Assembly (NCBI GenBank): GCA_019096065.1
Contig: JAGUCH010000002.1
Span: 13,962,501-14,026,500 of the forward strand
From: Paracyclopina nana
Taxonomy: Eukaryota; Arthropoda; Copepoda; Cyclopoida; Cyclopettidae
DNA length: 64,000 bases
Direction: 5' to 3'
In this document: positions 1 to 64,000 of the stretch, in pieces
Layout: every line of letters starts with the position of its first letter
Numbering within the stretch: position 1 is the stretch's first letter
Position numbers and translations under genes: made by a program
The notes under the pieces: generated by a model
What the model saw: the letters and a program-made list of their open reading frames with translations, nothing else
Told to the model about the DNA's origin: nothing
The model's database searches: none

Positions 1-3000
1 TGGAGATGTCCTGACAAAGAAGCAACATTGGAAAATGCCTCAGAAGTGAAAGAACTTGTGACAGAATCTGTAGCTGAGTTTTTCAAAGCTGCCTTAACGT
101 CTTCCAAATCAGGACTTGTGTTCAATGACTTGTCATATGGAACTTCTGGATCAAACTTGAACCTACTGATGCTCAACTTGGTGCAGGGTATTGTTGAGCC
201 TTGGAAAAGGCCCATGCTGGCAAATGTTGTAATCCATGCTTTGGCGGCTTGCCCAGACCAGTTGAGGCCTTACATCATCAGGCAATTGCAGCCACTTTGG
301 CAGCCAAGACATTCAGAGTCATGGTTTCAAGTGGTTGACTTTCTTTATGCAATCCTTGAAAAACTCAATGTAAGCAAAATAATTCAAGATCTCAAGGTGA
401 AACCCAAGCTCCTTACTACTGTACTGAGCAATTTTCTTTGCAATGAAAGGATTTTCAAAGAAGTTATTCTTGAGAGTTTGAAAACTGATGATGCTCTTGT
501 CAAGCTGAAAGGAGTGGAGCTTCTTGGCTTATTTTTGAACATGCTTGCCTTTGTGATGAAGAGTAGCCAAGTGCTGTCAAGTGTTAGAAAGCAAATTTTG
601 TTCAGACTTCAAGACAAACTGCCTCCTTTGAGCATGATTTTAGATGTGTGGAACCAGGAGGCAGGAAAAGGAGTTGTTCAACTTGAGGACACTGACCTGG
701 AGGCCCATGAAGAGAAGACTAATTATTTGCTTATTGCCACTCAAGTCATAAGCTTTTATCTCAACCACTACCCTGACAAGTTTTCATCATCTGATTTAGA
801 TCTTCAAGTAATGCTTCAGAAGGTCAGCCAATCCGACATAGACAAAGATGGTACTGTCCAGCTGCTGCTTCTGAAGCACATGATGGCTTCTCATGGAAGC
901 AATCAAACCAATCAAAAGCATTTGAACACCTTAATCAGCATTGCTTGCAAAAGTCTTGATGAAGAAAATGGTGCACTTGCTGTTGAAGCAATTTTCACCT
1001 TGTTGGTCAAGCACGATTTATGCTTGAGGCCTGATGATATAAAAGTGTGGCTTGCTTTTGTCAACACAGACAAGTTAGGCAAAGTTTGTCAACTACTGGC
1101 TGAAGAAATTGGAGAGCTTCTTGAAAATAAAGATGCCATCATGGATGAGATAAAAAAGGAAGTGAGCCAGCTTTCTTTTGATGATTCTGTTGGAACTGAT
1201 GACAAGCAAGACATTTTGGAAAAATTGATGAGAGCCGATATGGATTTGGATGACACACTGCGAAGTGAATCACCATTTTTTTCAATTAGCCCATTGACTT
1301 GGAAGCTGATGAAATCGAAAGCACTGATGCACCACAAACCTTACTATCAAAAGTGCTTAGTTGCCTCATTTGTTGTGCAATCAAATCCAAAGCCATTTTT
1401 GGAGATCCTTACAAGGCAAGACTTTCGATCATTCCCTTTGATCAAGTCTTTGATTGACCAACCATCAAGCATAGACATGCCAGAGTGCAGACACCAGGAA
1501 TTTGCCAATAGTCTGAAAAAGTATAGCCTTTTGGCTAAGTTCAAGATTGATCCAAACAATAGTGCTGAGTCTCTTCAAGACCTGAGAAGAACTATTTCAG
1601 AAAGTGACTTTGCTATGGTTCTTAGTCAAGATCTTGTGCTCCATTATTTCAACCCTTTTCTTAAACATGAAGAAGGCTTTGAAGAACTGCATCTTTTGAT
1701 AGCAGAAATTTTTGCCCAAACTCAATTCTGCCACAGCCATTTGTTGGTACCATATTCCAAGAAGACATGGATGCTTCTCAATGAGGCATTCAAGAAAAAA
1801 AGTGTTGAGGCTTCTCCTCTGTTCACCAACATATTTGAAGTCTTACCTTTTACAAATCAAGAAGTTATGTCTTTGGTAGAGGCATTATGTGAAACTCCCT
1901 TGACTTGCAAGTTTTCAATTGTAGCTCTTGGTGCTCTCTTGAAAAAGCTGTGCTCATCTGATCAATGGTCTCTTGCAAACCTATCCAGTCGATGCGCTAA
2001 GGCCATTGCTAATGCCTTAGAAGGGGTATTGAGTGAGCCTAAATATGAGGAGGTCCTTGAGCTGTTCCTCAGATCCATATCCATCTTAATTTTGATAAAT
2101 GCAGAGCTTGGCAAGCTTATTTCCCACACCCACATTTCACTTGCCTGCAAAAATGGAAGAAAACCAGCTGTGGAGTTCATCCAGAGGATGCTAGAGAATG
2201 ACATGAAGACCCATGGGTCTAATTTCCAGAAATGGATATTGAGCAATGTGGCTTCAGCTAAAGCATTTTACCAACCACTTAAATTGCTACTGAATAGTGA
2301 CAAGTGTAAGCCCAAATTTTCTAGTGTACTTGGGGAACACTTGATTGAGCAAGGACATCTGGATGAAAAATTGGAAGAATTACTCAGCATTCTTGTTGAA
2401 AAGTACCAGTTTGATGTGTCAAAAGCTGTACTGAGGCCTTGTCGCCCAATGGTGCTTCAGGCTAAGGCATCTCAAAACCATAAGGCTTTGGTGGAAAAAG
2501 TTATCATTCCATTGATGAAGGATTGTGTGAAGTATGCAAAATCGAACTCTGCAGAATCAGCAAAGTATGCTGTTTCTTTGATAAAAGAAAGCCTTGAAGA
2601 CCTTGACTTTGACCTTTTCAAAAATCAGTTGGTGATTGATGAATGGCCTGGATTCATCAAGTCAGCTTTGAAGCATGGGTTGAAGTCTGATTGTGGGTCT
2701 CATTGCCTTGAAGCATTAGATATACTGAGCCAAAACATCCTGAACAATGCGAAAGCTCTACCTGAAGCCAGGGCAATGTATTCCTTGATCTGTGGCCACT
2801 CCCAATTTGTTGCTACCTTGTTTTCTAGTAGCTCAACTTCTGTGTCTAAGAAGGAGGCCCTTCTTGCCTTAATCCTTACCTTGGTCAAGTTTGATCCCAA
2901 GATTTGCTCCAGCCTTCAAGTACCCATTTACTTGGGCTCGTACAATGCCACCTTGAGCTTGGCTGACCAAATCATTCTGGAGATACTGTACATTCATGAG

Positions 3001-4227
3001 ACTGAAGGATCTGTGAATTTACAGGCTTTTAAGCCTTTAGTTTGGGGCCAGGCAGCCGTCCTTAAGTTTTCAGTTCTGAAAGCTTCATCAGCCAAAATAA
3101 CAAAAGCTCCGAAAATGTCAGAGATATTGGCTGCAATCCAGCCTGAAAAAATGATACAATCAGCTCTGAATTTCCCTGTCACATTTGATCATGTGACTAA
3201 TGACAACTATGATCCCAGATTCTTCCTTCCCTTGCTGTGCCAATTATGCTCGCCTGAAAACTTTGTCGACAAACATTTAAAGCTGATTGAGAGTGGAGGC
3301 CTTGCTTTGGCCTTTGCAAGCCTCAGTTGTAGAGATGAGCAAATCAGACTAATGGGTATTGTAGCTCTGCATCGAATTTATGCCCAAATGGAGAGTGCAA
3401 GGAAGTCCCTTTCAGCAGAGAAGAAAGTGTGGCTCCATCTAGTGGACATTTTACGAAATGGTCTGCTGAAATTTGCTGACAAGAAAAATGCAGTACCTCC
3501 CAGGATTCCTCACATGACCACAGCATTCTTGGTGAAAGCAACTAGGGTCATCTCCAACCCCTTGGATCCAATGTTCAAGGGTGTCAGTAGCTTCATTTTG
3601 GCCAAGCCCATGATGGATTTGTTTGAAGTGCCCGAGTTCCTGAGGCTTTTCCACAGCAGTGATGTCACCCACCATGCAGTTGAACAAGAGTGGATTCTCA
3701 GTGTGATCAAAGATGGCCTTAAGGATGAGTTGGATTATGGGATACTTCAGCAGAACTTTATCATGAAAATGCTGCTCTCATTCTATGATTCTGTCCTTGG
3801 TAAGGAATCAGGGGCTGGAATCAGGTCACTTGTTTTGGAGACTGTGCAAGCCATGTGCAGCATGCCCACTCCAGCATTGGATATGATAAGAAATCAAGCA
3901 ATTTTGCTGTGGCTCTTGGCTGTTGACAATAATGAAGACATGCCTAAAGTGGCTGAAATATTGAAGTGCTTGTATGATTGTACCAAATCAAATCTGAGCC
4001 AGCAAACAAGCTTGGAAATGGCCAATTTGGCCTTGAAACTTCTGCATGAAAGTGATGAAGTGGCCAAAATTGTTTTGCCCATCTTGGTTGGCTTGGTAGA
4101 CAAGATTGAGCGAAGTCTACGAAAGGCTGTCATCGATGTGAAGTCTGTTCAGGGTCATGTTTCTCAGTTGAAGGATCCAGAAATTGATCGAGACTTAATT
4201 AAACTTGTACATTTGTGCAGAGAATAA
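1..4227 (+). CDS. URB1: URB1/NPA1 ribosome biogenesis factor, 5'-partial
   Basis: The frame is open from base 1 to the TAA at 4225-4227, so the window holds the last 1408 codons of a longer protein (vertebrate URB1 is about 2,270 residues). There is no ATG at the left edge, so the N-terminal Npa1 region lies outside. The protein is leucine-rich, helical and HEAT-like throughout. The segment encoded from about 3499 (PRIPHMTTAFLVKA), with the following LFHSSD and EWILSVIKDGL, matches the conserved C-terminal NopRA1 region of URB1 as I know it. URB1 is a nucleolar scaffold for early pre-60S particles. A 4.2-kb stretch without an intron is unusual here, where other genes have introns every few hundred bases. 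An AATAAA overlaps the stop codon region. Family assignment is by remembered similarity; a different HEAT-repeat nucleolar protein such as UTP10 is less likely. Confidence 0.82.
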   Translation, partial: WRCPDKEATLENASEVKELVTESVAEFFKAALTSSKSGLVFNDLSYGTSGSNLNLLMLNLVQGIVEPWKRPMLANVVIHALAACPDQLRPYIIRQLQPLWQPRHSESWFQVVDFLYAILEKLNVSKIIQDLKVKPKLLTTVLSNFLCNERIFKEVILESLKTDDALVKLKGVELLGLFLNMLAFVMKSSQVLSSVRKQILFRLQDKLPPLSMILDVWNQEAGKGVVQLEDTDLEAHEEKTNYLLIATQVISFYLNHYPDKFSSSDLDLQVMLQKVSQSDIDKDGTVQLLLLKHMMASHGSNQTNQKHLNTLISIACKSLDEENGALAVEAIFTLLVKHDLCLRPDDIKVWLAFVNTDKLGKVCQLLAEEIGELLENKDAIMDEIKKEVSQLSFDDSVGTDDKQDILEKLMRADMDLDDTLRSESPFFSISPLTWKLMKSKALMHHKPYYQKCLVASFVVQSNPKPFLEILTRQDFRSFPLIKSLIDQPSSIDMPECRHQEFANSLKKYSLLAKFKIDPNNSAESLQDLRRTISESDFAMVLSQDLVLHYFNPFLKHEEGFEELHLLIAEIFAQTQFCHSHLLVPYSKKTWMLLNEAFKKKSVEASPLFTNIFEVLPFTNQEVMSLVEALCETPLTCKFSIVALGALLKKLCSSDQWSLANLSSRCAKAIANALEGVLSEPKYEEVLELFLRSISILILINAELGKLISHTHISLACKNGRKPAVEFIQRMLENDMKTHGSNFQKWILSNVASAKAFYQPLKLLLNSDKCKPKFSSVLGEHLIEQGHLDEKLEELLSILVEKYQFDVSKAVLRPCRPMVLQAKASQNHKALVEKVIIPLMKDCVKYAKSNSAESAKYAVSLIKESLEDLDFDLFKNQLVIDEWPGFIKSALKHGLKSDCGSHCLEALDILSQNILNNAKALPEARAMYSLICGHSQFVATLFSSSSTSVSKKEALLALILTLVKFDPKICSSLQVPIYLGSYNATLSLADQIILEILYIHETEGSVNLQAFKPLVWGQAAVLKFSVLKASSAKITKAPKMSEILAAIQPEKMIQSALNFPVTFDHVTNDNYDPRFFLPLLCQLCSPENFVDKHLKLIESGGLALAFASLSCRDEQIRLMGIVALHRIYAQMESARKSLSAEKKVWLHLVDILRNGLLKFADKKNAVPPRIPHMTTAFLVKATRVISNPLDPMFKGVSSFILAKPMMDLFEVPEFLRLFHSSDVTHHAVEQEWILSVIKDGLKDELDYGILQQNFIMKMLLSFYDSVLGKESGAGIRSLVLETVQAMCSMPTPALDMIRNQAILLWLLAVDNNEDMPKVAEILKCLYDCTKSNLSQQTSLEMANLALKLLHESDEVAKIVLPILVGLVDKIERSLRKAVIDVKSVQGHVSQLKDPEIDRDLIKLVHLCRE

Positions 4228-4607
4228 ATTTGAACTCTTCTGCAAGGACACCAAATCATCAAAAAGAATTTAGTATTGTGGAGGCATCAAATCATGGAGA
4301 GCATCGTTCATCTATGCCATGGCTCTGATAGGAAATTGGAATTGTTCCTATTAAGTCAGTCTAGCAGATAAATAGGTTTTGGTCAGCAGCAATCAGAAAT
4401 TCCATTTCCCTATTTTCCCCATGTTCATGCAGGTGGTATTTTGCCATCCTCAGTTGCAACTTAAGTGTTGCATTTTTAGAGATCACAAAAAACTGCTAAC
4501 ACAGTTCTAGCAATATTTTGAGGTCTATGCATGAATCAACTTCAGCAAGGGAAGAGAACAGTGCAAATGAGAAAGTCTCATTAGTGACATCATGAGGTCT
4601 GGCAAGA

Positions 4608-4613
4608 TATAAA
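4608..4613 (+). promoter_or_regulatory. TATA box of the peptide precursor gene
   Basis: TATAAA lies 48 bp before the ATG at 4656. An ACAGTC initiator-like sequence about 30 bp downstream (near 4640) would give a 5' UTR of only about 15 nt. The rest of the 4228-4655 spacer after URB1 shows nothing else I recognise. Confidence 0.6.
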
Positions 4614-4655
4614 TTGGCCTTCTTTGCAAATGTGTCCAACAGTCAACATCTGACC

Positions 4656-5137
4656 ATGAGGGGAGTATTATCTATCTTTTTGCTCTGTCTCCTCGGAATT
4701 CATTTCATAGCTGCAGCCTCATCCATCCAAGATTCAAATTGTAAGAGACAGCCTTGTATATTGAAATTTTTTGTTACTTAATTTCTTTTCTTGCAGCTCA
4801 TTTTTTGAGGTCACTCAAGAGCTCCTCAGGTACAGCCAATGCTGGTCATTTTATGAGAGCCTTGAGGTCAGATGGAACCCATTTCCTCAGGGCCCTGCGA
4901 GCCTTTGGTTCAAAGGACTTGCAACGGATTCTAAGGTCAGATCCCAATGATGCCAATGTTGATGACTTTGATGAGGCTGAGTTCAACCGAGGCTTGAGGC
5001 AAAGTGACCACTTTCTGAGGTCACTCAGAAGCCCCAAGGATTTCATGAGGATGGTGAGGTCCGGAGACTCTGGCAGCCATTTCTTGAGGAGCCTCAGAGA
5101 TTTGCCATCTCTGAATGAGGAGGAGGAGCAGTTCTAA
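4656..5137 (+). CDS. secreted multi-copy peptide precursor with RxxR units
   Basis: Exons 4656-4740 and 4797-5137 join in frame (GT at 4741, AG at 4795-4796) to give a protein of about 141 aa. The first 22 residues form a signal peptide (MRGVLSIFLLCLLG, then hydrophobic to AAAS). The mature part repeats a short unit: HFLRSLK, HFMRALR, HFLRALR, LQRILR, FNRGLR, HFLRSLR, FMRMVR and HFLRSLR. All but the first of these end in an RxxR furin or proprotein-convertase site. An acidic spacer (DDFDEAE) and an acidic tail (EEEEQF) complete a typical neuropeptide precursor layout. No Gly precedes the basic residues, so the peptides would not be C-terminally amidated. AATAAA follows at 5191-5196. I do not recognise the peptide family; a defence peptide is possible, but the repeats favour a signalling peptide. 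Confidence 0.75.
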
Positions 5138-5355
5138 GTTGATTTGTTTAAAAAGTGTGTCATTCATCAATCAAAAGGGGGTAATATAAAAATAAATGTT
5201 GTGAGATTACCAAGTTTTCACTAGTTTTAAAACTGGCATTTCTGAATATAGGATGGAAATAAATTGCACATCAAACTGTTTGAACTCTAGAACAAAATGG
5301 TGTTTACTTCTTTTCTTTGAATCATAAATAGTAGTCTTTGATGAGCAATGGTGTA

Positions 5356-7463
5356 TTAACTTGAATTGTATGGATATGGTATGGGAATCCATCCTTTAGT
5401 GCCATCATCTTCATCTGTCCTCTGATTGGTTCTCTTTATTGTGGCCTGAATGGACTTGGGCTGCCTCAAAAATGGATTGTCATTGCCTGTCCCAGATGGC
5501 TGCTTGAGCAGGTTCTCCCTCTTGACATTGTACTGGTTAGAAATGACAGGCTGATGTTGCAAAATTGGGTCTTGAATGGCAAGTGTGTTCACATTATTGG
5601 TGTACACTGGTTGAGCCACATATTGGCTAGTGGCTGTTAAAAAAACCAATGTAGTAATAAGCATTAAAAAATTAATTAGTTTTCTCACCTGAAGGCTGAG
5701 CATAGTTGTTGGTTGGTGTCAGCTGATCAGTGAAGCCAGTTTGGTAGGCATAACCAGTATTGGGAGCAACAGAGTAAGGGTCTGAAACCTGTGGGGCAGC
5801 ATAACCTGAATTATGGGCATGATCCTGTGGAAATAAGGCAGTTTCAGGTTTCAAACACTTCATGTTGAGTCTCAAATATTACCTGAGGACTGGCATATCC
5901 CCCACTTATGCCCACTGAAGATCCATGGTCATGGCCATGAGTCTAAATATGCAAAATTGTAATTAGAGTGGCCAATTGTAAATTCCATGTTACTTACCTG
6001 ACTGAGATCCTGGTAGCCTGCACATGGGTCACCATGGTGAGCACTCAGCTGAGCTAGGTCAAGTTCAAAAGGTAAACATTGGTTCTGCTCAATATACTCA
6101 GTTGTCTCAACTGGGACCTTGGTACACTTCTCCTTTTGGACTGGGACACATTGAGTATTTGGAGTTCTGTGACACTTGGTCTCGGGGTAGCAGTGCTGGC
6201 GAGGTTGGCTCTCACAGTGCTGATAACAGGATGTTTTTACTTGCAATAGTATGGCTTACTTTATTAAATATGGCAATTTTTAAGTCTCATTGTTAGCTGA
6301 TGCGCAATATGCGTTCCCATGAAGAATGTTAATCTGCTGCATATTTTTTTACCCTTGGTTAAGGTCAACATTTTGATAAATATATATTAAACTATTGACA
6401 CAATAGTAAAAAAGGACATATATCCTTGTAAGAGCTTGAACGTTCATTTGGTTAGCAGCATTGATTTTTGTACATTTGTCAATCATAGGTAACTGTAGTA
6501 ACTCTTGCAAATGCATCCCATACGTAAATAGATGCATGGTGTTTTACCTGCTGATATCCACTGTTGTCACAGATGGTCTGGTAAATAATGTGACACCTGG
6601 TCTCCTCTTTGCAATGCTGGTGGTATTCAGTGTGACACTTTTCATCATACACAGGATTGCATTCTTTTACCCATTTTGTCTTGGGCACTGGCACTTTATG
6701 TTTGCGGCATTTCTGGCAATCTATTTCCTTAGCTTGCCTCACAACCGGAATGGGCACAGATTTGCACACCTACAGGTTAATTGGCTTTTTGCTGACTTGC
6801 CATTTTTTCATTGCTTAGTGAGAATTTCTCACCTGCTCGTAATGCTCATAAAAGCACTGCTCCACATATTCAATTTCGCATTTTGGCACATAGTAATCTC
6901 GGCATGGGCATCCACATTTCCCCTTACCAAAGACGCCTAAATCGCAAAAATATTAGCTAACACACAATGACAGCTTCGTTTAAGACCTTGGTATCCACCT
7001 AATTTTCTGCAAATCATTTTTCATCACAAAAAGTTTAGTTTTTTATATTTCATAAAGAGATCAAGGCCTTGAACTTGCATGACAAAAAGTGTTGCAAAAA
7101 AAGGGAGCTTGACCAAGTGGAAAAAATGTTCTACAATATACAATTAGAAAAGGGCATGCATAACATAATAGTACATTAAGAAAAATGCAGCCTAAAAAGG
7201 CAGCAATTTTTTCATGCAATAAAATAATGGTGAAACTGTCATAGTTGCTCACCCTCTCCAAGATCATTGATGCCACCAAAAATACCTATATATGATATAC
7301 AGTGCAGGTGAACATTAACAACACAACAATTAATGTATGAAAAAAGAAAGATGATTTGCTACGTACCATTGAGGAGATCCTCCTTGAACGAGATGAGATC
7401 TTCAAACAAATCGATGCCCTGGACTCCATGAGAAAGTGCAAAAATGCACAGCAAAATTATGGC
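5356..7463 (-). CDS. secreted Cys-rich protein, first exon missing
   Basis: Nine exons on the minus strand join in frame: 7463-7367, 7285-7253, 6998-6987 (12 nt), 6936-6833, 6769-6548, 6219-5998, 5942-5883, 5824-5689 and 5633-5356 (stop TAA). The first of these starts inside a signal peptide (AIILLCIFALSHGVQG), so a short upstream exon with the ATG lies above 7463; I could not place it. The mature protein begins with an acidic segment, followed by two Cys-rich blocks with pairs such as KCGCPC, CQKCRKHK, KCHTEYHQHC and KCHRTPNTQC. The C-terminal third is rich in Gly, Tyr, Pro, Gln and Asn. It is probably an extracellular or cuticle-associated protein. I recognise no named domain. The splice chain is well supported by phase; the function is unknown. 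Confidence 0.7.
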
Positions 7464-7936
7464 CTGTCAAATAAAGCAGGTAAAAACGTGAATTATGGCA
7501 ACATAAATAGATAAAAAATTCAAATCTTAGCTGAAATACAGAAGACTACATGTGCAGATAACTCATAGGAAAAAGTACTAAACTGGCTATGAATGCATAT
7601 TCAGAAAATATTCTGTAATGCTTTTGAATGTGAAAAACAAAAAAGGGAAATTGGAGAATTTAGAAGTGTTGAAAAGAAACCTTGACCAAAGCAAAAAGAG
7701 GGGAAATGTCAACACTAAACAAGCTTTAATTGATGCATGACTTTGATGAAAAAAATCTCTTTCTTGGCAGTAATATCATCAAACTTAATTAAAATGAATT
7801 ATTAAACTTGGCTTCAAGTTGTGATGCAATAAAACCACGATTTTCTACCTTACAAATTCAATTCCACATCATTGTAAAATTCAAGATCACATTTTGGCAC
7901 ATAATCAGTCAAGCAAAAAAACAGTGCTACTTCCTG

Positions 7937-8616
7937 TGCTAAATACCGCACACAGCAAAAAAAATGGAAATGCATTCGAAAAAAATTGACGGCAATTATT
8001 CTAATTGCACTCATAATCAAAATAAATTGTTTTCACTTAGTGTTTACATTAATAGAACCGACCAGGCAAAATAAAAAATATTTATATGAATTTCGTCGCA
8101 TGACAGCAAAAAATAAGTGATGCATCAGTTTTTTCTTGATAATTTTCAGGGTTGCCAAGGAAAAATTGAATTTTCTCGTTTTTTCCGATTTACATTGATT
8201 TTTTCTATTCTTTCAAAAAAGACGGGAAAAGACTCAATCTTTCCACCAATATCACTTAAAAGTCCTTTATTTCTTAAATATGTGACACAAAGTTAAGATT
8301 CCTGTACTGTCCAATTTTGAATGGACAGACTCATAGTGTGCGGTATTTAGTAGGCAGACATACTAAATACCGCACACACTAAAAAAAACGGTAAATAACC
8401 GGATTTTGGTTCAGCAATCCGGATTAAGTCATTCATATAGGTATGTGTTCATGCTTACTCGTGTTGGTATTCACAAAAAAAAATAATTTGTGTTTTCCTT
8501 CAGCCAGTTTGATAAGTTCATTGATATAATATAATATAAAATGCTGTGTGCGGTATTTAGTAGTGTGCGGTATTTAGTAGTGTGCGTTGCGTTGCGTTTG
8601 TGTGCGGTATTTAGTA
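7937..8616. repeat. cluster of a 17-bp motif in both orientations
   Basis: GTGTGCGGTATTTAGTA occurs forward at 8336-8352, 8546-8562, 8563-8579 and 8600-8616. It occurs as the reverse complement at 8361-8377, and with one change at 7937-7953. The copies at 8336 and 8361 form a hairpin with an 8-base loop. Those at 8546 and 8563 abut head to tail. The pattern suggests terminal repeats of small non-autonomous DNA transposons, or a protein-binding array. No transposase is seen nearby. Confidence 0.7.
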
Positions 8617-9800
8617 TGTACCCTTTCAACACGTGCAAACTGTTCGCAATTGTTACTTACCTTCATTATTATGGTTCTGAGAGATTTTTGGAAATGCCCA
8701 AATTTGGCCCAAATTATTGCTTCTTTTCACTTTTGCCTAATGAATTCTTAGGATCGATTTCTTCCAAAGATTCCCCAATCCCTTCACTTTATTGTTTTCT
8801 ATATTCTAGAAAGAATTGTTTGTGGTCATTTGAAATATTTGAAATGTCTTGCTTTTTACCCACCCTATTTAAGCTAAGAGGAATTTTTAACAGCTTTAAT
8901 GGCACACGTCTGACATCTACACAACTAAAATGGGAACTGAACGCAAAATTCGGGAATGCAATGGTGCAGAAAGATGCGTTCAAAAATAAGGCACACACGC
9001 TCTGTAGCAGTACTGCAGCACGTGCATGAAGAAAACCAGCAAGTTCTTCCATGCTAAGTCAAAGGGCCAAGAAGGTTTGACAAAAGAAAAGGAGGGCGCA
9101 ATTAATAAAACAAGGCAATTAAGTGATGTCAAGGTTGTCTTGGATTGCCTAAATATTAAGTTGGCTTTTCATTGAAGATACCTCAGCTGATAGATGGCAT
9201 TAGGAGTAACCTCCGATTCTTTTTCAAAGTCGCTTCAACTAGTTCGTCGCATAATCGTTATCATTTGGCTTTTTGACTTCTAAAAACGAAATATTTGGCG
9301 TTCTTGTCAAGAAACGAGAGATTTTCTGCCTTTTCCAGAAAGCTCCACCGTGTATCAAGCTTGCTTTTCTTGGGCAAATTGTCCTGCAAAGCACACAATT
9401 ATTACTCACTGTGCCTATAAAATGGCAACAAAACTGGATTAAATCTTACTTTTAAAAAGTTAGAAGACTAAAATATTTGTAAATTAGTTGAAATATACCA
9501 AATCTGTTGACTTTAAAAATTGATCGGAGGTTCAATTTTTTTAGATCGGGGCTTGTAGCGGAGCAGGTGCAAACAGAAACAGATCGAAATTCAATTTTCA
9601 GCCTGCTTAGCCTACGCTGCTATTAGCTGGGCTATCATTATCTCCTCCTAGCGGCAAAAATCATTACTAACAGAGCCTCCGTAAGCAAAGTCCAATTTAA
9701 GCTGAGCGTAAGAAGACTTTAAAGCCTTGCTGAGATCTGTCAGTTTATCATAGATAAAATGAATGATGAGATGACTCCACTTAGTCTCCAAAGCCTGCAA

Positions 9801-9918
9801 ACTGAGACTCAGTAGATATGAGAGGCTACTGAGTCTATTTAGAAAAATGTACCAACTGCTCAGTCTTTTCCCTTTACTGAGTCAGATTAATCAGCTGAGT
9901 CTTATATCTGCTACTGAG
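9801..9918. repeat. degenerate ACTGAGTC repeat cluster
   Basis: Six ACTGAGTC-like words (ACTGAGAC, ACTGAGTC, GCTCAGTC, ACTGAGTC, GCTGAGTC, ACTGAGAC) occur within about 120 bp at irregular spacing, in an otherwise AT-rich stretch. Some contain TGAGTCA, an AP-1-like core. It may be a decayed minisatellite. Confidence 0.4.
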
Positions 9919-10882
9919 ACCATACAAATTACTGCTATCAACATAGAAAACCGCCTCTAGTGATTTCAGTTTTTTAAAGATTTCTGGCTGCTTAAAAATA
10001 GGCAATAAGTCAAAGATTTTTTTTCAGTTTTTTTTCGAATCAGCCTTTCATGACTTATTCTGCCAATGGATACCAATTTCTTGGGCATGCCTCGACAATG
10101 AAAAAATGAGGCATGACACCTGACCAAATTCAATATCATACAACATTGATAATATGCTTTATGAGTAATGCACACAAGGATCTTTTTGTGAGCTAACAAG
10201 GGTTAGCCTGTGTGACAAATTCCAGGCCAAAAATTCAAGTGCCACACTAGGACAATGTGGAGGTTTTTTTGCATTTTTTCTCAGGTTATTTTATGAAGAT
10301 TTTTAGAAGAAGGAAGTTCTTTGTGCAAGGATTGAAGTGTTGTTGGTGCCGTTATAATTTGAAAAAGTTTTATGAGAAGTGTGAAACACGCCTTGTTATA
10401 ACATAATGTACATTTCCGTCTATTAATTAGCAAAATAAACTCAAGTAATTTTTTCATTAAAAACATGCATGGAAAAAGTTTGGAAATCAGAAATAAAAGC
10501 AATTGGCACCTTTTATATGCCACTTCAAGGATTGTTTGAACAAATTCTTCACTATGAAAAAGAGGAATGAGTTACTTTTTGGTGTGGAATTCTTGAAGAT
10601 TTTGAGATTAGCATAAAATTGGAGAAGACTTCCTTGACCAAAAGCAAAGATTATTTTATTAGCCACATTGTTGTCAACTTGACCTTGCAGACTTATGAAG
10701 ATTGCCCACAAAATAAGATTATTTGATTTCCGCATGAAGAAACAATGTGACCATTATGAGTATCTCTATTCATGACTTATACTAGTATGATAGCTTAGGA
10801 ATCAATATTGATGATTGAATAAAGTCAAAGATTTTTCCAATACTTGCATCTTTATTCAAATATGATATTTTGGTTTAGAAAT

Positions 10883-12190
10883 TCAATTAGTAACTAATTT
10901 AAGGGTTGTAGCTCCTTTGGTGGTCATCAAGTCATAGACTTCAGTAAAAGCACTGATGAACAAGTCATTATCTTGGCTATAATCCTCAGCAAAGTCATAT
11001 GAAGATGCTCTTGCGCAGGTTGGGCTGGACCCTGATGGGTCACAAGTCAGGAATCTAGTGGTGTCATCAACAGAGAACTCATAAGCAATGGCAAAGTCAG
11101 CATTGAGCATGTTTCCACAATTTTTTCCAGTTGTGGACACTTTGCATCTGTACATGGGTCTAGCATCATCTCCAGTGGCATTTCCAGCAAAATTCTGGAA
11201 AAGTATAATTTAGACTTGAAGAAGCTCACAAAATAAGCTAAACGTATAGAGTTTGCGCGAAAAGCCCGAAATGTAACGAAAAACGCCAAAAAATGATCAT
11301 TTTAAGGAATACAAAAGTGATTTACCACTCCATTGTAAACTCCAGTTGATGAGAGCATGTTTGAATAATAGGCATTGCTAAATGTAGTTCTTCCATTCTG
11401 TAGCACCCATGGGCCATGATAGCCAGAGTTGTTGATGTTGCATCTGCCCAATGTATGAGCTCCCATAATAACAACAGTCTAATAGCCATTTAAATGTCTT
11501 TCAATACCAATCATGCTTGAATTTTTTGAGTTCATACTACCTGATTGTCATCAAAGCCAAAATGATCAGCAAAGAACGAGAAAACCTGCTCATGGTTGTA
11601 CTGAGCTCCAGGGAAGGCATAGATTTCATCTGTGTAAGGAGCTGTATCACAGTCTTGCCTGCCATATTTGAAAGCTGGAAAGGGGCTGGCAAAGTTAGCA
11701 ATGGCTGTGAAATAGTCAGTGACTGAGTCATCAAAGCTCTCATGGCCAGGCATGCCTTCCATGCCATACTCAGCAGAAGCTCTACCAGCAATGGCCCACA
11801 AATCTGCTCTGCTCACTACAACACCATTGGACTGAACATTGTTGAAGACATTTTCAAGGATCTCAACAGCCAAAGCTAATCCAGCATTGTCAGGATTGTT
11901 GACATTGATGCACCCATCACACCCTCCAACACAATCATGGAAACCTGTAATAAAACATTGTGTAGTAAAAATAGGGTCAAATTAGTTTTTTTCAAAATCT
12001 TGCAAAAAGTTATGATGAGAATTAAAGCTGCATTCTTACTGAGCCTCATGACTGTAGCAATATCAATAGATTTGTAATTCTTCTTTATTTCTTCAAAATA
12101 GGCCAATCTGATGGCCTCATATTCATCTGAGGTCAAAGATGATGCTAAACTGGCAAAAGAGACCAGAATGAGACATACTATGGCTTTCAT
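10883..12190 (-). CDS. secreted haem peroxidase, plant/fungal/bacterial superfamily
   Basis: Exons 12190-12040, 11944-11541, 11478-11326 and 11194-10883 join in frame to 289 aa. Residues 1-18 form a signal peptide (MKAIVCLILVSFASLASS). The distal haem site is R49-L-S-F-H53-D-C, followed by VGGCDGC. The proximal haem site is M-G-A-H143-T-L-G-R. These are the diagnostic motifs of the non-animal peroxidase superfamily (ascorbate, lignin and class III peroxidases), not of animal myeloperoxidase-type enzymes. It should use H2O2 to oxidise small substrates outside the cell. Members annotated as putative ascorbate peroxidase are known from several invertebrates, so this need not be a recent transfer; the introns and local base composition are those of the host. 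A TATA box stands about 58 bp upstream. Confidence 0.9.
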
Positions 12191-12247
12191 CTTTTCACCT
12201 TTTCAGTTTTTCTGCAACTACTTATTTGAATTCAGCTAAGAGCAGCT

Positions 12248-12254
12248 TTATATA
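12248..12254 (-). promoter_or_regulatory. TATA box of the peroxidase gene
   Basis: TATATAA on the minus strand lies about 58 bp upstream of the peroxidase ATG (12190). It sits only about 30 bp from the 54-bp palindrome at 12286-12339. Confidence 0.55.
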
Positions 12255-12285
12255 GGGAACAAGTAAATGTCATTTTGCATATGTT

Positions 12286-12339
12286 GTAATGAATGATCAA
12301 GTGTTTTGTTGTACAACAAAACACTTGATCATTCATTAC
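12286..12339. repeat. 54-bp perfect palindrome
   Basis: The two 27-base halves (12286-12312 and 12313-12339) are exact reverse complements with no spacer. The centre reads TTGTTGTACAACAA. It lies just upstream of the peroxidase TATA box and in the 12191-12617 spacer shared with the divergent glycosyltransferase-like gene. A perfect match over this length implies a recent origin, such as a fold-back insertion, or active selection. Confidence 0.9.
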
Positions 12340-12617
12340 GTTGTACTGCACAACAAAATTAGACACTCTTTTCCACCTTTTTAATGTAAAATGTCAAGGC
12401 TCCCATTCATCATTTTGCATCAATTGTTCCTAAAATAATTATATTAAATTCATACCTGAGTGGCTCATTCTTGCATTACATTCTTGTGCAGTGGTAACAT
12501 GAATTGCTAAAGATAGGTTTGATAGCAAAGGCTGTGAACTGTTTAGAAAACCACCTGTTCAAAATCGTTCAAAACATAAACCTCAGCTGCATTTAACATA
12601 ACAACATAAGTTGAAGC

Positions 12618-14001
12618 ATGCGATCTTTTAAGGGGATTTGTTCAATTGCTTTGCCTTTAAGTGGCTTGATGTGTGGTGTCTTTCTGATGCACTTTTCACT
12701 AAAGCTTTTGCTGGTGAGATTTGAGATTATTCAACCCAATGTTCAACATGTCATACAATTACCTATGGCAGCTGAAAAAGTGAATCAGGCTCAAGAGAAA
12801 TTCTTCAACGAGTGTGGTTGTGCAATGAATGCTGATGACTTTAAAAATGAAACTACTGAAGAATGGCCTTGCTCTGGATTGACAAGAGGCCCACACCAGA
12901 AGGTTGTGGCTTTCACTTTTTTTGAGGGGTAAATAATTCTGCTCATCTCTGACATAATAAATCAACAGAAATGAGTGAAAAACAATCATTCAGTTGCCTA
13001 ACCAAGATTCAGATTTGACATATAATATAACATTTGTCATAGCTGGATTTTCTGTCATTTTAGGACCACTTTTGATAAGGACAAAAGAGACTATTTGTCT
13101 GGTCTTGAGGAAAATCTCATAAACATGAAGTCATTGTATGGACCTGGATGGACTTTAAGGCTGTATTATGACCTCAATTCTCAAGAGGCCATGGGTCAAA
13201 TTTGTTCAATAGCTTGCAATCAATCTGATTCTATTGATTTATGTCCTGCCCATACTGTAAAATTCCCCTCCCTATGCATAAGTATAGCCACTTACATTCT
13301 TGATATGGCTTAAAATATTAACAATGTTTTTGCTTTCAGGTGCCTTGACAACAGTGTATCCACTGTTATGGAGATTCATGCCCATTCTGGACAAAAATGT
13401 AGATGTTTTGATTGTCAGAGATCTAGATTCACTCATTTCTTCAAGAGAAGTTGCTGCTGTTAATCAATTTATAAACTCGTCTAAAGTAAAAAAAAACCTT
13501 ACTAAATGGTAGCTTACATTGATTACAACTATTAAATATGCTCTAGGAATTTCACATCATGAGGGATCATCCAAACCACATTCAACCGATTATGGGAGGC
13601 CTTTGGGGAGTGAAGCTTACTGATTCCAGGCCATTTTTTGAAAAACTGCTGAAGAGAGCCTTGACCGAAGGCAAAGTCAATGCTTTTGCACCAAGACATG
13701 AGAGAAATCATGATCAAGTAGTGCTTGAAAAGTATTTCTGGTAATCTTAACTGACTTATCTTGCTATTGCCAATAAGTTACTGACTTCTCACGTCATAGG
13801 CCTTTAGTGAGGAACGTATCCATGGTGCATGACTCTTATTCATGCCAGAAGTATTTCGACACTAAACCTTTCCCAACTCAAAGGATAAGAAACCAGGTTG
13901 GCAATTTTGTGGGGGCTGTCATTTCGAAAAAGCAAAAAATACCGAAGCCTTGTCCTGTGCAATGCAGGCCAGTTGACCATAAAGACTGGACTATTTGCTA
14001 A
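12618..14001 (+). CDS. type II membrane glycosyltransferase-like protein, RDLDS motif
   Basis: Exons 12618-12928, 13064-13281, 13340-13485, 13547-13740 and 13800-14001 join in frame to 356 aa. The second exon must end at 13281 (A|GTATAG); an earlier GT at 13257 would put a stop in the next exon. The N-terminus has one membrane segment (residues about 7-32), giving a Golgi-type topology. The core contains VDVLIVRDLDSLISSRE, followed by HIMRDHPNH and PIMGGLWG. The RDLDS stretch resembles the metal-binding DxD motif of nucleotide-sugar transferases. I recall related uncharacterised invertebrate proteins with the RDLDS-RE and MRDHP blocks but no assigned activity. It neighbours a Golgi sulfotransferase, which fits a glycan role. 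The function is inferred. Confidence 0.75.
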
Positions 14002-14070
14002 TAATATTAATAATGTATTTCATCATAAGTGTATCACAAAATAGTAGTAATGTTTATAATAATACTGCTA

Positions 14071-15724
14071 TCACAAAGTGTAATCTAATAATGGGTCCAG
14101 TGTTTGCAAGTCTTGAGGTGAGTCAGCTTCTTTGTAGCCCCATAATTTCAAGGCGAGTGAGCACTTGGATTGGATTTCTTGAACCTCAGCAAAGCTGAGC
14201 TCATGTCTCCAGTGATAAGGTGCATTCTTGGAGTCTCTGAAGGTGGAACTCACACCTCCCAAGTCAGCATGGGTGTGAGAGTCAATAAAGTTCACCACCC
14301 TGGGGTGCATTTTAAAGCCAAAAAAGTTCAGCAGTGATTGTGCATTGGCTTTGATGTCTTTGCAAAAGTCTTCATACCTGATGACCCTGAAAGTTTCAAA
14401 AAAGTGTTGTCAAATTTAAAAAAATGCCCGCTATCAATTATGATATTCTAAAATACATATAAAAAGTAGCTTAAACGCTGTTCTTTTGTTACAGTGAAAA
14501 CATATTGAGTGCATGATCATTAAGTAAACGATTTACTCTTAATTACCTGACTCGTCCAGGATATGCTTTGGTCAAGTCTTGGGCGGCCTTGTAGTCATTA
14601 ACAAGGTCAGAGCACAAGCTTTCAGGCTTGTCGCAGTCAGGCTTACCAGGGCACCAGGACCTGTGCTTTCTCGACTGCAACGTTCCCCTGGGATCCCTGA
14701 CAAGCAGCAAAACCTGGACATTCAAGCTGGGGTCCTCTATTAGTGTCCTCGTTAAATTGAGTCGATATCGAACAGTCTTCAGGCTTTGGAAGGGGAACAG
14801 GGAGCAAATTTGGCTCAAAAAATCAGGATCATAGCAGTGTTTTCGATTGTCACCAAAGCATTGGCTCCAGAGGCGTTCATTATGTGACAAAGCCTCCAAA
14901 TGGATCTTGGCATAGTCCAAAAAAGATCCTTCAGGATATAAAGTTCTTAACTTGATAATTCACATTTTTTCGCAAAAAAAGGAGCTTACCTAAGTCCGAG
15001 TAATCACAGTGGAAAAGAGAATTGATGACTTTTGTGGCTTGTGCAGCAAGTGGAGTTCCATCTCTCACTTGGTGGATGTAAAAGTGAATCAATGGCTCAT
15101 AGTGATAGTATGTGGCGGGATGTGATAATAAAATATCACCGAGAAACGTGGATCCACTTCTCCAAGTCGTGGTTATCTGAAATTGCCAATTACACAAGTT
15201 ATATTGCATAAATTCAATTTGGAGGCCTGAAAAATCACTTATTCTTTGACTTGGACCAAATGACTGAATGCAAACAATGGTTAGCAATATTTGGTAATAT
15301 CCACATAAAAAGAGCAAAAAAAACCCATAATGTTAGTAAAGTAGATGGAATTGGCATTTACCATAGCTCTGACAGGTTGACCCCCTTGGTCCATAATGTA
15401 ATCCTTGAGCTCATCTCCATGCTCAAAAGGGAATTGATCCATTTCTGAGCCAATTCTTAATCTCTGATTTTCTATGATGTAATCAAATGATTTTCTTGTC
15501 ATCTTCTTCTCCTGATTGTGTGTAATATCATTTACAGCCAGCTCTTGATGCTGCTGACTTTTAGCAGGGACTCTCACACGCTCTGGCTTGGCATCAAAAA
15601 TGGTGACAGCAGTGAATTTTGCAGTGAGGAAGACCACAAAGACAAACGTGAAGGCCACAAATAATTGCAGAGTGGAGTAGTAGCTCTTGTTACCACCCAT
15701 GATTGGTTTAATGGAAGCAGCCAT
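14071..15724 (-). CDS. carbohydrate (GlcNAc/GalNAc 6-O-type) sulfotransferase
   Basis: Exons 15724-15362, 15176-14990, 14928-14547 and 14386-14071 join in frame to 415 aa. A single transmembrane segment lies at about residues 20-40 (LFVAFTFVFVVFL), so this is a type II Golgi enzyme. The 5'-phosphosulfate (PAPS) binding loop is TTTWRSGSTFLGDIL, at about residues 122-136. The 3'-phosphate motif is LLVRDPRGTLQSRKH. VIRYEDFC and a C-terminal CSLALKLWGY block are also family features. These place it with the CHST1/3/5/7 type, which put sulfate on C6 of GlcNAc or GalNAc in glycans. The exact sugar cannot be told from sequence. It is convergent with the RDLDS gene, with only 69 bp between the stop codons. 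Confidence 0.9.
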
Positions 15725-18700
15725 GAAAGTGATTCTTTCTTCTTTTCTGCCTTCTTTTCATGATACAGTAGTCACTTAGAGCTGCTCCTGTAATAGCAAT
15801 TGTAAAAAGTTGCTACATTGATCCAACTGAAACTATGCTACTAAACTACTACTTTTTCCCTCTATTGATTTATTGTTATATTACATTGACACACAGTGAG
15901 GGAAAAAGCCAGAAAAACAAGATTTTCAATAATTTCAGCTCTAACAGGCTTAGACAATTTTGGCTTTTGTGCAATTTTCCATACAAGTGTGTCATTTTTT
16001 ATGAAGACTTAAAACAAGTGTTATCACATTAGTCTGATTGATGAGGTGATATTAGTATCATATCAGGTTTTTTTCAATCTGGATAATTTACAACTCATGA
16101 CTATTTTGCAGCAGTTTATTTTGATTCTTGAAAGGATATTGCCTCTATCAATAAACAATAATCTTGATGAAACTAACTAAAGTGTAACAGGTAGAATGGC
16201 ATCTCACCATGTTGTTTAGATAAGACCCAATCATAGCATGGAACTTAAGTTTTTAGGAAATTCACATCGAAAGAAAAAATCAAAATTACGGGAGGTATGA
16301 ATGATTTTACATCTGAGAGCAAACTCTAAAATTAGCTGCCATTTATAGCTATGAAGTTTGGCCCATCCAGGTAGAGAAATGCTTACCAGCCAACAACAAA
16401 CAAAAATAATGGAACATAAACAAATCTACCAATGATATACCTTGTTATGAATGTGGCTGTTCTTGTGGTTTTCTCCATAACTGCAGCTGGCAAGGCCCTC
16501 AAATGACCATAAGGATAGGCAGACCCCAGTGTACAAAAGTAATAGTCAGCTGCAGCATCAAAATTTATCTCTTGAAACTCACACTCACCACTGTGCAGTG
16601 CACTGTATCATTGCTGCTCTGTACTGTGAAATGTTGAGCAGAGAGTGACCCCTGGTGGCAAGTTGAAGAACTAACAGAGGAAATGGACTCAATGCAGCCT
16701 TATAATATAGCCTTGCTCTCGTGTTGCTAGTTTGGAGGCAAATTCAGCCAGATTCAAATGTACACTTAGTGGAATCGCAATTAATGCCACAACATACAAC
16801 ACTCAGCTGTCTCTCACAAGTGTGATAACATGACTGAAAAGATATGAGAAAAAAATTGGTGATGATCCAAGCAATTTTTTCCCATTTGTTATATGACATG
16901 CAATCTTCACGCAGAGCTAGAAATCAAATATTGGAAAAGCAGTTAGCTTAGCTTGCAAAGGGGCTAGATTGTGTGAGTTGATTAAAAAATGGAGAAAATG
17001 GCTAACTCAGTGTAGTTGAATATGTTACACAACATGCAGCTTTCCTCGGCAAAAGCAAAGAGAAACTGCAGCATTTTTATGCATAAAGTTAGGCAAGCAT
17101 TGCAATGCTGCGAAGTAAGGAAATTTGAAATTCATGCATAACTTTTGAGGTAATCAATCTATGTAACTTTGAGTGAATTTCTAGTAATTTCAGTTTTTCT
17201 TGAACTAACTTTCTCAGCGATTCTAAGCCAGAAAAGGAGCTAGTCATTTGAATTTTAACTTGAGGGCAAATAAGGCATTTGAATGCCACTGAATTTGTGC
17301 TGAGATGTTTGCCGGGTAAGCATGATAGAATTGAGCCAAGCTGCTCAGTGCTCACGTAAGTCCCTTTTGGCCTGCTGTGGCCATGCATGGATTGACGAAC
17401 CGACTTTGCTGCTTTTTTAGGCTCGCACTAAATTCTAGGCATGAGCGAGATATTGTTTCATTTTTTTTCTTTTTTGAAGCGATTCCTATGTTAAAATTGA
17501 AAGAAAACAGTTTTCTTGTGAGTGATCATTTTTTTTATTCTAGTTCAGTTTTGAGTCTGTGTCTAACAGAATTTTGCGCTTTTTTTCATAGGAATTTTGA
17601 GACTTATTTTGTAAAAATATTAATTTAGCTAAATATCGTTACTTTTTACATGTTCTAAATTGAAAACGATGAATGAATCGAGCCTTAATATAATAGGCCC
17701 GTTTCAAGCTAAGAATTGGCGAGTGCGCGCGCGCGCATTCTTCTCAGCTGCTGGGAGCAAGAGAGCGCTCGTATTCTCATACCCACTCTGCTCGCTAAGC
17801 CATGCACACAACTCTCAGTTCCACAATTTTGAGTTAGCTGTTGATGAAAAACCCAAATTCACCTGACTGACTTGAACTACAGCAGCAGCAGCCACCCCGA
17901 AAACTAGAAAAATAGGTAACTCAAGCTATTACATTATTGTTGGCCTAAAGCTCTGGTGTTTAATCGATAATTAAGATATAAACATTTAAAAAACTGTGAG
18001 CAATTTTTGAGCAGGCTTTTCACGGTGGTGAAAAATTGCAACAAGAGCTTTTTCATGCTCACTAAAATTAGTTGTCATTAATCAATCTTTAATGGAAACG
18101 GATCAGCCTTGACGCGTTAGTAAGTCAATCGATCATTGTTGAAAGATGTAGGAAAATTTCCAGAATATAAAATGAAGGGCCTTGAATCTGTTTGCTCATT
18201 CCAAATTGTTTGCTCCCTCTTCTTGGTCCGAGTTCAACCAAGGCTATCCAATTATGTCTGGCTGGAAAAACTTGATGCACCAGATCTACTTTTAATGCTA
18301 GTAGCCGTGGTGGAGTTGGCGTACATAATAATAACATTGGAGTGAAAATTCGTCAAATGGCAAATGGTCGGGCGGCGTTGCACTGTCATTTTGACACATT
18401 GACGGAAAATTGAATAATGGAAAAAAATCGAAAAAGAATCATGGAGGAAGTGGTCATACCACATCCATTATTATTATGCCACTGCTATGTAAAATTGCTA
18501 ATGTCCTTGAAATCAAAGAATTGCTGTTGTAGCATAGACAGTCGTGAGAACATTCACTACAGAATGTAAATCTCGTGTTGGGGCTAACCTAACTTATGAT
18601 ATTGACATCAAAGTTGGGTCTGCTGAAATGCATCAGTTCTTGGAAAACTTTGCCCGGTTTGGCCTAACGAACTCCGTTAATCACATATTGATTTTTCCTG

Positions 18701-20049
18701 CAAAAATACCTGCATACTGTAGATATATTGTATAGTATCAAAGTGTAGAAGTGTGCAAGAATCGCATGTTTTGTCAGTCTCGCACTGTTCACTCACTCTC
18801 TGGAAATTTATTGCTGTAAAAGATTTTATAGTACGCCCCTCTGTGTAGTCTAGCTGTAATGAAAGGGTTGAATTTCACTCAACTGTGAGTTTTTTCTTTT
18901 CCTCCATAAAATTCAGCAGAATTTGATGTGGACGAGTTGCACTATTTCTTTGTATTCTAGCTTCAAAACCAGTTTTGATTCTCCATTTTTGATTGTTTTA
19001 CCGATCTCAATGGTTTTTTCTTGCCTGATGAACGTGAACGTATTTTCTCACGATTTTTTCAATGAAATATGGGATGACATGGCCAATACAGCGTCAGCAT
19101 TTAGTTATTACAGCTTATGGCTCAACATCCTCCACATCCATTATTTTAAAAATTGCAGTTTATATTAGAACTTCTTCTTTTCTTTGCAATTTTCAAATCA
19201 TGCCAAATTTTAAACTTGGACGAGTTTTATTCATTTTTTTAGTTTCTTCATGGTTCTAGCTGATGGAGTTTGTCATCATCAAGATGTCAGCTGGCTGTGT
19301 AACGAAATTAATGGAAATCCATCAAAAATATCAATAAAAAAGTCACGATGATAGATTGAGAGCAATGGCCTAGATAATTATTTTCATGCAATAATTAGTC
19401 AGTCGATTTGCATTATTGGAGCATGAAAATTGCAAATTTATCAATGAAAACCTCGCATTGAGAACTTGCAAAAATTACTAAGGTTTTTTCCTAAACGAAG
19501 TACAGACATTTTCCAACCTTTTTCGCTGGCGTGAAATTGAGCTCTCTTTTTAGCTATTCTCGAGTCAGCTATGCGAGAATGTATTTCTGAGTGTACACAC
19601 TGCTGTATTTTGAGAGAGAGGAGTAAAGCAAGTATTACAGCAGCACACTGCGCCAAAATACATCAACAGTATTTTTCTGCAGTGCCTTGCTTCGCGCACA
19701 AACTTCTGTATGGAAAAAAGAAGCAATTTTGGTTCCTTCGTGAACGCAATAAAAGAGCTTTTCTTTTGATCCTGTTTCTGGCTTGTTTAATTTTGTGTAA
19801 CTTCCCCATGGCAACCATAGAGGTTATGATACTGAACCCCACTTTTTAGCAACAATGCAATGGTCAAAAAGGGCAATTTTGGGTTTATTGTTTCGGCTGA
19901 CAATGAAGTTTAAAAAGATAGCTTCAAAAAGGTTAATAAGCTATGCATTTCTTTTCATCTTCCAGGTGTTTTTTTTCTAAAACTTCAATGAAGGCAAATT
20001 CTATGGGAGGAAGAGTTGGAAACATCTGTGATGCAAATAGAACAAGAAA
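15725..20049. other. gene-poor stretch, 4.3 kb
   Basis: I see no supported gene. A short open stretch on the minus strand around 16440-16590 has a possible donor (AAG|GTATAT), but it has no partners. A (GC)n run lies at 17723-17736, next to a short G+C-richer patch. Most of the rest is AT-rich without repeats I can name. The right end must hold the promoter of the GT49 gene at 20050. Confidence 0.55.
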
Positions 20050-21601
20050 ATGATGATCAAAACTAAATCTCCCATGATGATCCGGAGGAACGTTTGCATC
20101 AAGGCCAGCCTTGCGTTGAACTTCTGCGTCCTCATCTACTTGGCTTTGCAAGTCTTTGAGCCTATGCATCATCATAATGAACAAACGAATGGGAACGTCG
20201 AGCCTCAATTTTCCTCCTCTTCGCTAGTAGAGAGATCCCTCAATTCCATTCAAGAGATCAACAATACTGTTCAACCCACTGAGTTGGCAGTGCTACCAAG
20301 AAAGCCAATCCAATGCTATGAGAAGGACATGGAGCCGAAAAAGGCCATGCGGGGCCAATATTGGGTGTTGTACAACTACGTCCCAGCCAAGAATCGGTTG
20401 AAGTGCAACGAAACTGTGACTTACACCACACATTGTGATCACACCTTCCTTGACAATGTGGTACCTTTGGTCAAGCGGTGGCAAGGGCCGATTTCGGTGG
20501 CTCTTTACACGCCAGGATCGGACTATGACGATGCCCTCAAAGCCATAAGTTATTACAGGTGCCCATACCAAATAATTAATTAAATGAATCGACGGTTTTA
20601 ATGCTGTGTAATGCCATTTTTAGGAACTGCGTGAATGACTCGAAACTCGTGCGTGATTACGTAACATTCCATATGTTCTTCCCCTACAAGCATCGGCCCA
20701 AAGGCACGGTTTTGGACGCTGAGGCAGCCAGCCTCTACAAGGTGGATTGCAGCCAGCCTCCACCCACCTCTGAAAATACTTATAGAAAAATCCATTCAAT
20801 GACCTATCCTGTCAACGTTGGGCGAAACATAGCGCGAGAGAGTGCCAACTCCCACTACATTTTCCCCTCGGATATTGAACTGTACCCCAATCCTGGCCTC
20901 ATTCCAGCCTTCCTTGACATGGTCACCCGTGGTGATCAGGAGGAGGCCCTGAAAAGGCCCAATCCGAGGTTGTTCGTTAGCTCGATTTTCGAAATCCAAG
21001 AGGGGCATGAGCTTCCGGAGACAAAGGAGGAGCTGCTCAACCTGCTCAGCTCGAATGTTGTGATACCATTCCATAAGATGGTGTGTAGCCAGTGTCATGC
21101 CATTCCCAAGGCCAAGGAGTGGAGGGAAGACCCTCTCACAGGTAATGGCTATTAATTCACATCTTACTTATGAGACTCATAACGGTCGTATTCCAGATGA
21201 GCTACACGTGTTCCACATTGGAAAAAGGAACCCACCGTACCAGCATTGGGAACCCATTTACATAGGTACCCATGCTGATCCTCTGTACGACGAGAGGCTC
21301 TCTTGGGAAGGCAGATCCGACAAAATGACTCAGGTTACTACTCCCATCATTAGACTAAGTGTATATGGCATCTTAGTAACACGCTTCCTTTTTTTAGGGG
21401 TATCAACTGTGTGTGATGGACTACGATTTCATGATCTTGAACAACGCTTTTCTCATTCACCGTCCAGGCATCAAGACATTCAAGAAAAATGACAAGAGCG
21501 TAGATAAGGCCAAGGTGGCAGCTCAGAACGACTTTATTAGGAAAATTATCATGCCTGAACTGAAGCAACTCTATGGATCCAAGAAAGGATGTGAAAAATG
21601 A
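20050..21601 (+). CDS. GT49 glycosyltransferase, B4GAT1-like, copy 1
   Basis: Exons 20050-20558, 20624-21141, 21197-21333 and 21398-21601 join in frame to 455 aa. An N-terminal membrane anchor (about residues 17-37, LALNFCVLIYLAL) gives a type II topology. The conserved blocks are YVTFHMFFPY, YPVNVGRNIARESA, HYIFPSDIELYP, the C-rich CSQCHAIP, HWEPIYIGTHADPLYDER and YDFMILNNAFLIHRPGIK. SDIEL is the DxE-like metal site. This set matches beta-1,4-glucuronyltransferase 1 (B4GAT1) and the LARGE C-terminal domain, enzymes that build the matriglycan primer on alpha-dystroglycan. Arthropods and nematodes carry several such paralogues, so direct orthology is not claimed. A paralogue follows 143 bp downstream. 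Confidence 0.88.
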
Positions 21602-21744
21602 TGAATCTCTATATGTCTATATTGATAAAAATACAACTTTGGCTGTGACCCTTGACAGAAAAGCAGTATTGATTCACGTTATGTGTTTACTTGCATGTCG
21701 TCTCCTGGGTGACTACTTCACTAAGTAGAAAGTTGCTTTTAGCC

Positions 21745-23177
21745 ATGAAGTGCCTCAAGGCTAATGCATGTTGCCTCTTGAGGCTGAGCCTCTTGGCTTT
21801 CATACCCTTTTTTTGTTACGTCGTCTTTTTGATGGTCAGCAACGAGGACATTCTTGCTCAATATGTCTACATCAAGCCTGAAATTGTGAAAATCATCAAT
21901 GAGACCTCCATCAGTGGCAATGTCATATTGAAGAGCTGCCTTGGAAGGACTAATACCTGGTCCTCAGTGAAGAGAAAAGCCGCCAGAGCTGGCAACTTTT
22001 GGGTGCTCTACAACCAATACAAAGCCAAAAAAAGGTTTGAGTGCCTGGATTCCATCACATACACTACTCATGGCGAATTTAAGTTTTTGGAAAATCTTGT
22101 GCCACTCTTGGAAAGATGGCATGGCCCTTTGTCCATTGCAGTTTACGCTCCTGGAGAAGGTAACATATATTTGCACCCAAGTAGTAGCCTTTTCTGATTC
22201 AACTTCTTAGATTATGCCAGGGCTGTCAAGGTGATTGAGTACTACCAGAGATGCACAGAGAAAAGCTACTTGGTGGCTGACTACGTCACCTTTCACATTT
22301 TCTTCCCAATGGATCACATGCCAGCCAACTTGACAGTGGCATTCTCCTGTAATGACCTTTTAGAGGATCCTGTTGAATGGACAAGCTACAGAGCTGAACA
22401 GAAACTTGATTACCCAATCAATGTGGCTAGAATGATTGCTCGCGAGACTGCTACCACACACTTCATATTTGCCTCTGACATTGAGCTCTACCCTAGCCCC
22501 AAATTGATCCCGATGTTTCTGAGCATGATCAGGTCTGCTCAGATCCCCGCTAAGACAGTCTTTGTCACGCCAATTTTTGAGATAGTAGCTAACCAAAATT
22601 TGCCAAAGAGCAAGAAGGAGCTAGTTTTAATGATTCATGGCAAAGTTGCCATAGTGTTTCACCAGAATTTTTGCCCTGAATGTCACACTGTACCTTTCTT
22701 CCAAGAGTGGCTCCTTGACGCTTCCATTGAAGGTAATTTGGAGGTATACTGTGAAAATATGCCAATGATTATTTTTGCACGTTGCAGGTAATTTAAGCAT
22801 TTTCCAGACTGCCAAAAGGAGGGGCCATTGGGAGCCAATCTACATTGGCACTAATGAGGATCCTCCCTATGATGAGAGACTCACGTGGGAGGGCAGAGCT
22901 GACAAAATGACTCAAGTATGATAACTATTCATCAATTATTATGGCAATTGTAACTAAGGAATAATTTTAGGGCTATTTGATGTGTGCTCTAGACTACAAC
23001 TTTGCCATCCTCAATAATGCTTTCTTGGTGCACAAGCCAGGCATCAAGACCAAACATGATAATAGCAAAGCAACGAATGCCAAAAAAGTGGCTAATCAGA
23101 CAGCTTTCATCAGAGGTAACTTGATGCCTCAACTCAAAACATTATATGGGATCCATTCACATTGCAGTGCAGTTTAG
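21745..23177 (+). CDS. GT49 glycosyltransferase, B4GAT1-like, copy 2
   Basis: Exons 21745-22159, 22211-22732, 22788-22915 and 22971-23177 join in frame to 423 aa. The start is the ATG at 21745, giving MKCLKANACCLLRL and then a strong membrane segment. Conserved blocks parallel copy 1: YVTFHIFFPMDHMP, YPINVARMIARETA, HFIFASDIELYP, HWEPIYIGTNEDPPYDER and YNFAILNNAFLVHKPGIK. The two copies are clearly old duplicates. The first intron is at a different site: copy 2 is interrupted before DYAR, whereas copy 1 is interrupted about 14 codons later, after SYYR. The last two introns are shared. Copy 2 lacks part of the loop between FFP and YP(V/I)NV. The function is as for copy 1. Confidence 0.87.
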
Positions 23178-23443
23178 ACAGACATTACTCAGATAACTGG
23201 TTTTCTCGGCTGACTCTCAGCTAAATGAGATTGATTCTTGAATAAATTGATCTAGCTAGTTAGCTGATTGAATGAGCTGAGAGACTCATCAAAATTATAT
23301 AAAGAGTGAGAACTGAGAACTTGGATGTTCTTTCGGTCGCATTCTCTCAGCTTCATAATCAGCATTTTGATAGAAATTGCTTAGCCACCTACAAAAGTCG
23401 TGAAATCACTTGGTGCTTGATTCGACTCAAACTATGTAAACAA

Positions 23444-23812
23444 ATGATCGGTCTCAATTCCGCTCCGTTTTCTTCTTTCCTCCGCTTTCTTGTCTTTTCT
23501 TTCTTTCTTATTTATGAAATTCACCACGGATTGAAAAGTAAGCTCGGCCAAGACAAGGATGACTTGCCTAATTGTGACTGCATAAAGATGGATCAAGACA
23601 ACTACAACAAGCGGTCACACGTTCCACGCCCTTCAAATGACGGACCTGAGGCCAAACGAATGAAGAATGGCGGTTCTTCGGAGCAACACAGTTACAAAAA
23701 TGGCCTTGTGGTGGTCACCGAGAAATGCTCAGTTTGCTTGTGGCCACTGCACTCGCCAAATTGCTATCACACCGCCCAAAGACCCTCACAAGGTTCAAGA
23801 AACCTTCAATGA
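23444..23812 (+). CDS. uncertain single-exon reading frame
   Basis: An ATG at 23444 opens 122 codons. The N-terminus is hydrophobic (FLRFLVFSFFLIYEI) and could be a signal or membrane segment. The middle is polar and basic (NKRSHVPRPSNDGPEAKRMK). A second frame overlapping its end (to about 23852) encodes CGHCTRQIAITPPKDPHK, which also looks protein-like, so a shift or unseen splice is possible. I recognise no family, and it may be a decayed gene or retrocopy. It fills most of the 23178-23870 gap before HYI. Confidence 0.25.
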   Translation: MIGLNSAPFSSFLRFLVFSFFLIYEIHHGLKSKLGQDKDDLPNCDCIKMDQDNYNKRSHVPRPSNDGPEAKRMKNGGSSEQHSYKNGLVVVTEKCSVCLWPLHSPNCYHTAQRPSQGSRNLQ

Positions 23813-23870
23813 AAACCAGCAGCTTTCAACTCATTTTTGTATTATTCACTGTTGATTATAAAACTAGCCT

Positions 23871-24659
23871 TCAGAGGTCATACCCATATTCTTGGATCCA
23901 GCCAAGGCCTGCATTAGTGTCATTGCCCTCAGGGATGTATTCTAGGCCAATCCAACCTTGATACTTGAGCTGTTCCAAATGCTGGAGCACAAACTTGTAG
24001 CTGATCTCCCCAGCTGAGTTGGGCTCATGCCTATCTGGAACTTGAGCAATTTGGACATGTCCTGTGGTGGGCATTAATTTGCTCATGTAGTTGCTCAAGT
24101 TGCCATGCAAGAATTGCAAGTGAAAAATATCCAGCATCAGCCTTAGGTTCGGATGGTTGATTTCCTCAATGATCTTCTGAGCAAGGTTGAAATCATTCAG
24201 AAAGTAGTTGGGCACCCACACTGGATTGATTGGTTCAATCACCCCAATAATGCCAGCCTTCTCCAGCAAAGGCAATGCCTTCATCAAGTTGTCCTTGAGG
24301 ACTTTTTCAGACCCTGTCACTTGGTCACTCACCTTACCAGACATGATGTGGAGCCTTTTACAGTTCAAGGCCTGACAATAGTCAATTGATTTTTGCAGAC
24401 TCTCCATGAATTGAGTCTGCTGATTATCAAGAGCTGCAAATCCAAGGCTGGCTCCAGGATAGGTGTTGATGAGCACTTGCTCCAGGCCAAGGCTGTCTTT
24501 GACAGCTGCAATCTCTTCCTTTGGAATGTCATAGGGAAATGCGCATTCAACTGCTTTGAAACCTGCTGTTTTGGCCAGAGCATACCTCTCAAGCAATGAA
24601 GAGGTCTCCTTAGTGTACATTGTGGTCAAGTTGGCACAAAACCTTAATTTGCCAGCCAT
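23871..24659 (-). CDS. HYI: putative hydroxypyruvate isomerase
   Basis: A single exon of 262 aa, about the usual length for the family. It is a TIM-barrel sugar isomerase of the Hyi type, interconverting hydroxypyruvate and tartronate semialdehyde. Visible family blocks are LRFCANLTTMY at the start, VECAFPYD, GVIEPIN with the metal-binding Glu at 142, LMLDIFHLQ, HVQIAQVPDRHEP and the second catalytic Glu in GLEYIPEG. The metazoan role is poorly known. It is the last of four close same-strand genes: the ITFG2 stop is 130 nt upstream, and an acceptor-like CTGCAG ends 10 nt before the ATG. Confidence 0.93.
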   Translation of the reverse strand: MAGKLRFCANLTTMYTKETSSLLERYALAKTAGFKAVECAFPYDIPKEEIAAVKDSLGLEQVLINTYPGASLGFAALDNQQTQFMESLQKSIDYCQALNCKRLHIMSGKVSDQVTGSEKVLKDNLMKALPLLEKAGIIGVIEPINPVWVPNYFLNDFNLAQKIIEEINHPNLRLMLDIFHLQFLHGNLSNYMSKLMPTTGHVQIAQVPDRHEPNSAGEISYKFVLQHLEQLKYQGWIGLEYIPEGNDTNAGLGWIQEYGYDL

Positions 24660-24789
24660 AGTGTGAAGCCTGCAGTTAGCTCAAATAGTGTTGTTCTACA
24701 AACTTGTTGGCTTTTTTATCTGCAAAGCTGGCCAGGGTTATCAAGTACAGAGGCAAAGTGGCTTTTTTCAGGCACTTTTTATTTCATTT
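24660..24789 (-). promoter_or_regulatory. ITFG2-HYI intercistronic spacer
   Basis: On the minus strand an AATAAA poly(A) signal occurs within about 15 nt of the ITFG2 stop codon. About 100 nt later CTGCAG ends a splice-acceptor-like stretch, leaving a 10-nt leader before the HYI ATG. This is the arrangement expected of an operon spacer resolved by trans-splicing. A compact ordinary promoter plus 5'-UTR intron would be the alternative. Confidence 0.45.
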
Positions 24790-26157
24790 CTATCCATATA
24801 AAAGTTTTGACACTTGGATTGGACTAAGAGCTTGGCCATTCAGCGATAAGGATGACTTTGTCAATTGTCTCCCTAAAAAATCATTACAGCATACTAGGAT
24901 ATTTTGTTGCATAGATAAGTACTTACTCTCATAGTCAGTCACTTTGTAGTAGACATGGACCATCTCATTGAAAGTAGCAAATATCAGTATTGGGGTTGAT
25001 TTGTCTTGGATTGTCATCAGCCCACAAGAAAAGGCTGTGATGTCCTCATCAAAATGAAAAGTTGACACATCGCCATTTTGATTTATCACAAAAGTCTATG
25101 AAATGAAGCATGGGAAGGTGATAATAAAATTTCTTCCCCCCCTTTGAATTAAATTTTTTACCTTTCCTTCCCACGATGAGATCAAAAGTTCATCTTTCCC
25201 ATCCAAGTTGATGTCCAACTTCCTAAGGCTAAAGAGGTGCCCATCAAGCTAAAAATCAAATGATTTCATTTTCGTGAAGGCTAATAATTTTTATGATAGC
25301 ACCTTTCTGGTCCAGACTACTTGATCATCCTTCATGTAAGCCACAGTGCCATCACTGCCTGCCAAGGCTAGTTCAGAGCCATTGCCATCAGGATTCTTGA
25401 GCATGGTCACGATTTCAGGAGTAGCTTCAGCCATCATCTCCTCCTCAAGCATATTGATGGTATTGAGACCATAACTTTGAAATTGCTGCATTTTCAAATT
25501 GATCTTGTGGTACAATCCTCCAGGATGTGTGACAAGAAGATCGAGGTCATCTCCAACTTGGCAGACAGCAGCTCCGCCAATTTGGTTTCCAAATTCCCAT
25601 TTTTTGAGAGCACTCAATTCACCCACCAAGTCGGTTTCCTCAGTAGAGGAAGTTGTGAATTTTCTGAACTGGTAAGTTCTGACAACCCTGTCAGTGAGAG
25701 TGACAATCAACTCATGTAGGCCATCGCCATTGACATCTCCAATTTCAGCCTTTTGGATATTGGGCGGAAGTCTCTGATAGAAACAATGCAAAAGAACTTT
25801 TTTCTTTGGCTTTTCCTCAGCCCCTTCTTCTTGTTCCTCCATTTCCTCCTCTTCTTCATCTACATAGTCCTTGAAGTTGAACACTTTGCAATGGCCATCT
25901 GCAGAGATGACTACGAGGACATTTTCACCGCGATTGAACAAGTCACCACAAGCTACAGCTGTCACATGTCCCAGCTTCTCCAAGATTCTCCAGGGGTCAG
26001 GATTGAGACCTTTGTACACGTGCAAGGTCCCTAAAGAGCTGCCAATGCAAAGCTCAAACTCGTTGTCATTGTCCACGTCTGAGCAACAAATTGAATTGGA
26101 CAACACTTGTCCAGGTATTTCAATTGTCATGCGATCTATAAAGGCCACGTGGTCCAT
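24790..26157 (-). CDS. ITFG2: ITFG2, KICSTOR complex subunit
   Basis: Exons 26157-25303, 25248-25162, 25095-24927 and 24872-24790 join in frame to 397 aa. FG-GAP-like beta-propeller blades show as CCSDVDNDNEFELCIGSSLG, IGDVNGDGLHELIV, DINLDGKDELLIS and TFVINQNGDVSTFHFDEDI. TDRVVRTY and SALKKWEF match human ITFG2 closely. The family protein is part of KICSTOR (with KPTN, SZT2 and C12orf66), which tethers GATOR1 to lysosomes to restrain mTORC1 when amino acids are scarce. An acidic insert (DEEEEEMEEQEEG) lies near residue 100. The ATG is only 8 nt downstream of the IMMP2L stop on the same strand, leaving no room for a separate promoter. Confidence 0.93.
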
Positions 26158-26165
26158 GGTGACTA

Positions 26166-26793
26166 CTATTTGGTTGAGGTTGACACGACTAAAGTTCCGC
26201 TAAAGGGCTTTTCTTCAGCATGCAGGGTTTTCCAGTTTTTCCAGGGGTACAGCACGTGCGTGGCCTTTCCAAAAATGAGCCCCACAGGAATGACACCGTA
26301 CTTAATAGAGTCCTCTGACTTTTTTGAGTTGTCGCCCTCTACCCAGCAGTGGCCCTTGGGAATGACAACTGGGTTGGCAGAGTGCTTGGAATTGGCTATG
26401 ATATCTCCTTCTAATCCAATCAGCCTTTTAATCACAAACTTTTGCGGATCTGAATTGACAAACTTTGATATAAAAAGAAAAGTAATTGAGAAATTTAATA
26501 TCTTACCTGAATGAGAGATGAAAACTACTATGTCGCCTCTTTTCAAAGGCTCATTATGGAAAGCCCATCTGTTAACGAAAACCCAATCTGAAGTTCTTAA
26601 AGTTGGTCTCATGGAAGACCCTTCAACTTGAGATAGGTAGCCTAGAATATCTCATGAAATAAACTTAAATACATAAAACCAAATGTCAAACGGTACCAGT
26701 GAAGTAGAATAGAGTATTGGCAACGGATACAGTCACAATCGAGGTTTTGACAACGTTAAATGCAAACCTAAGCAGACTCCTGTAGGAAGTCAT
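26166..26793 (-). CDS. IMMP2L: mitochondrial inner membrane peptidase subunit 2
   Basis: Exons 26793-26697, 26641-26507 and 26449-26166 join in frame to 171 aa. It is an S26-family signal peptidase of the inner mitochondrial membrane. An N-terminal membrane segment is followed by the catalytic Ser in VEGSSMRPTL and the catalytic Lys in FVIKRLIGLEGD. The GHCWVEGDN and YGVIPVGLI boxes follow, then ATHVLYPWKNWKTL, which aligns with the IMMP2L tail (ATHILWPPERWQKL). The family matures proteins such as cytochrome c1. Its ATG shares its first base with the last base of the upstream paralogue's stop codon (TAATG, 26791-26795), and its own stop is 8 nt before ITFG2. Confidence 0.93.
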
Positions 26794-27341
26794 TAATCCA
26801 ACTTTCCAATTCGATGCAAGGGGAAAACGACTGCAACCACCTCACCTATTGTTAAAAAAAATGAATAATTTTATGATACGATTGCTTGGTGATAAACGCA
26901 CCTTTGATGGCCTCGCAGGGGACGTACCCAAAAATATTGGAATCGTAAAAAGCCTTAGTGGAGTTGTCAGCATCACTTTCAATCCAGCAATTGGCTCCTC
27001 TTTCAACTTTAAGCAACCTTTTCACCAATTTACGTTCCCTCTTGTGAGCAACTACGACTTTGCCGACCAAGCTGTCAACGCTTTTGTTCTTGCTAATAAG
27101 AACAATATCTCTAAATGAAGAGCCTTCAGGATTCAAGGTTGGTCTCATAGACGGACCTAAGCAAGACAAAATTGTGTAAGCAATAATTAATACTAGCAAA
27201 GAAGCAAGTCGCACCTTCAACCATACAAAAGGAAAATGATTGCTTGAGCCTTAGCTGGAGGAGAAACGTAGCCAGGAATCCAGATGAGAAGCCCAGAATG
27301 AAGACTTGCTTTCGGCTCACCAGATGTTTGAAAAATGACAT
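26793..27341 (-). CDS. divergent IMMP-type peptidase paralogue
   Basis: Exons 27341-27215, 27156-26902 and 26845-26793 join in frame to 144 aa; the 53-nt last exon ends in a TAA that overlaps the next ATG. The membrane anchor is VFILGFSSGFLATFLL. The catalytic Ser is kept in VEGPSMRPTLNPEGSS and the Lys in KLVKRLLKVERG. The later box reads CWIESDADNS, where the family has WVEGDN, and the tail is short (VVAVVFPLHRIGKLD). The region after Ser resembles IMMP2L (SLNPGGS), so it is probably a fast-evolving tandem duplicate rather than IMMP1L, but IMMP1L cannot be excluded. TTGCCTAG ends directly at the ATG, so the start is preceded immediately by an acceptor-like AG. Confidence 0.85.
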
Positions 27342-27708
27342 CTAGGCAAGCGTCATCCGGAAAAATGTCAACGAACTGGCCAAATATGTCGCCCAATACA
27401 AGTTTTATGTTTGTTTTTGTTTTAGCATTAGCTTTATCAGTGAGCTAACCCACAACATTTGGGGCAGATTTGAACTAAAGTCAGCCATTTTTATAAGCCA
27501 ATTTTGCGCAAAATGTCTGGAAGCCTTTTAGAGTCATGCAAAAATTATTCAGAGAATAACGTTACACTTATCAACAAAAAAAAGAAAGAAAGAGAGAGAG
27601 AAAGGAAATCGTAACAGTAGTTGAGTTTAGCTTACGTGATGATCCGATTCTTTTTTTAATCCGCGAAAATCGTATCTTTCAAAACAAAGCATCGAAAGTA
27701 ACACAGTC
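27342..27708. promoter_or_regulatory. divergent promoter spacer, IMMP paralogue / RNASEH2C
   Basis: This 367-bp gap separates divergent starts and must hold both promoters. A purine GAAA/GA-rich run lies at about 27579-27607. No TATA box is clear. Confidence 0.45.
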
Positions 27709-28122
27709 ATGTCAACTTTGATCAAAGGCTCGCTTCTATCTCCTGCTTTGGAAAAAGAGAGTGAGGAGCCGCATTTTCTACAATTCGTCCCAGCCAAGAT
27801 CAAAAGTAACAACGAGAAGGCCAAAGTGAAGCCTTTTTTCAACGACTATATCATAGAAAGCCAGTCTGGTGAGCTATCCACTATACTCCGAGGCCGGCCA
27901 CTGAATGGAAAAGTGCGAGAGCTGGGGCATTTAAAAGCTGCTGTAATGAAGATGCCCAAAATCGCCTCGAACGAAGACAACGATGAAGTTAGGTGTCATC
28001 CAATTGCTGTGTGTGACAAGATGACTGTATGGAATTACGACTTACCGAGTGATAAAGGCGCAGATCCTCTCTCTAAAGCTCTTACATATGCCAAAATGGC
28101 TGCCATCATGAATAAAGAATGA
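27709..28122 (+). CDS. RNASEH2C: ribonuclease H2 subunit C
   Basis: A single exon of 137 aa. The match to RNASEH2C rests on FLQFVPAKI near the N-terminus, FFNDYI, the LRGRPLNGK block (human FRGRCLRGE), and the C-terminal MTVWNYDLPSDKGADPLSKA followed by Tyr-Ala-Lys-Met-Ala-Ala. The subunit forms a scaffold dimer with RNASEH2B that supports the catalytic RNASEH2A. The complex removes ribonucleotides from DNA and degrades RNA:DNA hybrids in the nucleus. It is transcribed away from the minus-strand IMMP/ITFG2/HYI cluster. AATAAA-like sequence overlaps the end. Confidence 0.87.
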   Translation: MSTLIKGSLLSPALEKESEEPHFLQFVPAKIKSNNEKAKVKPFFNDYIIESQSGELSTILRGRPLNGKVRELGHLKAAVMKMPKIASNEDNDEVRCHPIAVCDKMTVWNYDLPSDKGADPLSKALTYAKMAAIMNKE

Positions 28123-29211
28123 ATAAAGAAAAGATTGCTTGATAGTGTTATGAACTTTTAAAGATGAAATCATAAACCTTTGATTATTCCCGCCTTAGAA
28201 TGAGCTGCCTGGAACGCCATTCAAAAAGGAGCATACATAGATGAGAGCTCATCTCTTTTGTATTAGCGCGCAACGTGCGAGTGACGCTCGTTTCTGTCGT
28301 TTGCCGAGTTTCATTCTGTCGGAAAACAGAATCCTGGAGGAAGCATAACAAAATAAACAGAGGCCTGGCTAAAGTGAAATTGGATTGCTGCAAAACGATT
28401 GATAAAAAGCTCGCCAAACTGCCAAATTCTTCATTGTGCGAAGGCTGTTTCGCGGAATTTCCGCTAATTGCTGCTGTCAATCAGTTCTACAGTTTTTAAA
28501 CGCTACTGTAAATAGTAGGTAAGTGTGGCGAGGAAGGCACCCAATTTTGAAAAACAGGTCAAGAATAGTTGCTTGGCTACTTTTACGTGCCAATCGCATG
28601 ATTGCGACCTTTGACAGCAGCTGCTATAGCTATTAACTTCCGATGTTAGCTGCGGAATTTTCTCATATAAATTCCTCCACATCGGGCCTTGCACAGTTTT
28701 ATTATTCGCTTTGCTGCTCCTGCTAACGCTTTGTAAAGCCAGCAATAAAGCAGATAAGGCATTATTAATTCTGCGTGGCCACTGAATTTAAAAGGTACTC
28801 ACTCTACTTTTTTTTCAAAATTTTGTCGCCATAATTACAGCAACTATTATGGCTGTCATGCAGAATTGCATGAGTAACTGATTAAGCAATTTATTAGCAT
28901 AACTGTTACGGGTTACTTTATTGACTTGAGCTTTGAAATGTACGAGCTTTATCAGTTATGGACTATAATCCTTCTCTGTTTCACACTTGTGACAGATATA
29001 TCAAAAACGAATGTGTCATTGTCCTCTGAGCTTCTTAAGCTAAAAGTAAAAGTAACTCAACGAAGAAGGCTTATTAATCAAATAGAAAGGCCTTTACTAC
29101 GCTTTAGGTCATGGTTTCAGTCATGAGTTTTCTCTTCTGAGGTCACATGCTTTCTCATGGCTTTCTTCTCATGGTAGTAGCACTTTTACTTTCGTTGCAG
29201 CCACAAAAACA
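28123..29211. other. spacer between RNASEH2C and ACSS2
   Basis: This 1.1-kb spacer has no supported gene. Short open frames at 28275-28499 (+) and 28503-28745 (-) lack family features. At 29199-29200 an acceptor-like TTCGTTGCAG leaves an 11-nt leader before the ACSS2 ATG, so a 5'-UTR intron or a trans-splice site is likely. Confidence 0.5.
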
Positions 29212-31441
29212 ATGTCCGACGTATACAATCCACCGCTGAGGATTCAGTCCAAGTCCAATTGTGGATCTATGGAAGATTACCATGCAAAGTACAAGGAGTC
29301 CATAGAAGACCCCTTCTCTTTTTGGGGCTCCATTGCCAAGGAATTCCGCTGGAACGTCGAGCCCACCAAGGAGGACTTTTGCAGCTATAATTTCGATGTG
29401 AACAAGGGACCAATCCGCATAGAATGGATGAAAAATGCCAAATTGAACATTTGCTTCAACGCTCTTGATCGCCACTTGGACAAGAGGGCCGATCAGGTGG
29501 CTTTCCATTGGGAGGGCAATGATCCCAAGGATGCTGGAAAAATCACCTATGCTGAGCTGCACAGGGATGTCTGCAAATTTGCTAATGCTCTCAAGTCCAA
29601 GGGCATAAAGAAGGTGCCACTTAAGACGGAGACTGCAAAATAAAAAGATTTAAGATTCATGCTTGCAGGGCGACCGAGTAGCCATCTACATGCCCATGAT
29701 CACCGAGTTGGTGGTAGCAATGTTGGCCTGTGCCAGGATTGGAGCCATACACTCCATAATTTTCGGAGGCTACAGTGCAGAGTCCCTGTCCTCCAGGATC
29801 CTTGATGCCAAGGCCAAGGTTTTGGTCACATCTGATGGAGTGTGGCGAGGCCAAAAGCTGATTCACTTGCTTGAAATCGCAGCAGAGGCCTTGGCCATGA
29901 CCAAGGAGAAGGGACATGAGGTCGAGGTGAATTTTGTCGTGTGTCACCTGCCCAGGCTGAGTGAAACTGCACCTGACTATGACAAGACCATCAACCGCAT
30001 TTTCGACGAGTCCAGAGATATTTGGTACATAATTATTAACAGTTTTAGTTAGCGTGAAATCATGATAGTTCCATTAAGGTGGCATGATGCTATGAAGAGT
30101 GCATCAGATGAATGCGAGGTGGAGTGGTTGGAGGCAGAAGATCCACTGTTTATGCTCTACACCTCCGGATCAACTGGAGTCCCCAAGGGAGTGCTCCACA
30201 CTCAAGCTGGCTACATGCTCTACGCAGCCACAACCTTCAAGTATTCCTTTGATTTCCACGAGAACGACGTTTACTGGTGCACTGCAGACATTGGGTGGAT
30301 CACTGGCCATACCTACGTCACTTATGGGCCTTTACTGAACGGAGCTACCTCCGTCATTTTCGAGGGGACTCCCTTCTACCCAGACAATGACAGGTACTAC
30401 GCAAACGACTCATGGTTAATGCAATAGTATCTGATTGGTAGTTGCCAATAGGTTTTGGAAAGTCATCGAAAAGTACCGAGTTTCCAAGTTCTACACAGCT
30501 CCAACAGCCATCAGAGCCCTCATGAAGTTTGGCGAGGCTTTCGTGGACAAGTACGACTTGAGCAGCCTCGAAGTCCTGGGCACTGTGGGGGAGCCAATCA
30601 ATCCAGAGGCCTGGATATGGTACCATAAGTACGTGGGAGGCGAAAAGTGCTCCATCGTGGACACGTACTGGCAAACCGAAACTGGAGGTCATGTCATGAC
30701 TCCATTGCCAGGCTGCACCCCCACCAAACCCGGGTCAGCCTGCTTCCCCTTTTTCGGAGTCCTTCCAGTCATCCTGGACGACGATGGCAAGGAGATGGAC
30801 GGAGAAGCTGAAGGCTACATAGCATTCAAGAAGCCTTGGCCTGGAATCATGAGGACAGTGTATGGCAACCATCAGAGGTTCGAGGAGACGTACTTCAGCA
30901 AATTCCCAGGATTTTACATGAGCGGCGATGGAGCGAAACGAGATGCTGATGGCTACATTTGGATCACTGGCAGGGTCGATGACATGCTCAACTGTTCGGG
31001 GCACTTGATGTCCACTGCTCAAGTGGAGTCGTGTCTGGTGGAACATCCGCATGTGGCAGAGGCTGCAGTTGTGGCAGCTCCACACAAGGTCAAGGGTGAA
31101 TGTCTCTACTGCTTTGTCACGCCTAAGGACGGCTACCACGTGGATGCAAAGGTGGTCAATGAGCTGAAGCAGCTGGTACGTGACAAGATAGCTCCATTTG
31201 CCATGCCAGACTACATTCAGGTAACAATGGCCTTGTACAATGCCAAACATTTAGTAGTAACATGTGAATCGGATTGCAGGAGGCTCCCAATTTGCCCAAG
31301 ACTCGTTCTGGCAAGATCATGAGACGCGTATTAAGGCAAATCGCCAAAGATGGAGACGAATTCGGTGACATATCAACCCTTGCTGATCCTGGCATTGTGG
31401 CCATTCTTCAGGAGGGGCATAGAGCCATGTTCAAAAAGTAG
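29212..31441 (+). CDS. ACSS2: acetyl-CoA synthetase
   Basis: Exons 29212-29613, 29669-30024, 30079-30393, 30452-31220 and 31280-31441 join in frame to 667 aa, close to the 670-700 usual for the family. It makes acetyl-CoA from acetate, ATP and CoA by way of acetyl-AMP. Motifs in order are the N-terminal FWGSIAKEF block, the P-loop [18 protein letters not shown]-type region [54 protein letters not shown] and [15 protein letters not shown], whose GK Lys is the catalytic lysine regulated by acetylation. No mitochondrial presequence is visible (start [12 protein letters not shown]), so the nucleo-cytosolic form is expected. The tail faces that of CAB39, with about 250 bp between the stops. Confidence 0.97.
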
Positions 31442-31694
31442 ACATCCATGTGCTTATTATGAAAAGGCAGCTTGCAATTACTCTAATGCATTTTGTGCTG
31501 AACACTTTTATTTATCTGAAAAGAAGAAGTAACATTCCGAGAAATACAACACACCTCAAAGGCAGTTGATATTATCAAGCATCTAGCAACTGTATTTTCA
31601 TTGTTTATAGTATTTAGTACGTTGTATAATAATAATAGTAGGGGGTTAGTGTACACGTTGTTGTCCTCTGCAGCTGCACTCTCTAACATTTGCT

Positions 31695-33171
31695 TCATTC
31701 TGGCAAAGGCTTCAGCTCTTTGATTTGCTTTATCAAATAAGCCTTCTCGTCATTGAACTGCTCGTCGTCTGAGCGGTCGTTGTGGAATTTGGACAAAAAT
31801 TCCACCAACTTGTCTTGGTTACGGAGCAGGATGTCCAGAATGGGCTTGGGTTTGTTCGGATTGGCCACGAAGACCTACGACAAAAAATGATGCATTACTA
31901 CTAAAAAGTACCATATGTGAAAAATGTCTACCTTGAAGACGTGGAAAGCTTCGAACTGGATGTTGCGAGACTTTTCTTTCAGCATGTTCATCATTAGCTT
32001 CAAGTTGTCTGGGTTGGAAATATACCGTGTCATCACCTACGGAAAACTCAGCTAATCGACTTGGGACAAAAAAGGCGTTTCAAAAATATTGTACTTACAG
32101 AAAAGTTGTGTCTGTCGAGGAGCAGCTCTCCGAGGAGTTTCAAGGATTGCCTTCTCGTCACATAGTTGTCAGAATGCAGCAACTTTTGGTAGTGGCCAAA
32201 CACCTTGTCAAAGTTGGTCTCCAGGAAGTCAGCGGCCAACATTTTGTGCTTGGTCAACAGCTCCTATGAGAGAAAGTTTCACTTTAAGCGCAACTAATGC
32301 TTAATTTTTTTAAAATTCTATTGGTACCTTAAAAGTGGCAAAGGCATCGGAAGCAATGTCAAAGGTTGACACCTCGACATATTTGAAAAAGTCGAAAAAG
32401 TTGTCCGAATACAGGAGGATTTTCGTTAAAGCCTCATAACGGATGCACTCACGCAACATTGTACCGCAATTCAGGGCGATTTCTTGCTGCTCATACCTGC
32501 AAGGTGCGATTTACATCGATTACTTGATTATTAAATATTCTTCGATAAAGCATGACTCACCCTCTGCACAAAGTGAAAATGATGTCTGGCTTTGTGCAAA
32601 TGTACTCCACAGTGGGCGTGCGGGTGCCAATTTGCCTGCGGAGGATACTGTTAAAAATCTGCACCGCATCTTTCTTCCCCTCAAAGTCTATCCGGTGCAT
32701 GTTACGCAACAGAGCCAAGATGAGACCAGTGTTGTACATTTCTTGGCTCAGCTGCGCCAAAATGATGTCCGATTGTTGGTCGGACTCATTGCCAAACAGC
32801 AGTTGTTTCATGTTTGTAAGTTGCCTTGACAAATCCTCTTGAGCCTAGTAGGGATAAAAATAAACATGTTTCATGCCATGAGGAATATTGACAATCAAGT
32901 GACAAAAATAGAAGGAATGATCTTTTTTATCTAGATGTCAGCTTCAACAGCGTCGTGCTAATTCTATGAAAAGCCATATAAGTGAAATCCAGATAATCCA
33001 GTTCATTTTACAGCAACCTGTTCAAGGATCTGATTTTTACCCTTGATAACAGCAACAAAGTCGTACCTTTTCCTGCTTTTTCGTATCTCCGCCACGTTCC
33101 AAAATGGTCAGAGCCTCCTTCAAGTTTCTGACAATTTCGGCTGGAGATCGAGGTCGGCTGAACAATGGCAT
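31695..33171 (-). CDS. CAB39: MO25/CAB39 scaffold protein
   Basis: Exons 33171-33067, 32844-32561, 32496-32328, 32263-32099, 32036-31932 and 31874-31695 join in frame to 335 aa, about the family length (341 in vertebrates). Start [20 protein letters not shown] is diagnostic. Armadillo-like helical repeats follow, including [54 protein letters not shown] and [17 protein letters not shown]. The end is [13 protein letters not shown] plus PLPE. MO25 binds the pseudokinase STRAD and activates LKB1, and also activates STE20-type kinases, in the cytosol. It is a highly conserved single-copy gene. Confidence 0.97.
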
Positions 33172-34157
33172 TTTCGTCGTCTAGGTCTTCTTTTCGAAGC
33201 TCCAAGCCTTGAAGATTTTTATCACGAGGTCTGACAGCAACCTATATGTATAGCAGCACAATAACGCATCAGAATCTTATCTCATTTGAATAAATAGCAT
33301 GGATGTGAAAAAAGTCGCGAAATCGCATTCTGTAAACAAATACACGTGGCTTCCCCCAAATCTACTTTAAATAGAGCAACGCGAAGAAATTACGGTAAAA
33401 CAGGTGAAAATTGAAGCTCACGGGATGTCACACCCAAAAGGGGTCTGAACTGCGCATTAGCATATAGTCGCTGAGAATCATTGGAGTAGCTTACCAAAAT
33501 CTAGGATGAATCCTCCATGAAGATGAAGGGCGAAGAAAAATGGCGACCCGAGAAGAAAATTGACGAGGAAGCTGAATGAAATTGTTTGTGTAACAGGCTC
33601 ACTTTCTTCACAAATGGTCGGCTTAATATCCAATGTGTCGAATTTTACCTCGATCTATTCTTCTTTTCAATATCTTCGGATTTTTGCAGGTTTAGAAAAA
33701 AATCACAAATGGTATTGTGATTTGTATTTAAGAAAGCATAAGAACAAGACACATTTTAGGGATTGATTCGTTTTATTTTGGGTACATCGATACTACCATA
33801 GCTGTTTAAAAGCCAGTGAAAATGTATCTCGCTTCCTCTACAGGTAGCGTTCTTTATAAAGAGAAAAATGAAGGCCCGATGATATGTCACAGCTTAATGA
33901 TCGTAGCAGAAAAAAGACAAAGGCGGCAAATCCAACGGCGTTCGTCGAGAAAATTGCCTTCTAATGAAACATAATGCCATTCATGATAATTAAATCTCAG
34001 CAGCTTCGCTAGCTTAGGCTCAGTCACGATATTTACTGTTTTACTCAACAATATTGCATAAAAACGGTGCTTTTAAAAAGCTTCGCTAATTAGACCGAGT
34101 GACAAAAAGGACATGTGTTTTATTGCTAGTCTTTCTTCATGATTATAAGAACAAAAG
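33172..34157. other. spacer between TMEM64 3' end and CAB39 5' end
   Basis: This 1-kb stretch holds the CAB39 promoter near 33172 and the TMEM64 3' UTR near 34157. Short open frames are not conserved-looking. No repeats or RNA genes were seen. Confidence 0.5.
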
Positions 34158-35435
34158 TTATTTCACACTCTCTTTGATGATTTCGGAGGATTTTGGAATC
34201 ACAACCACATCCAAATCGTTGTTGTTACCCAAAAATGGGACTTGCCCCGAGTCTTCTGTCGAGGCATTTATGGCCAAATCTAGGTGGTGTTTGGCCTTTT
34301 GCACTATAAATAGCACAACTATCCCAACTATGACGAGCTGACAAATAAGAACTATCACACCAACAGTAGCAGTATTGGAATCACCCAAGACCTGAGGAAA
34401 AAATAACTTGAAACATTGAATAGTGAAGTTTTAAAGAAAATAACTAAGATGAAACTAGCATTTCTGAAAAAAAGTGATAAATTAAACTGCAAGTTGAAGA
34501 CAGGCCGGTGGGCACCCGGCATAAGACAACGTAATTTACGCGACAATCAGCCAAAATACGAAATACCTTAGATTCACGTTGTGCATATGCAAGCTTGTAT
34601 TATTTTTGCAAAACAAGGCACGTATACGAATTTACTCTCAATCTCTACACTTATTATAATGGGAATCTAGTAAAATGATTCTGATAAAGGTCCATCAAAT
34701 CCTTATCCTATTTTACATCCGACTGTAAAAAAAGCAGCACCAAAAATTGATCACTACAAAATATTCACCTCTTCCATTGATCTGAGAGTAGACCCAAGGT
34801 AGACATTAATAATTTGGCATGGTAGTAAGCCCAAGCAAGAAGCTTGCAAATATTTCGCAGTGCTCATGGGGCTCAGTGCAAAAATGGAGTTTTGCAGGCC
34901 AAAAGGGATGGGAGTGAGCCTCGACAGTAGCACTAATTGGAAGGCATCACGTTTGGAGCTCATCAGCAAATCGAGTTTCTTCAGCATTGATCCTGCATAG
35001 TTGTTGATCAATTTCTCAACGTGGTTGGCCAAAAGAAGCTTGATGATGTAATGGGCCAGAATGATGCCCAGTGTGGCCGAGGCAAAAGTGACTAGAATGC
35101 CCATTTTCAGGCCGTACAAATACCCAGTGGCAATGTTGATGATGATGTAGCCCCATGCCAAGGGCAATGACACTAGCGTGTACAAGCAGATCAAAATGAG
35201 AAACACAATGGGGTCAGGCTGGCTTTCCACCCATCTCAGCACGGTTTGAATGTAGTCCCTGCAGTGGAATTTGAAAGGTTGCTTGCAAGTTGATAAAAAT
35301 ACCCTTTTTGAATAACCTGAATAAATATGATGTGAAAAGGACGGTGGCGAACACAAGGCAGGTGCCAAACAAATTGGACCACTTCCACTTCCATTCTTCT
35401 TGAGAATGGAGGGTCAACTTTTCATTGTTGAGCAT
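34158..35435 (-). CDS. TMEM64: TMEM64, VTT-domain membrane protein
   Basis: Exons 35435-35317, 35258-34769 and 34391-34158 join in frame to 280 aa. It belongs to the DedA/TVP38/VTT family, multi-pass proteins of internal membranes related to the TMEM41B and VMP1 lipid scramblases. The family core shows as SLPLAWGYIIINIATGYLYG and LLSRLTPIPFGLQNSIFALS, then YLQASCLGLLPCQI and VYLGSTLRSMEEV, all close to human TMEM64. A last membrane helix (VGVIVLICQLVIVGIVVLFI) is encoded by the third exon. The gene is transcribed away from GGT7. Confidence 0.93.
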
Positions 35436-35681
35436 TTCTTGTCATGCTCCAAATCAGTAAGGTACTCGTTATCAATTCACTGAATGCGTAAAGGGCACAA
35501 AATCAGCAGCAACAAGCTAGCAAATGCCACAGGTGTATATAGTAGCAATATGAAATGCACGCGAGTTTGATGCTGTCACTGCAGAGCATATAGTACAATG
35601 GAATGGCAGGTACTCTCGTACCTGGTGCACACTGGTCTATTCAAGTATGCATCAGCTGGATCTAATATAAAGGGCCGGAGC
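35436..35681. promoter_or_regulatory. bidirectional promoter TMEM64 / GGT7
   Basis: Only 246 bp separate the two divergent start codons, so the promoters must overlap or be shared. A TATATAG-like word lies near 35534. The frame upstream of the chosen GGT7 start remains open to 35598. Confidence 0.5.
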
Positions 35682-37722
35682 ATGTCAGCGGAAAATAACA
35701 ATTACGGCTCACTTCGGGAGCAATTTCACGTGCCAGATCAAGGACCCAAGGAGACCACACCAATCAGGCAAAGCTTTGACATCTTTGAGCCCACGACACC
35801 GTTGAAAGGAGGCCATGGAAGGCTGCTCGGCTCGTGCTGTCAAAGAGGGGACACTGACGGCTTCAAGATCATTGTCATCTCCATGTTTGTGTTTGCAGTG
35901 GGTGTCACTGTTGCCCTCGTCATCACGGTAGCATCAGGTATGTAATAGCAGCAATAAGCACCTCTCACAAAGCTAATAAAATAATTCTCATGCAACAGAC
36001 CCAGAGCCGGTGATTCACTATGCAGATGTGGTGACCTCGGATGCCTCCAGCTGCTCTCAAGCTGGCCAATATGTGCTTCAGCAAGTGAGTTTTCAGCTGG
36101 ACTAACTAAAATTATTACGATTATTATGCTACTTATTTGCAAGGGAGGCAATGCCATAGATGCTGCCATCTCAGTGACATTTTGCCTGGCCTTGACAGAG
36201 CCCCACGTGACTGGCATTGGGGGAGGTGGCATGATGCTCATCCACTCACACAGGAAGAATGTCTCAACCGTTATCGACTTCAGGGAGACTGCACCCGAAA
36301 ACGCGAGGAATGACAGGTTCATAGAGAACCCCAAGTCAGCCACTTTTGGTAGGACCTCCATTGGAGTGCCGGGCTTCGTCAAAGGCCTAGAATATGCCTT
36401 TCATAAATACGGATCTGGCCACGTGGGCCTCAATTGCTGCAGCTGGTTCGACCTGGTGAGAAAGGCCATTGACGTGGCCCTCAGAGGAATCAGGATCAGT
36501 GACCATTTTGTGAATGCCACCCAGACCAAAATAACCAGGGAAGAGCTGCGCTCAAGCGAAGCGCGTAATTTAAGAGAGCTGACAAGCACCACAGCTGCTT
36601 ACTTCAATGATGTGCCAATTTTCAAGAGACTCATTGAAACGCTGAGAGACATTGGCAGCAACGGATCGGCCACAATGTACCAAGGAGGCCACGTGGGCCA
36701 AGCTTTGGTACAGGATTTGGCCGGAGCCTTGACATTGCAAGACTTGGCCTCCTACCAAGTGATTGAGAGTGAACCCATCAAAACAATGATTGGTACCTAT
36801 GAAGTCATGGCATCTCCTCCACCTTCAAGTGGAGCTGAATTGCTGGGGCTGCTCAATGCCTTGGAGTACATGAACAACACCAATCACGTCAAGTATGGAG
36901 AGGTCAGCTCGGATTACCTGCACATTCTTGGCAACGTCCTGGAGAACCTGGAAGACCTCCAACTGAGGCTGGGCGACTCTCCTGACCCAGAGGTGGAGAA
37001 ACTGGTGAAAGTGATGCTTGACAAGACCAATGCTGCCAAGTGGACCTCTGACATTCAAGGAGAGTCTGTGTTCGAGGCCAATTATGCTCTCAGTGATCCA
37101 GTGGCTGCCAATGTGGCCATCATGGACAAGAAGGACAACTATGTCAGTGTTGTCACCTCACTCAACACCTGGTTCGGCTCCAAAATCATGACTTCCAATG
37201 GCATCCTGCTCAATAATGCCATGGCCAACTTTGCCATCCCCAGTGAGTCGGTGACAACCGCCAATGTCATGGCCAAGGGCAAAAGAGCCTTGAGCAAAAA
37301 CGTGGTAGCTTTAACCATGGACACCAAGAACATGTGTGGAACCAGGATAGCAACAGGTGGCTCCACAGCAAGCTCAGTGGCTCAGGCAATCTAGACTATG
37401 ATAAAAATGTACAAATAAGTAGGTAACAAAACATTATTTTTCATAGGTGTTGTCAGTGCAGTTGCTGCTAAATCAAGATTTGAGGTCGTCTGTCGATGCA
37501 GCAAGATTGGATGTTCAAAACTCCACTTTATTCCTCGAGAATGGGAACTCGAGGGGGAGCATTCCAGCACCTGTGCTACAAGAATTCCTCACCACCAATC
37601 AAGTGCACATGCTCAAGTTACCCTACAATCCAGTCAATGTAGTCGTCAAGGATGTGGATCAGCCGTACAAAATTGATGACTTTAGAAGTGGGGAGAACAC
37701 CGAGGACCTGATTCTAGTTTAA
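35682..37722 (+). CDS. GGT7: gamma-glutamyltransferase 7-like, probable pseudoenzyme
   Basis: Exons 35682-35937, 35999-36084, 36144-37385 and 37447-37722 give 619 aa. I chose ATG 35682 (MSAENNN resembles the GGT7 start) over an in-frame ATG at 35598. A cytosolic tail and one membrane segment (residues about 65-86, VISMFVFAVGVTVALVI) match GGT7 topology. Family blocks are GGNAIDAAISVTFCLAL, TGIGGGGMMLIH, DFRETAP, SLNTWFGSKI and SNGILLNNAM. At the site of the nucleophilic Thr (GTAHLSVV in GGT1) the protein reads PVAANVAI, so Val at about residue 434 replaces it. As I recall it, human GGT7 also lacks Thr there, so a catalytic role is doubtful. The last intron seems to use a GC donor (CAG|GCAATC). 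Confidence 0.9.
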
Positions 37723-38293
37723 CTCATGCAACTAAAATACTTATTTAAAATAATTTAAAATAGATAAGAGCCAAGATAAAGGCAAGAATGTGTCAAATGA
37801 AAACGTCTCAAAGCGCTAATTTCATCTCTCATACAGTTTGGACGCGCGTGAAACGGAACAAGTACACCATGATCTCAACGCGCTCCAGCACAAAAGCTTT
37901 TTTATGGGAGCTTTAAGCTAACATCAAGAGAAGGAGTTGAGTGATAGGGTCTTAGTGCCACTAGCCCAGCTGGCACGCTTGAAATGGCAATTTTTATGCT
38001 GCGATCTTAAGTAGGCAAGTGGAGGTAGCTCCACTCGAGATCAGGTGTGTGAGTGTGCACCCCACCAAAATTTGTGGCAGGTAAGAAATTCCTTTTGTAG
38101 TTGCTGCAGCTAGCCACACCAGCTAGCTTGGCTGTCTGTCCACTAGCGCACCGGCTGTAGTAGCTCCATTTAGGACCAGCCCAGAAAAAATTGAAAAATA
38201 AGACTCTCCCCGAACTGGAAAATATCACAGTGTTAGTGTGCCACACTAGGGAAGCCTTTCAAATGAGGACATTATAGCATTAAGTTCATCAAC
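37723..38293. other. spacer upstream of PTPN14
   Basis: This 571-bp spacer is between co-directional GGT7 and PTPN14 and should hold the latter's promoter. No TATA box or repeat stands out. Confidence 0.5.
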
Positions 38294-41200
38294 ATGCCCT
38301 TCCCTAAGCTGAGGCTTAAGAAGTCCAAGCAGCAGTACAATGTAGCTTCCAAAGCTATGTATGTCATCACTGTGGAGCTCTTGGACAATAATCAGCTAGA
38401 ATGCACATTAACTGCTGAAAGCACTGGTAAGTCTGGTTCCATTACAATTCACTAATCTTAATTCTCATCAAAAAAAGGGACTACTCTTTGGCTTTTTTCA
38501 TGAAGTTTTTCCATTTTTTCATAGAGGGCAAGGAGCAAAAAAATTAAATCAGTGAAACATGATATCCTACTTTGCATAAATTCAGAGCAAGATATAATAC
38601 CCTGCTTAGCATAGAAATTCAAGGCATATGGTAGCTGTGATGAAAAAAGTAGCATATAACTGTTCATCTTAGAAGATGATGAGAAAATTCAGTTTAATTA
38701 CCATAGCATCTGTTGAAGCCATTAAGCACTTGATCACACTTTGTAGGACGTGATTGCATGGACAATGTGTGCAGAAGGGTGAATCTCCAGCAACCAGATC
38801 TGTTTGGCCTCAAGTTCTACTCCAGAAGGCCCTACCCTAAATACAGATGGGTTGACCTGGACAGGCCCTTGAAGAAGCAGTTGGACAAGTATGCTCAACA
38901 ACCCTCTGGTCCTCTCCACTTGGGAGTCATGTTTTATGTCCATGATGTGTCTCTCCTTGAGGATGAAGTCACCAGATTCCACTACTTCATGCAGCTCAAA
39001 TATGATGTCCTGGATGGCAAGCTGAGATGCAACTATGAACAAGCCATAGTCCTGGCAAGCTACTCCTTGCAGGCTGAGTCTGGAGATCACGATCTGGAAA
39101 GGCACACCTTGGACAATCTGCAAGAATTGCCTCTGCTGCCCAAGACCATGATGGCCCAGCTGTCAGAGGAGAGATTTGGTAAGAGGCTCATAAAGCTGGT
39201 TTGTTTTATCACTATTTAGCATAACTGGTTTAACCTCTTTTTTTCTGCTAGCTGCCCTGACAGATGCAATCATTGCTCAGCACGCCAGTTTGAGGGGAAT
39301 CGCAAGGCAACTGGCAGAAGTGTATTACATTGTGGGAGCTCAACAGCTCGATGGGTATGGCCAAGAGTGTTTTTTGGCCAGAGATGAACGGGGCACCGAG
39401 GTGCTGATTGGTGCCAGTCTCACTGGAATAGTCATCCGCAAAGGACAGAGCACTCAGTTCTTCAAGTGGAATGACATCACCAACTTGGTCAACCATAAGA
39501 GATACTTTGGAGTGGAGTGCCAAAATTATGAGTGCAGCGTCCAGTTCATCCTGGACGAGCCTGACTCGGCCAAATATGTATGGAAGATGTGTAAGTACAA
39601 GTTGCGCACATGTGTTGTCAATACTTTTTTTTCGAGCCATGGCTGCTTACAGGTGTTCTTCAACATACGTTTTACAAGCTTCATGCCAGTGCAACTGAGA
39701 CAATGAGCGAGCTGAACATCACCTTGGAACACCACCATCATCATCAGCCTCATTTCAACCAGCAACAGCAATCAGCCTCCCAGTCCAACAACAATAGGTA
39801 CATAGACCATGAGCATGATGACAGCACCAGCAGCAGACACCAAGTGAGCCTGCAAATGCAGCACAAACTGAGGCCGGCTGTCTCCAGTGGAAGTGTGCAT
39901 AGTAAGCACAACAATTTCGTCCAGGATGACATGATTCTGCTCAACGCAAGAAGTGCCATGTACAACCAGACCATGAGCACTGCCAGGTCAGTCAATGATC
40001 TGGATCAGCTGCCAATGACAAGTAATTACCAGGCTCTGGCTCAGCATACTTTGCCGGCCTACAGGGCTGCGCCTGATTATGAGACAGCCATGAGGAACAA
40101 GTTTGGAGGATCTGTAGCTCAGCCGCAGCAACTTTGGCAGCCAAAGCTGATCACTGACATCATTCCTTCCCAACATGGCTACACGATCCACGATGAGCAC
40201 CACACGATCAACTTTTCCACTGCTCAACAACATCAACATCCTGCTTCCTCTCTGTACTCCACTTCAACTCCTGAACTCAACCGAATCAACTTGACATATC
40301 ACCACCAAAATGCCTATGGACATGGCCAACAACTGCCCACGCAAGATCAAATTGTGGCTGAGCTGCAGAGGCTCAACTTGTACAAGCCTCCTCCTCCCTA
40401 TCCTGGAACCAACGCCAACAATGGGCAGCACTTGCACATGACCAATGGCCAAGAAAATCGAGTCATCATGTCATCAACTTCCACTCCAGACCTGGCATCT
40501 TCAAACATCTTGGCTAGTAGCTCCAATGTGAGTGCCACTCAGCCTCAAGTGATGCTGGGAGGATCTTCGCCTGATCTGGTCTCAAGGAAGAACCTGGGCA
40601 AGCTGGCAAATGCAGATTCCACGTTACATAGGACCATGGACAACCTACATAATTTGATGGAGCAACAAATGTTCAATGATGAGGATGCTAAGCAAGAACA
40701 ACAGCAGCTTGGATTTTCACAACAAGTAAGAGCTGCCTAATCAGAGCCTTAAATGAATCATTGTTCCTAATGAGTCACTCCTTATTCTAGGTCATGGCTG
40801 CAGCTTCATCGCACACTCACAAGTATGCAAATAGTATTGTAAGCACTCAGGGGAGTGAGCCTGGTCAGGAGCCCATCTACCAGAATCAAGCTGAGCTCAG
40901 GAAGCAAATTAGTCAACTTTTGGACAAGAGAGAGCCCATCTACCAAAATTTGCCAGCTCACGAGAAGCTTCTGCTTTTGGAGCAGCAACAGCAGAAGCTG
41001 ATGCTCCTGCAGGCGGCAAAAATGGCTGACAAAGCTGAACAAACCTCTGAGGGGGACAAGGTACTCAAGAGTCATGTGTCCAGGGTGGCCATCACCAATT
41101 CAAGGGAAGATCTCAGCCAACACAATGAATACATCAACAACACAATATCTGAGGACACAACTGATGACTCAAATGCCTCTAGAAAGAAAACTGTGACCAA

Positions 41201-42882
41201 AATCAATATTGTTGGCAATGCCAACCCTCAAAAACCACAACAGCTTGAGCCAGAGCAACAGCAGAGGCAGGAGAAAGGAGTAGAGAAAGTGTCCACCAAC
41301 CAATTTTCCTCCAAGGCGATCATTGAAGGCAATCATCCTTCTATCATCACCAGCACTGAAACAGGAGTGACACCAAAGCTGAAAAGTCCACCCAAAAAAC
41401 CTGCCAGGGCCAAGACCAGCCAAAGTGTTGAGAATATCACCTCCATCTCTGATGACACTCAGTTTGATGACTCTGTCAATTCTGGGCTACTGACACCCAA
41501 GTCCAACACCATCAATGCCCCCAGGACCCCAAGCTCAAAGCCAAGGGCTGGTAGGAAAAGGTGGGCCTTCAACTTTGGAGGGAGCAAAACTGGCAGCCTC
41601 AAAAGCCTCAAGTCAATAAAATCCTCTGGTGGGGATGAAGATGACAATGACAGCACAAGCAAAAAGTAATCTCATTTATGACTGGAATTTGCCTGAGCTT
41701 TCATTTACTACTTCCTTTTTGCAGGGATTCTGTCAAATTGGGTCCTATGATGCTGGCAACTTTGCATGGTTTGACTAGGAGTAGGCCAGATCTCTTGGCA
41801 GAGTCCATGGCAACTTTTTCAACCTTCACATCACCCTCCAGGATGCCTAAGGATGAAATTGGAGCTCACCTAGAAGCCAAGTTGGCCGAGGGAGAAGTTC
41901 TCAGAGAGTTCGAGAGAATCCCAAAGAAAAAGCTACCCAGTGGGACTAGCTATGAGCAGCTGTTCAGAACAGCCACTCTGGCTGAAAATGTGCCCTTGAA
42001 CAGGTTCAAAGATGTCCTGCCTTATGACGAAAACAGAGTCAAACTGGCTGCAGGTGACAAGGACAACAGAAATGGCTACATCAATGCCAGCCATGTCTCA
42101 GCCACTGTGGGAGATCAACAGAGGTTCTACATTGCTGCCCAGGGTCCAATGCCACACACAGTGGCTCATTTCTGGCAGGTAAATCAAATCTGCCTTGCTT
42201 TCTCAGTGAACCATCAAAAAAGAATGGAAACAAATTAAGCATAAATCAATTTTCAAAAGGCCTTGAATAAGTCATTATTTGATTTCAGATGGTTCAGCAG
42301 TGTGATGTCCACCTTATAGTCATGCTCACTGAGAGCTCTAATGAAACTGGCACAACTTCCTGCATTCCCTACTGGCCTGTCAAGCCAGGAGCCACTGTGG
42401 AAGTAGGCAATGGCTTCAAAATCACTCATCTCAGCTCTGCTACCTATGATGAGGCCTACACCACCACCAGCCTTAAATTGGTGCATACTCCGTCCCAAAA
42501 GTCTAGAACTATTTGGCACCTGCAATACACTGACTGGGGAGACACAGGATGTCCCATCAATGTCAGGGCTTTCTTAAATTTCCTTGAAGAAGTGTCAGCC
42601 TTAAGGAATCACATAACAACCAATGCAGCGGAGATCATAGGAGTTGGCAGGAACAAAAATCCTCCTGTTCTGGTGCATTGCTCTGCTGGAGTTGGCAGAA
42701 CAGGAGTGGCTATTTTGACAGACATCCTGCTCTATTGCGTGGACCACAATGTGGACATTGACATACCAAAGATGCTGACCCATTTGAGGCAGCAAAGGAT
42801 GTTGATGGTTCAAACTGTTGCTCAGTATAAGTTTGTCCATTCTGCACTCATCACTTACTTGAAGCAATCAAGGCTAATCTAA
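38294..42882 (+). CDS. PTPN14: FERM-domain tyrosine phosphatase, Pez/PTPN14-21 type
   Basis: Exons 38294-38426, 38747-39178, 39252-39590, 39653-40725, 40791-41665, 41725-42178 and 42289-42882 join in frame to 1299 aa. The FERM domain takes about residues 20-305 (MYVITVELLDN to the lobe ending YVWKMC and VLQHTFYKLH). A long low-complexity middle is rich in Gln, His, Asn and Ser, and repeats EPIYQN. It has no PPxY motif that I see. The phosphatase domain takes the last 290 residues: KNRY-like loop PYDENRVKL, Q-loop region, and P-loop HCSAGVGRTG (Cys near 1233). The WPD loop reads WGD (residues about 1185-1187), which may lower activity. Pez proteins act at cell junctions and restrain Yorkie/YAP in the Hippo pathway. 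One gene here probably serves for both vertebrate PTPN14 and PTPN21. Confidence 0.93.
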
Positions 42883-43107
42883 CCTGAGCTGATGTCACAA
42901 CTTAATTTTGAACTTGAGCTGTTTTGTGATACTGAAAACTATTAAAATACTACATAATTATCTACAAAACTGATTTTGATGCTTTTTATCTTGTTCGGGA
43001 GAAGCAGCTGGGCACGACAGCTGCGCTACAGGTACATGACCCATGCACTGGCAGCTGACAGCTGCTACGGGTCAACTTTTGTTTACCTGCGCGTTGTGGC
43101 GAGAAAA

Positions 43108-45274
43108 ATGGACAGGCTTGCTAAAATAATCATTGGTCTGGCATTGATCACAATTTGCTGCGGTCAAATTATGCCTACAGTTAAGAGGTGCTGTCGCGAA
43201 GGCTTTTTGAACAGTGAGACAAAAAAGTGCCAACAAGGAGATATTGGAGCTAAATTGGGCTTTGATATACCGCTAAACATAACAGGAGTTGAAATGCCTA
43301 GTTGCAAGCCAGGATTTGGTTTGAGAATTTTACGAAACAACTTCTATTCCATTGAGGAGTTTTCAATTCAGCAAATTCAAGACTCCCCAGAAGCCTTGAT
43401 CCTGGACCTTGAACATTTTGAGTTCAACTCTGAATTCTGTATTGAGAATAACCCTTCTGATGCGGACGAGATCCTAGCTATGTATTGCCAACGTCAGTTC
43501 GACTGCAACATCAATCCTTGCTTGAGATTTTGCTGCTATCCAGGACAAGTCATGGTCAATGACACATGCGTTGCCAGTGATGATGAAATGCCTGAACAGG
43601 ACTCAAATGTCAAGCACTTCTACGGAATTCCAAGCAATTGCACTCATCTAATAGAGGCTGGGAAAAATTTCACAAAACATGATATGAATGAGATCGTGGA
43701 GACAGTTCAGAACATGAATCTGAATGAGTATTGCGTGATGGCAATGCCCGATAAAACATCAACCCTGCAAGTGTGTCATGTCCAAGAAGAAGTGTCAGCG
43801 TTCAAAGATTTCGCCACCAGAGCCATTGCCATTGCAATGATAGCTTCTATGTTTTTCCTAACTTTGAGCTTCACTCATGTGTGGGCTTACAACAAGGAAA
43901 AGCTGTTTGGAGCAATGACCATGAACATGATCGCCATGTTTTTCATATACTTCCTTGCAAGCATTACAATCAATTTTGCCCCCTTAACTGACTCTCAATG
44001 CGAGGGGTTTGCTTACTTGATGCAATGGGTCTACCTATCAGCCATGTGGTGGCTCAATTCCCTTTGCTTTGACATCTGGCAAACATTTAGAGCCATAAAA
44101 GCTTCAACAGGTCAACAATCCGGACATCAGTTTGGCTGGCAGCATTCTAAATTCAAATCTTATGCCATGTGGTCTTATGGAATTCCTGCCCTGATAACCT
44201 TGGTGACATTTTGCATTGAAAAGTTCTTCAATAACTATGCTGGGACTCTTCTGCATCCTGGCATTGGACAAGTAAGCAGTCATGATTTAAAAATTGATTT
44301 CGCTTTGGAAATGCAATTTAAAATTCATTACTTTCAGGATAGCTGCTTTTTGAGCAAGGAAGGCACATTGCTATATATTATAGCGCCAAGCCTGCCTATC
44401 CTGATCTCAAACCTCATATTTTTTGCATCAACTACATGGAAATTATGCTGTGGCATCTGGGCAGATGAGCAGGCCTCCCATTTGGCTAATGTCATCAACA
44501 GAGCACACTGCACAACTAAAATATTTGCTGCAGCGGGAATTGCATGGATTGCAGAGGCAATTTCATGGCTCATTTTCTACTTTAACCAAGACCATGAGGA
44601 GGTCATTCTGCAAGTAAGATTTTTCACACAAAAAGCTTACCTGAATTTGCGTAATCCCACGTGTCCCGCTTGTTATCGCCCTTTCGTAAATTAGAGCACA
44701 AACAATCACAACTTGAAATCACGCTTCCAGAATTTCACCACAACAATTTCACGCACTTTTTTTCACCGGTGTCACCCGCTCGTTTGCTTTGAAAGTACTG
44801 AGAAGATGAGCTGAGCAAATCGGGTTTTTGTACGAAGTCTCAGTTGCGGCTAGAGCAGTGGAGAAAAACAGTAGCAATTGAGCTGATTGATTTGATATTT
44901 TGGCTTTTAAGACTCTACGCAGCATTTTTGGGCATGTATGCTTTTCAGTGCGCGTAGAAATACTTTTTTTTTAATTTCAGGCCTCATTTGCTTTGGATCT
45001 TTTTAATAGCCTCCAAGGGCTAACACTATTTCTGGCGATTGCATTGGACAAACCCATCTGTACTAAAATCAAATGTAAAATTGCGAGCTTTTTCAACAGC
45101 CAAGAAGGAGACAGAGGTGATACAATGACTTTGAAAGAGTTTTGGAACTCCATCACTGGAAGATCAGTTAGAATTTATTCGTTAGATCAAAATCACATGC
45201 CAATTGATGTGGTAACAACATCATCATTAGATAAACCAATGTCATTCAGGCAAAACTCTTTTGAAAATTGCTAA
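43108..45274 (+). CDS. Methuselah-like class B-type GPCR
   Basis: Exons 43108-44271, 44338-44613 and 44981-45274 join in frame to 577 aa. The frame is open further upstream to 42976, but ATG 43108 directly begins a signal peptide (KIIIGLALITICCGQ). The ectodomain has the Cys pattern of Mth proteins: KRCCREGFLNSETKKC, FCIE, CLRFCCYPGQV and CHVQEE before the first helix. Seven hydrophobic helices follow, including AIAIAMIASMFFLTLSF, YLSAMWWLNSLCFDIWQTF and the last before the Lys-rich tail. WLNSLCFDIW in helix 3 is typical. Methuselah receptors are known from arthropods and affect stress resistance and lifespan in Drosophila. The ligand is unknown. The first intron (66 bp) is in frame and free of stops. 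AATAAA overlaps the end at 45275. Confidence 0.92.
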
Positions 45275-45436
45275 ATAAATCGACTTTGACACAGGTAGTA
45301 TGCTTTCTAATTCTCCATGGGTTGAAATGCGTGCTTGGAATTGAAAAACTCCTAGACAGGTACAGAACAAGCGCAAAATGCTAGAAAGCTGTTAAAATTG
45401 TACCTGGATAAAGATGGCATTAGGTTTTTGAAAACA

Positions 45437-45598
45437 ATGGCATTAAGCAATGCAAGACTAAAAGAATATGTTGCCAACTTTCTGTTGCTTGGTCTAGTTA
45501 TTCTTACTTGGGCATATGCAATTGTTGCAGGCAAGTTTGTATCAGAAAGACATTTACACACTCTGAATTTGGAAGAAAGATCACTCAGGGATAGTTAA
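45437..45598 (+). CDS. small single-pass membrane protein ORF, 53 aa
   Basis: ATG 45437 opens 53 codons ending in TAA at 45596-45598, one base before the CC2D2A ATG. A clear hydrophobic helix (FLLLGLVILTWAYAIVAG) is flanked by a basic N-side and a charged C-side (LNLEERSLRDS). The frame stays open upstream to about 45360, beyond an AG (CTAGACAG). That stretch encodes plausible residues (ARKLLKLYLDKDGIRFLKT), so this may be the last exon of a longer small protein. I recognise no family. With only one base before CC2D2A it would share a transcript with it; it could instead be an upstream ORF of that gene. Confidence 0.5.
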   Translation: MALSNARLKEYVANFLLLGLVILTWAYAIVAGKFVSERHLHTLNLEERSLRDS

Positions 45599-45599
45599 A

Positions 45600-48500
45600 A
45601 TGAGTAGTGCATATCCAGAGGCTATTGAGGCTAATGTGACAGTAGAAAATCCTCATGATGAAGACATCATTGAGATACCTGAGCTAGGCAAGGCTGTTTC
45701 ATGGTCAGAATCTGAGAAACCAAAGGGAATCAGAAGGCCATCAGTTTTGGAAAGGGCTAGGAGTAAAACATCAAGAGAGGAGAACAGTTCTGTGGATGAA
45801 GATGAAGAAGAAGAGCCATCTGATGATAATGATGACATCAAGCCTCTGGAAGATCAAAAGAGATCCATTTCCAGCTTGGGAAGCTCAAAAAGGCCCTCGT
45901 TTACCAAGCAGACATCAAGGTTGAGTTATTACCAACATAATCAGTTTTTAAATCTAATTTACTTCTTCTGGTTCTCAAGGTATGAAGATAGGTTAAGAAG
46001 CGAAGACTTAGCTGTTCAAGCTGCTTATGAAAAGAGAAAGGAGAGTAAAAAGAGTTCGCATACAACAGAAAAGCTCAAATTGCCAAGAAAGCCAACAAAC
46101 CTGCAACCAACTTTAGAGGAGGCTTATGATTTTTTCACAAAAGTGGACTGGGGCCCTGAGGATGAGGTGAGATATCTTTTTCAAGGATTTTATTTGAAGT
46201 AAATAATTCTAAAATGTTTGTTATCAGGAAAAGTTCAAGAGGAAGCAGGAATCAATTGATTGTGAAACCAAAGGTATGGAGGCTACTGAAGAATCAGAAC
46301 TAGGCAAAGATGGAGACAAAAAGAAACTTTTACCATCCTCTCATTACATTGGTGACAAGTATCTTTGGGATATGACTGAAAAATCATTTCCTTTCATGTC
46401 CAACAAAGAAGCTGACAATATTTGCTTCGTTCCCTCTGACAGAGTTGACATAGAACAAAAGCTTGGTACAGATAAGCAACCGAGGTTTCTTGAAGATGAA
46501 GGGATGTACATTGGTGCAATCCCATCCATCAAACCAAAGAACCAAAATAAGGTAGAGCAGAGGATTTTACTTGAACAGGCAGCCAATCCTGACCTCAACT
46601 CAAAGTGGTTTGGGTCTGATGGGAAATTAGTTGCATTACCAACCCCAATTCTTCGAAAAGCAACTAGACCTGCCTATCTGGATGATGATTTGACACATGA
46701 GCCATTGACTTATTTTTGCCCCCCAACATTGCCTGGCCCAGATGGGCTTCCAATGCCTATTAATCCTTCAGGAAAGGTGTCTAGCATCACACAGTGCCAG
46801 CTTGAGGTTGATTTGTCATCCATTGTCTTTGAGCATCATCACTTGTTTTCCCTTGAACATTACTTGACCAACAAACTTGTTAATGCATATGTGACTTACA
46901 GTAAAGTCAAATCTGCTCAGGCATCAAAGGACCTTGAACAAAGACTTGATGTTCTATATCAATCCGTCCATGAACTCAAAGAAAAGCAGCCTTTGTGGAA
47001 TGAGGATGAAAGGGACTTTCAGGGAAGAAGACTACAAACATACAGAACAGAAATTAAAACCATTATAGAGGAAAGAGATGCTGATTGCAAACAAGAGAGA
47101 GAGCTCACCAGAACAGTGCTAGCATTATGGAAAGAAATCAGGGAAGTCAGAGCCAAGCAAGGCTTTCAAAATACCAGCCACAGAGTTGTCATCAAAAAGG
47201 AATCATCCAACCTACAGGCAGACAAGATGAAATGGAACTATGAAATTGACAGGGAATTGAAGGAAGCCAAAGAAGAATTTGAAGGCAATTTTCAGCAAAG
47301 ATTAGCTCAATATGAAAAAGACTTAGAGCAATGGAAATTTATGCATAGTAAGTTTTTCTTCTTGATCTTAATTGAGCCTTTCCAAAATACTACTTCTTTT
47401 TTAGATAGGAGGAGAGATGCAAGGAAAAGACAAAAACAGAGGCAGAAGGATGCTGAGAGAGGGAGTGGAACAGCTGATGCCAATGAAATGGCTGATGATG
47501 AGGCACTCTTGGCAGATCAGGAGTCTGAGAAGCCTGAAAAGCCAACTCATTTCAATGATGAAGATTACAAAAAGCAGATTGAAAAGCGCTATTTTGAGTG
47601 CAGAAGAGCACCTGGGGAGCCAAAACTTCACCTAGACCTTTTACAAACTATGACCACAGGAAGCAATGGTGCCCAGGACATACATGACAACAGAGAGCTT
47701 AACCGGCGAAATGCTGTATCAAAAACAAAGATCTTTGCAAGAATATTTTTCAATGGCAAAGAAGTCTGCCAAAGCACTTCAAGGAGTATGCCACAAGACT
47801 TTATTGTACAGTTGGGCCAAATCTTTCCCATACAAATTGTGCAATTGCCAGAAACTTTGACTCTTCAAATTATTGAAGGTGGAACTTTGAAATCACATAT
47901 TATTTCAGAAGTCAAGCTTCCTCTCTGTGAACCCACAAAAGCTTTGTCTGACAGTAATCTTGAGCCGATTGAGTTTAAATGTGACTCTAAGTTCCAACAT
48001 GATCATGCTGGGTTGGGGTCAGGCATTAACTTTCCAATCAATCTTGATGGAAGTAAAATTAGCAATGAACCCACCAAGGGAAAGTTATTTGCTAGGGTTG
48101 GATGGGCTAGAGGAGCAAATGGACAATTACTTGCCCCTCCCTTTGACCAATGGCGTCCCAGGCATGACAAAAGGTAAAAGCTAACTGAAGCTTAGCTACA
48201 AGTAGCTGAAGAAACTTTTATAGGATGGATCCCTTGCATGAGGTTATGGAGCCAGATGGTAAAATTGATCCAGCAAAGTTAGAAGAATGGATGGCAAAAG
48301 CCAGGCTAGATCCCAATGACCCTGAAAATGAGGAATTATTCAACAAGTATATCTCTTGAAAATTGTTAGATATCATTTGAAATGTGCTCTTTTCTAGGGT
48401 TAATGAGGCAAGAAGAAGAGCTGATATGAGCACTATTTCATCAATTGAAGGCACATCCAAGCTTAGCCATGTGACCTCAACTGGATATTTTAGGCTAGAT

Positions 48501-50887
48501 CAGCACCAAGATCAATTGAGTTTTTGCACAGATGCTGAAATACAAGAAAATCCAAGATTTCAAATGATACAACTACGAAGAGCAAAGGTACCTGAGTTCA
48601 AAAACTTTCGAATGATTCCCATTCTTGACAAGGAAGTACCAAAGGGTATACTTGAAGCAAGAACCAAGAGGTGATATTCACTAATGTACCTTTGAGAGTG
48701 ATTTTTTAAAGAAACATAATCTTTAGAGCACTTGCCAAGGGTAAAGAGGTCATGGATAAAGGAGATCCTTTAAGAGGGAGGAGCCGATTGTATCTTGAAC
48801 AATTAAGAGCGCAAGTCAACCATAGGTTTTCATTGGCAAGACATAGACGAAGACATGGAGATGTTGTGATTGAGGACCCCATTCCTGACTCTGGGACTTT
48901 GATTATGCTTTGTGGTGAAATGGCTCCAGCTCAGAGGCCTCTCAGACCAATTCGAATTGAGAGGAAAAAAGTCTTGATGCAGGACTTGACCAACCAGGAC
49001 ATAAAAGTCCTCCTTTCTATTGTGAGAGCTTTTGATGTGCCATTAAGATGTGACAATGACCCAATGGTGCCATCATCTGCAACCAACATTCAAGGGAGGC
49101 AAAACTCCCAAGTAAAGGAAGGTCTTTCTGAAGCTTCTGTCTACAGTTACATTGAAGCCCAATTCCAGGTAAATTTCCAAGTCAAGTCATGTGGACTAAT
49201 GAGATCTTATCTTTCATAATGTCAGGGCCAAACTGTTAGAACTACTGTGGCAATTGGGCCCAATCCTGCTTGGAATCAAGAGCTCAGCCTAATTTTCAAG
49301 TCTTCAAATAATGACTTCAGCCCTGAGACCCTGAACAGAGTCAAAGATTCTCTCCATTTGCATCTGTTTGATGAGATTACTATTGACTTGGTTGATGATG
49401 AATCTCAAAGAAGCTCTCAGATACATCAAAGAGTTGAAAAGAAATGGCTTGGATCACTTTCCATTCCATTCTCTTCTCTGTACAGGAATGCAAGAATTGA
49501 AGGAACATTCAAGCTGCATTCGCCTCCTGTACTTTTAGGCTATGAAAGGTCTGGCATTGTGGGAGGGCTTTCATTGGTAGCATCAGATTCCTCAACAGCT
49601 CTTGGACTAGGAGGAGGACTAGCCAAGAATGCCAAAAATGCTACATACCTAAACATTTACGCAACATTGCAGCCAGCTTTATTTGTTCCTGAGCCTGTTA
49701 AGGAAAAGCTGGACTGTGATGAGCCTGAGAATATTGTTCAACATTGCTTGGCTTGGAGCAATGACCTAACATCCAAATATCCTCAGCGAAGAGTTAACCC
49801 ACTTGTGGCTGAAGTAACTGGCAAGTCTGTGTTCATTACAAGGTTTTTCAAGTCTCTCAAGCCTCCTCCAGAGCTTTTGGATCCAGCTGACTCTAAACAC
49901 TCTTTTCTAACAGTTGCATGGTTTGTTTCACTTATTCCCTATGTCCCAAGCAATGCTCTCTTTCCAGGGCTTCAGGTACATAAGGTCATATTGGGCATAA
50001 GCATGAACTACAAATGTACTTTTTTCTAGGATATTTGGCCAACATGTGATCAGTTTCTACAAATGATGGTTGGGAGTGAAAATGATCATGCTATTTTACT
50101 TTGTAACTTTTTCGCTAGCATGGGAAAGAAGGCTTTCTTGGTTCTTGGACAAGGTGTGCCAGAAGGTGAAACTTCTTATGTTCTCACTGTTGAAGAAAGT
50201 GGGGAGCATTTGTTATGGAATCCAGTCACTGGAGAGCAATTTGCCACCACTGAAACCTTCTGTCCCCTAGAGAGTGTCTATGCAATTGCAAATGAAAGTA
50301 ACATTTGGGGAAATATTCAGCCAGGAGACAAACCAGCTAGGTTACGGTGGGACTTGGCCCAAACTAGTGATTGGGTTCCATTATTTACTGGAAATAATCC
50401 TAATCCAGGATTACCTAGCATTCAACCCTCTGAGCTAATTCTAGCTCAGTCTGATCACAGAGCAGCCAAACAGTTGAAGGAAAGGATTGAAAGAACCCTT
50501 AGGGACTCTCTGATGAACTTAAGGAAGAAATTGAATTTAAGAACCACCATGAACTTTCAAGGGAATGCTGTTTTGAGAAAACTTTTACCTGGATTAGAAG
50601 CTGCCAAAGGAGGTTTAGGGACAACTGTGGAAGGCTCAACCAATTCAATGTTAACGGAGCATCTTGGTGAACTTCAAAGAATCATGAATTCTCACAAAGT
50701 CTGTGGCTTTCCTTTGCACTTTTCTTTTGGTGACATTGACCAGTTGATTGAAGCAGTCACTGCCACAGGAGTGCATCTTAACAGAGAACCAGGAGTGGAA
50801 TTTGCCTTGGCTGTCAATGTTGAGCCTTTTCCAAATTCTGCAATGTCAGTGTGGATCTATGTTGCTTCTCTTGTTCGAAGGCGGTGA
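45600..50887 (+). CDS. CC2D2A: CC2D2A, ciliary transition-zone protein
   Basis: Exons 45600-45919, 45980-46166, 46228-47347, 47405-48173, 48224-48346, 48398-48670, 48727-49168, 49226-49975 and 50030-50887 join in frame to 1613 aa, close to the vertebrate length. The N-terminus is acidic and disordered. HYIGDKYLWDMTEKSFPF and FLEDEGMYIG are family blocks. A coiled coil runs over about residues 390-560, with many Glu, Lys and Arg. RIFFNGKEVCQS begins the C2-like domain, and QVNFQ/QTVRTTVAIGPNPAWNQELSL is the C2 core. The inactive peptidase-like C-terminal part ends with FPNSAMSVWIYVASLVRRR. It belongs to the MKS module at the transition zone of cilia. Introns 1 (60 bp) and 3 (57 bp) are in frame without stops. 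AATAAA follows near 50955. Confidence 0.96.
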
Positions 50888-50961
50888 GGAATGGAAGTAT
50901 TCAAGAAAGTACATGTACATATGTTCATTTCAGCCATTTTTGTATACAATTCAAAAATAAA

Positions 50962-51918
50962 TTAAGCATCACATGAAGCCACTATTGAGTTGCATCCAGG
51001 GCATGGTACTCCTGAGTCCAACATTGCTTTCATTTCATCGAACAAATTTTCCGCAGAGGGTCCAAGGGCACTAGGAGGTACACTGACTCCAGGAATGTCA
51101 GTGAATTCATTGGTGAGAGTCAAATCTATCCCTACTTGGTTTGGTATTCTGGCGGATACCTTTCCTGTTTGTTTATTGACACATGTGATACCATTTCCAA
51201 CAAAACCTGCATTGCAGGCACAAGACCACCTGGTCCAACCTTTAGACACCGCTTTCTTTGTGTCAACACATGTAGCATTTGGATCACATTCATGCTCATT
51301 GTTCCTACAGTCTTGACCTAAATAGCACTGATGTCAATCCAAATTAGACAAATAGATTTTTATATCTACTTGTCCCTAGGCATTGATGATGGTTGTGCAA
51401 AAACTTTTTGCAGTACCTTCCTGCCTTGTAACCTTTAGGAACATTAGTAGCATTGCTACATTGAAATCCATCTACAAAGAATAAACAATTTTCAACATTT
51501 TAAAACATCAAAACTTAATTGTTTACTGAAGTTGCACCAGGCACAGTCTCTCCTGGAGGGGTCCCAGTGGCATGGATGTCCAATTTCAGACAAAGTGTAT
51601 CTGAATTCTGTCACCTCTAAAAAAATTGAATGAACTTCAGGAAAATAAGTTATTGCAAATAAACTACACACGTCTGCATCCAGCATTGCTTTTATCTTTG
51701 GTGCACCAATTATGCTGAGGGAAGCCACATTGATGACCTCCAGGCTTGCAACAAGCACATGAGTAGGGTTTGCCAGTTTTGGGATCTGTCAAAGCCTGCT
51801 CAAGATCCCACCAGCAAGCACAACCTGTGGGACTTTTTGTCAGCGATCTACTTGGTTGGGTAGCCTCAGTTATGGTGGAGCAACATAAAATCAAAAGCAA
51901 TGTTGCCACACACAACAT
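50962..51918 (-). CDS. secreted Cys-rich EGF-like protein, copy 1
   Basis: Exons 51918-51672, 51616-51537, 51472-51370 and 51317-50962 join in frame to 261 aa. A signal peptide (MLCVATLLLILCCSTITEA) is followed by a Cys-rich block with CACWWDLEQALTDPKTGKP, CACCKPGGHQCGFPQHNWC and SEIGHPCHWDP. An EGF-like module then includes CDPNATCVDTKK and CACNAGFVGNGITC. The tail is less conserved except for a CPGC pair near the end. The EGF module resembles calcium-binding EGF repeats found in matrix proteins and cell-surface receptors. I recognise no named family for the N-terminal block. A paralogue with the same layout lies directly upstream. Confidence 0.85.
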
Positions 51919-52117
51919 TCTGCAAGTACGTTTTCAATATCACTAATGCCATATGGTAAATATTTAAGCACTTGTAAGTACCCAGATGGGCAAACATGTG
52001 TTTCTAAAAGTGAATTTTTATTTTTTGAAAAGAGTTTACAAGTCTCTCTATATAGAGTATATTTGTTTCTAGGAAAATATGTTTATTTAAGCCATTGATT
52101 ATAATGAAACTAGTAAT

Positions 52118-53092
52118 TTACGCATTTAGACCACACTCTAACACAGTTGCATTGCATGCAACACAAGACAATGCTCCATCTTCTAAATCATTGATTTCCT
52201 TAATTAAGCTGTTGGTAGCTTTTCCTAAGACTGGTTTGGGGCTTAATTTGGGTCCAGATATGTGGTTCAAAGTCAGTTCAAGGCTGACTTCAACTGATGC
52301 ATCAAGACTGCTGACCTTTCCTAAAGATAAAATAATTTTAAATTGCCTAAAAGCTTAGGAATCAAGGACTATTTTTACCATTAGATTTCTCAATGCAAGT
52401 GATACCATTCCCAATGTACCCTTTATTGCAGACACATCGATGAAACATCCAATTGCCTCCCACCATTTGGTTTGTATTGGTACATGTTGCATCAGGACTG
52501 CACATGCCTGGCCTAAGCCTACAATCTTGACTTTCTCCTCCGCAATTGTTGTGATTTTTGTAGTACTTTTGACAGTACTGACCATTTTTCATGCCTTTCC
52601 CCAGAGGCTCAACATCTCTTCCACATTGGTATGCAACTTAGATTAAGCAGATAAATAAAATGCTTTGAATAATTGTGTGAAGAGCAACCCTTACAATGGA
52701 CACACCATGCACATTCACTACTAGTTCTATTGAAGTGGCAAGGATGCCCAATCTCAGATAGGGTGTGTCTCCAATTATTGATCCCTGAAATCAAATATTG
52801 ATAACCAAAAAGAAATACCTTTGGTATCAAGCTTACCTTCACACCCAACAGCAATACCACCTCTGTCATCTGTGCACCATTTGTGCATTGGATAACCACA
52901 TTGTCTACCTCCAGGATTGCAGCAAGCACACACAAAAGGTTTATCTGTTTTAGGATCAATCAATTTGCCCTCCATGTCCCACCAACAGGGGCATTTGGAG
53001 CCTACCTTGGTAAGTTTTAATCTTGGCTTGTCTGAATATGCAAGTGTAATTACACATGATAAAAGCAAAAAACTCTTCCCTTGCAGCAACAT
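52118..53092 (-). CDS. secreted Cys-rich EGF-like protein, copy 2
   Basis: Exons 53092-52837, 52784-52695, 52636-52379 and 52320-52118 join in frame to 268 aa. ATG 53092 starts the signal peptide MLLQGKSFLLLSCVITLAYS. The layout parallels copy 1: CPCWWDMEGKLIDPKTDKPF, CACCNPGGRQCGYPMHKWC, LSEIGHPCHFN, CSPDATCTNTN and CVCNKGYIGNGITC, with a C-terminal CVAC. Intron positions differ: copy 2 has no intron at the SQDC site where copy 1 has one, and copy 2 has an intron at SNG-KVS where copy 1 has none. The first two introns are shared. Function is unknown; secretion is well supported. Confidence 0.85.
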
Positions 53093-53816
53093 ATCAAACT
53101 TTACCCAGAATCCAACGTGCACTGGAAAACTCTTGCAAAGCTAGTATTGTTCTGAGAGAACACATGTGATGCATATACCAGATTTTTGCTGGTTTCATCA
53201 ATGATACAATGTACAGGCCAATATAAAATGATGTTTATTTTGTTAAAAAATAATCAGACAAAAAACCCAAAAGATTGTTTTTCCTGAGGTTTTTCTCAGT
53301 TATGTATACCCTGTAAAGGTATTATGGGGAAAGAAATGCAATACAGGAAAATATCCTGAATGTGACAAAATTTTATGACGTTAATAATAGCTGAGGACTA
53401 GTGTTGATGCACCTGCTACTATACATGGAATTTCTTTTATGGGAACCTACGTCACTCTGCATATAGGATGTCTCATAAAACAATCAAAAGGGGACTTTAC
53501 TACTATTCTAAAATGTTACAGTATCAGGAGTCATAGTCAAACACAAGCCATGCACTGCTTTTCATTTTAATTCAGGTCTCAGTATCTTCACGTTATAGCT
53601 GCAAAAAGCTGCATTTTCAATCAATGAACCAAGAGGAATCTATCATTCCAAATTACTTTAGAAAGCAGACTACCTGACTAGTCTTAAAAAACAGTTGTGG
53701 GCCCCCTCACACTTCTGCTATTTTTCAGCTGTTGTCTGAGCCTTCTACTATATCATCAGTCAACACTTAGCTGACACATTACCATCAGCAAAAGAGGCTG
53801 TGAAACATTACAAGCC
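53093..53816. other. divergent spacer, EGF-like copy 2 / GCNT
   Basis: This 724-bp gap lies between divergent starts and should hold both promoters. It is AT-rich and shows no repeat or gene. Confidence 0.5.
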
Positions 53817-56221
53817 ATGCTTTTTGCAGTGGCTGTGGAGATGACAAGAAATTCAATACCTCCCAAAAGAACATTAATCAGTAAGCATCAAATTTGTTGG
53901 TTATGGCTCAACTCACAGTTATTTTGACTTGATTCTTTAGGAAAATACAAAAATGCAGCCAAAAATATGCTACCAGTATTAACTTGTTTTGGTTTTTTAT
54001 TTTACATCCTTCATGACACCCAACTCCATTTACCAGAAGAGATTTTTACAGAAGAAACTCAGGCAGGAATTGGAGATGAAAAAGGGACTGAGCTTGGTGA
54101 ATGTCTTGCTAATAGGTCTAATGTGAGAGAACAGCTAGAAAACAAAGGGGAACATCTCATGAAAGGGTTCACCTGCAGCATACTAAAAGGAGACATGGTA
54201 ATTTTTCAACATGTTTGTTGTCCTTAGTTATTAGCCCATTTCTCTTTTAATTAGCATGAGAGTGCTTGCAAGGCTGAAGATGAGAGTATGAAAAGCTTTT
54301 TCAAAGATGAAAGAGTCAGAAAACGATTACAAAGTAATATGTCAACTTAGAGTGTGTCCCAAAAAATGAGGAAATGAAGTACTTGGGCAATTTTTAAGTC
54401 ACCAACTTCCAAAATTCCGTTTACAATAGAGCCGAAGTTTTGCAAATTAATATTTGGTATTGCGGATGATTATTGCTCCACTGATCCCTGATATACTATG
54501 CATAATCAAAACACAAGCTTGGGGGCTGAAAAAGGCTCTTTCGTGGTATTTTAAAAATTGAAATCATTGCTTTCTTTTCAATGATATAGAATCATCTAAA
54601 CTGTCCTCAATATATCCTATGCAACATAATTTGATTTTGAAAAAGCAAGCTTGATGACTCGCATGCAAGTTTTGCAATTCTGATTTCTATGGGACGTACT
54701 CTAACCCTGAGATGAAACTTATTCTAAAATTGATTCTCTTTCAGTGCTCACACCAAGCATGGAATACTTTAATACAATTGACACAGTGGCCTTTAAAGAG
54801 GTACTTGCATCATACAATATTTTTTTGCAAATTAAAATTGGGTTTTGTTTCAGCCGACTATTCACGAGAAAAGCAATCCTATTGCATTTTCCATCATGAG
54901 TCACTCTAATTTAGGCATGCTTGAAGCACTCCTTGCTTCAATTTTTAGAACACACAACTTTTACTGCATTTATATTGACAACAAAGCTCCAAATGAGTTT
55001 GTTAACAATGTTAAAAGGCTCATCAATGCGTACAAAATGAAATTCTCAGAAGCTCATATTTTCCTGGCCAAAGAGCCAAGAATGAACATCTACTGGGGAT
55101 CAAATACACTTTTAGAAGCCCCTTTGTCGTGCATGGAGCAACTCTTAGAAGAGTAATTCTGTTTTTACAGGGTTTTTTATTGAAACGTTAATTTCTTTCT
55201 TTTTTCAGGCCTCCAGGGCCCTTTGGAGAGTGGAAGCATTTTATGAACTTGGTTGGCACAGCCCTGCCTACCATTCCTGTCCAGGATTTGGCCAAAGTTT
55301 TGTCCAAGCTCAAGCCAGGACAAGACATAATCATGAGTGAAAAAATGCCCCCAGAAAAGGAGAAATTGCAAACTCACAAATACACTATGGTAGAGTAAGT
55401 GAAAAAACCATGACATCTGCACGTACAGTGAGCAAATGTGTAATTTATTAGTTTTTCCCGCTAACAATGTTGCCTTGAAATTTGAAAAAGCTGTGCTGGA
55501 AATTGATCGTCATCATCTCTTAAAAATAACTCTCCATTAGTACAATTTTACAAATATGGCAGACTTACTAAAAACGTAGCAAGGACACCAAAATGGTATA
55601 ATTTATGTTTCAGCCAAGATAAGAGAAACGCGGGAAAAAATAAGAACAAGAATTTGGAGGGAAAAGACGGATCTTACTTACCTTCTGATGTTCCAACCAG
55701 AACTGACACTACCAAGGAGACTCCACCTCATAATCTGAAAATCAGATGGGGCTGGACTGAAAGTATATTAAGCCGTGACACAGCTGAACTCATCGCCACC
55801 AATCCCATCATCCAGGACCTTAGGGATTGGGTCAAGGATGTCTTTTTCCCGGAAGAGTTCTTCTATGCCACTTTGGCCACTCTTGATAAAGACAAACTGA
55901 GAAAAGGGAGAGCTGTACAAGGTAGAGTAAAGACTTTCAACAAAATTGTAGAATTTTTCGGATGAATAGTGTATTAATAAAAATAATTGACAATTTTCAG
56001 ACCTTAATAAAGACACTGATCAGGGAGTTTGTGTGAGAAAATCCCTTTGGATAGAGGAGTATGACAAGTGCCAAGGTCAGGTAAAACGAGGCATCTGTAA
56101 CTTGAGCCTTGGAGACTTGCCCACTATGCTGAAGTCAGGATGCCTTTTTGCTAACAAGTTTGACCTGATGGCAACAGACTCGCGAGTGGTGAGATGCATG
56201 CATGAATATTTAACTCAATAA
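53817..56221 (+). CDS. GT14 core-2/I-branching N-acetylglucosaminyltransferase-like
   Basis: Exons 53817-53880, 53941-54197, 54255-54333, 54745-54800, 54854-55152, 55209-55394, 55614-55921 and 56001-56221 join in frame to 489 aa. The start could be ATG 53817 or ATG 53841 in the same exon. A membrane anchor (MLPVLTCFGFLFYIL) gives a type II topology. The catalytic domain begins with NPIAFSIMSHSNLGMLEALLASI, followed by YCIYIDNKA, NIYWGSNTLLEA, FMNLVGTALPT and, at the end, GDLPTMLKSGCLFANKFD. These are the GCNT/xylosyltransferase (GT14) blocks. The enzymes add branching beta-1,6-GlcNAc to O-glycans in the Golgi. A Lys/Asn-rich insert near residue 320 (DKRNAGKNKNKN) is unusual. The substrate cannot be told. 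Confidence 0.88.
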
Positions 56222-56402
56222 AGTTCTTGGTTTGGTTTCATGAAATGACCACTTATTTGTACCACTGATGCTGTCAGTTTAAGCCATCCCAGGTTTTTTG
56301 TCTTGTCTTGAAATATCACTAGCACTCGTTCACTTTTATCATCAAAATTAGAGTCATTGCCTAATTTTTGAAAAGCTTGATCTCAATGCGCAAGCATTTA
56401 GC

Positions 56403-56907
56403 TCAATTAACTTCTCGTCTAGGTTTCCTAAACTGGCCTCGTCCTCTTGAATATTTCACTTGAGGTGGCAAATTGCCACCTGTCATCACTCCCAAAGGAA
56501 AAAAGTCCCTTTCGTCAATGAACTTTTGAGAACCATTGCTTTGAAGCCTCCTTTGAGAAATGGTTTTCTCACGAGTACTCTGTGTTTTGGGCTGTAGACA
56601 AACACTTTTTTCGTCAGCATTCTCATCTGGATGACGGCCTGCGGGAAGGATAGCTTTACATACCTCAACTATTCCAAGCAATAAATTCTTGAGTACCTTT
56701 TCGTTGGTAGAATGCAAATCGGTCAGGACATGACTTTTCGTGGTCTGCATACTGGTCCTTTTTCAAGAAATGAAACTCATTGAAGGGACAAATGAGGATG
56801 TCAGTGCCATGGTAGTTTTTCCTGCACTTAGCCACATGCGCGGTCCACTTCTCTTCTCTCACAACGTGGAACTCACTGAAAGGGCAGGCTTGCGCTGCCT
56901 TGCTCAT
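56403..56907 (-). CDS. GTSF1: GTSF1-like CHHC zinc-finger protein
   Basis: Exons 56907-56697 and 56638-56403 join in frame to 148 aa. Two U11-48K-type CHHC zinc fingers stand at the N-terminus: CPFSEFHVVREEKWTAHVAKC, spaced C-x6-H-x9-H-x3-C, and CPFNEFHFLKKDQYADHEKSC. GTSF1/Asterix proteins assist Piwi-clade Argonautes in transposon silencing in the germ line. The C-terminal half is basic and disordered and contains RGRGQ near the end. The ATG is 98 nt from the stop of ZZZ3 on the same strand, and a pyrimidine-rich tract ending TTTCTGCAG stops 5 nt before it. Confidence 0.9.
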
Positions 56908-57004
56908 GGTATCTGCAGAAAAAAAGGAAGGAATTTTTAATACCAATATGGCAGTGCTGCAATTTGCTCCTCAATAAAATCTGTTTTCAGCCAGGTACAA
57001 CTCA
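56908..57004 (-). promoter_or_regulatory. ZZZ3-GTSF1 intercistronic spacer with acceptor-like site
   Basis: On the minus strand the 97-nt spacer ends with a pyrimidine run and CTGCAG (AG at 56913-56914), followed by a 5-nt leader and the GTSF1 ATG. Such a strong acceptor in so short a spacer, with no visible donor after the ZZZ3 stop, fits trans-splicing. Cis-splicing to a donor further upstream inside ZZZ3 is the alternative. Confidence 0.45.
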
Positions 57005-58769
57005 TTATTGGACATAATTTGGATCGAGATAGTTATTGGTTGGGTAGAGATAGTCTTTGTCCACTGTATCATTAAGTTCATTGCTCAACTTTCTTCGCAC
57101 TGGTCTCAAGATATGCTCAGGCATATGGTTGGGCTTGTTCTCGAGAATAATGCCCTTGGGAGCACAATCCAGGCAAAAGTCCACTGAGTAGTCTCCGAAT
57201 TCGTCCTGTTCAAAGTCATCACAATCAGTGCAGGTGAATCTGCCGCCTTTGATGGGCTCTACGCCACAGCCGTCACATTTGTACCCTGTGTGCACGAACA
57301 AAGAGCTGCCATCTCGCAACTCAAGCTCTTTTTCTCTCCTCACTCGCTTCAACCATTTCAACCTAAAAAATAGCATAAAGTTGGTGTCACATAAGCAGTC
57401 AAATAATAGCTTTTTGTACCTTTGGTAGGCAGGAGTCTTGTACTTTGAAGGATCAATATCTTCGTCATCAGAAACGTCTTCCTCCACTACATAGTATTTG
57501 GCACTATCAAGTATCCTATATTTAGTCGGTCTTGGCTGAGATGCGTCATCAGAGTTGAAAGAGCTACATGCACTAAACACAGACTCGTCAGCTTCCCTCT
57601 CATCCTCATCGGTCATTTTGACATCTGGCTTCAGGTCAGGGAAAAAAGAAGAGTTACGACTGCCAACCAAACTGTTAGCATATTTCCCTTTGATGGTCGG
57701 CCTCTTCGCCCTGGCCAAGCCAGACCCCGAGCCCGATCTAGAGCTTTTGTAGCGCCCAGGTACCGGCATTCCTGCCTTGTGGAGTTTCTGGTAATATTTT
57801 TGCATTCGGCTTTGCACTTGAACAGGAGTTCGGTTGCCAAGACAAGTGGCTATTTTCTTCCATCTTTCCATTTCGATTTCCTCAGAAGGATACTCAACCA
57901 AAAGCTCCTCCAGCCTCCTTTGCTCCTCAGGAGTCCAAGGTTGGTTAAATGTTTGGGGCTTGGACTGGTCGAAAATCCTTCCTCTCACCAAATATTGACC
58001 CTTTGCATTCCGTTCTACCTTGCAGTCCAAAATGCCCTCCACTTTTTCCTTATCTTGTTGGCTTTCAAGCAACCGCTTAGGAACCCCTTTGAACCGAGTC
58101 TCTGGCTTTTGCACTACATGACTCAAGGAGGGGATTTTGTACTTGTCCCAGTCGATGTTGGGAACTTCTGGAATTGCCTGTTTTGCGGGCAGCTTTGCAA
58201 ACTCGGCTTGAAAGTGGCTAAGAAACTTCTGAGGGTTCTTCAAAGCAATTTCTCTTGCCTTGATCAACTCTTCCAAATCCTTGATTGCCTTAGAAAGCAA
58301 AAAATTTAGATTTTTCAATTAAATGTTAAGATCAAATGCGGAGCTATTGTCATACTTGGATTTTTTTGGCCTGCAAAACAGCCAAATTACGAATCAAGCA
58401 ATGGTAATCTGGGTTGGATCTCAAGACTTCGTGATCAGTCTCGAAAAAGTACTCTCCAGGAATGTCTTCCTCCTTCACCTGACTTCTCTCCTCCTGAAAG
58501 TGACACTGAAAAATGTCCGAAGGAATTTGCAGATCTTGATCTGGCTTGACAAGAGCTTCCACTTTGACGACACGAGGACTGTCCTGCTTGACTTTTAACA
58601 CTTTCTGCTGCTCAGGAGGGTTGACAACATTGATCACGACTTTCTGCGCCTCATTCTTGGCACTCTTGATGGTGATGACACGTTTCTGTTGGTTGCCAGC
58701 ACAAATTTTGCTGTTGGTGTCCGATTTTATGAGCAAACTCCGTGGATTGTTTACTTTCAGTAGCGACAT
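57005..58769 (-). CDS. ZZZ3: ZZZ3, ATAC acetyltransferase complex subunit
   Basis: Exons 58769-58356, 58288-57420 and 57362-57005 join in frame to 546 aa. After a basic, disordered start, a SANT/Myb domain is seen at about residues 270-330 (QPWTPEEQRRLEELLVEYP then RWKKIATCLGNRT and QVQSRMQKYYQKL). A ZZ zinc finger follows at about 450-510 (YKCDGCGVEPIKGGRFTCTDC, then FCLDCAP). This domain order matches ZZZ3, which reads the histone H3 tail and recruits the ATAC complex for H3K9 acetylation at promoters. The vertebrate protein is longer at the N-terminus. It is divergent from IFT57 and immediately upstream of GTSF1. Confidence 0.95.
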
Positions 58770-59247
58770 TTTAGCCCTAGACAATTTCACGATTTTTCTG
58801 TTCCATTTGTTTACAAACACACAAAGTAATGAGTGTGCGACTGCGTGAGCAAAGAGTATCGTGATGGCGCGAAAATTCAAATTTCCCTCCTTCCCTAATT
58901 TTCCCCTCTCTATCCTGATTCCCAAATCGTAGGTTTTCTTCATCTTGTAGAATTAAACGTGATTTCGATAATACAGAATAATAGCGGAATTCCGGCATAT
59001 CCATCGTAAAGTGTCATTGCGTTAGCGGCTCAGCGCATATTGGTATAGATATATGTGCCTCAAAACAAAGGCATGCCATCTAGTGACATTTTTAAGCATC
59101 ACTTGGGAGCAAAGCAAACTCTCAAATTTAGTTCAGGCGAGATCAGTTCAAATGAGCAAGGTCAAAATATGAATCATACATCGAGCAAGCATTTACGCGA
59201 TTAGAAAGCTCAGGTATGGCTAATGTAGGAAAGCTGAATGCTGCAAA
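58770..59247. promoter_or_regulatory. divergent promoter ZZZ3 / IFT57
   Basis: This 478-bp spacer must carry both promoters. The minus strand at 59074-59085 reads CACTAGATGGCA, which resembles the CTCF core motif. No TATA box is evident. Confidence 0.45.
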
Positions 59248-61118
59248 ATGTCGGCTGGAAGCAAAAAGGGTAATGGGGAGGCAGAAGATGCTGAGCCCAC
59301 AGAGGTTCCAGTTGATGGAGGGCCAGGCCTAGCATACATGCCCTTTGTAGTGATGGAGGATCTGTTGGACAAGCTAAAGCTTCTCAACTATGAAGAGGTA
59401 ACATCCAAGCGAAAAGAACATATTAAGCTAGTCTTCTGAATTCTGTATGATGCACTAGCATGACTAGCTTGATTTTTCCATTGCATTGTTAGCCTAATTA
59501 GAAATTATTATTCTTGCGATAAACAGGAGTTTGTCAAGGATCTGCGAATGAGGCCTCTCAACAGACATTACTTTGTCCTGCAAACGAATCCAGGAGAGCA
59601 ATTTTTTCTTTTCACATCATTGTCAGCCTGGTTAATCCGTAAGACAGGAAGACAATTTGACCCTCCTCAAGAGTATGATGATCCCAACTCTACCATAGCC
59701 AATATTTTGGACAATGTGCGACAGCTGGGTGTCACAATTGATTTTGCACCTAGCAAATTGAAGCAGGGTTATGGTGAGCAGGCCATATACGTCCTTGATC
59801 GATTGTCGGATGAGGCACTTAGGTGAGTTACACTTTTGAAATAAACATATACTATGCATATCTGCTAAATTTGTACAGGCGCGAGTAAAACAAGTCAATC
59901 AACAATGCATTCATTTAAATAAAAATTGCGGCCCAAGACTTTAATGCAATATTGACCTAGCATGGCGTTGATTGGGTAATTTATAAAAATACTGGGACTC
60001 TGTTACCTTGATATACTTTCACTCATATCAAGATAATCTGTAGATTGTCTAAATTCAGGCTGATATTGCAGGAAATTACTAACATAGTGTGATGATAATA
60101 TTATTTAGTAATAACCCCAAATGATGGCTACTTATCACGTTCTCTATAGTGGTGCCATCTAGCGTGGCAATGAAGAAACGCTGCAACTAAAATTTGCTCA
60201 TCCCCGCGCTTCTTCACATAAATGCTACTTTACAGGGCAACTCATTTCACCTGGGGAAGGCCAGTCCCGCCCACTGAAGCAGCCACAGAGGAGGATGAGG
60301 AAGTAGACGAGGCCGAGCTGAATTTGGACAAAGTGGAGGAAGAGATGGCTGCGGACTATTCAGATGAGGAAGAGGATGAAATATTGCATATTGATGATTT
60401 GCAGGCAGTTTTGCCTGGCCACCATGTAACTGATTTGGAATTAGCCAAGCCCTCAGAAATTCTCGCCTCCACGACTGACACTGAAGCATGGAATTTGGAG
60501 GTGGAAAGGGTGGCACCAAAGCTCAAAGTCACAGTCAAGATGGACGGAAGAGACTGGAGATCACATTTGGAGCAGGTGATTCCCTCCAATTTGCTAGCTA
60601 ATGACAGCCTTTATTTGTCCTTTTTTCAGATGCACACTCATCGCCAGGGCATTGAGGAGGCCCTGACAACAACCAAAAGCCAGCTGGAAAAGCTTCACGG
60701 TGACATAGGGAAGACTCTGGAGAAAATCTCCAGCAGGGAAAAATACCTGAACAACCAGTTGGAGGCTCCTTTGAGTGACTTGAAGCGATTGAATGATAAC
60801 TTGGCAGCATGCAGGGAACAATACAAGTCTGTCAGTGGAGGTGTGACTGAGAGGTCAAAAAAGCTAGCAGAAATCGCGGATGATTTGGAAGCCATCAAAA
60901 CTGAAATGGAGGAGCGTGGCTCTAGCATGACTGATGGAACTCCTCTTGTCAACATACGCAAAACTTTGGCCAGAATGAAGCAAGAGGTGGTAACAATGGA
61001 TGTTAGAATTGGAGTTGTCCAGCACACCCTGCTGGTTGCCAGGCTCAAGGATAAAAGCAACATGCAGCGAGATTCTTATAACTGGAACGTTGGACTTGAT
61101 CATAGCCACGGCTATTAG
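59248..61118 (+). CDS. IFT57: intraflagellar transport protein 57
   Basis: Exons 59248-59397, 59527-59822, 60236-60575 and 60630-61118 join in frame to 424 aa, the family length. MPFVVMEDLLDKLKLLNYEEEF and RHYFVLQTNPGEQFFLFTSLSAWLI form the N-terminal calponin-homology-like part, followed by PSKLKQGYGEQAIYVLDRL. An acidic linker (EEDEEVDEAELNLDKVEEEM) precedes the C-terminal coiled coil, residues about 265-390. IFT57 (Hippi) is a peripheral subunit of the IFT-B complex, which carries cargo along cilia. Intron 2 (413 bp) is the longest in the gene and contains a CTCF-core-like word. Confidence 0.97.
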
Positions 61119-63496
61119 CGAAACTTGGCAACAAGATTGACCATTATTTGTTTTTATGTCCATTTAGTCTTTAAAGTAATGCAGCTCATAACACCTTCAT
61201 TCACAATCTCCCAAGGTTTTTTTGCTATTCCAATAACTATTTGAATATATAACGGTGAAAATAAATAAGATCCAATACCAGTCTGGCATGATTTGTTGAA
61301 ATGCTTGCGCGACAGCCCAAAAACTTTTTGAAACAAATCTACTAATTTAGTAATGATCATGACTGAAAAACTGAAACTTGACTGCGCACGTACTATATGC
61401 AGTATATTTTTTAAGCCTTACTCCTATATTCCGACAAATAAAGGTAAGTATGTTAAAAATTAATTACTTCGATTATTAACTAGTGATGGAACGGAAGCTT
61501 GAAAGCTTGAAACTAAAACCCAGCTTTAACAACATAAGCAAAAAGCTTGGGATCGCTCGAAAAAGCTTGAAACCCAATAAATGCAAAGCTTGACACCAAA
61601 AAATTCCAAAACTTAATCCATTTTTAATCAAAAGAAAAAATGGCTGATTCAAAAATTAACAAATACCTAAGGGAATGCAGTACTAAAATTAAAGTTAAAG
61701 CTATTTCTGTCATTTTTGCGATTTTAGGTAATTTTGTCAAATTTGACGACTAATAGTCATTTCTCGTATCAAAATTCTAAAAAATTAAAAGTTTGAAATG
61801 TGAAAGAAGCTTGAGACAGCTAGATATGATTATCAAAAGCTTGGGATCGCTCGAACTATAACTGTCGAACACATTTTAAAAAAGATGGATCAAGCCAAGG
61901 ATCAAGCAAAAAGTTTCCAGCTCGTGTCATGACTTTCATCATTTATCACAATTCAGCACCAATAAATTCACTCACTTATCTACGTTTGGTGAAGAAGCAT
62001 GTCTTCACCTTACAAAAACGTTTCTGTATTCAGCGCACAGAAATCACGAAATTTTGTGTTATTAATTGTAATCAGTAAATTTTACAACTACTTATTTAAA
62101 TTTATAGCGGTTTCATGAGAAATTGAGAGAACAGCAGAGCTTTGCTGTTGTTGTGAACTTGACAGTGACTTTGTTTCATTGTGCTGAAGGCAATAGGAAA
62201 AAATTACAGACAGAAAAATACTTTTATTATGCAAATTCCAGTCTCAAGAATATGTTCTGGTATTCGGTAGGGAAGCGCAGAAAGAGGCAACACTAGCGCC
62301 ATCTTTGTTTCCTCTAAAGCAATGAAAGTTTGAGACGGTAAGCAGAACTGTTTTTTTGGCCCTAAAACTTTTCATTTTTCAAACTTGAAGACTTTGAAAT
62401 AACTTTCTAAAGTCAGGGCGAAAATTCAAAATTTTTTAAGGTGCACGACAAGACAAGAACCTAACGCATATGTTCCTGCCTACGAAGCGGAAAGAATGAA
62501 AAAAGGCATAGATGTTCGTACTTTTAAGCTTTAGGCGTTGTTGCAATTCAAAGTCGCGAAATCTGCACGACTTTAAAAATCATAATTTACAAAATAAAGA
62601 TACTGAAACGAATAAAACGTTAAGAATCACCAAAAATCCTACTTTGCCTCAGTCCTGCAATCATACAGCAATCAGATCAATGAGCAATGAATGGTGCGAG
62701 AAGGCTTTTTTCTGATGCTGACAATATAGTATAGTTGGCTTTTTCATGCACATTTTGTCGGTATTCTGAGCTTGTTTAGAAAATAACTGTCGGCTGGCAG
62801 TCATAACAAAGCTGTGATTACAGGGTGACCAGATGTGGCTATTAATAGCCAAAGTGGCTATTTTTGACCCATGTGTCTACGCTCGGATGAAAAATAGTAG
62901 CTCGCTTCTCAAATTTTTTCCGGCCTCTCAGGGATTTTTCCTGTGGCCTAACTTTTGCTGAGGGGGTAGGGAACTATGGGGCTTTCCATGTGGCGCTTTT
63001 TTGACACTAAGTTACCAAAACTGGACGCTACAATCAGTGCTAAACTTTCCAAGTTACCGAAATTTGTCACATCACATCACAGCACAACAGACAACACAAC
63101 ACAAGTCAGATGGACAAAAGCGTAAGAGTTTGTTTTTCATCAAGAGTTACCTAACTAAGCAGAAAGTCACACAGCTAAAATTGGTGTTTTATGTAAGAAA
63201 AAGGGGATAAATGAAATGAGCTATGAAATAAAGTTTGTTTTGGTTGCTTGTTTCATGTCCATCTGCCAGTCACTCCTTGACACTGTCACTATTGTGCAAT
63301 GCATCGCATAGTTACCATTTTTGTCAACTTGGCGGTGGGTTCACTACATACGGCAGTGAAGCGAAAATCCTTGTATTTTGCTGAGATTAGGCGTGCGCTC
63401 GCATCTACCGTACAATAATGATCTTTTTTTCATCACATGTGAAGAAATAATATTCATTATTGTACGGTTGGCGACTTGAGAGTTCTTCTTCAATTT
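61119..63496. other. gene-poor stretch downstream of IFT57
   Basis: No supported coding region. The first half contains a patch rich in AAGCTTG words (see the repeat at 61541-61855). The second half is AT-rich, with scattered short open frames and no family features. Two CTCF-core-like words lie at 62295-62304 and, just beyond this stretch, at 63621-63630. Confidence 0.55.
61541..61855. repeat. repeated AAGCTTG-based word
   Basis: AAGCTTGGGATCGCTCGA occurs exactly at 61543-61560 and again at 61837-61854. Shorter AAGCTTGA(A) copies lie between and before them (61495, 61503, 61563, 61586, 61807). They may mark a decayed transposable element or tandem repeat. Confidence 0.5.
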
Positions 63497-63575
63497 AAAA
63501 AAAGACAACACCGGGATTCGAACCTGGGTCTGCTGAGTGAAAGGCCTGCACACTACCACTATGCCACCAGAGCAC
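63497..63575 (-). ncRNA. tRNA-Glu-like pol III element, degenerate
   Basis: On the minus strand a perfect B box (GGTTCGAATCC, 63514-63524) and a good A box (TGGCATAGTGG, 63556-63566) are spaced as in a tRNA gene. A T7 terminator follows (63497-63503). The anticodon position would read TTC (Glu). The acceptor and anticodon stems do not pair well, and the T stem has one mismatch, so a working tRNA is unlikely. It is best read as a tRNA pseudogene or the head of a tRNA-derived SINE. Confidence 0.5.
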
Positions 63576-63707
63576 ATCTAAAAACCTTCTCTGCTATGTG
63601 ATTTAAAAATGCATGAAAAAGCGCCATCTATTGAAATGACACCGCATTTAGCAGTGACTGATGACTGCTGAGCTCTTGTGTTGCTAACCTCATTATAATG
63701 CGCGCGC

Positions 63708-63710
63708 GCG
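63708..63710. repeat. end of short (CG)n run
   Basis: A ten-base CG run ends here (63701-63710) beside TATAATG. A similar (GC)n run lies at 17723-17736. Both are simple sequence. Confidence 0.5.
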
Positions 63711-63832
63711 ATTGACCGCAAAGTTTTACCTGCAAATGAGCTATCTTTTTTAAGGCCAATTTAATTGATAAATCACTCAATTTTTTGCATTTAAAAGTAC
63801 TATTGGGACTTTTAACCCTCACGAAGCTGACA

Positions 63833-64000
63833 AAAATGTCAATACTGTCCTGATGACTCGTCCATATAGGGTTTTTCGCTCATTCGTAGTAAAATTCCAG
63901 ATCACTCGTGGCTTCGCCACTCGGTGATCTTTCATTTGACTACTCATGAGCGAAAAACCCTATATGGACTCGTCATCAGGACAGTATTGTTACATTTTTT
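63833..64000. repeat. fold-back (long inverted repeat) element
   Basis: Two arms of about 80 bp (63833-63913 and 63917-64000) are reverse complements with few mismatches. The outer core AATACTGTCCTGATGAC recurs inverted near the right edge, as does CCATATAGGGTTTTTCGCTC. The inner arms meet at a short CTTCG loop flanked by ACTCGTGG and CCACTCGG. It has the form of a MITE or fold-back DNA element; the right end may run past the window. Confidence 0.85.

Follow-up and report, generated by a model that had tools for sequence, protein, structure and literature searches.

A tightly packed four-gene cluster in Paracyclopina nana as a candidate operon with a putative trans-splice acceptor before HYI

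In operons of Caenorhabditis elegans an AATAAA stands just past the stop codon and an acceptor lies close to the ATG of the next gene. Operons of Ciona intestinalis and Oikopleura dioica consist of tight same-strand genes, in Ciona often without an intercistronic region, and the excerpts of the tunicate work used here describe a single spliced leader (SL) that is placed on monocistronic genes as well, along with distance limits set at 84 and 60 bp (PMC7986045). Chaetognath operons, which were validated with RNA, hold genes less than 250 bp apart that are resolved by trans-splicing, as given in the excerpted part of that report (PMC12460157). Among crustaceans, trans-splicing and short 5' UTRs are described for the CopepodSL system (Yang et al. 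2015, PMC4664967). The excerpted sections of that paper report no SL in cyclopoid and harpacticoid data, leave open whether these groups have leaders of their own and do not contain the word 'operon'. As of 2021, according to the excerpted text of PMC7986045, operons and polycistronic mRNAs were unreported in SL-using groups such as copepods and amphipods, and crustacean operons appeared in no title or abstract start among the literature matches listed. If confirmed, the cluster described here would place arthropods among the animal groups in which operons are SL-resolved, and the ready candidate pairs in a genome of 92 Mb would make independent origins of operons testable.

The window analyzed is a stretch of 64,000 nucleotides from the copepod Paracyclopina nana. 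On its minus strand, gene A, IMMP2L, ITFG2 and HYI, for the most part unrelated, follow one another head to tail within 3.5 kb, at gaps of -1 nt (gene A/IMMP2L), 8 nt (IMMP2L/ITFG2) and 130 nt (ITFG2/HYI). The genes and their borders are as follows.

27709-28122, plus strand: RNase H2 subunit C-like gene
27342-27708: 367-nt stretch from which gene A (minus) and the RNase H2 subunit C-like gene (plus) diverge
26793-27341, minus strand: gene A, putative additional peptidase S26, IMMP2L-like but divergent, 144 aa; exons 27341-27215, 27156-26902, 26845-26793
26793, minus strand: TAATG, in which the stop of gene A and the start of IMMP2L overlap by one base
26166-26793, minus strand: IMMP2L, 171 aa; exons 26793-26697, 26641-26507, 26449-26166
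24790-26157, minus strand: ITFG2, KICSTOR subunit, 397 aa; exons 26157-25303, 25248-25162, 25095-24927, 24872-24790
23871-24659, minus strand: HYI, hydroxypyruvate isomerase-like, 262 aa; intronless

All seven introns of the cluster are GT-AG and 54-66 nt long. Order, strand, coordinates and gaps agreed with those given in an earlier sequence-only reading. The gap sizes also bear out its claim that IMMP2L and ITFG2 have no room for promoters of their own, as far as promoters outside coding sequence are concerned. The interval at 27342-27708 is likely the promoter of the four-gene unit. Ab initio gene models fused the four cluster genes into one or two models, which was interpreted as a result of the tight packing.

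We give a little better than even chances to the reading that the four genes form one polycistronic unit expressed from 27342-27708, with putative trans-splicing of HYI and a yet-undescribed leader RNA. Transcription would begin in that interval, the pre-mRNA would be cut after ITFG2, and trans-splicing at 24670/24669 would provide HYI with a short leader exon, as it would in other tight pairs of this genome. Judged against the excerpts of the sources above, the cluster shares its tight same-strand arrangement with the tunicate operons and gene distances below 250 bp with the RNA-validated operons of chaetognaths, another phylum. Unlike the tunicate case, there is no known SL here, an acceptor is absent at the 8-nt junction, and the host is an arthropod and not a chordate. 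With CopepodSL it would share candidate trans-splicing in a crustacean and short 5' UTRs, whereas the start of that leader has no match above control in this genome. The ITFG2-HYI junction and that of DHX15 and its next gene also resemble C. elegans operons: an AATAAA stands 5-6 nt past the stop of ITFG2 and DHX15, and an acceptor-like site lies close to the ATG that follows, at gaps near 100 nt. In contrast to C. elegans, a second, operon-specific leader is not indicated here, and A-IMMP2L-ITFG2 lacks intercistronic regions.

The identities proposed earlier for IMMP2L, ITFG2 and HYI were backed by Pfam matches to PF10502 (E 2e-23), PF15907 (first exon of ITFG2, E 5e-41) and PF01261 (E 2e-43), respectively. 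ITFG2 also matched solved KICSTOR ITFG2 chains at E 1e-51, and its 3' end was set by relatives that terminate in ...LSPHTVSRLLYR. HYI matched 1311 proteins; among the named ones in the best 120 of these, hydroxypyruvate isomerases prevail and the species are mostly insects, with a few other arthropods and one brachiopod. ITFG2 has two named relatives, both decapods, and the sole named species among the IMMP2L relatives is a fungus. Gene A reached E 6e-4 against PF10502, which is under Pfam's cut-off, and shares 31% identity with IMMP2L across 120 aa (E 8e-7 against a small database). SMRPTL as the Ser motif was read by eye, as was a KR motif, and the middle segment is shortened. Gene A appears to be an IMMP2L-like paralogue and would represent an old tandem duplicate of IMMP2L. 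Its assignment as IMMP1L was rejected, since an IMMP1L-like gene is present on C9 and a SEC11-like gene on C7, both named by our own reading.

Acceptor strength was measured with the genome's own introns as yardstick, each percentile being the rank among every AG of a sample of about 259 kb. The signals considered in the cluster were the following.

26846-26847, minus strand: AG of the last intron of gene A (TTCATTTTTTTTAACAATAG), 98.5th percentile
26158-26165, minus strand: 8-nt gap between IMMP2L and ITFG2; top acceptor score within 70 nt 2.4, at 55 nt
24778-24783, minus strand: AATAAA six nt past the ITFG2 stop
24670-24671, minus strand: candidate trans-splice acceptor AG (GAGCTAACTGCAG), 10 nt upstream of the HYI ATG, 95.6th percentile

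The acceptor-like AGs that the sequence-only reading had placed 0, 8 and 10 nt before the ATGs of gene A, ITFG2 and HYI are present, and only that of HYI, with a poor pyrimidine tract of 9/16, exceeds what chance would readily give. The other two lost their weight, ranking at the 13.8th (gene A) and 34.0th (ITFG2) percentile, and the AG before ITFG2 is part of the IMMP2L stop codon. IMMP2L would be freed by use in trans of the gene A last-intron acceptor (26846). This AG lies 52 nt upstream of the IMMP2L ATG with no ATG in between, so that the latter would become the first AUG, and it is possibly a shared cis/trans acceptor. Within the 70 nt examined at the ITFG2 start there was no good acceptor; ITFG2 would employ a weak acceptor inside IMMP2L or be translated from a shared IMMP2L-ITFG2 mRNA.

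The same junction bears on a quite improbable alternative, in which A-IMMP2L-ITFG2 or IMMP2L-ITFG2 is a polycistronic mRNA translated by reinitiation and trans-splicing plays no part. Dicistronic genes of Drosophila provide a model for it. The TAATG overlap, the 8-nt gap and the ITFG2 start devoid of a nearby acceptor fit such a message, as do AUG contexts that by the usual grading are weak for gene A and IMMP2L and strong for ITFG2. Possible linkage in a distant species is a hint both of such a message and of the four-gene unit proposed above: IMMP2L (P0138) and ITFG2 (P0006) both list a longest contig of 5023 nt there, the match consisting in this figure only. Over the 150 nt past the stops of gene A and IMMP2L both AATAAA and ATTAAA are missing, and the AATAAA past ITFG2 is the only one on the transcribed strand from 27341 to 23871, yet two thirds of the other predicted genes likewise have no AATAAA within 150 nt (present in 11/34). 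Two ATTAAA within IMMP2L, at 26499 and 26432, could serve gene A. The 150 nt following the HYI stop contain neither hexamer, which speaks against the four-gene unit. As for reinitiation, the preceding ORFs measure 435 and 516 nt, lengths at which it is inefficient, and it would leave the acceptors at other tight pairs unexplained.

An SL RNA gene, suggested earlier as a target for a genome search, was sought via calanoid and caligid leader starts and in parts of the 5S arrays, and none was found by these routes. The first 18 nt of the 46-nt CopepodSL exon gave 2 matches at 2 mismatches compared to 6 for the reversed control, and matches to the caligid leader start were no better than those of its reversed control. 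Linkage of an SL to 5S rDNA was set aside, no leader being recognised in the parts read of the 5S units, which come in two types, one of about 347 and the other of about 471 bp; one 5S array has a retroelement-like break. The U1/U2 promoter element was rejected as a handle for SL genes, as the short YTCAA near -58, the only part in common, was too weak. The hairpin common to published copepod leader types occurred at 38 sites versus 2 in the reversed control, an excess that may be an effect of base composition, the control holding CG pairs. These sites were scattered and differed in their middle bases, except for a pair on C8 66 nt apart and a GCTT-type repeat present three times, and thus do not form a multi-copy leader family.

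Support for an operon comes from tight pairs outside the cluster rather than from the AGs within it. Tandem gaps in 104 kb fell into two classes, 7/18 being at most 130 nt, none 131-224 nt and the rest at least 225 nt; overall, they did not come out smaller than the divergent or the convergent ones in the same 104 kb (Mann-Whitney p 0.20 and 0.94), which spanned 104-4328 and 58-397 nt, respectively. We regard as unlikely that the genome is compact and devoid of operons, with small promoters inside upstream genes and tracts that are chance or initiator-type promoter elements such as the TCT-like class. The short convergent gaps do indicate a generally compact genome, the two known leaders had no match above controls, and ATG was not in excess after acceptors, the bulk test for its enrichment downstream of strong ones being negative at low power. 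This reading is at odds with the two tandem gap classes, one of them far under most divergent gaps. It is likewise at odds with five other tight pairs whose members are unrelated and in which a pyrimidine-rich tract and an AG lie 1-14 nt before the second ATG: all five tracts end in YAG, as demanded by the test, and 4/5 fit the cis-acceptor profile at or above the 98.5th percentile, the fifth qualifying by its pyrimidine tract only.

The 36-nt gap of DARS2-WDR89 is mostly tract plus CAGCAG. The acceptors of WDR33-SAP30 (14 nt before the ATG, 99.7th percentile) and of the ABHD16-like-aminotransferase pair (1 nt, 99.2th percentile) are from scattered loci picked from lists partly ordered by acceptor, and the list of tight starts at such loci contains many internal exons. 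The borders of both pairs are less sure, since the gene finder adds a small exon to WDR33, which then stops 6 nt short of its neighbour (the 94-nt gap is our own reading), and fuses the ABHD16-like and aminotransferase genes under 2/3 settings.

In the sample of about 259 kb of 92 Mb, with a self-trained gene finder at its main setting and thresholds chosen after inspection, an acceptor score of at least 5 within 20 nt of the start was found for 3/6 second genes of tight pairs and 8/67 other starts, compared to 6.1% of random windows (Fisher p 0.04, binomial p 0.004). Two looser settings, under which genes are divided more readily, gave 5/12 vs 9/71 and 5/20 vs 6/67. The start-count test includes candidate tight pairs from the scattered loci L005, L046, L047, L069 and L070, some of which resemble internal splits; they are not used as evidence. 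A pyrimidine tract of at least 14/16 plus YAG, the latter required by the test itself, was present within 20 nt at 3/7 tight junctions, 0/33 other starts and 0.63% of random windows (Fisher p 0.0035). The pair 43108-45600 (gap 33), whose gene ends are doubtful, enters the gap, start and tract counts and is outside the hand count of 8 pairs. At other starts, acceptors occurred in 8/67 (0-20 nt), 3/67 (40-60 nt) and 5/67 (80-100 nt), an excess too small to indicate general SL use.

The splice signals before second genes suggest that the other tight pairs are operons resolved by trans-splicing, and we infer from them that SL trans-splicing may take place in this genome. The earlier notion of an operon-like cluster accordingly keeps its gap anatomy and gains strong 3' splice sites at several other tight pairs with unrelated members, while two of the three AGs cited for it fall away. 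A broader version, for which we put the chances just short of even, has operons genome-wide and a leader unrelated to known copepod leaders, with zero-gap acceptors located in the upstream gene or the genes translated from a shared mRNA. The zero-gap junctions meant are IMMP2L-ITFG2 and A-IMMP2L.

Ordinary cis-splicing is a very improbable source of the same signals. Long 5' UTR introns running from the first gene's promoter would then pass over that gene, or the pairs would partly be single genes, and such an arrangement would be needed over and over, at many pairs that are unrelated, in a genome where predicted introns are mostly short (median 63 nt). The acceptors do resemble the cis acceptors of this genome, and a similar signal, at the 97.9th percentile, stands 11 nt before ACSS at 29212, where the closest gene upstream is 1089 nt distant.

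Rebuilding the four minus-strand genes of the cluster by hand (27341 to 23871, in the order gene A, IMMP2L, ITFG2 and HYI) bore out the head-to-tail arrangement and the gaps of -1, 8 and 130 nt proposed in the sequence-only reading. All seven introns, of 54–66 nt each, are of the GT-AG type. Gene A and IMMP2L overlap in TAATG, where the ATG of IMMP2L begins on the last base of the final codon of gene A. ITFG2 starts 8 nt past the end of IMMP2L in a strong context (CACCATGG), and 130 nt lie between its end, the C-terminus being borne out by relatives, and HYI. Gene identities rest on Pfam, solved structures and homologues. At 31% identity to IMMP2L, gene A appears to be a diverged tandem copy of it; the IMMP1L-like and SEC11-like genes of this genome lie at other loci. 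The named relatives of ITFG2 are two decapod crustaceans, and the single named species among IMMP2L matches is a fungus. Among 120 listed of 1311 HYI relatives the named ones are mostly insects, the others being Eurytemora, Artemia, a millipede, springtails and one brachiopod. The window is C2:13962501-14026500 of the 92-Mb assembly, and a search of all 10 contigs for an 18S primer site gave no exact match. Two genes border the cluster: on one side an RNase H2 subunit C-like gene at 27709 that is transcribed away from it (PF08615), on the other a gene model on the plus strand with an unsure end near 23.2–23.8 kb. At 20053-22732 (+) two adjoining similar reading frames (MMIKTK... and MKCLKAN...), presumably tandem glycosyltransferase-like duplicates as a candidate family, were merged into a single model by the gene finder.

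Gene spacing was evaluated over 104 contiguous kb with a self-trained gene finder, the cluster being hand-corrected, which yielded 41 genes at least 100 codons long. Tandem gaps (n=18) were -1, 8, 33, 36, 86, 97 and 130 nt, then 225 nt and up, convergent gaps (n=11) 58–397 nt and divergent gaps (n=11) 104–4328 nt. Rank tests on the 104 kb did not separate tandem gaps as a whole from the others; the relevant feature is the two size classes among tandem gaps rather than an overall shift. Tight pairs, here same-strand genes 130 nt or less apart, join unrelated proteins. Domains were tested by Pfam in the first three pairs below; the names DARS2, WDR89-like, ZZZ3-like, GTSF-like, DHX15-like, WDR33 and ABHD16 are our assumed assignments.

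Tight pairs besides the four-gene cluster
DARS2 and a WDR89-like protein
ZZZ3-like and a CHHC zinc-finger (GTSF-like) protein
DHX15-like and a neighbor without Pfam match
L007:2650-2743, 94-nt gap by reading: WDR33 and SAP30 (PF13866, E 6e-21), strong acceptor before the second ATG
L055:1204-1139, 66-nt gap by reading: ABHD16-like and an aminotransferase, strong acceptor before the second ATG

The last two were added from scattered loci and their borders are less sure. The finder appends to WDR33 a small final exon ending 6 nt before SAP30, where the open frame was read as ending 94 nt before it, and two of three finder settings fuse the ABHD16-like gene with the aminotransferase, the third separating them by 66 nt. 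The sites preceding the second genes of the five pairs, 1–14 nt from the ATG, are CTCTTTTTTGTTTCAGCAG, CCTTCCTTTTTTTCTGCAG, CCCCCTCCCTACTTAG, CTCCTCTTTTTTTCCAG and GCTGTTTTATTTCAG. A further unit possibly lies at 43108-45600 (+), with doubtful borders: within a few hundred nt after a Methuselah-like receptor (PF06652, E 8e-4, short of the cut-off) come a small transmembrane-like frame, 79 aa long and without Pfam match, and another gene.

Acceptors were scored with a profile built from 170 short introns predicted in this genome, and each was ranked among every AG in some 259 kb of it. Acceptor-like AGs had been pointed out before gene A, ITFG2 and HYI; the one 10 nt before HYI held up (95.6th percentile), while those at the gene A start (13.8th) and 8 nt before ITFG2 (34th, part of the IMMP2L stop codon) did not. 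The last-intron acceptor of gene A (98.5th percentile), 52 nt upstream of the IMMP2L start codon and with no intervening ATG, is a possible shared site for IMMP2L. Taken alone, the cluster thus has a single good junction, ITFG2-HYI, besides this possible shared site, and nothing at the IMMP2L-ITFG2 junction. AATAAA lies 6 nt past the ITFG2 stop; neither AATAAA nor ATTAAA was found within 150 nt after that of HYI. Owing to its C-rich tract, the DHX15-neighbor site scored no higher than the 74.5th percentile with this profile.

In the main setting of the finder, a score of 5 or more within 20 nt of the ATG was found at 3/6 tight starts, compared with 8/67 among the other starts and 6.1% in random windows, and with freer gene splitting at 5/12 versus 9/71 and 5/20 versus 6/67, these pair lists including unverified pairs. 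A pyrimidine tract (14/16 or more) plus YAG within 20 nt preceded 3/7 tight and 0/33 other starts, versus 0.63% of random windows. In eight hand-checked tight pairs, partly picked post hoc and omitting the doubtful, acceptor-less 43108-45600 pair, five reached the profile threshold (HYI, WDR89, GTSF, SAP30 and aminotransferase; p 0.003 versus other starts), and IMMP2L, ITFG2 and the DHX15 neighbor missed it within 20 nt. A bulk test for ATG enrichment downstream of acceptors, of low power, was negative, and other starts were hardly richer in acceptors than more distant upstream windows; the data thus give no sign of a leader on the majority of genes. At 29212 (+), a gene read as acetyl-CoA synthetase-like and without tight upstream neighbor has a strong acceptor (97.9th percentile) 11 nt before its ATG, which would belong either to a 5' UTR intron or to a trans-spliced single gene.

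The most likely reading, by slightly better than an even chance, is that the four genes would be co-transcribed as a polycistronic unit, with a leader joined by trans-splicing at least at HYI. Anatomy and splice-site statistics are its observed part, and the less certain WDR33-SAP30 and ABHD16-like-aminotransferase borders lower our confidence. Promoters embedded in neighboring genes of a compact genome are an unlikely alternative. Long cis-spliced 5' UTRs, which would also place acceptors before start codons, are very improbable. That IMMP2L and ITFG2 share one mRNA, which is compatible with the polycistronic reading, is rather improbable. Their protein matches from distant species, P0138 (IMMP2L, 50% identity) and P0006 (ITFG2, 42–43%), are long uninterrupted reading frames of one source type, the genes here being intron-bearing, and the longest contig given for each is 5023 nt. 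Should the two entries stem from a single contig, IMMP2L and ITFG2 would be linked in a species far from this one, possibly at the RNA level; the 5023-nt value is absent from the 120 listed of 1311 HYI relatives.

Published systems considered are those of PMC7986045 (operons in tunicates and C. elegans), PMC4664967 (CopepodSL) and PMC12460157 (chaetognath operons). The first 18 nt of the calanoid leader gave 2 sites at 2 mismatches versus 6 for the reversed control, and the first 20 nt of the caligid leader 3 sites at 3 mismatches versus 9. The published types of copepod leader have a hairpin in common, which gave 38 sites versus 2 for its reversed control, with no multi-copy family among the 38, and no leader was recognized in the 5S array pieces read.

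Small-RNA loci
C1:913544-939931 (G000): 5S rDNA array, units about 471 bp; those read also carry another, diverged 5S-like copy
C1:1277459-1285895 (L012-L040): 5S rDNA array, units about 347 bp
L067 with overlapping L076: small cluster of spliceosomal RNA genes, U2, U5 and U1

The 471-bp-type array is interrupted by retroelement-like sequence. Other small clusters, of spliceosomal or nucleolar RNA genes, combine U2 with U4 and U5 (L069) and U1 with U3 (L079), and the element common to U1 and U2 genes is just a short YTCAA near -58.
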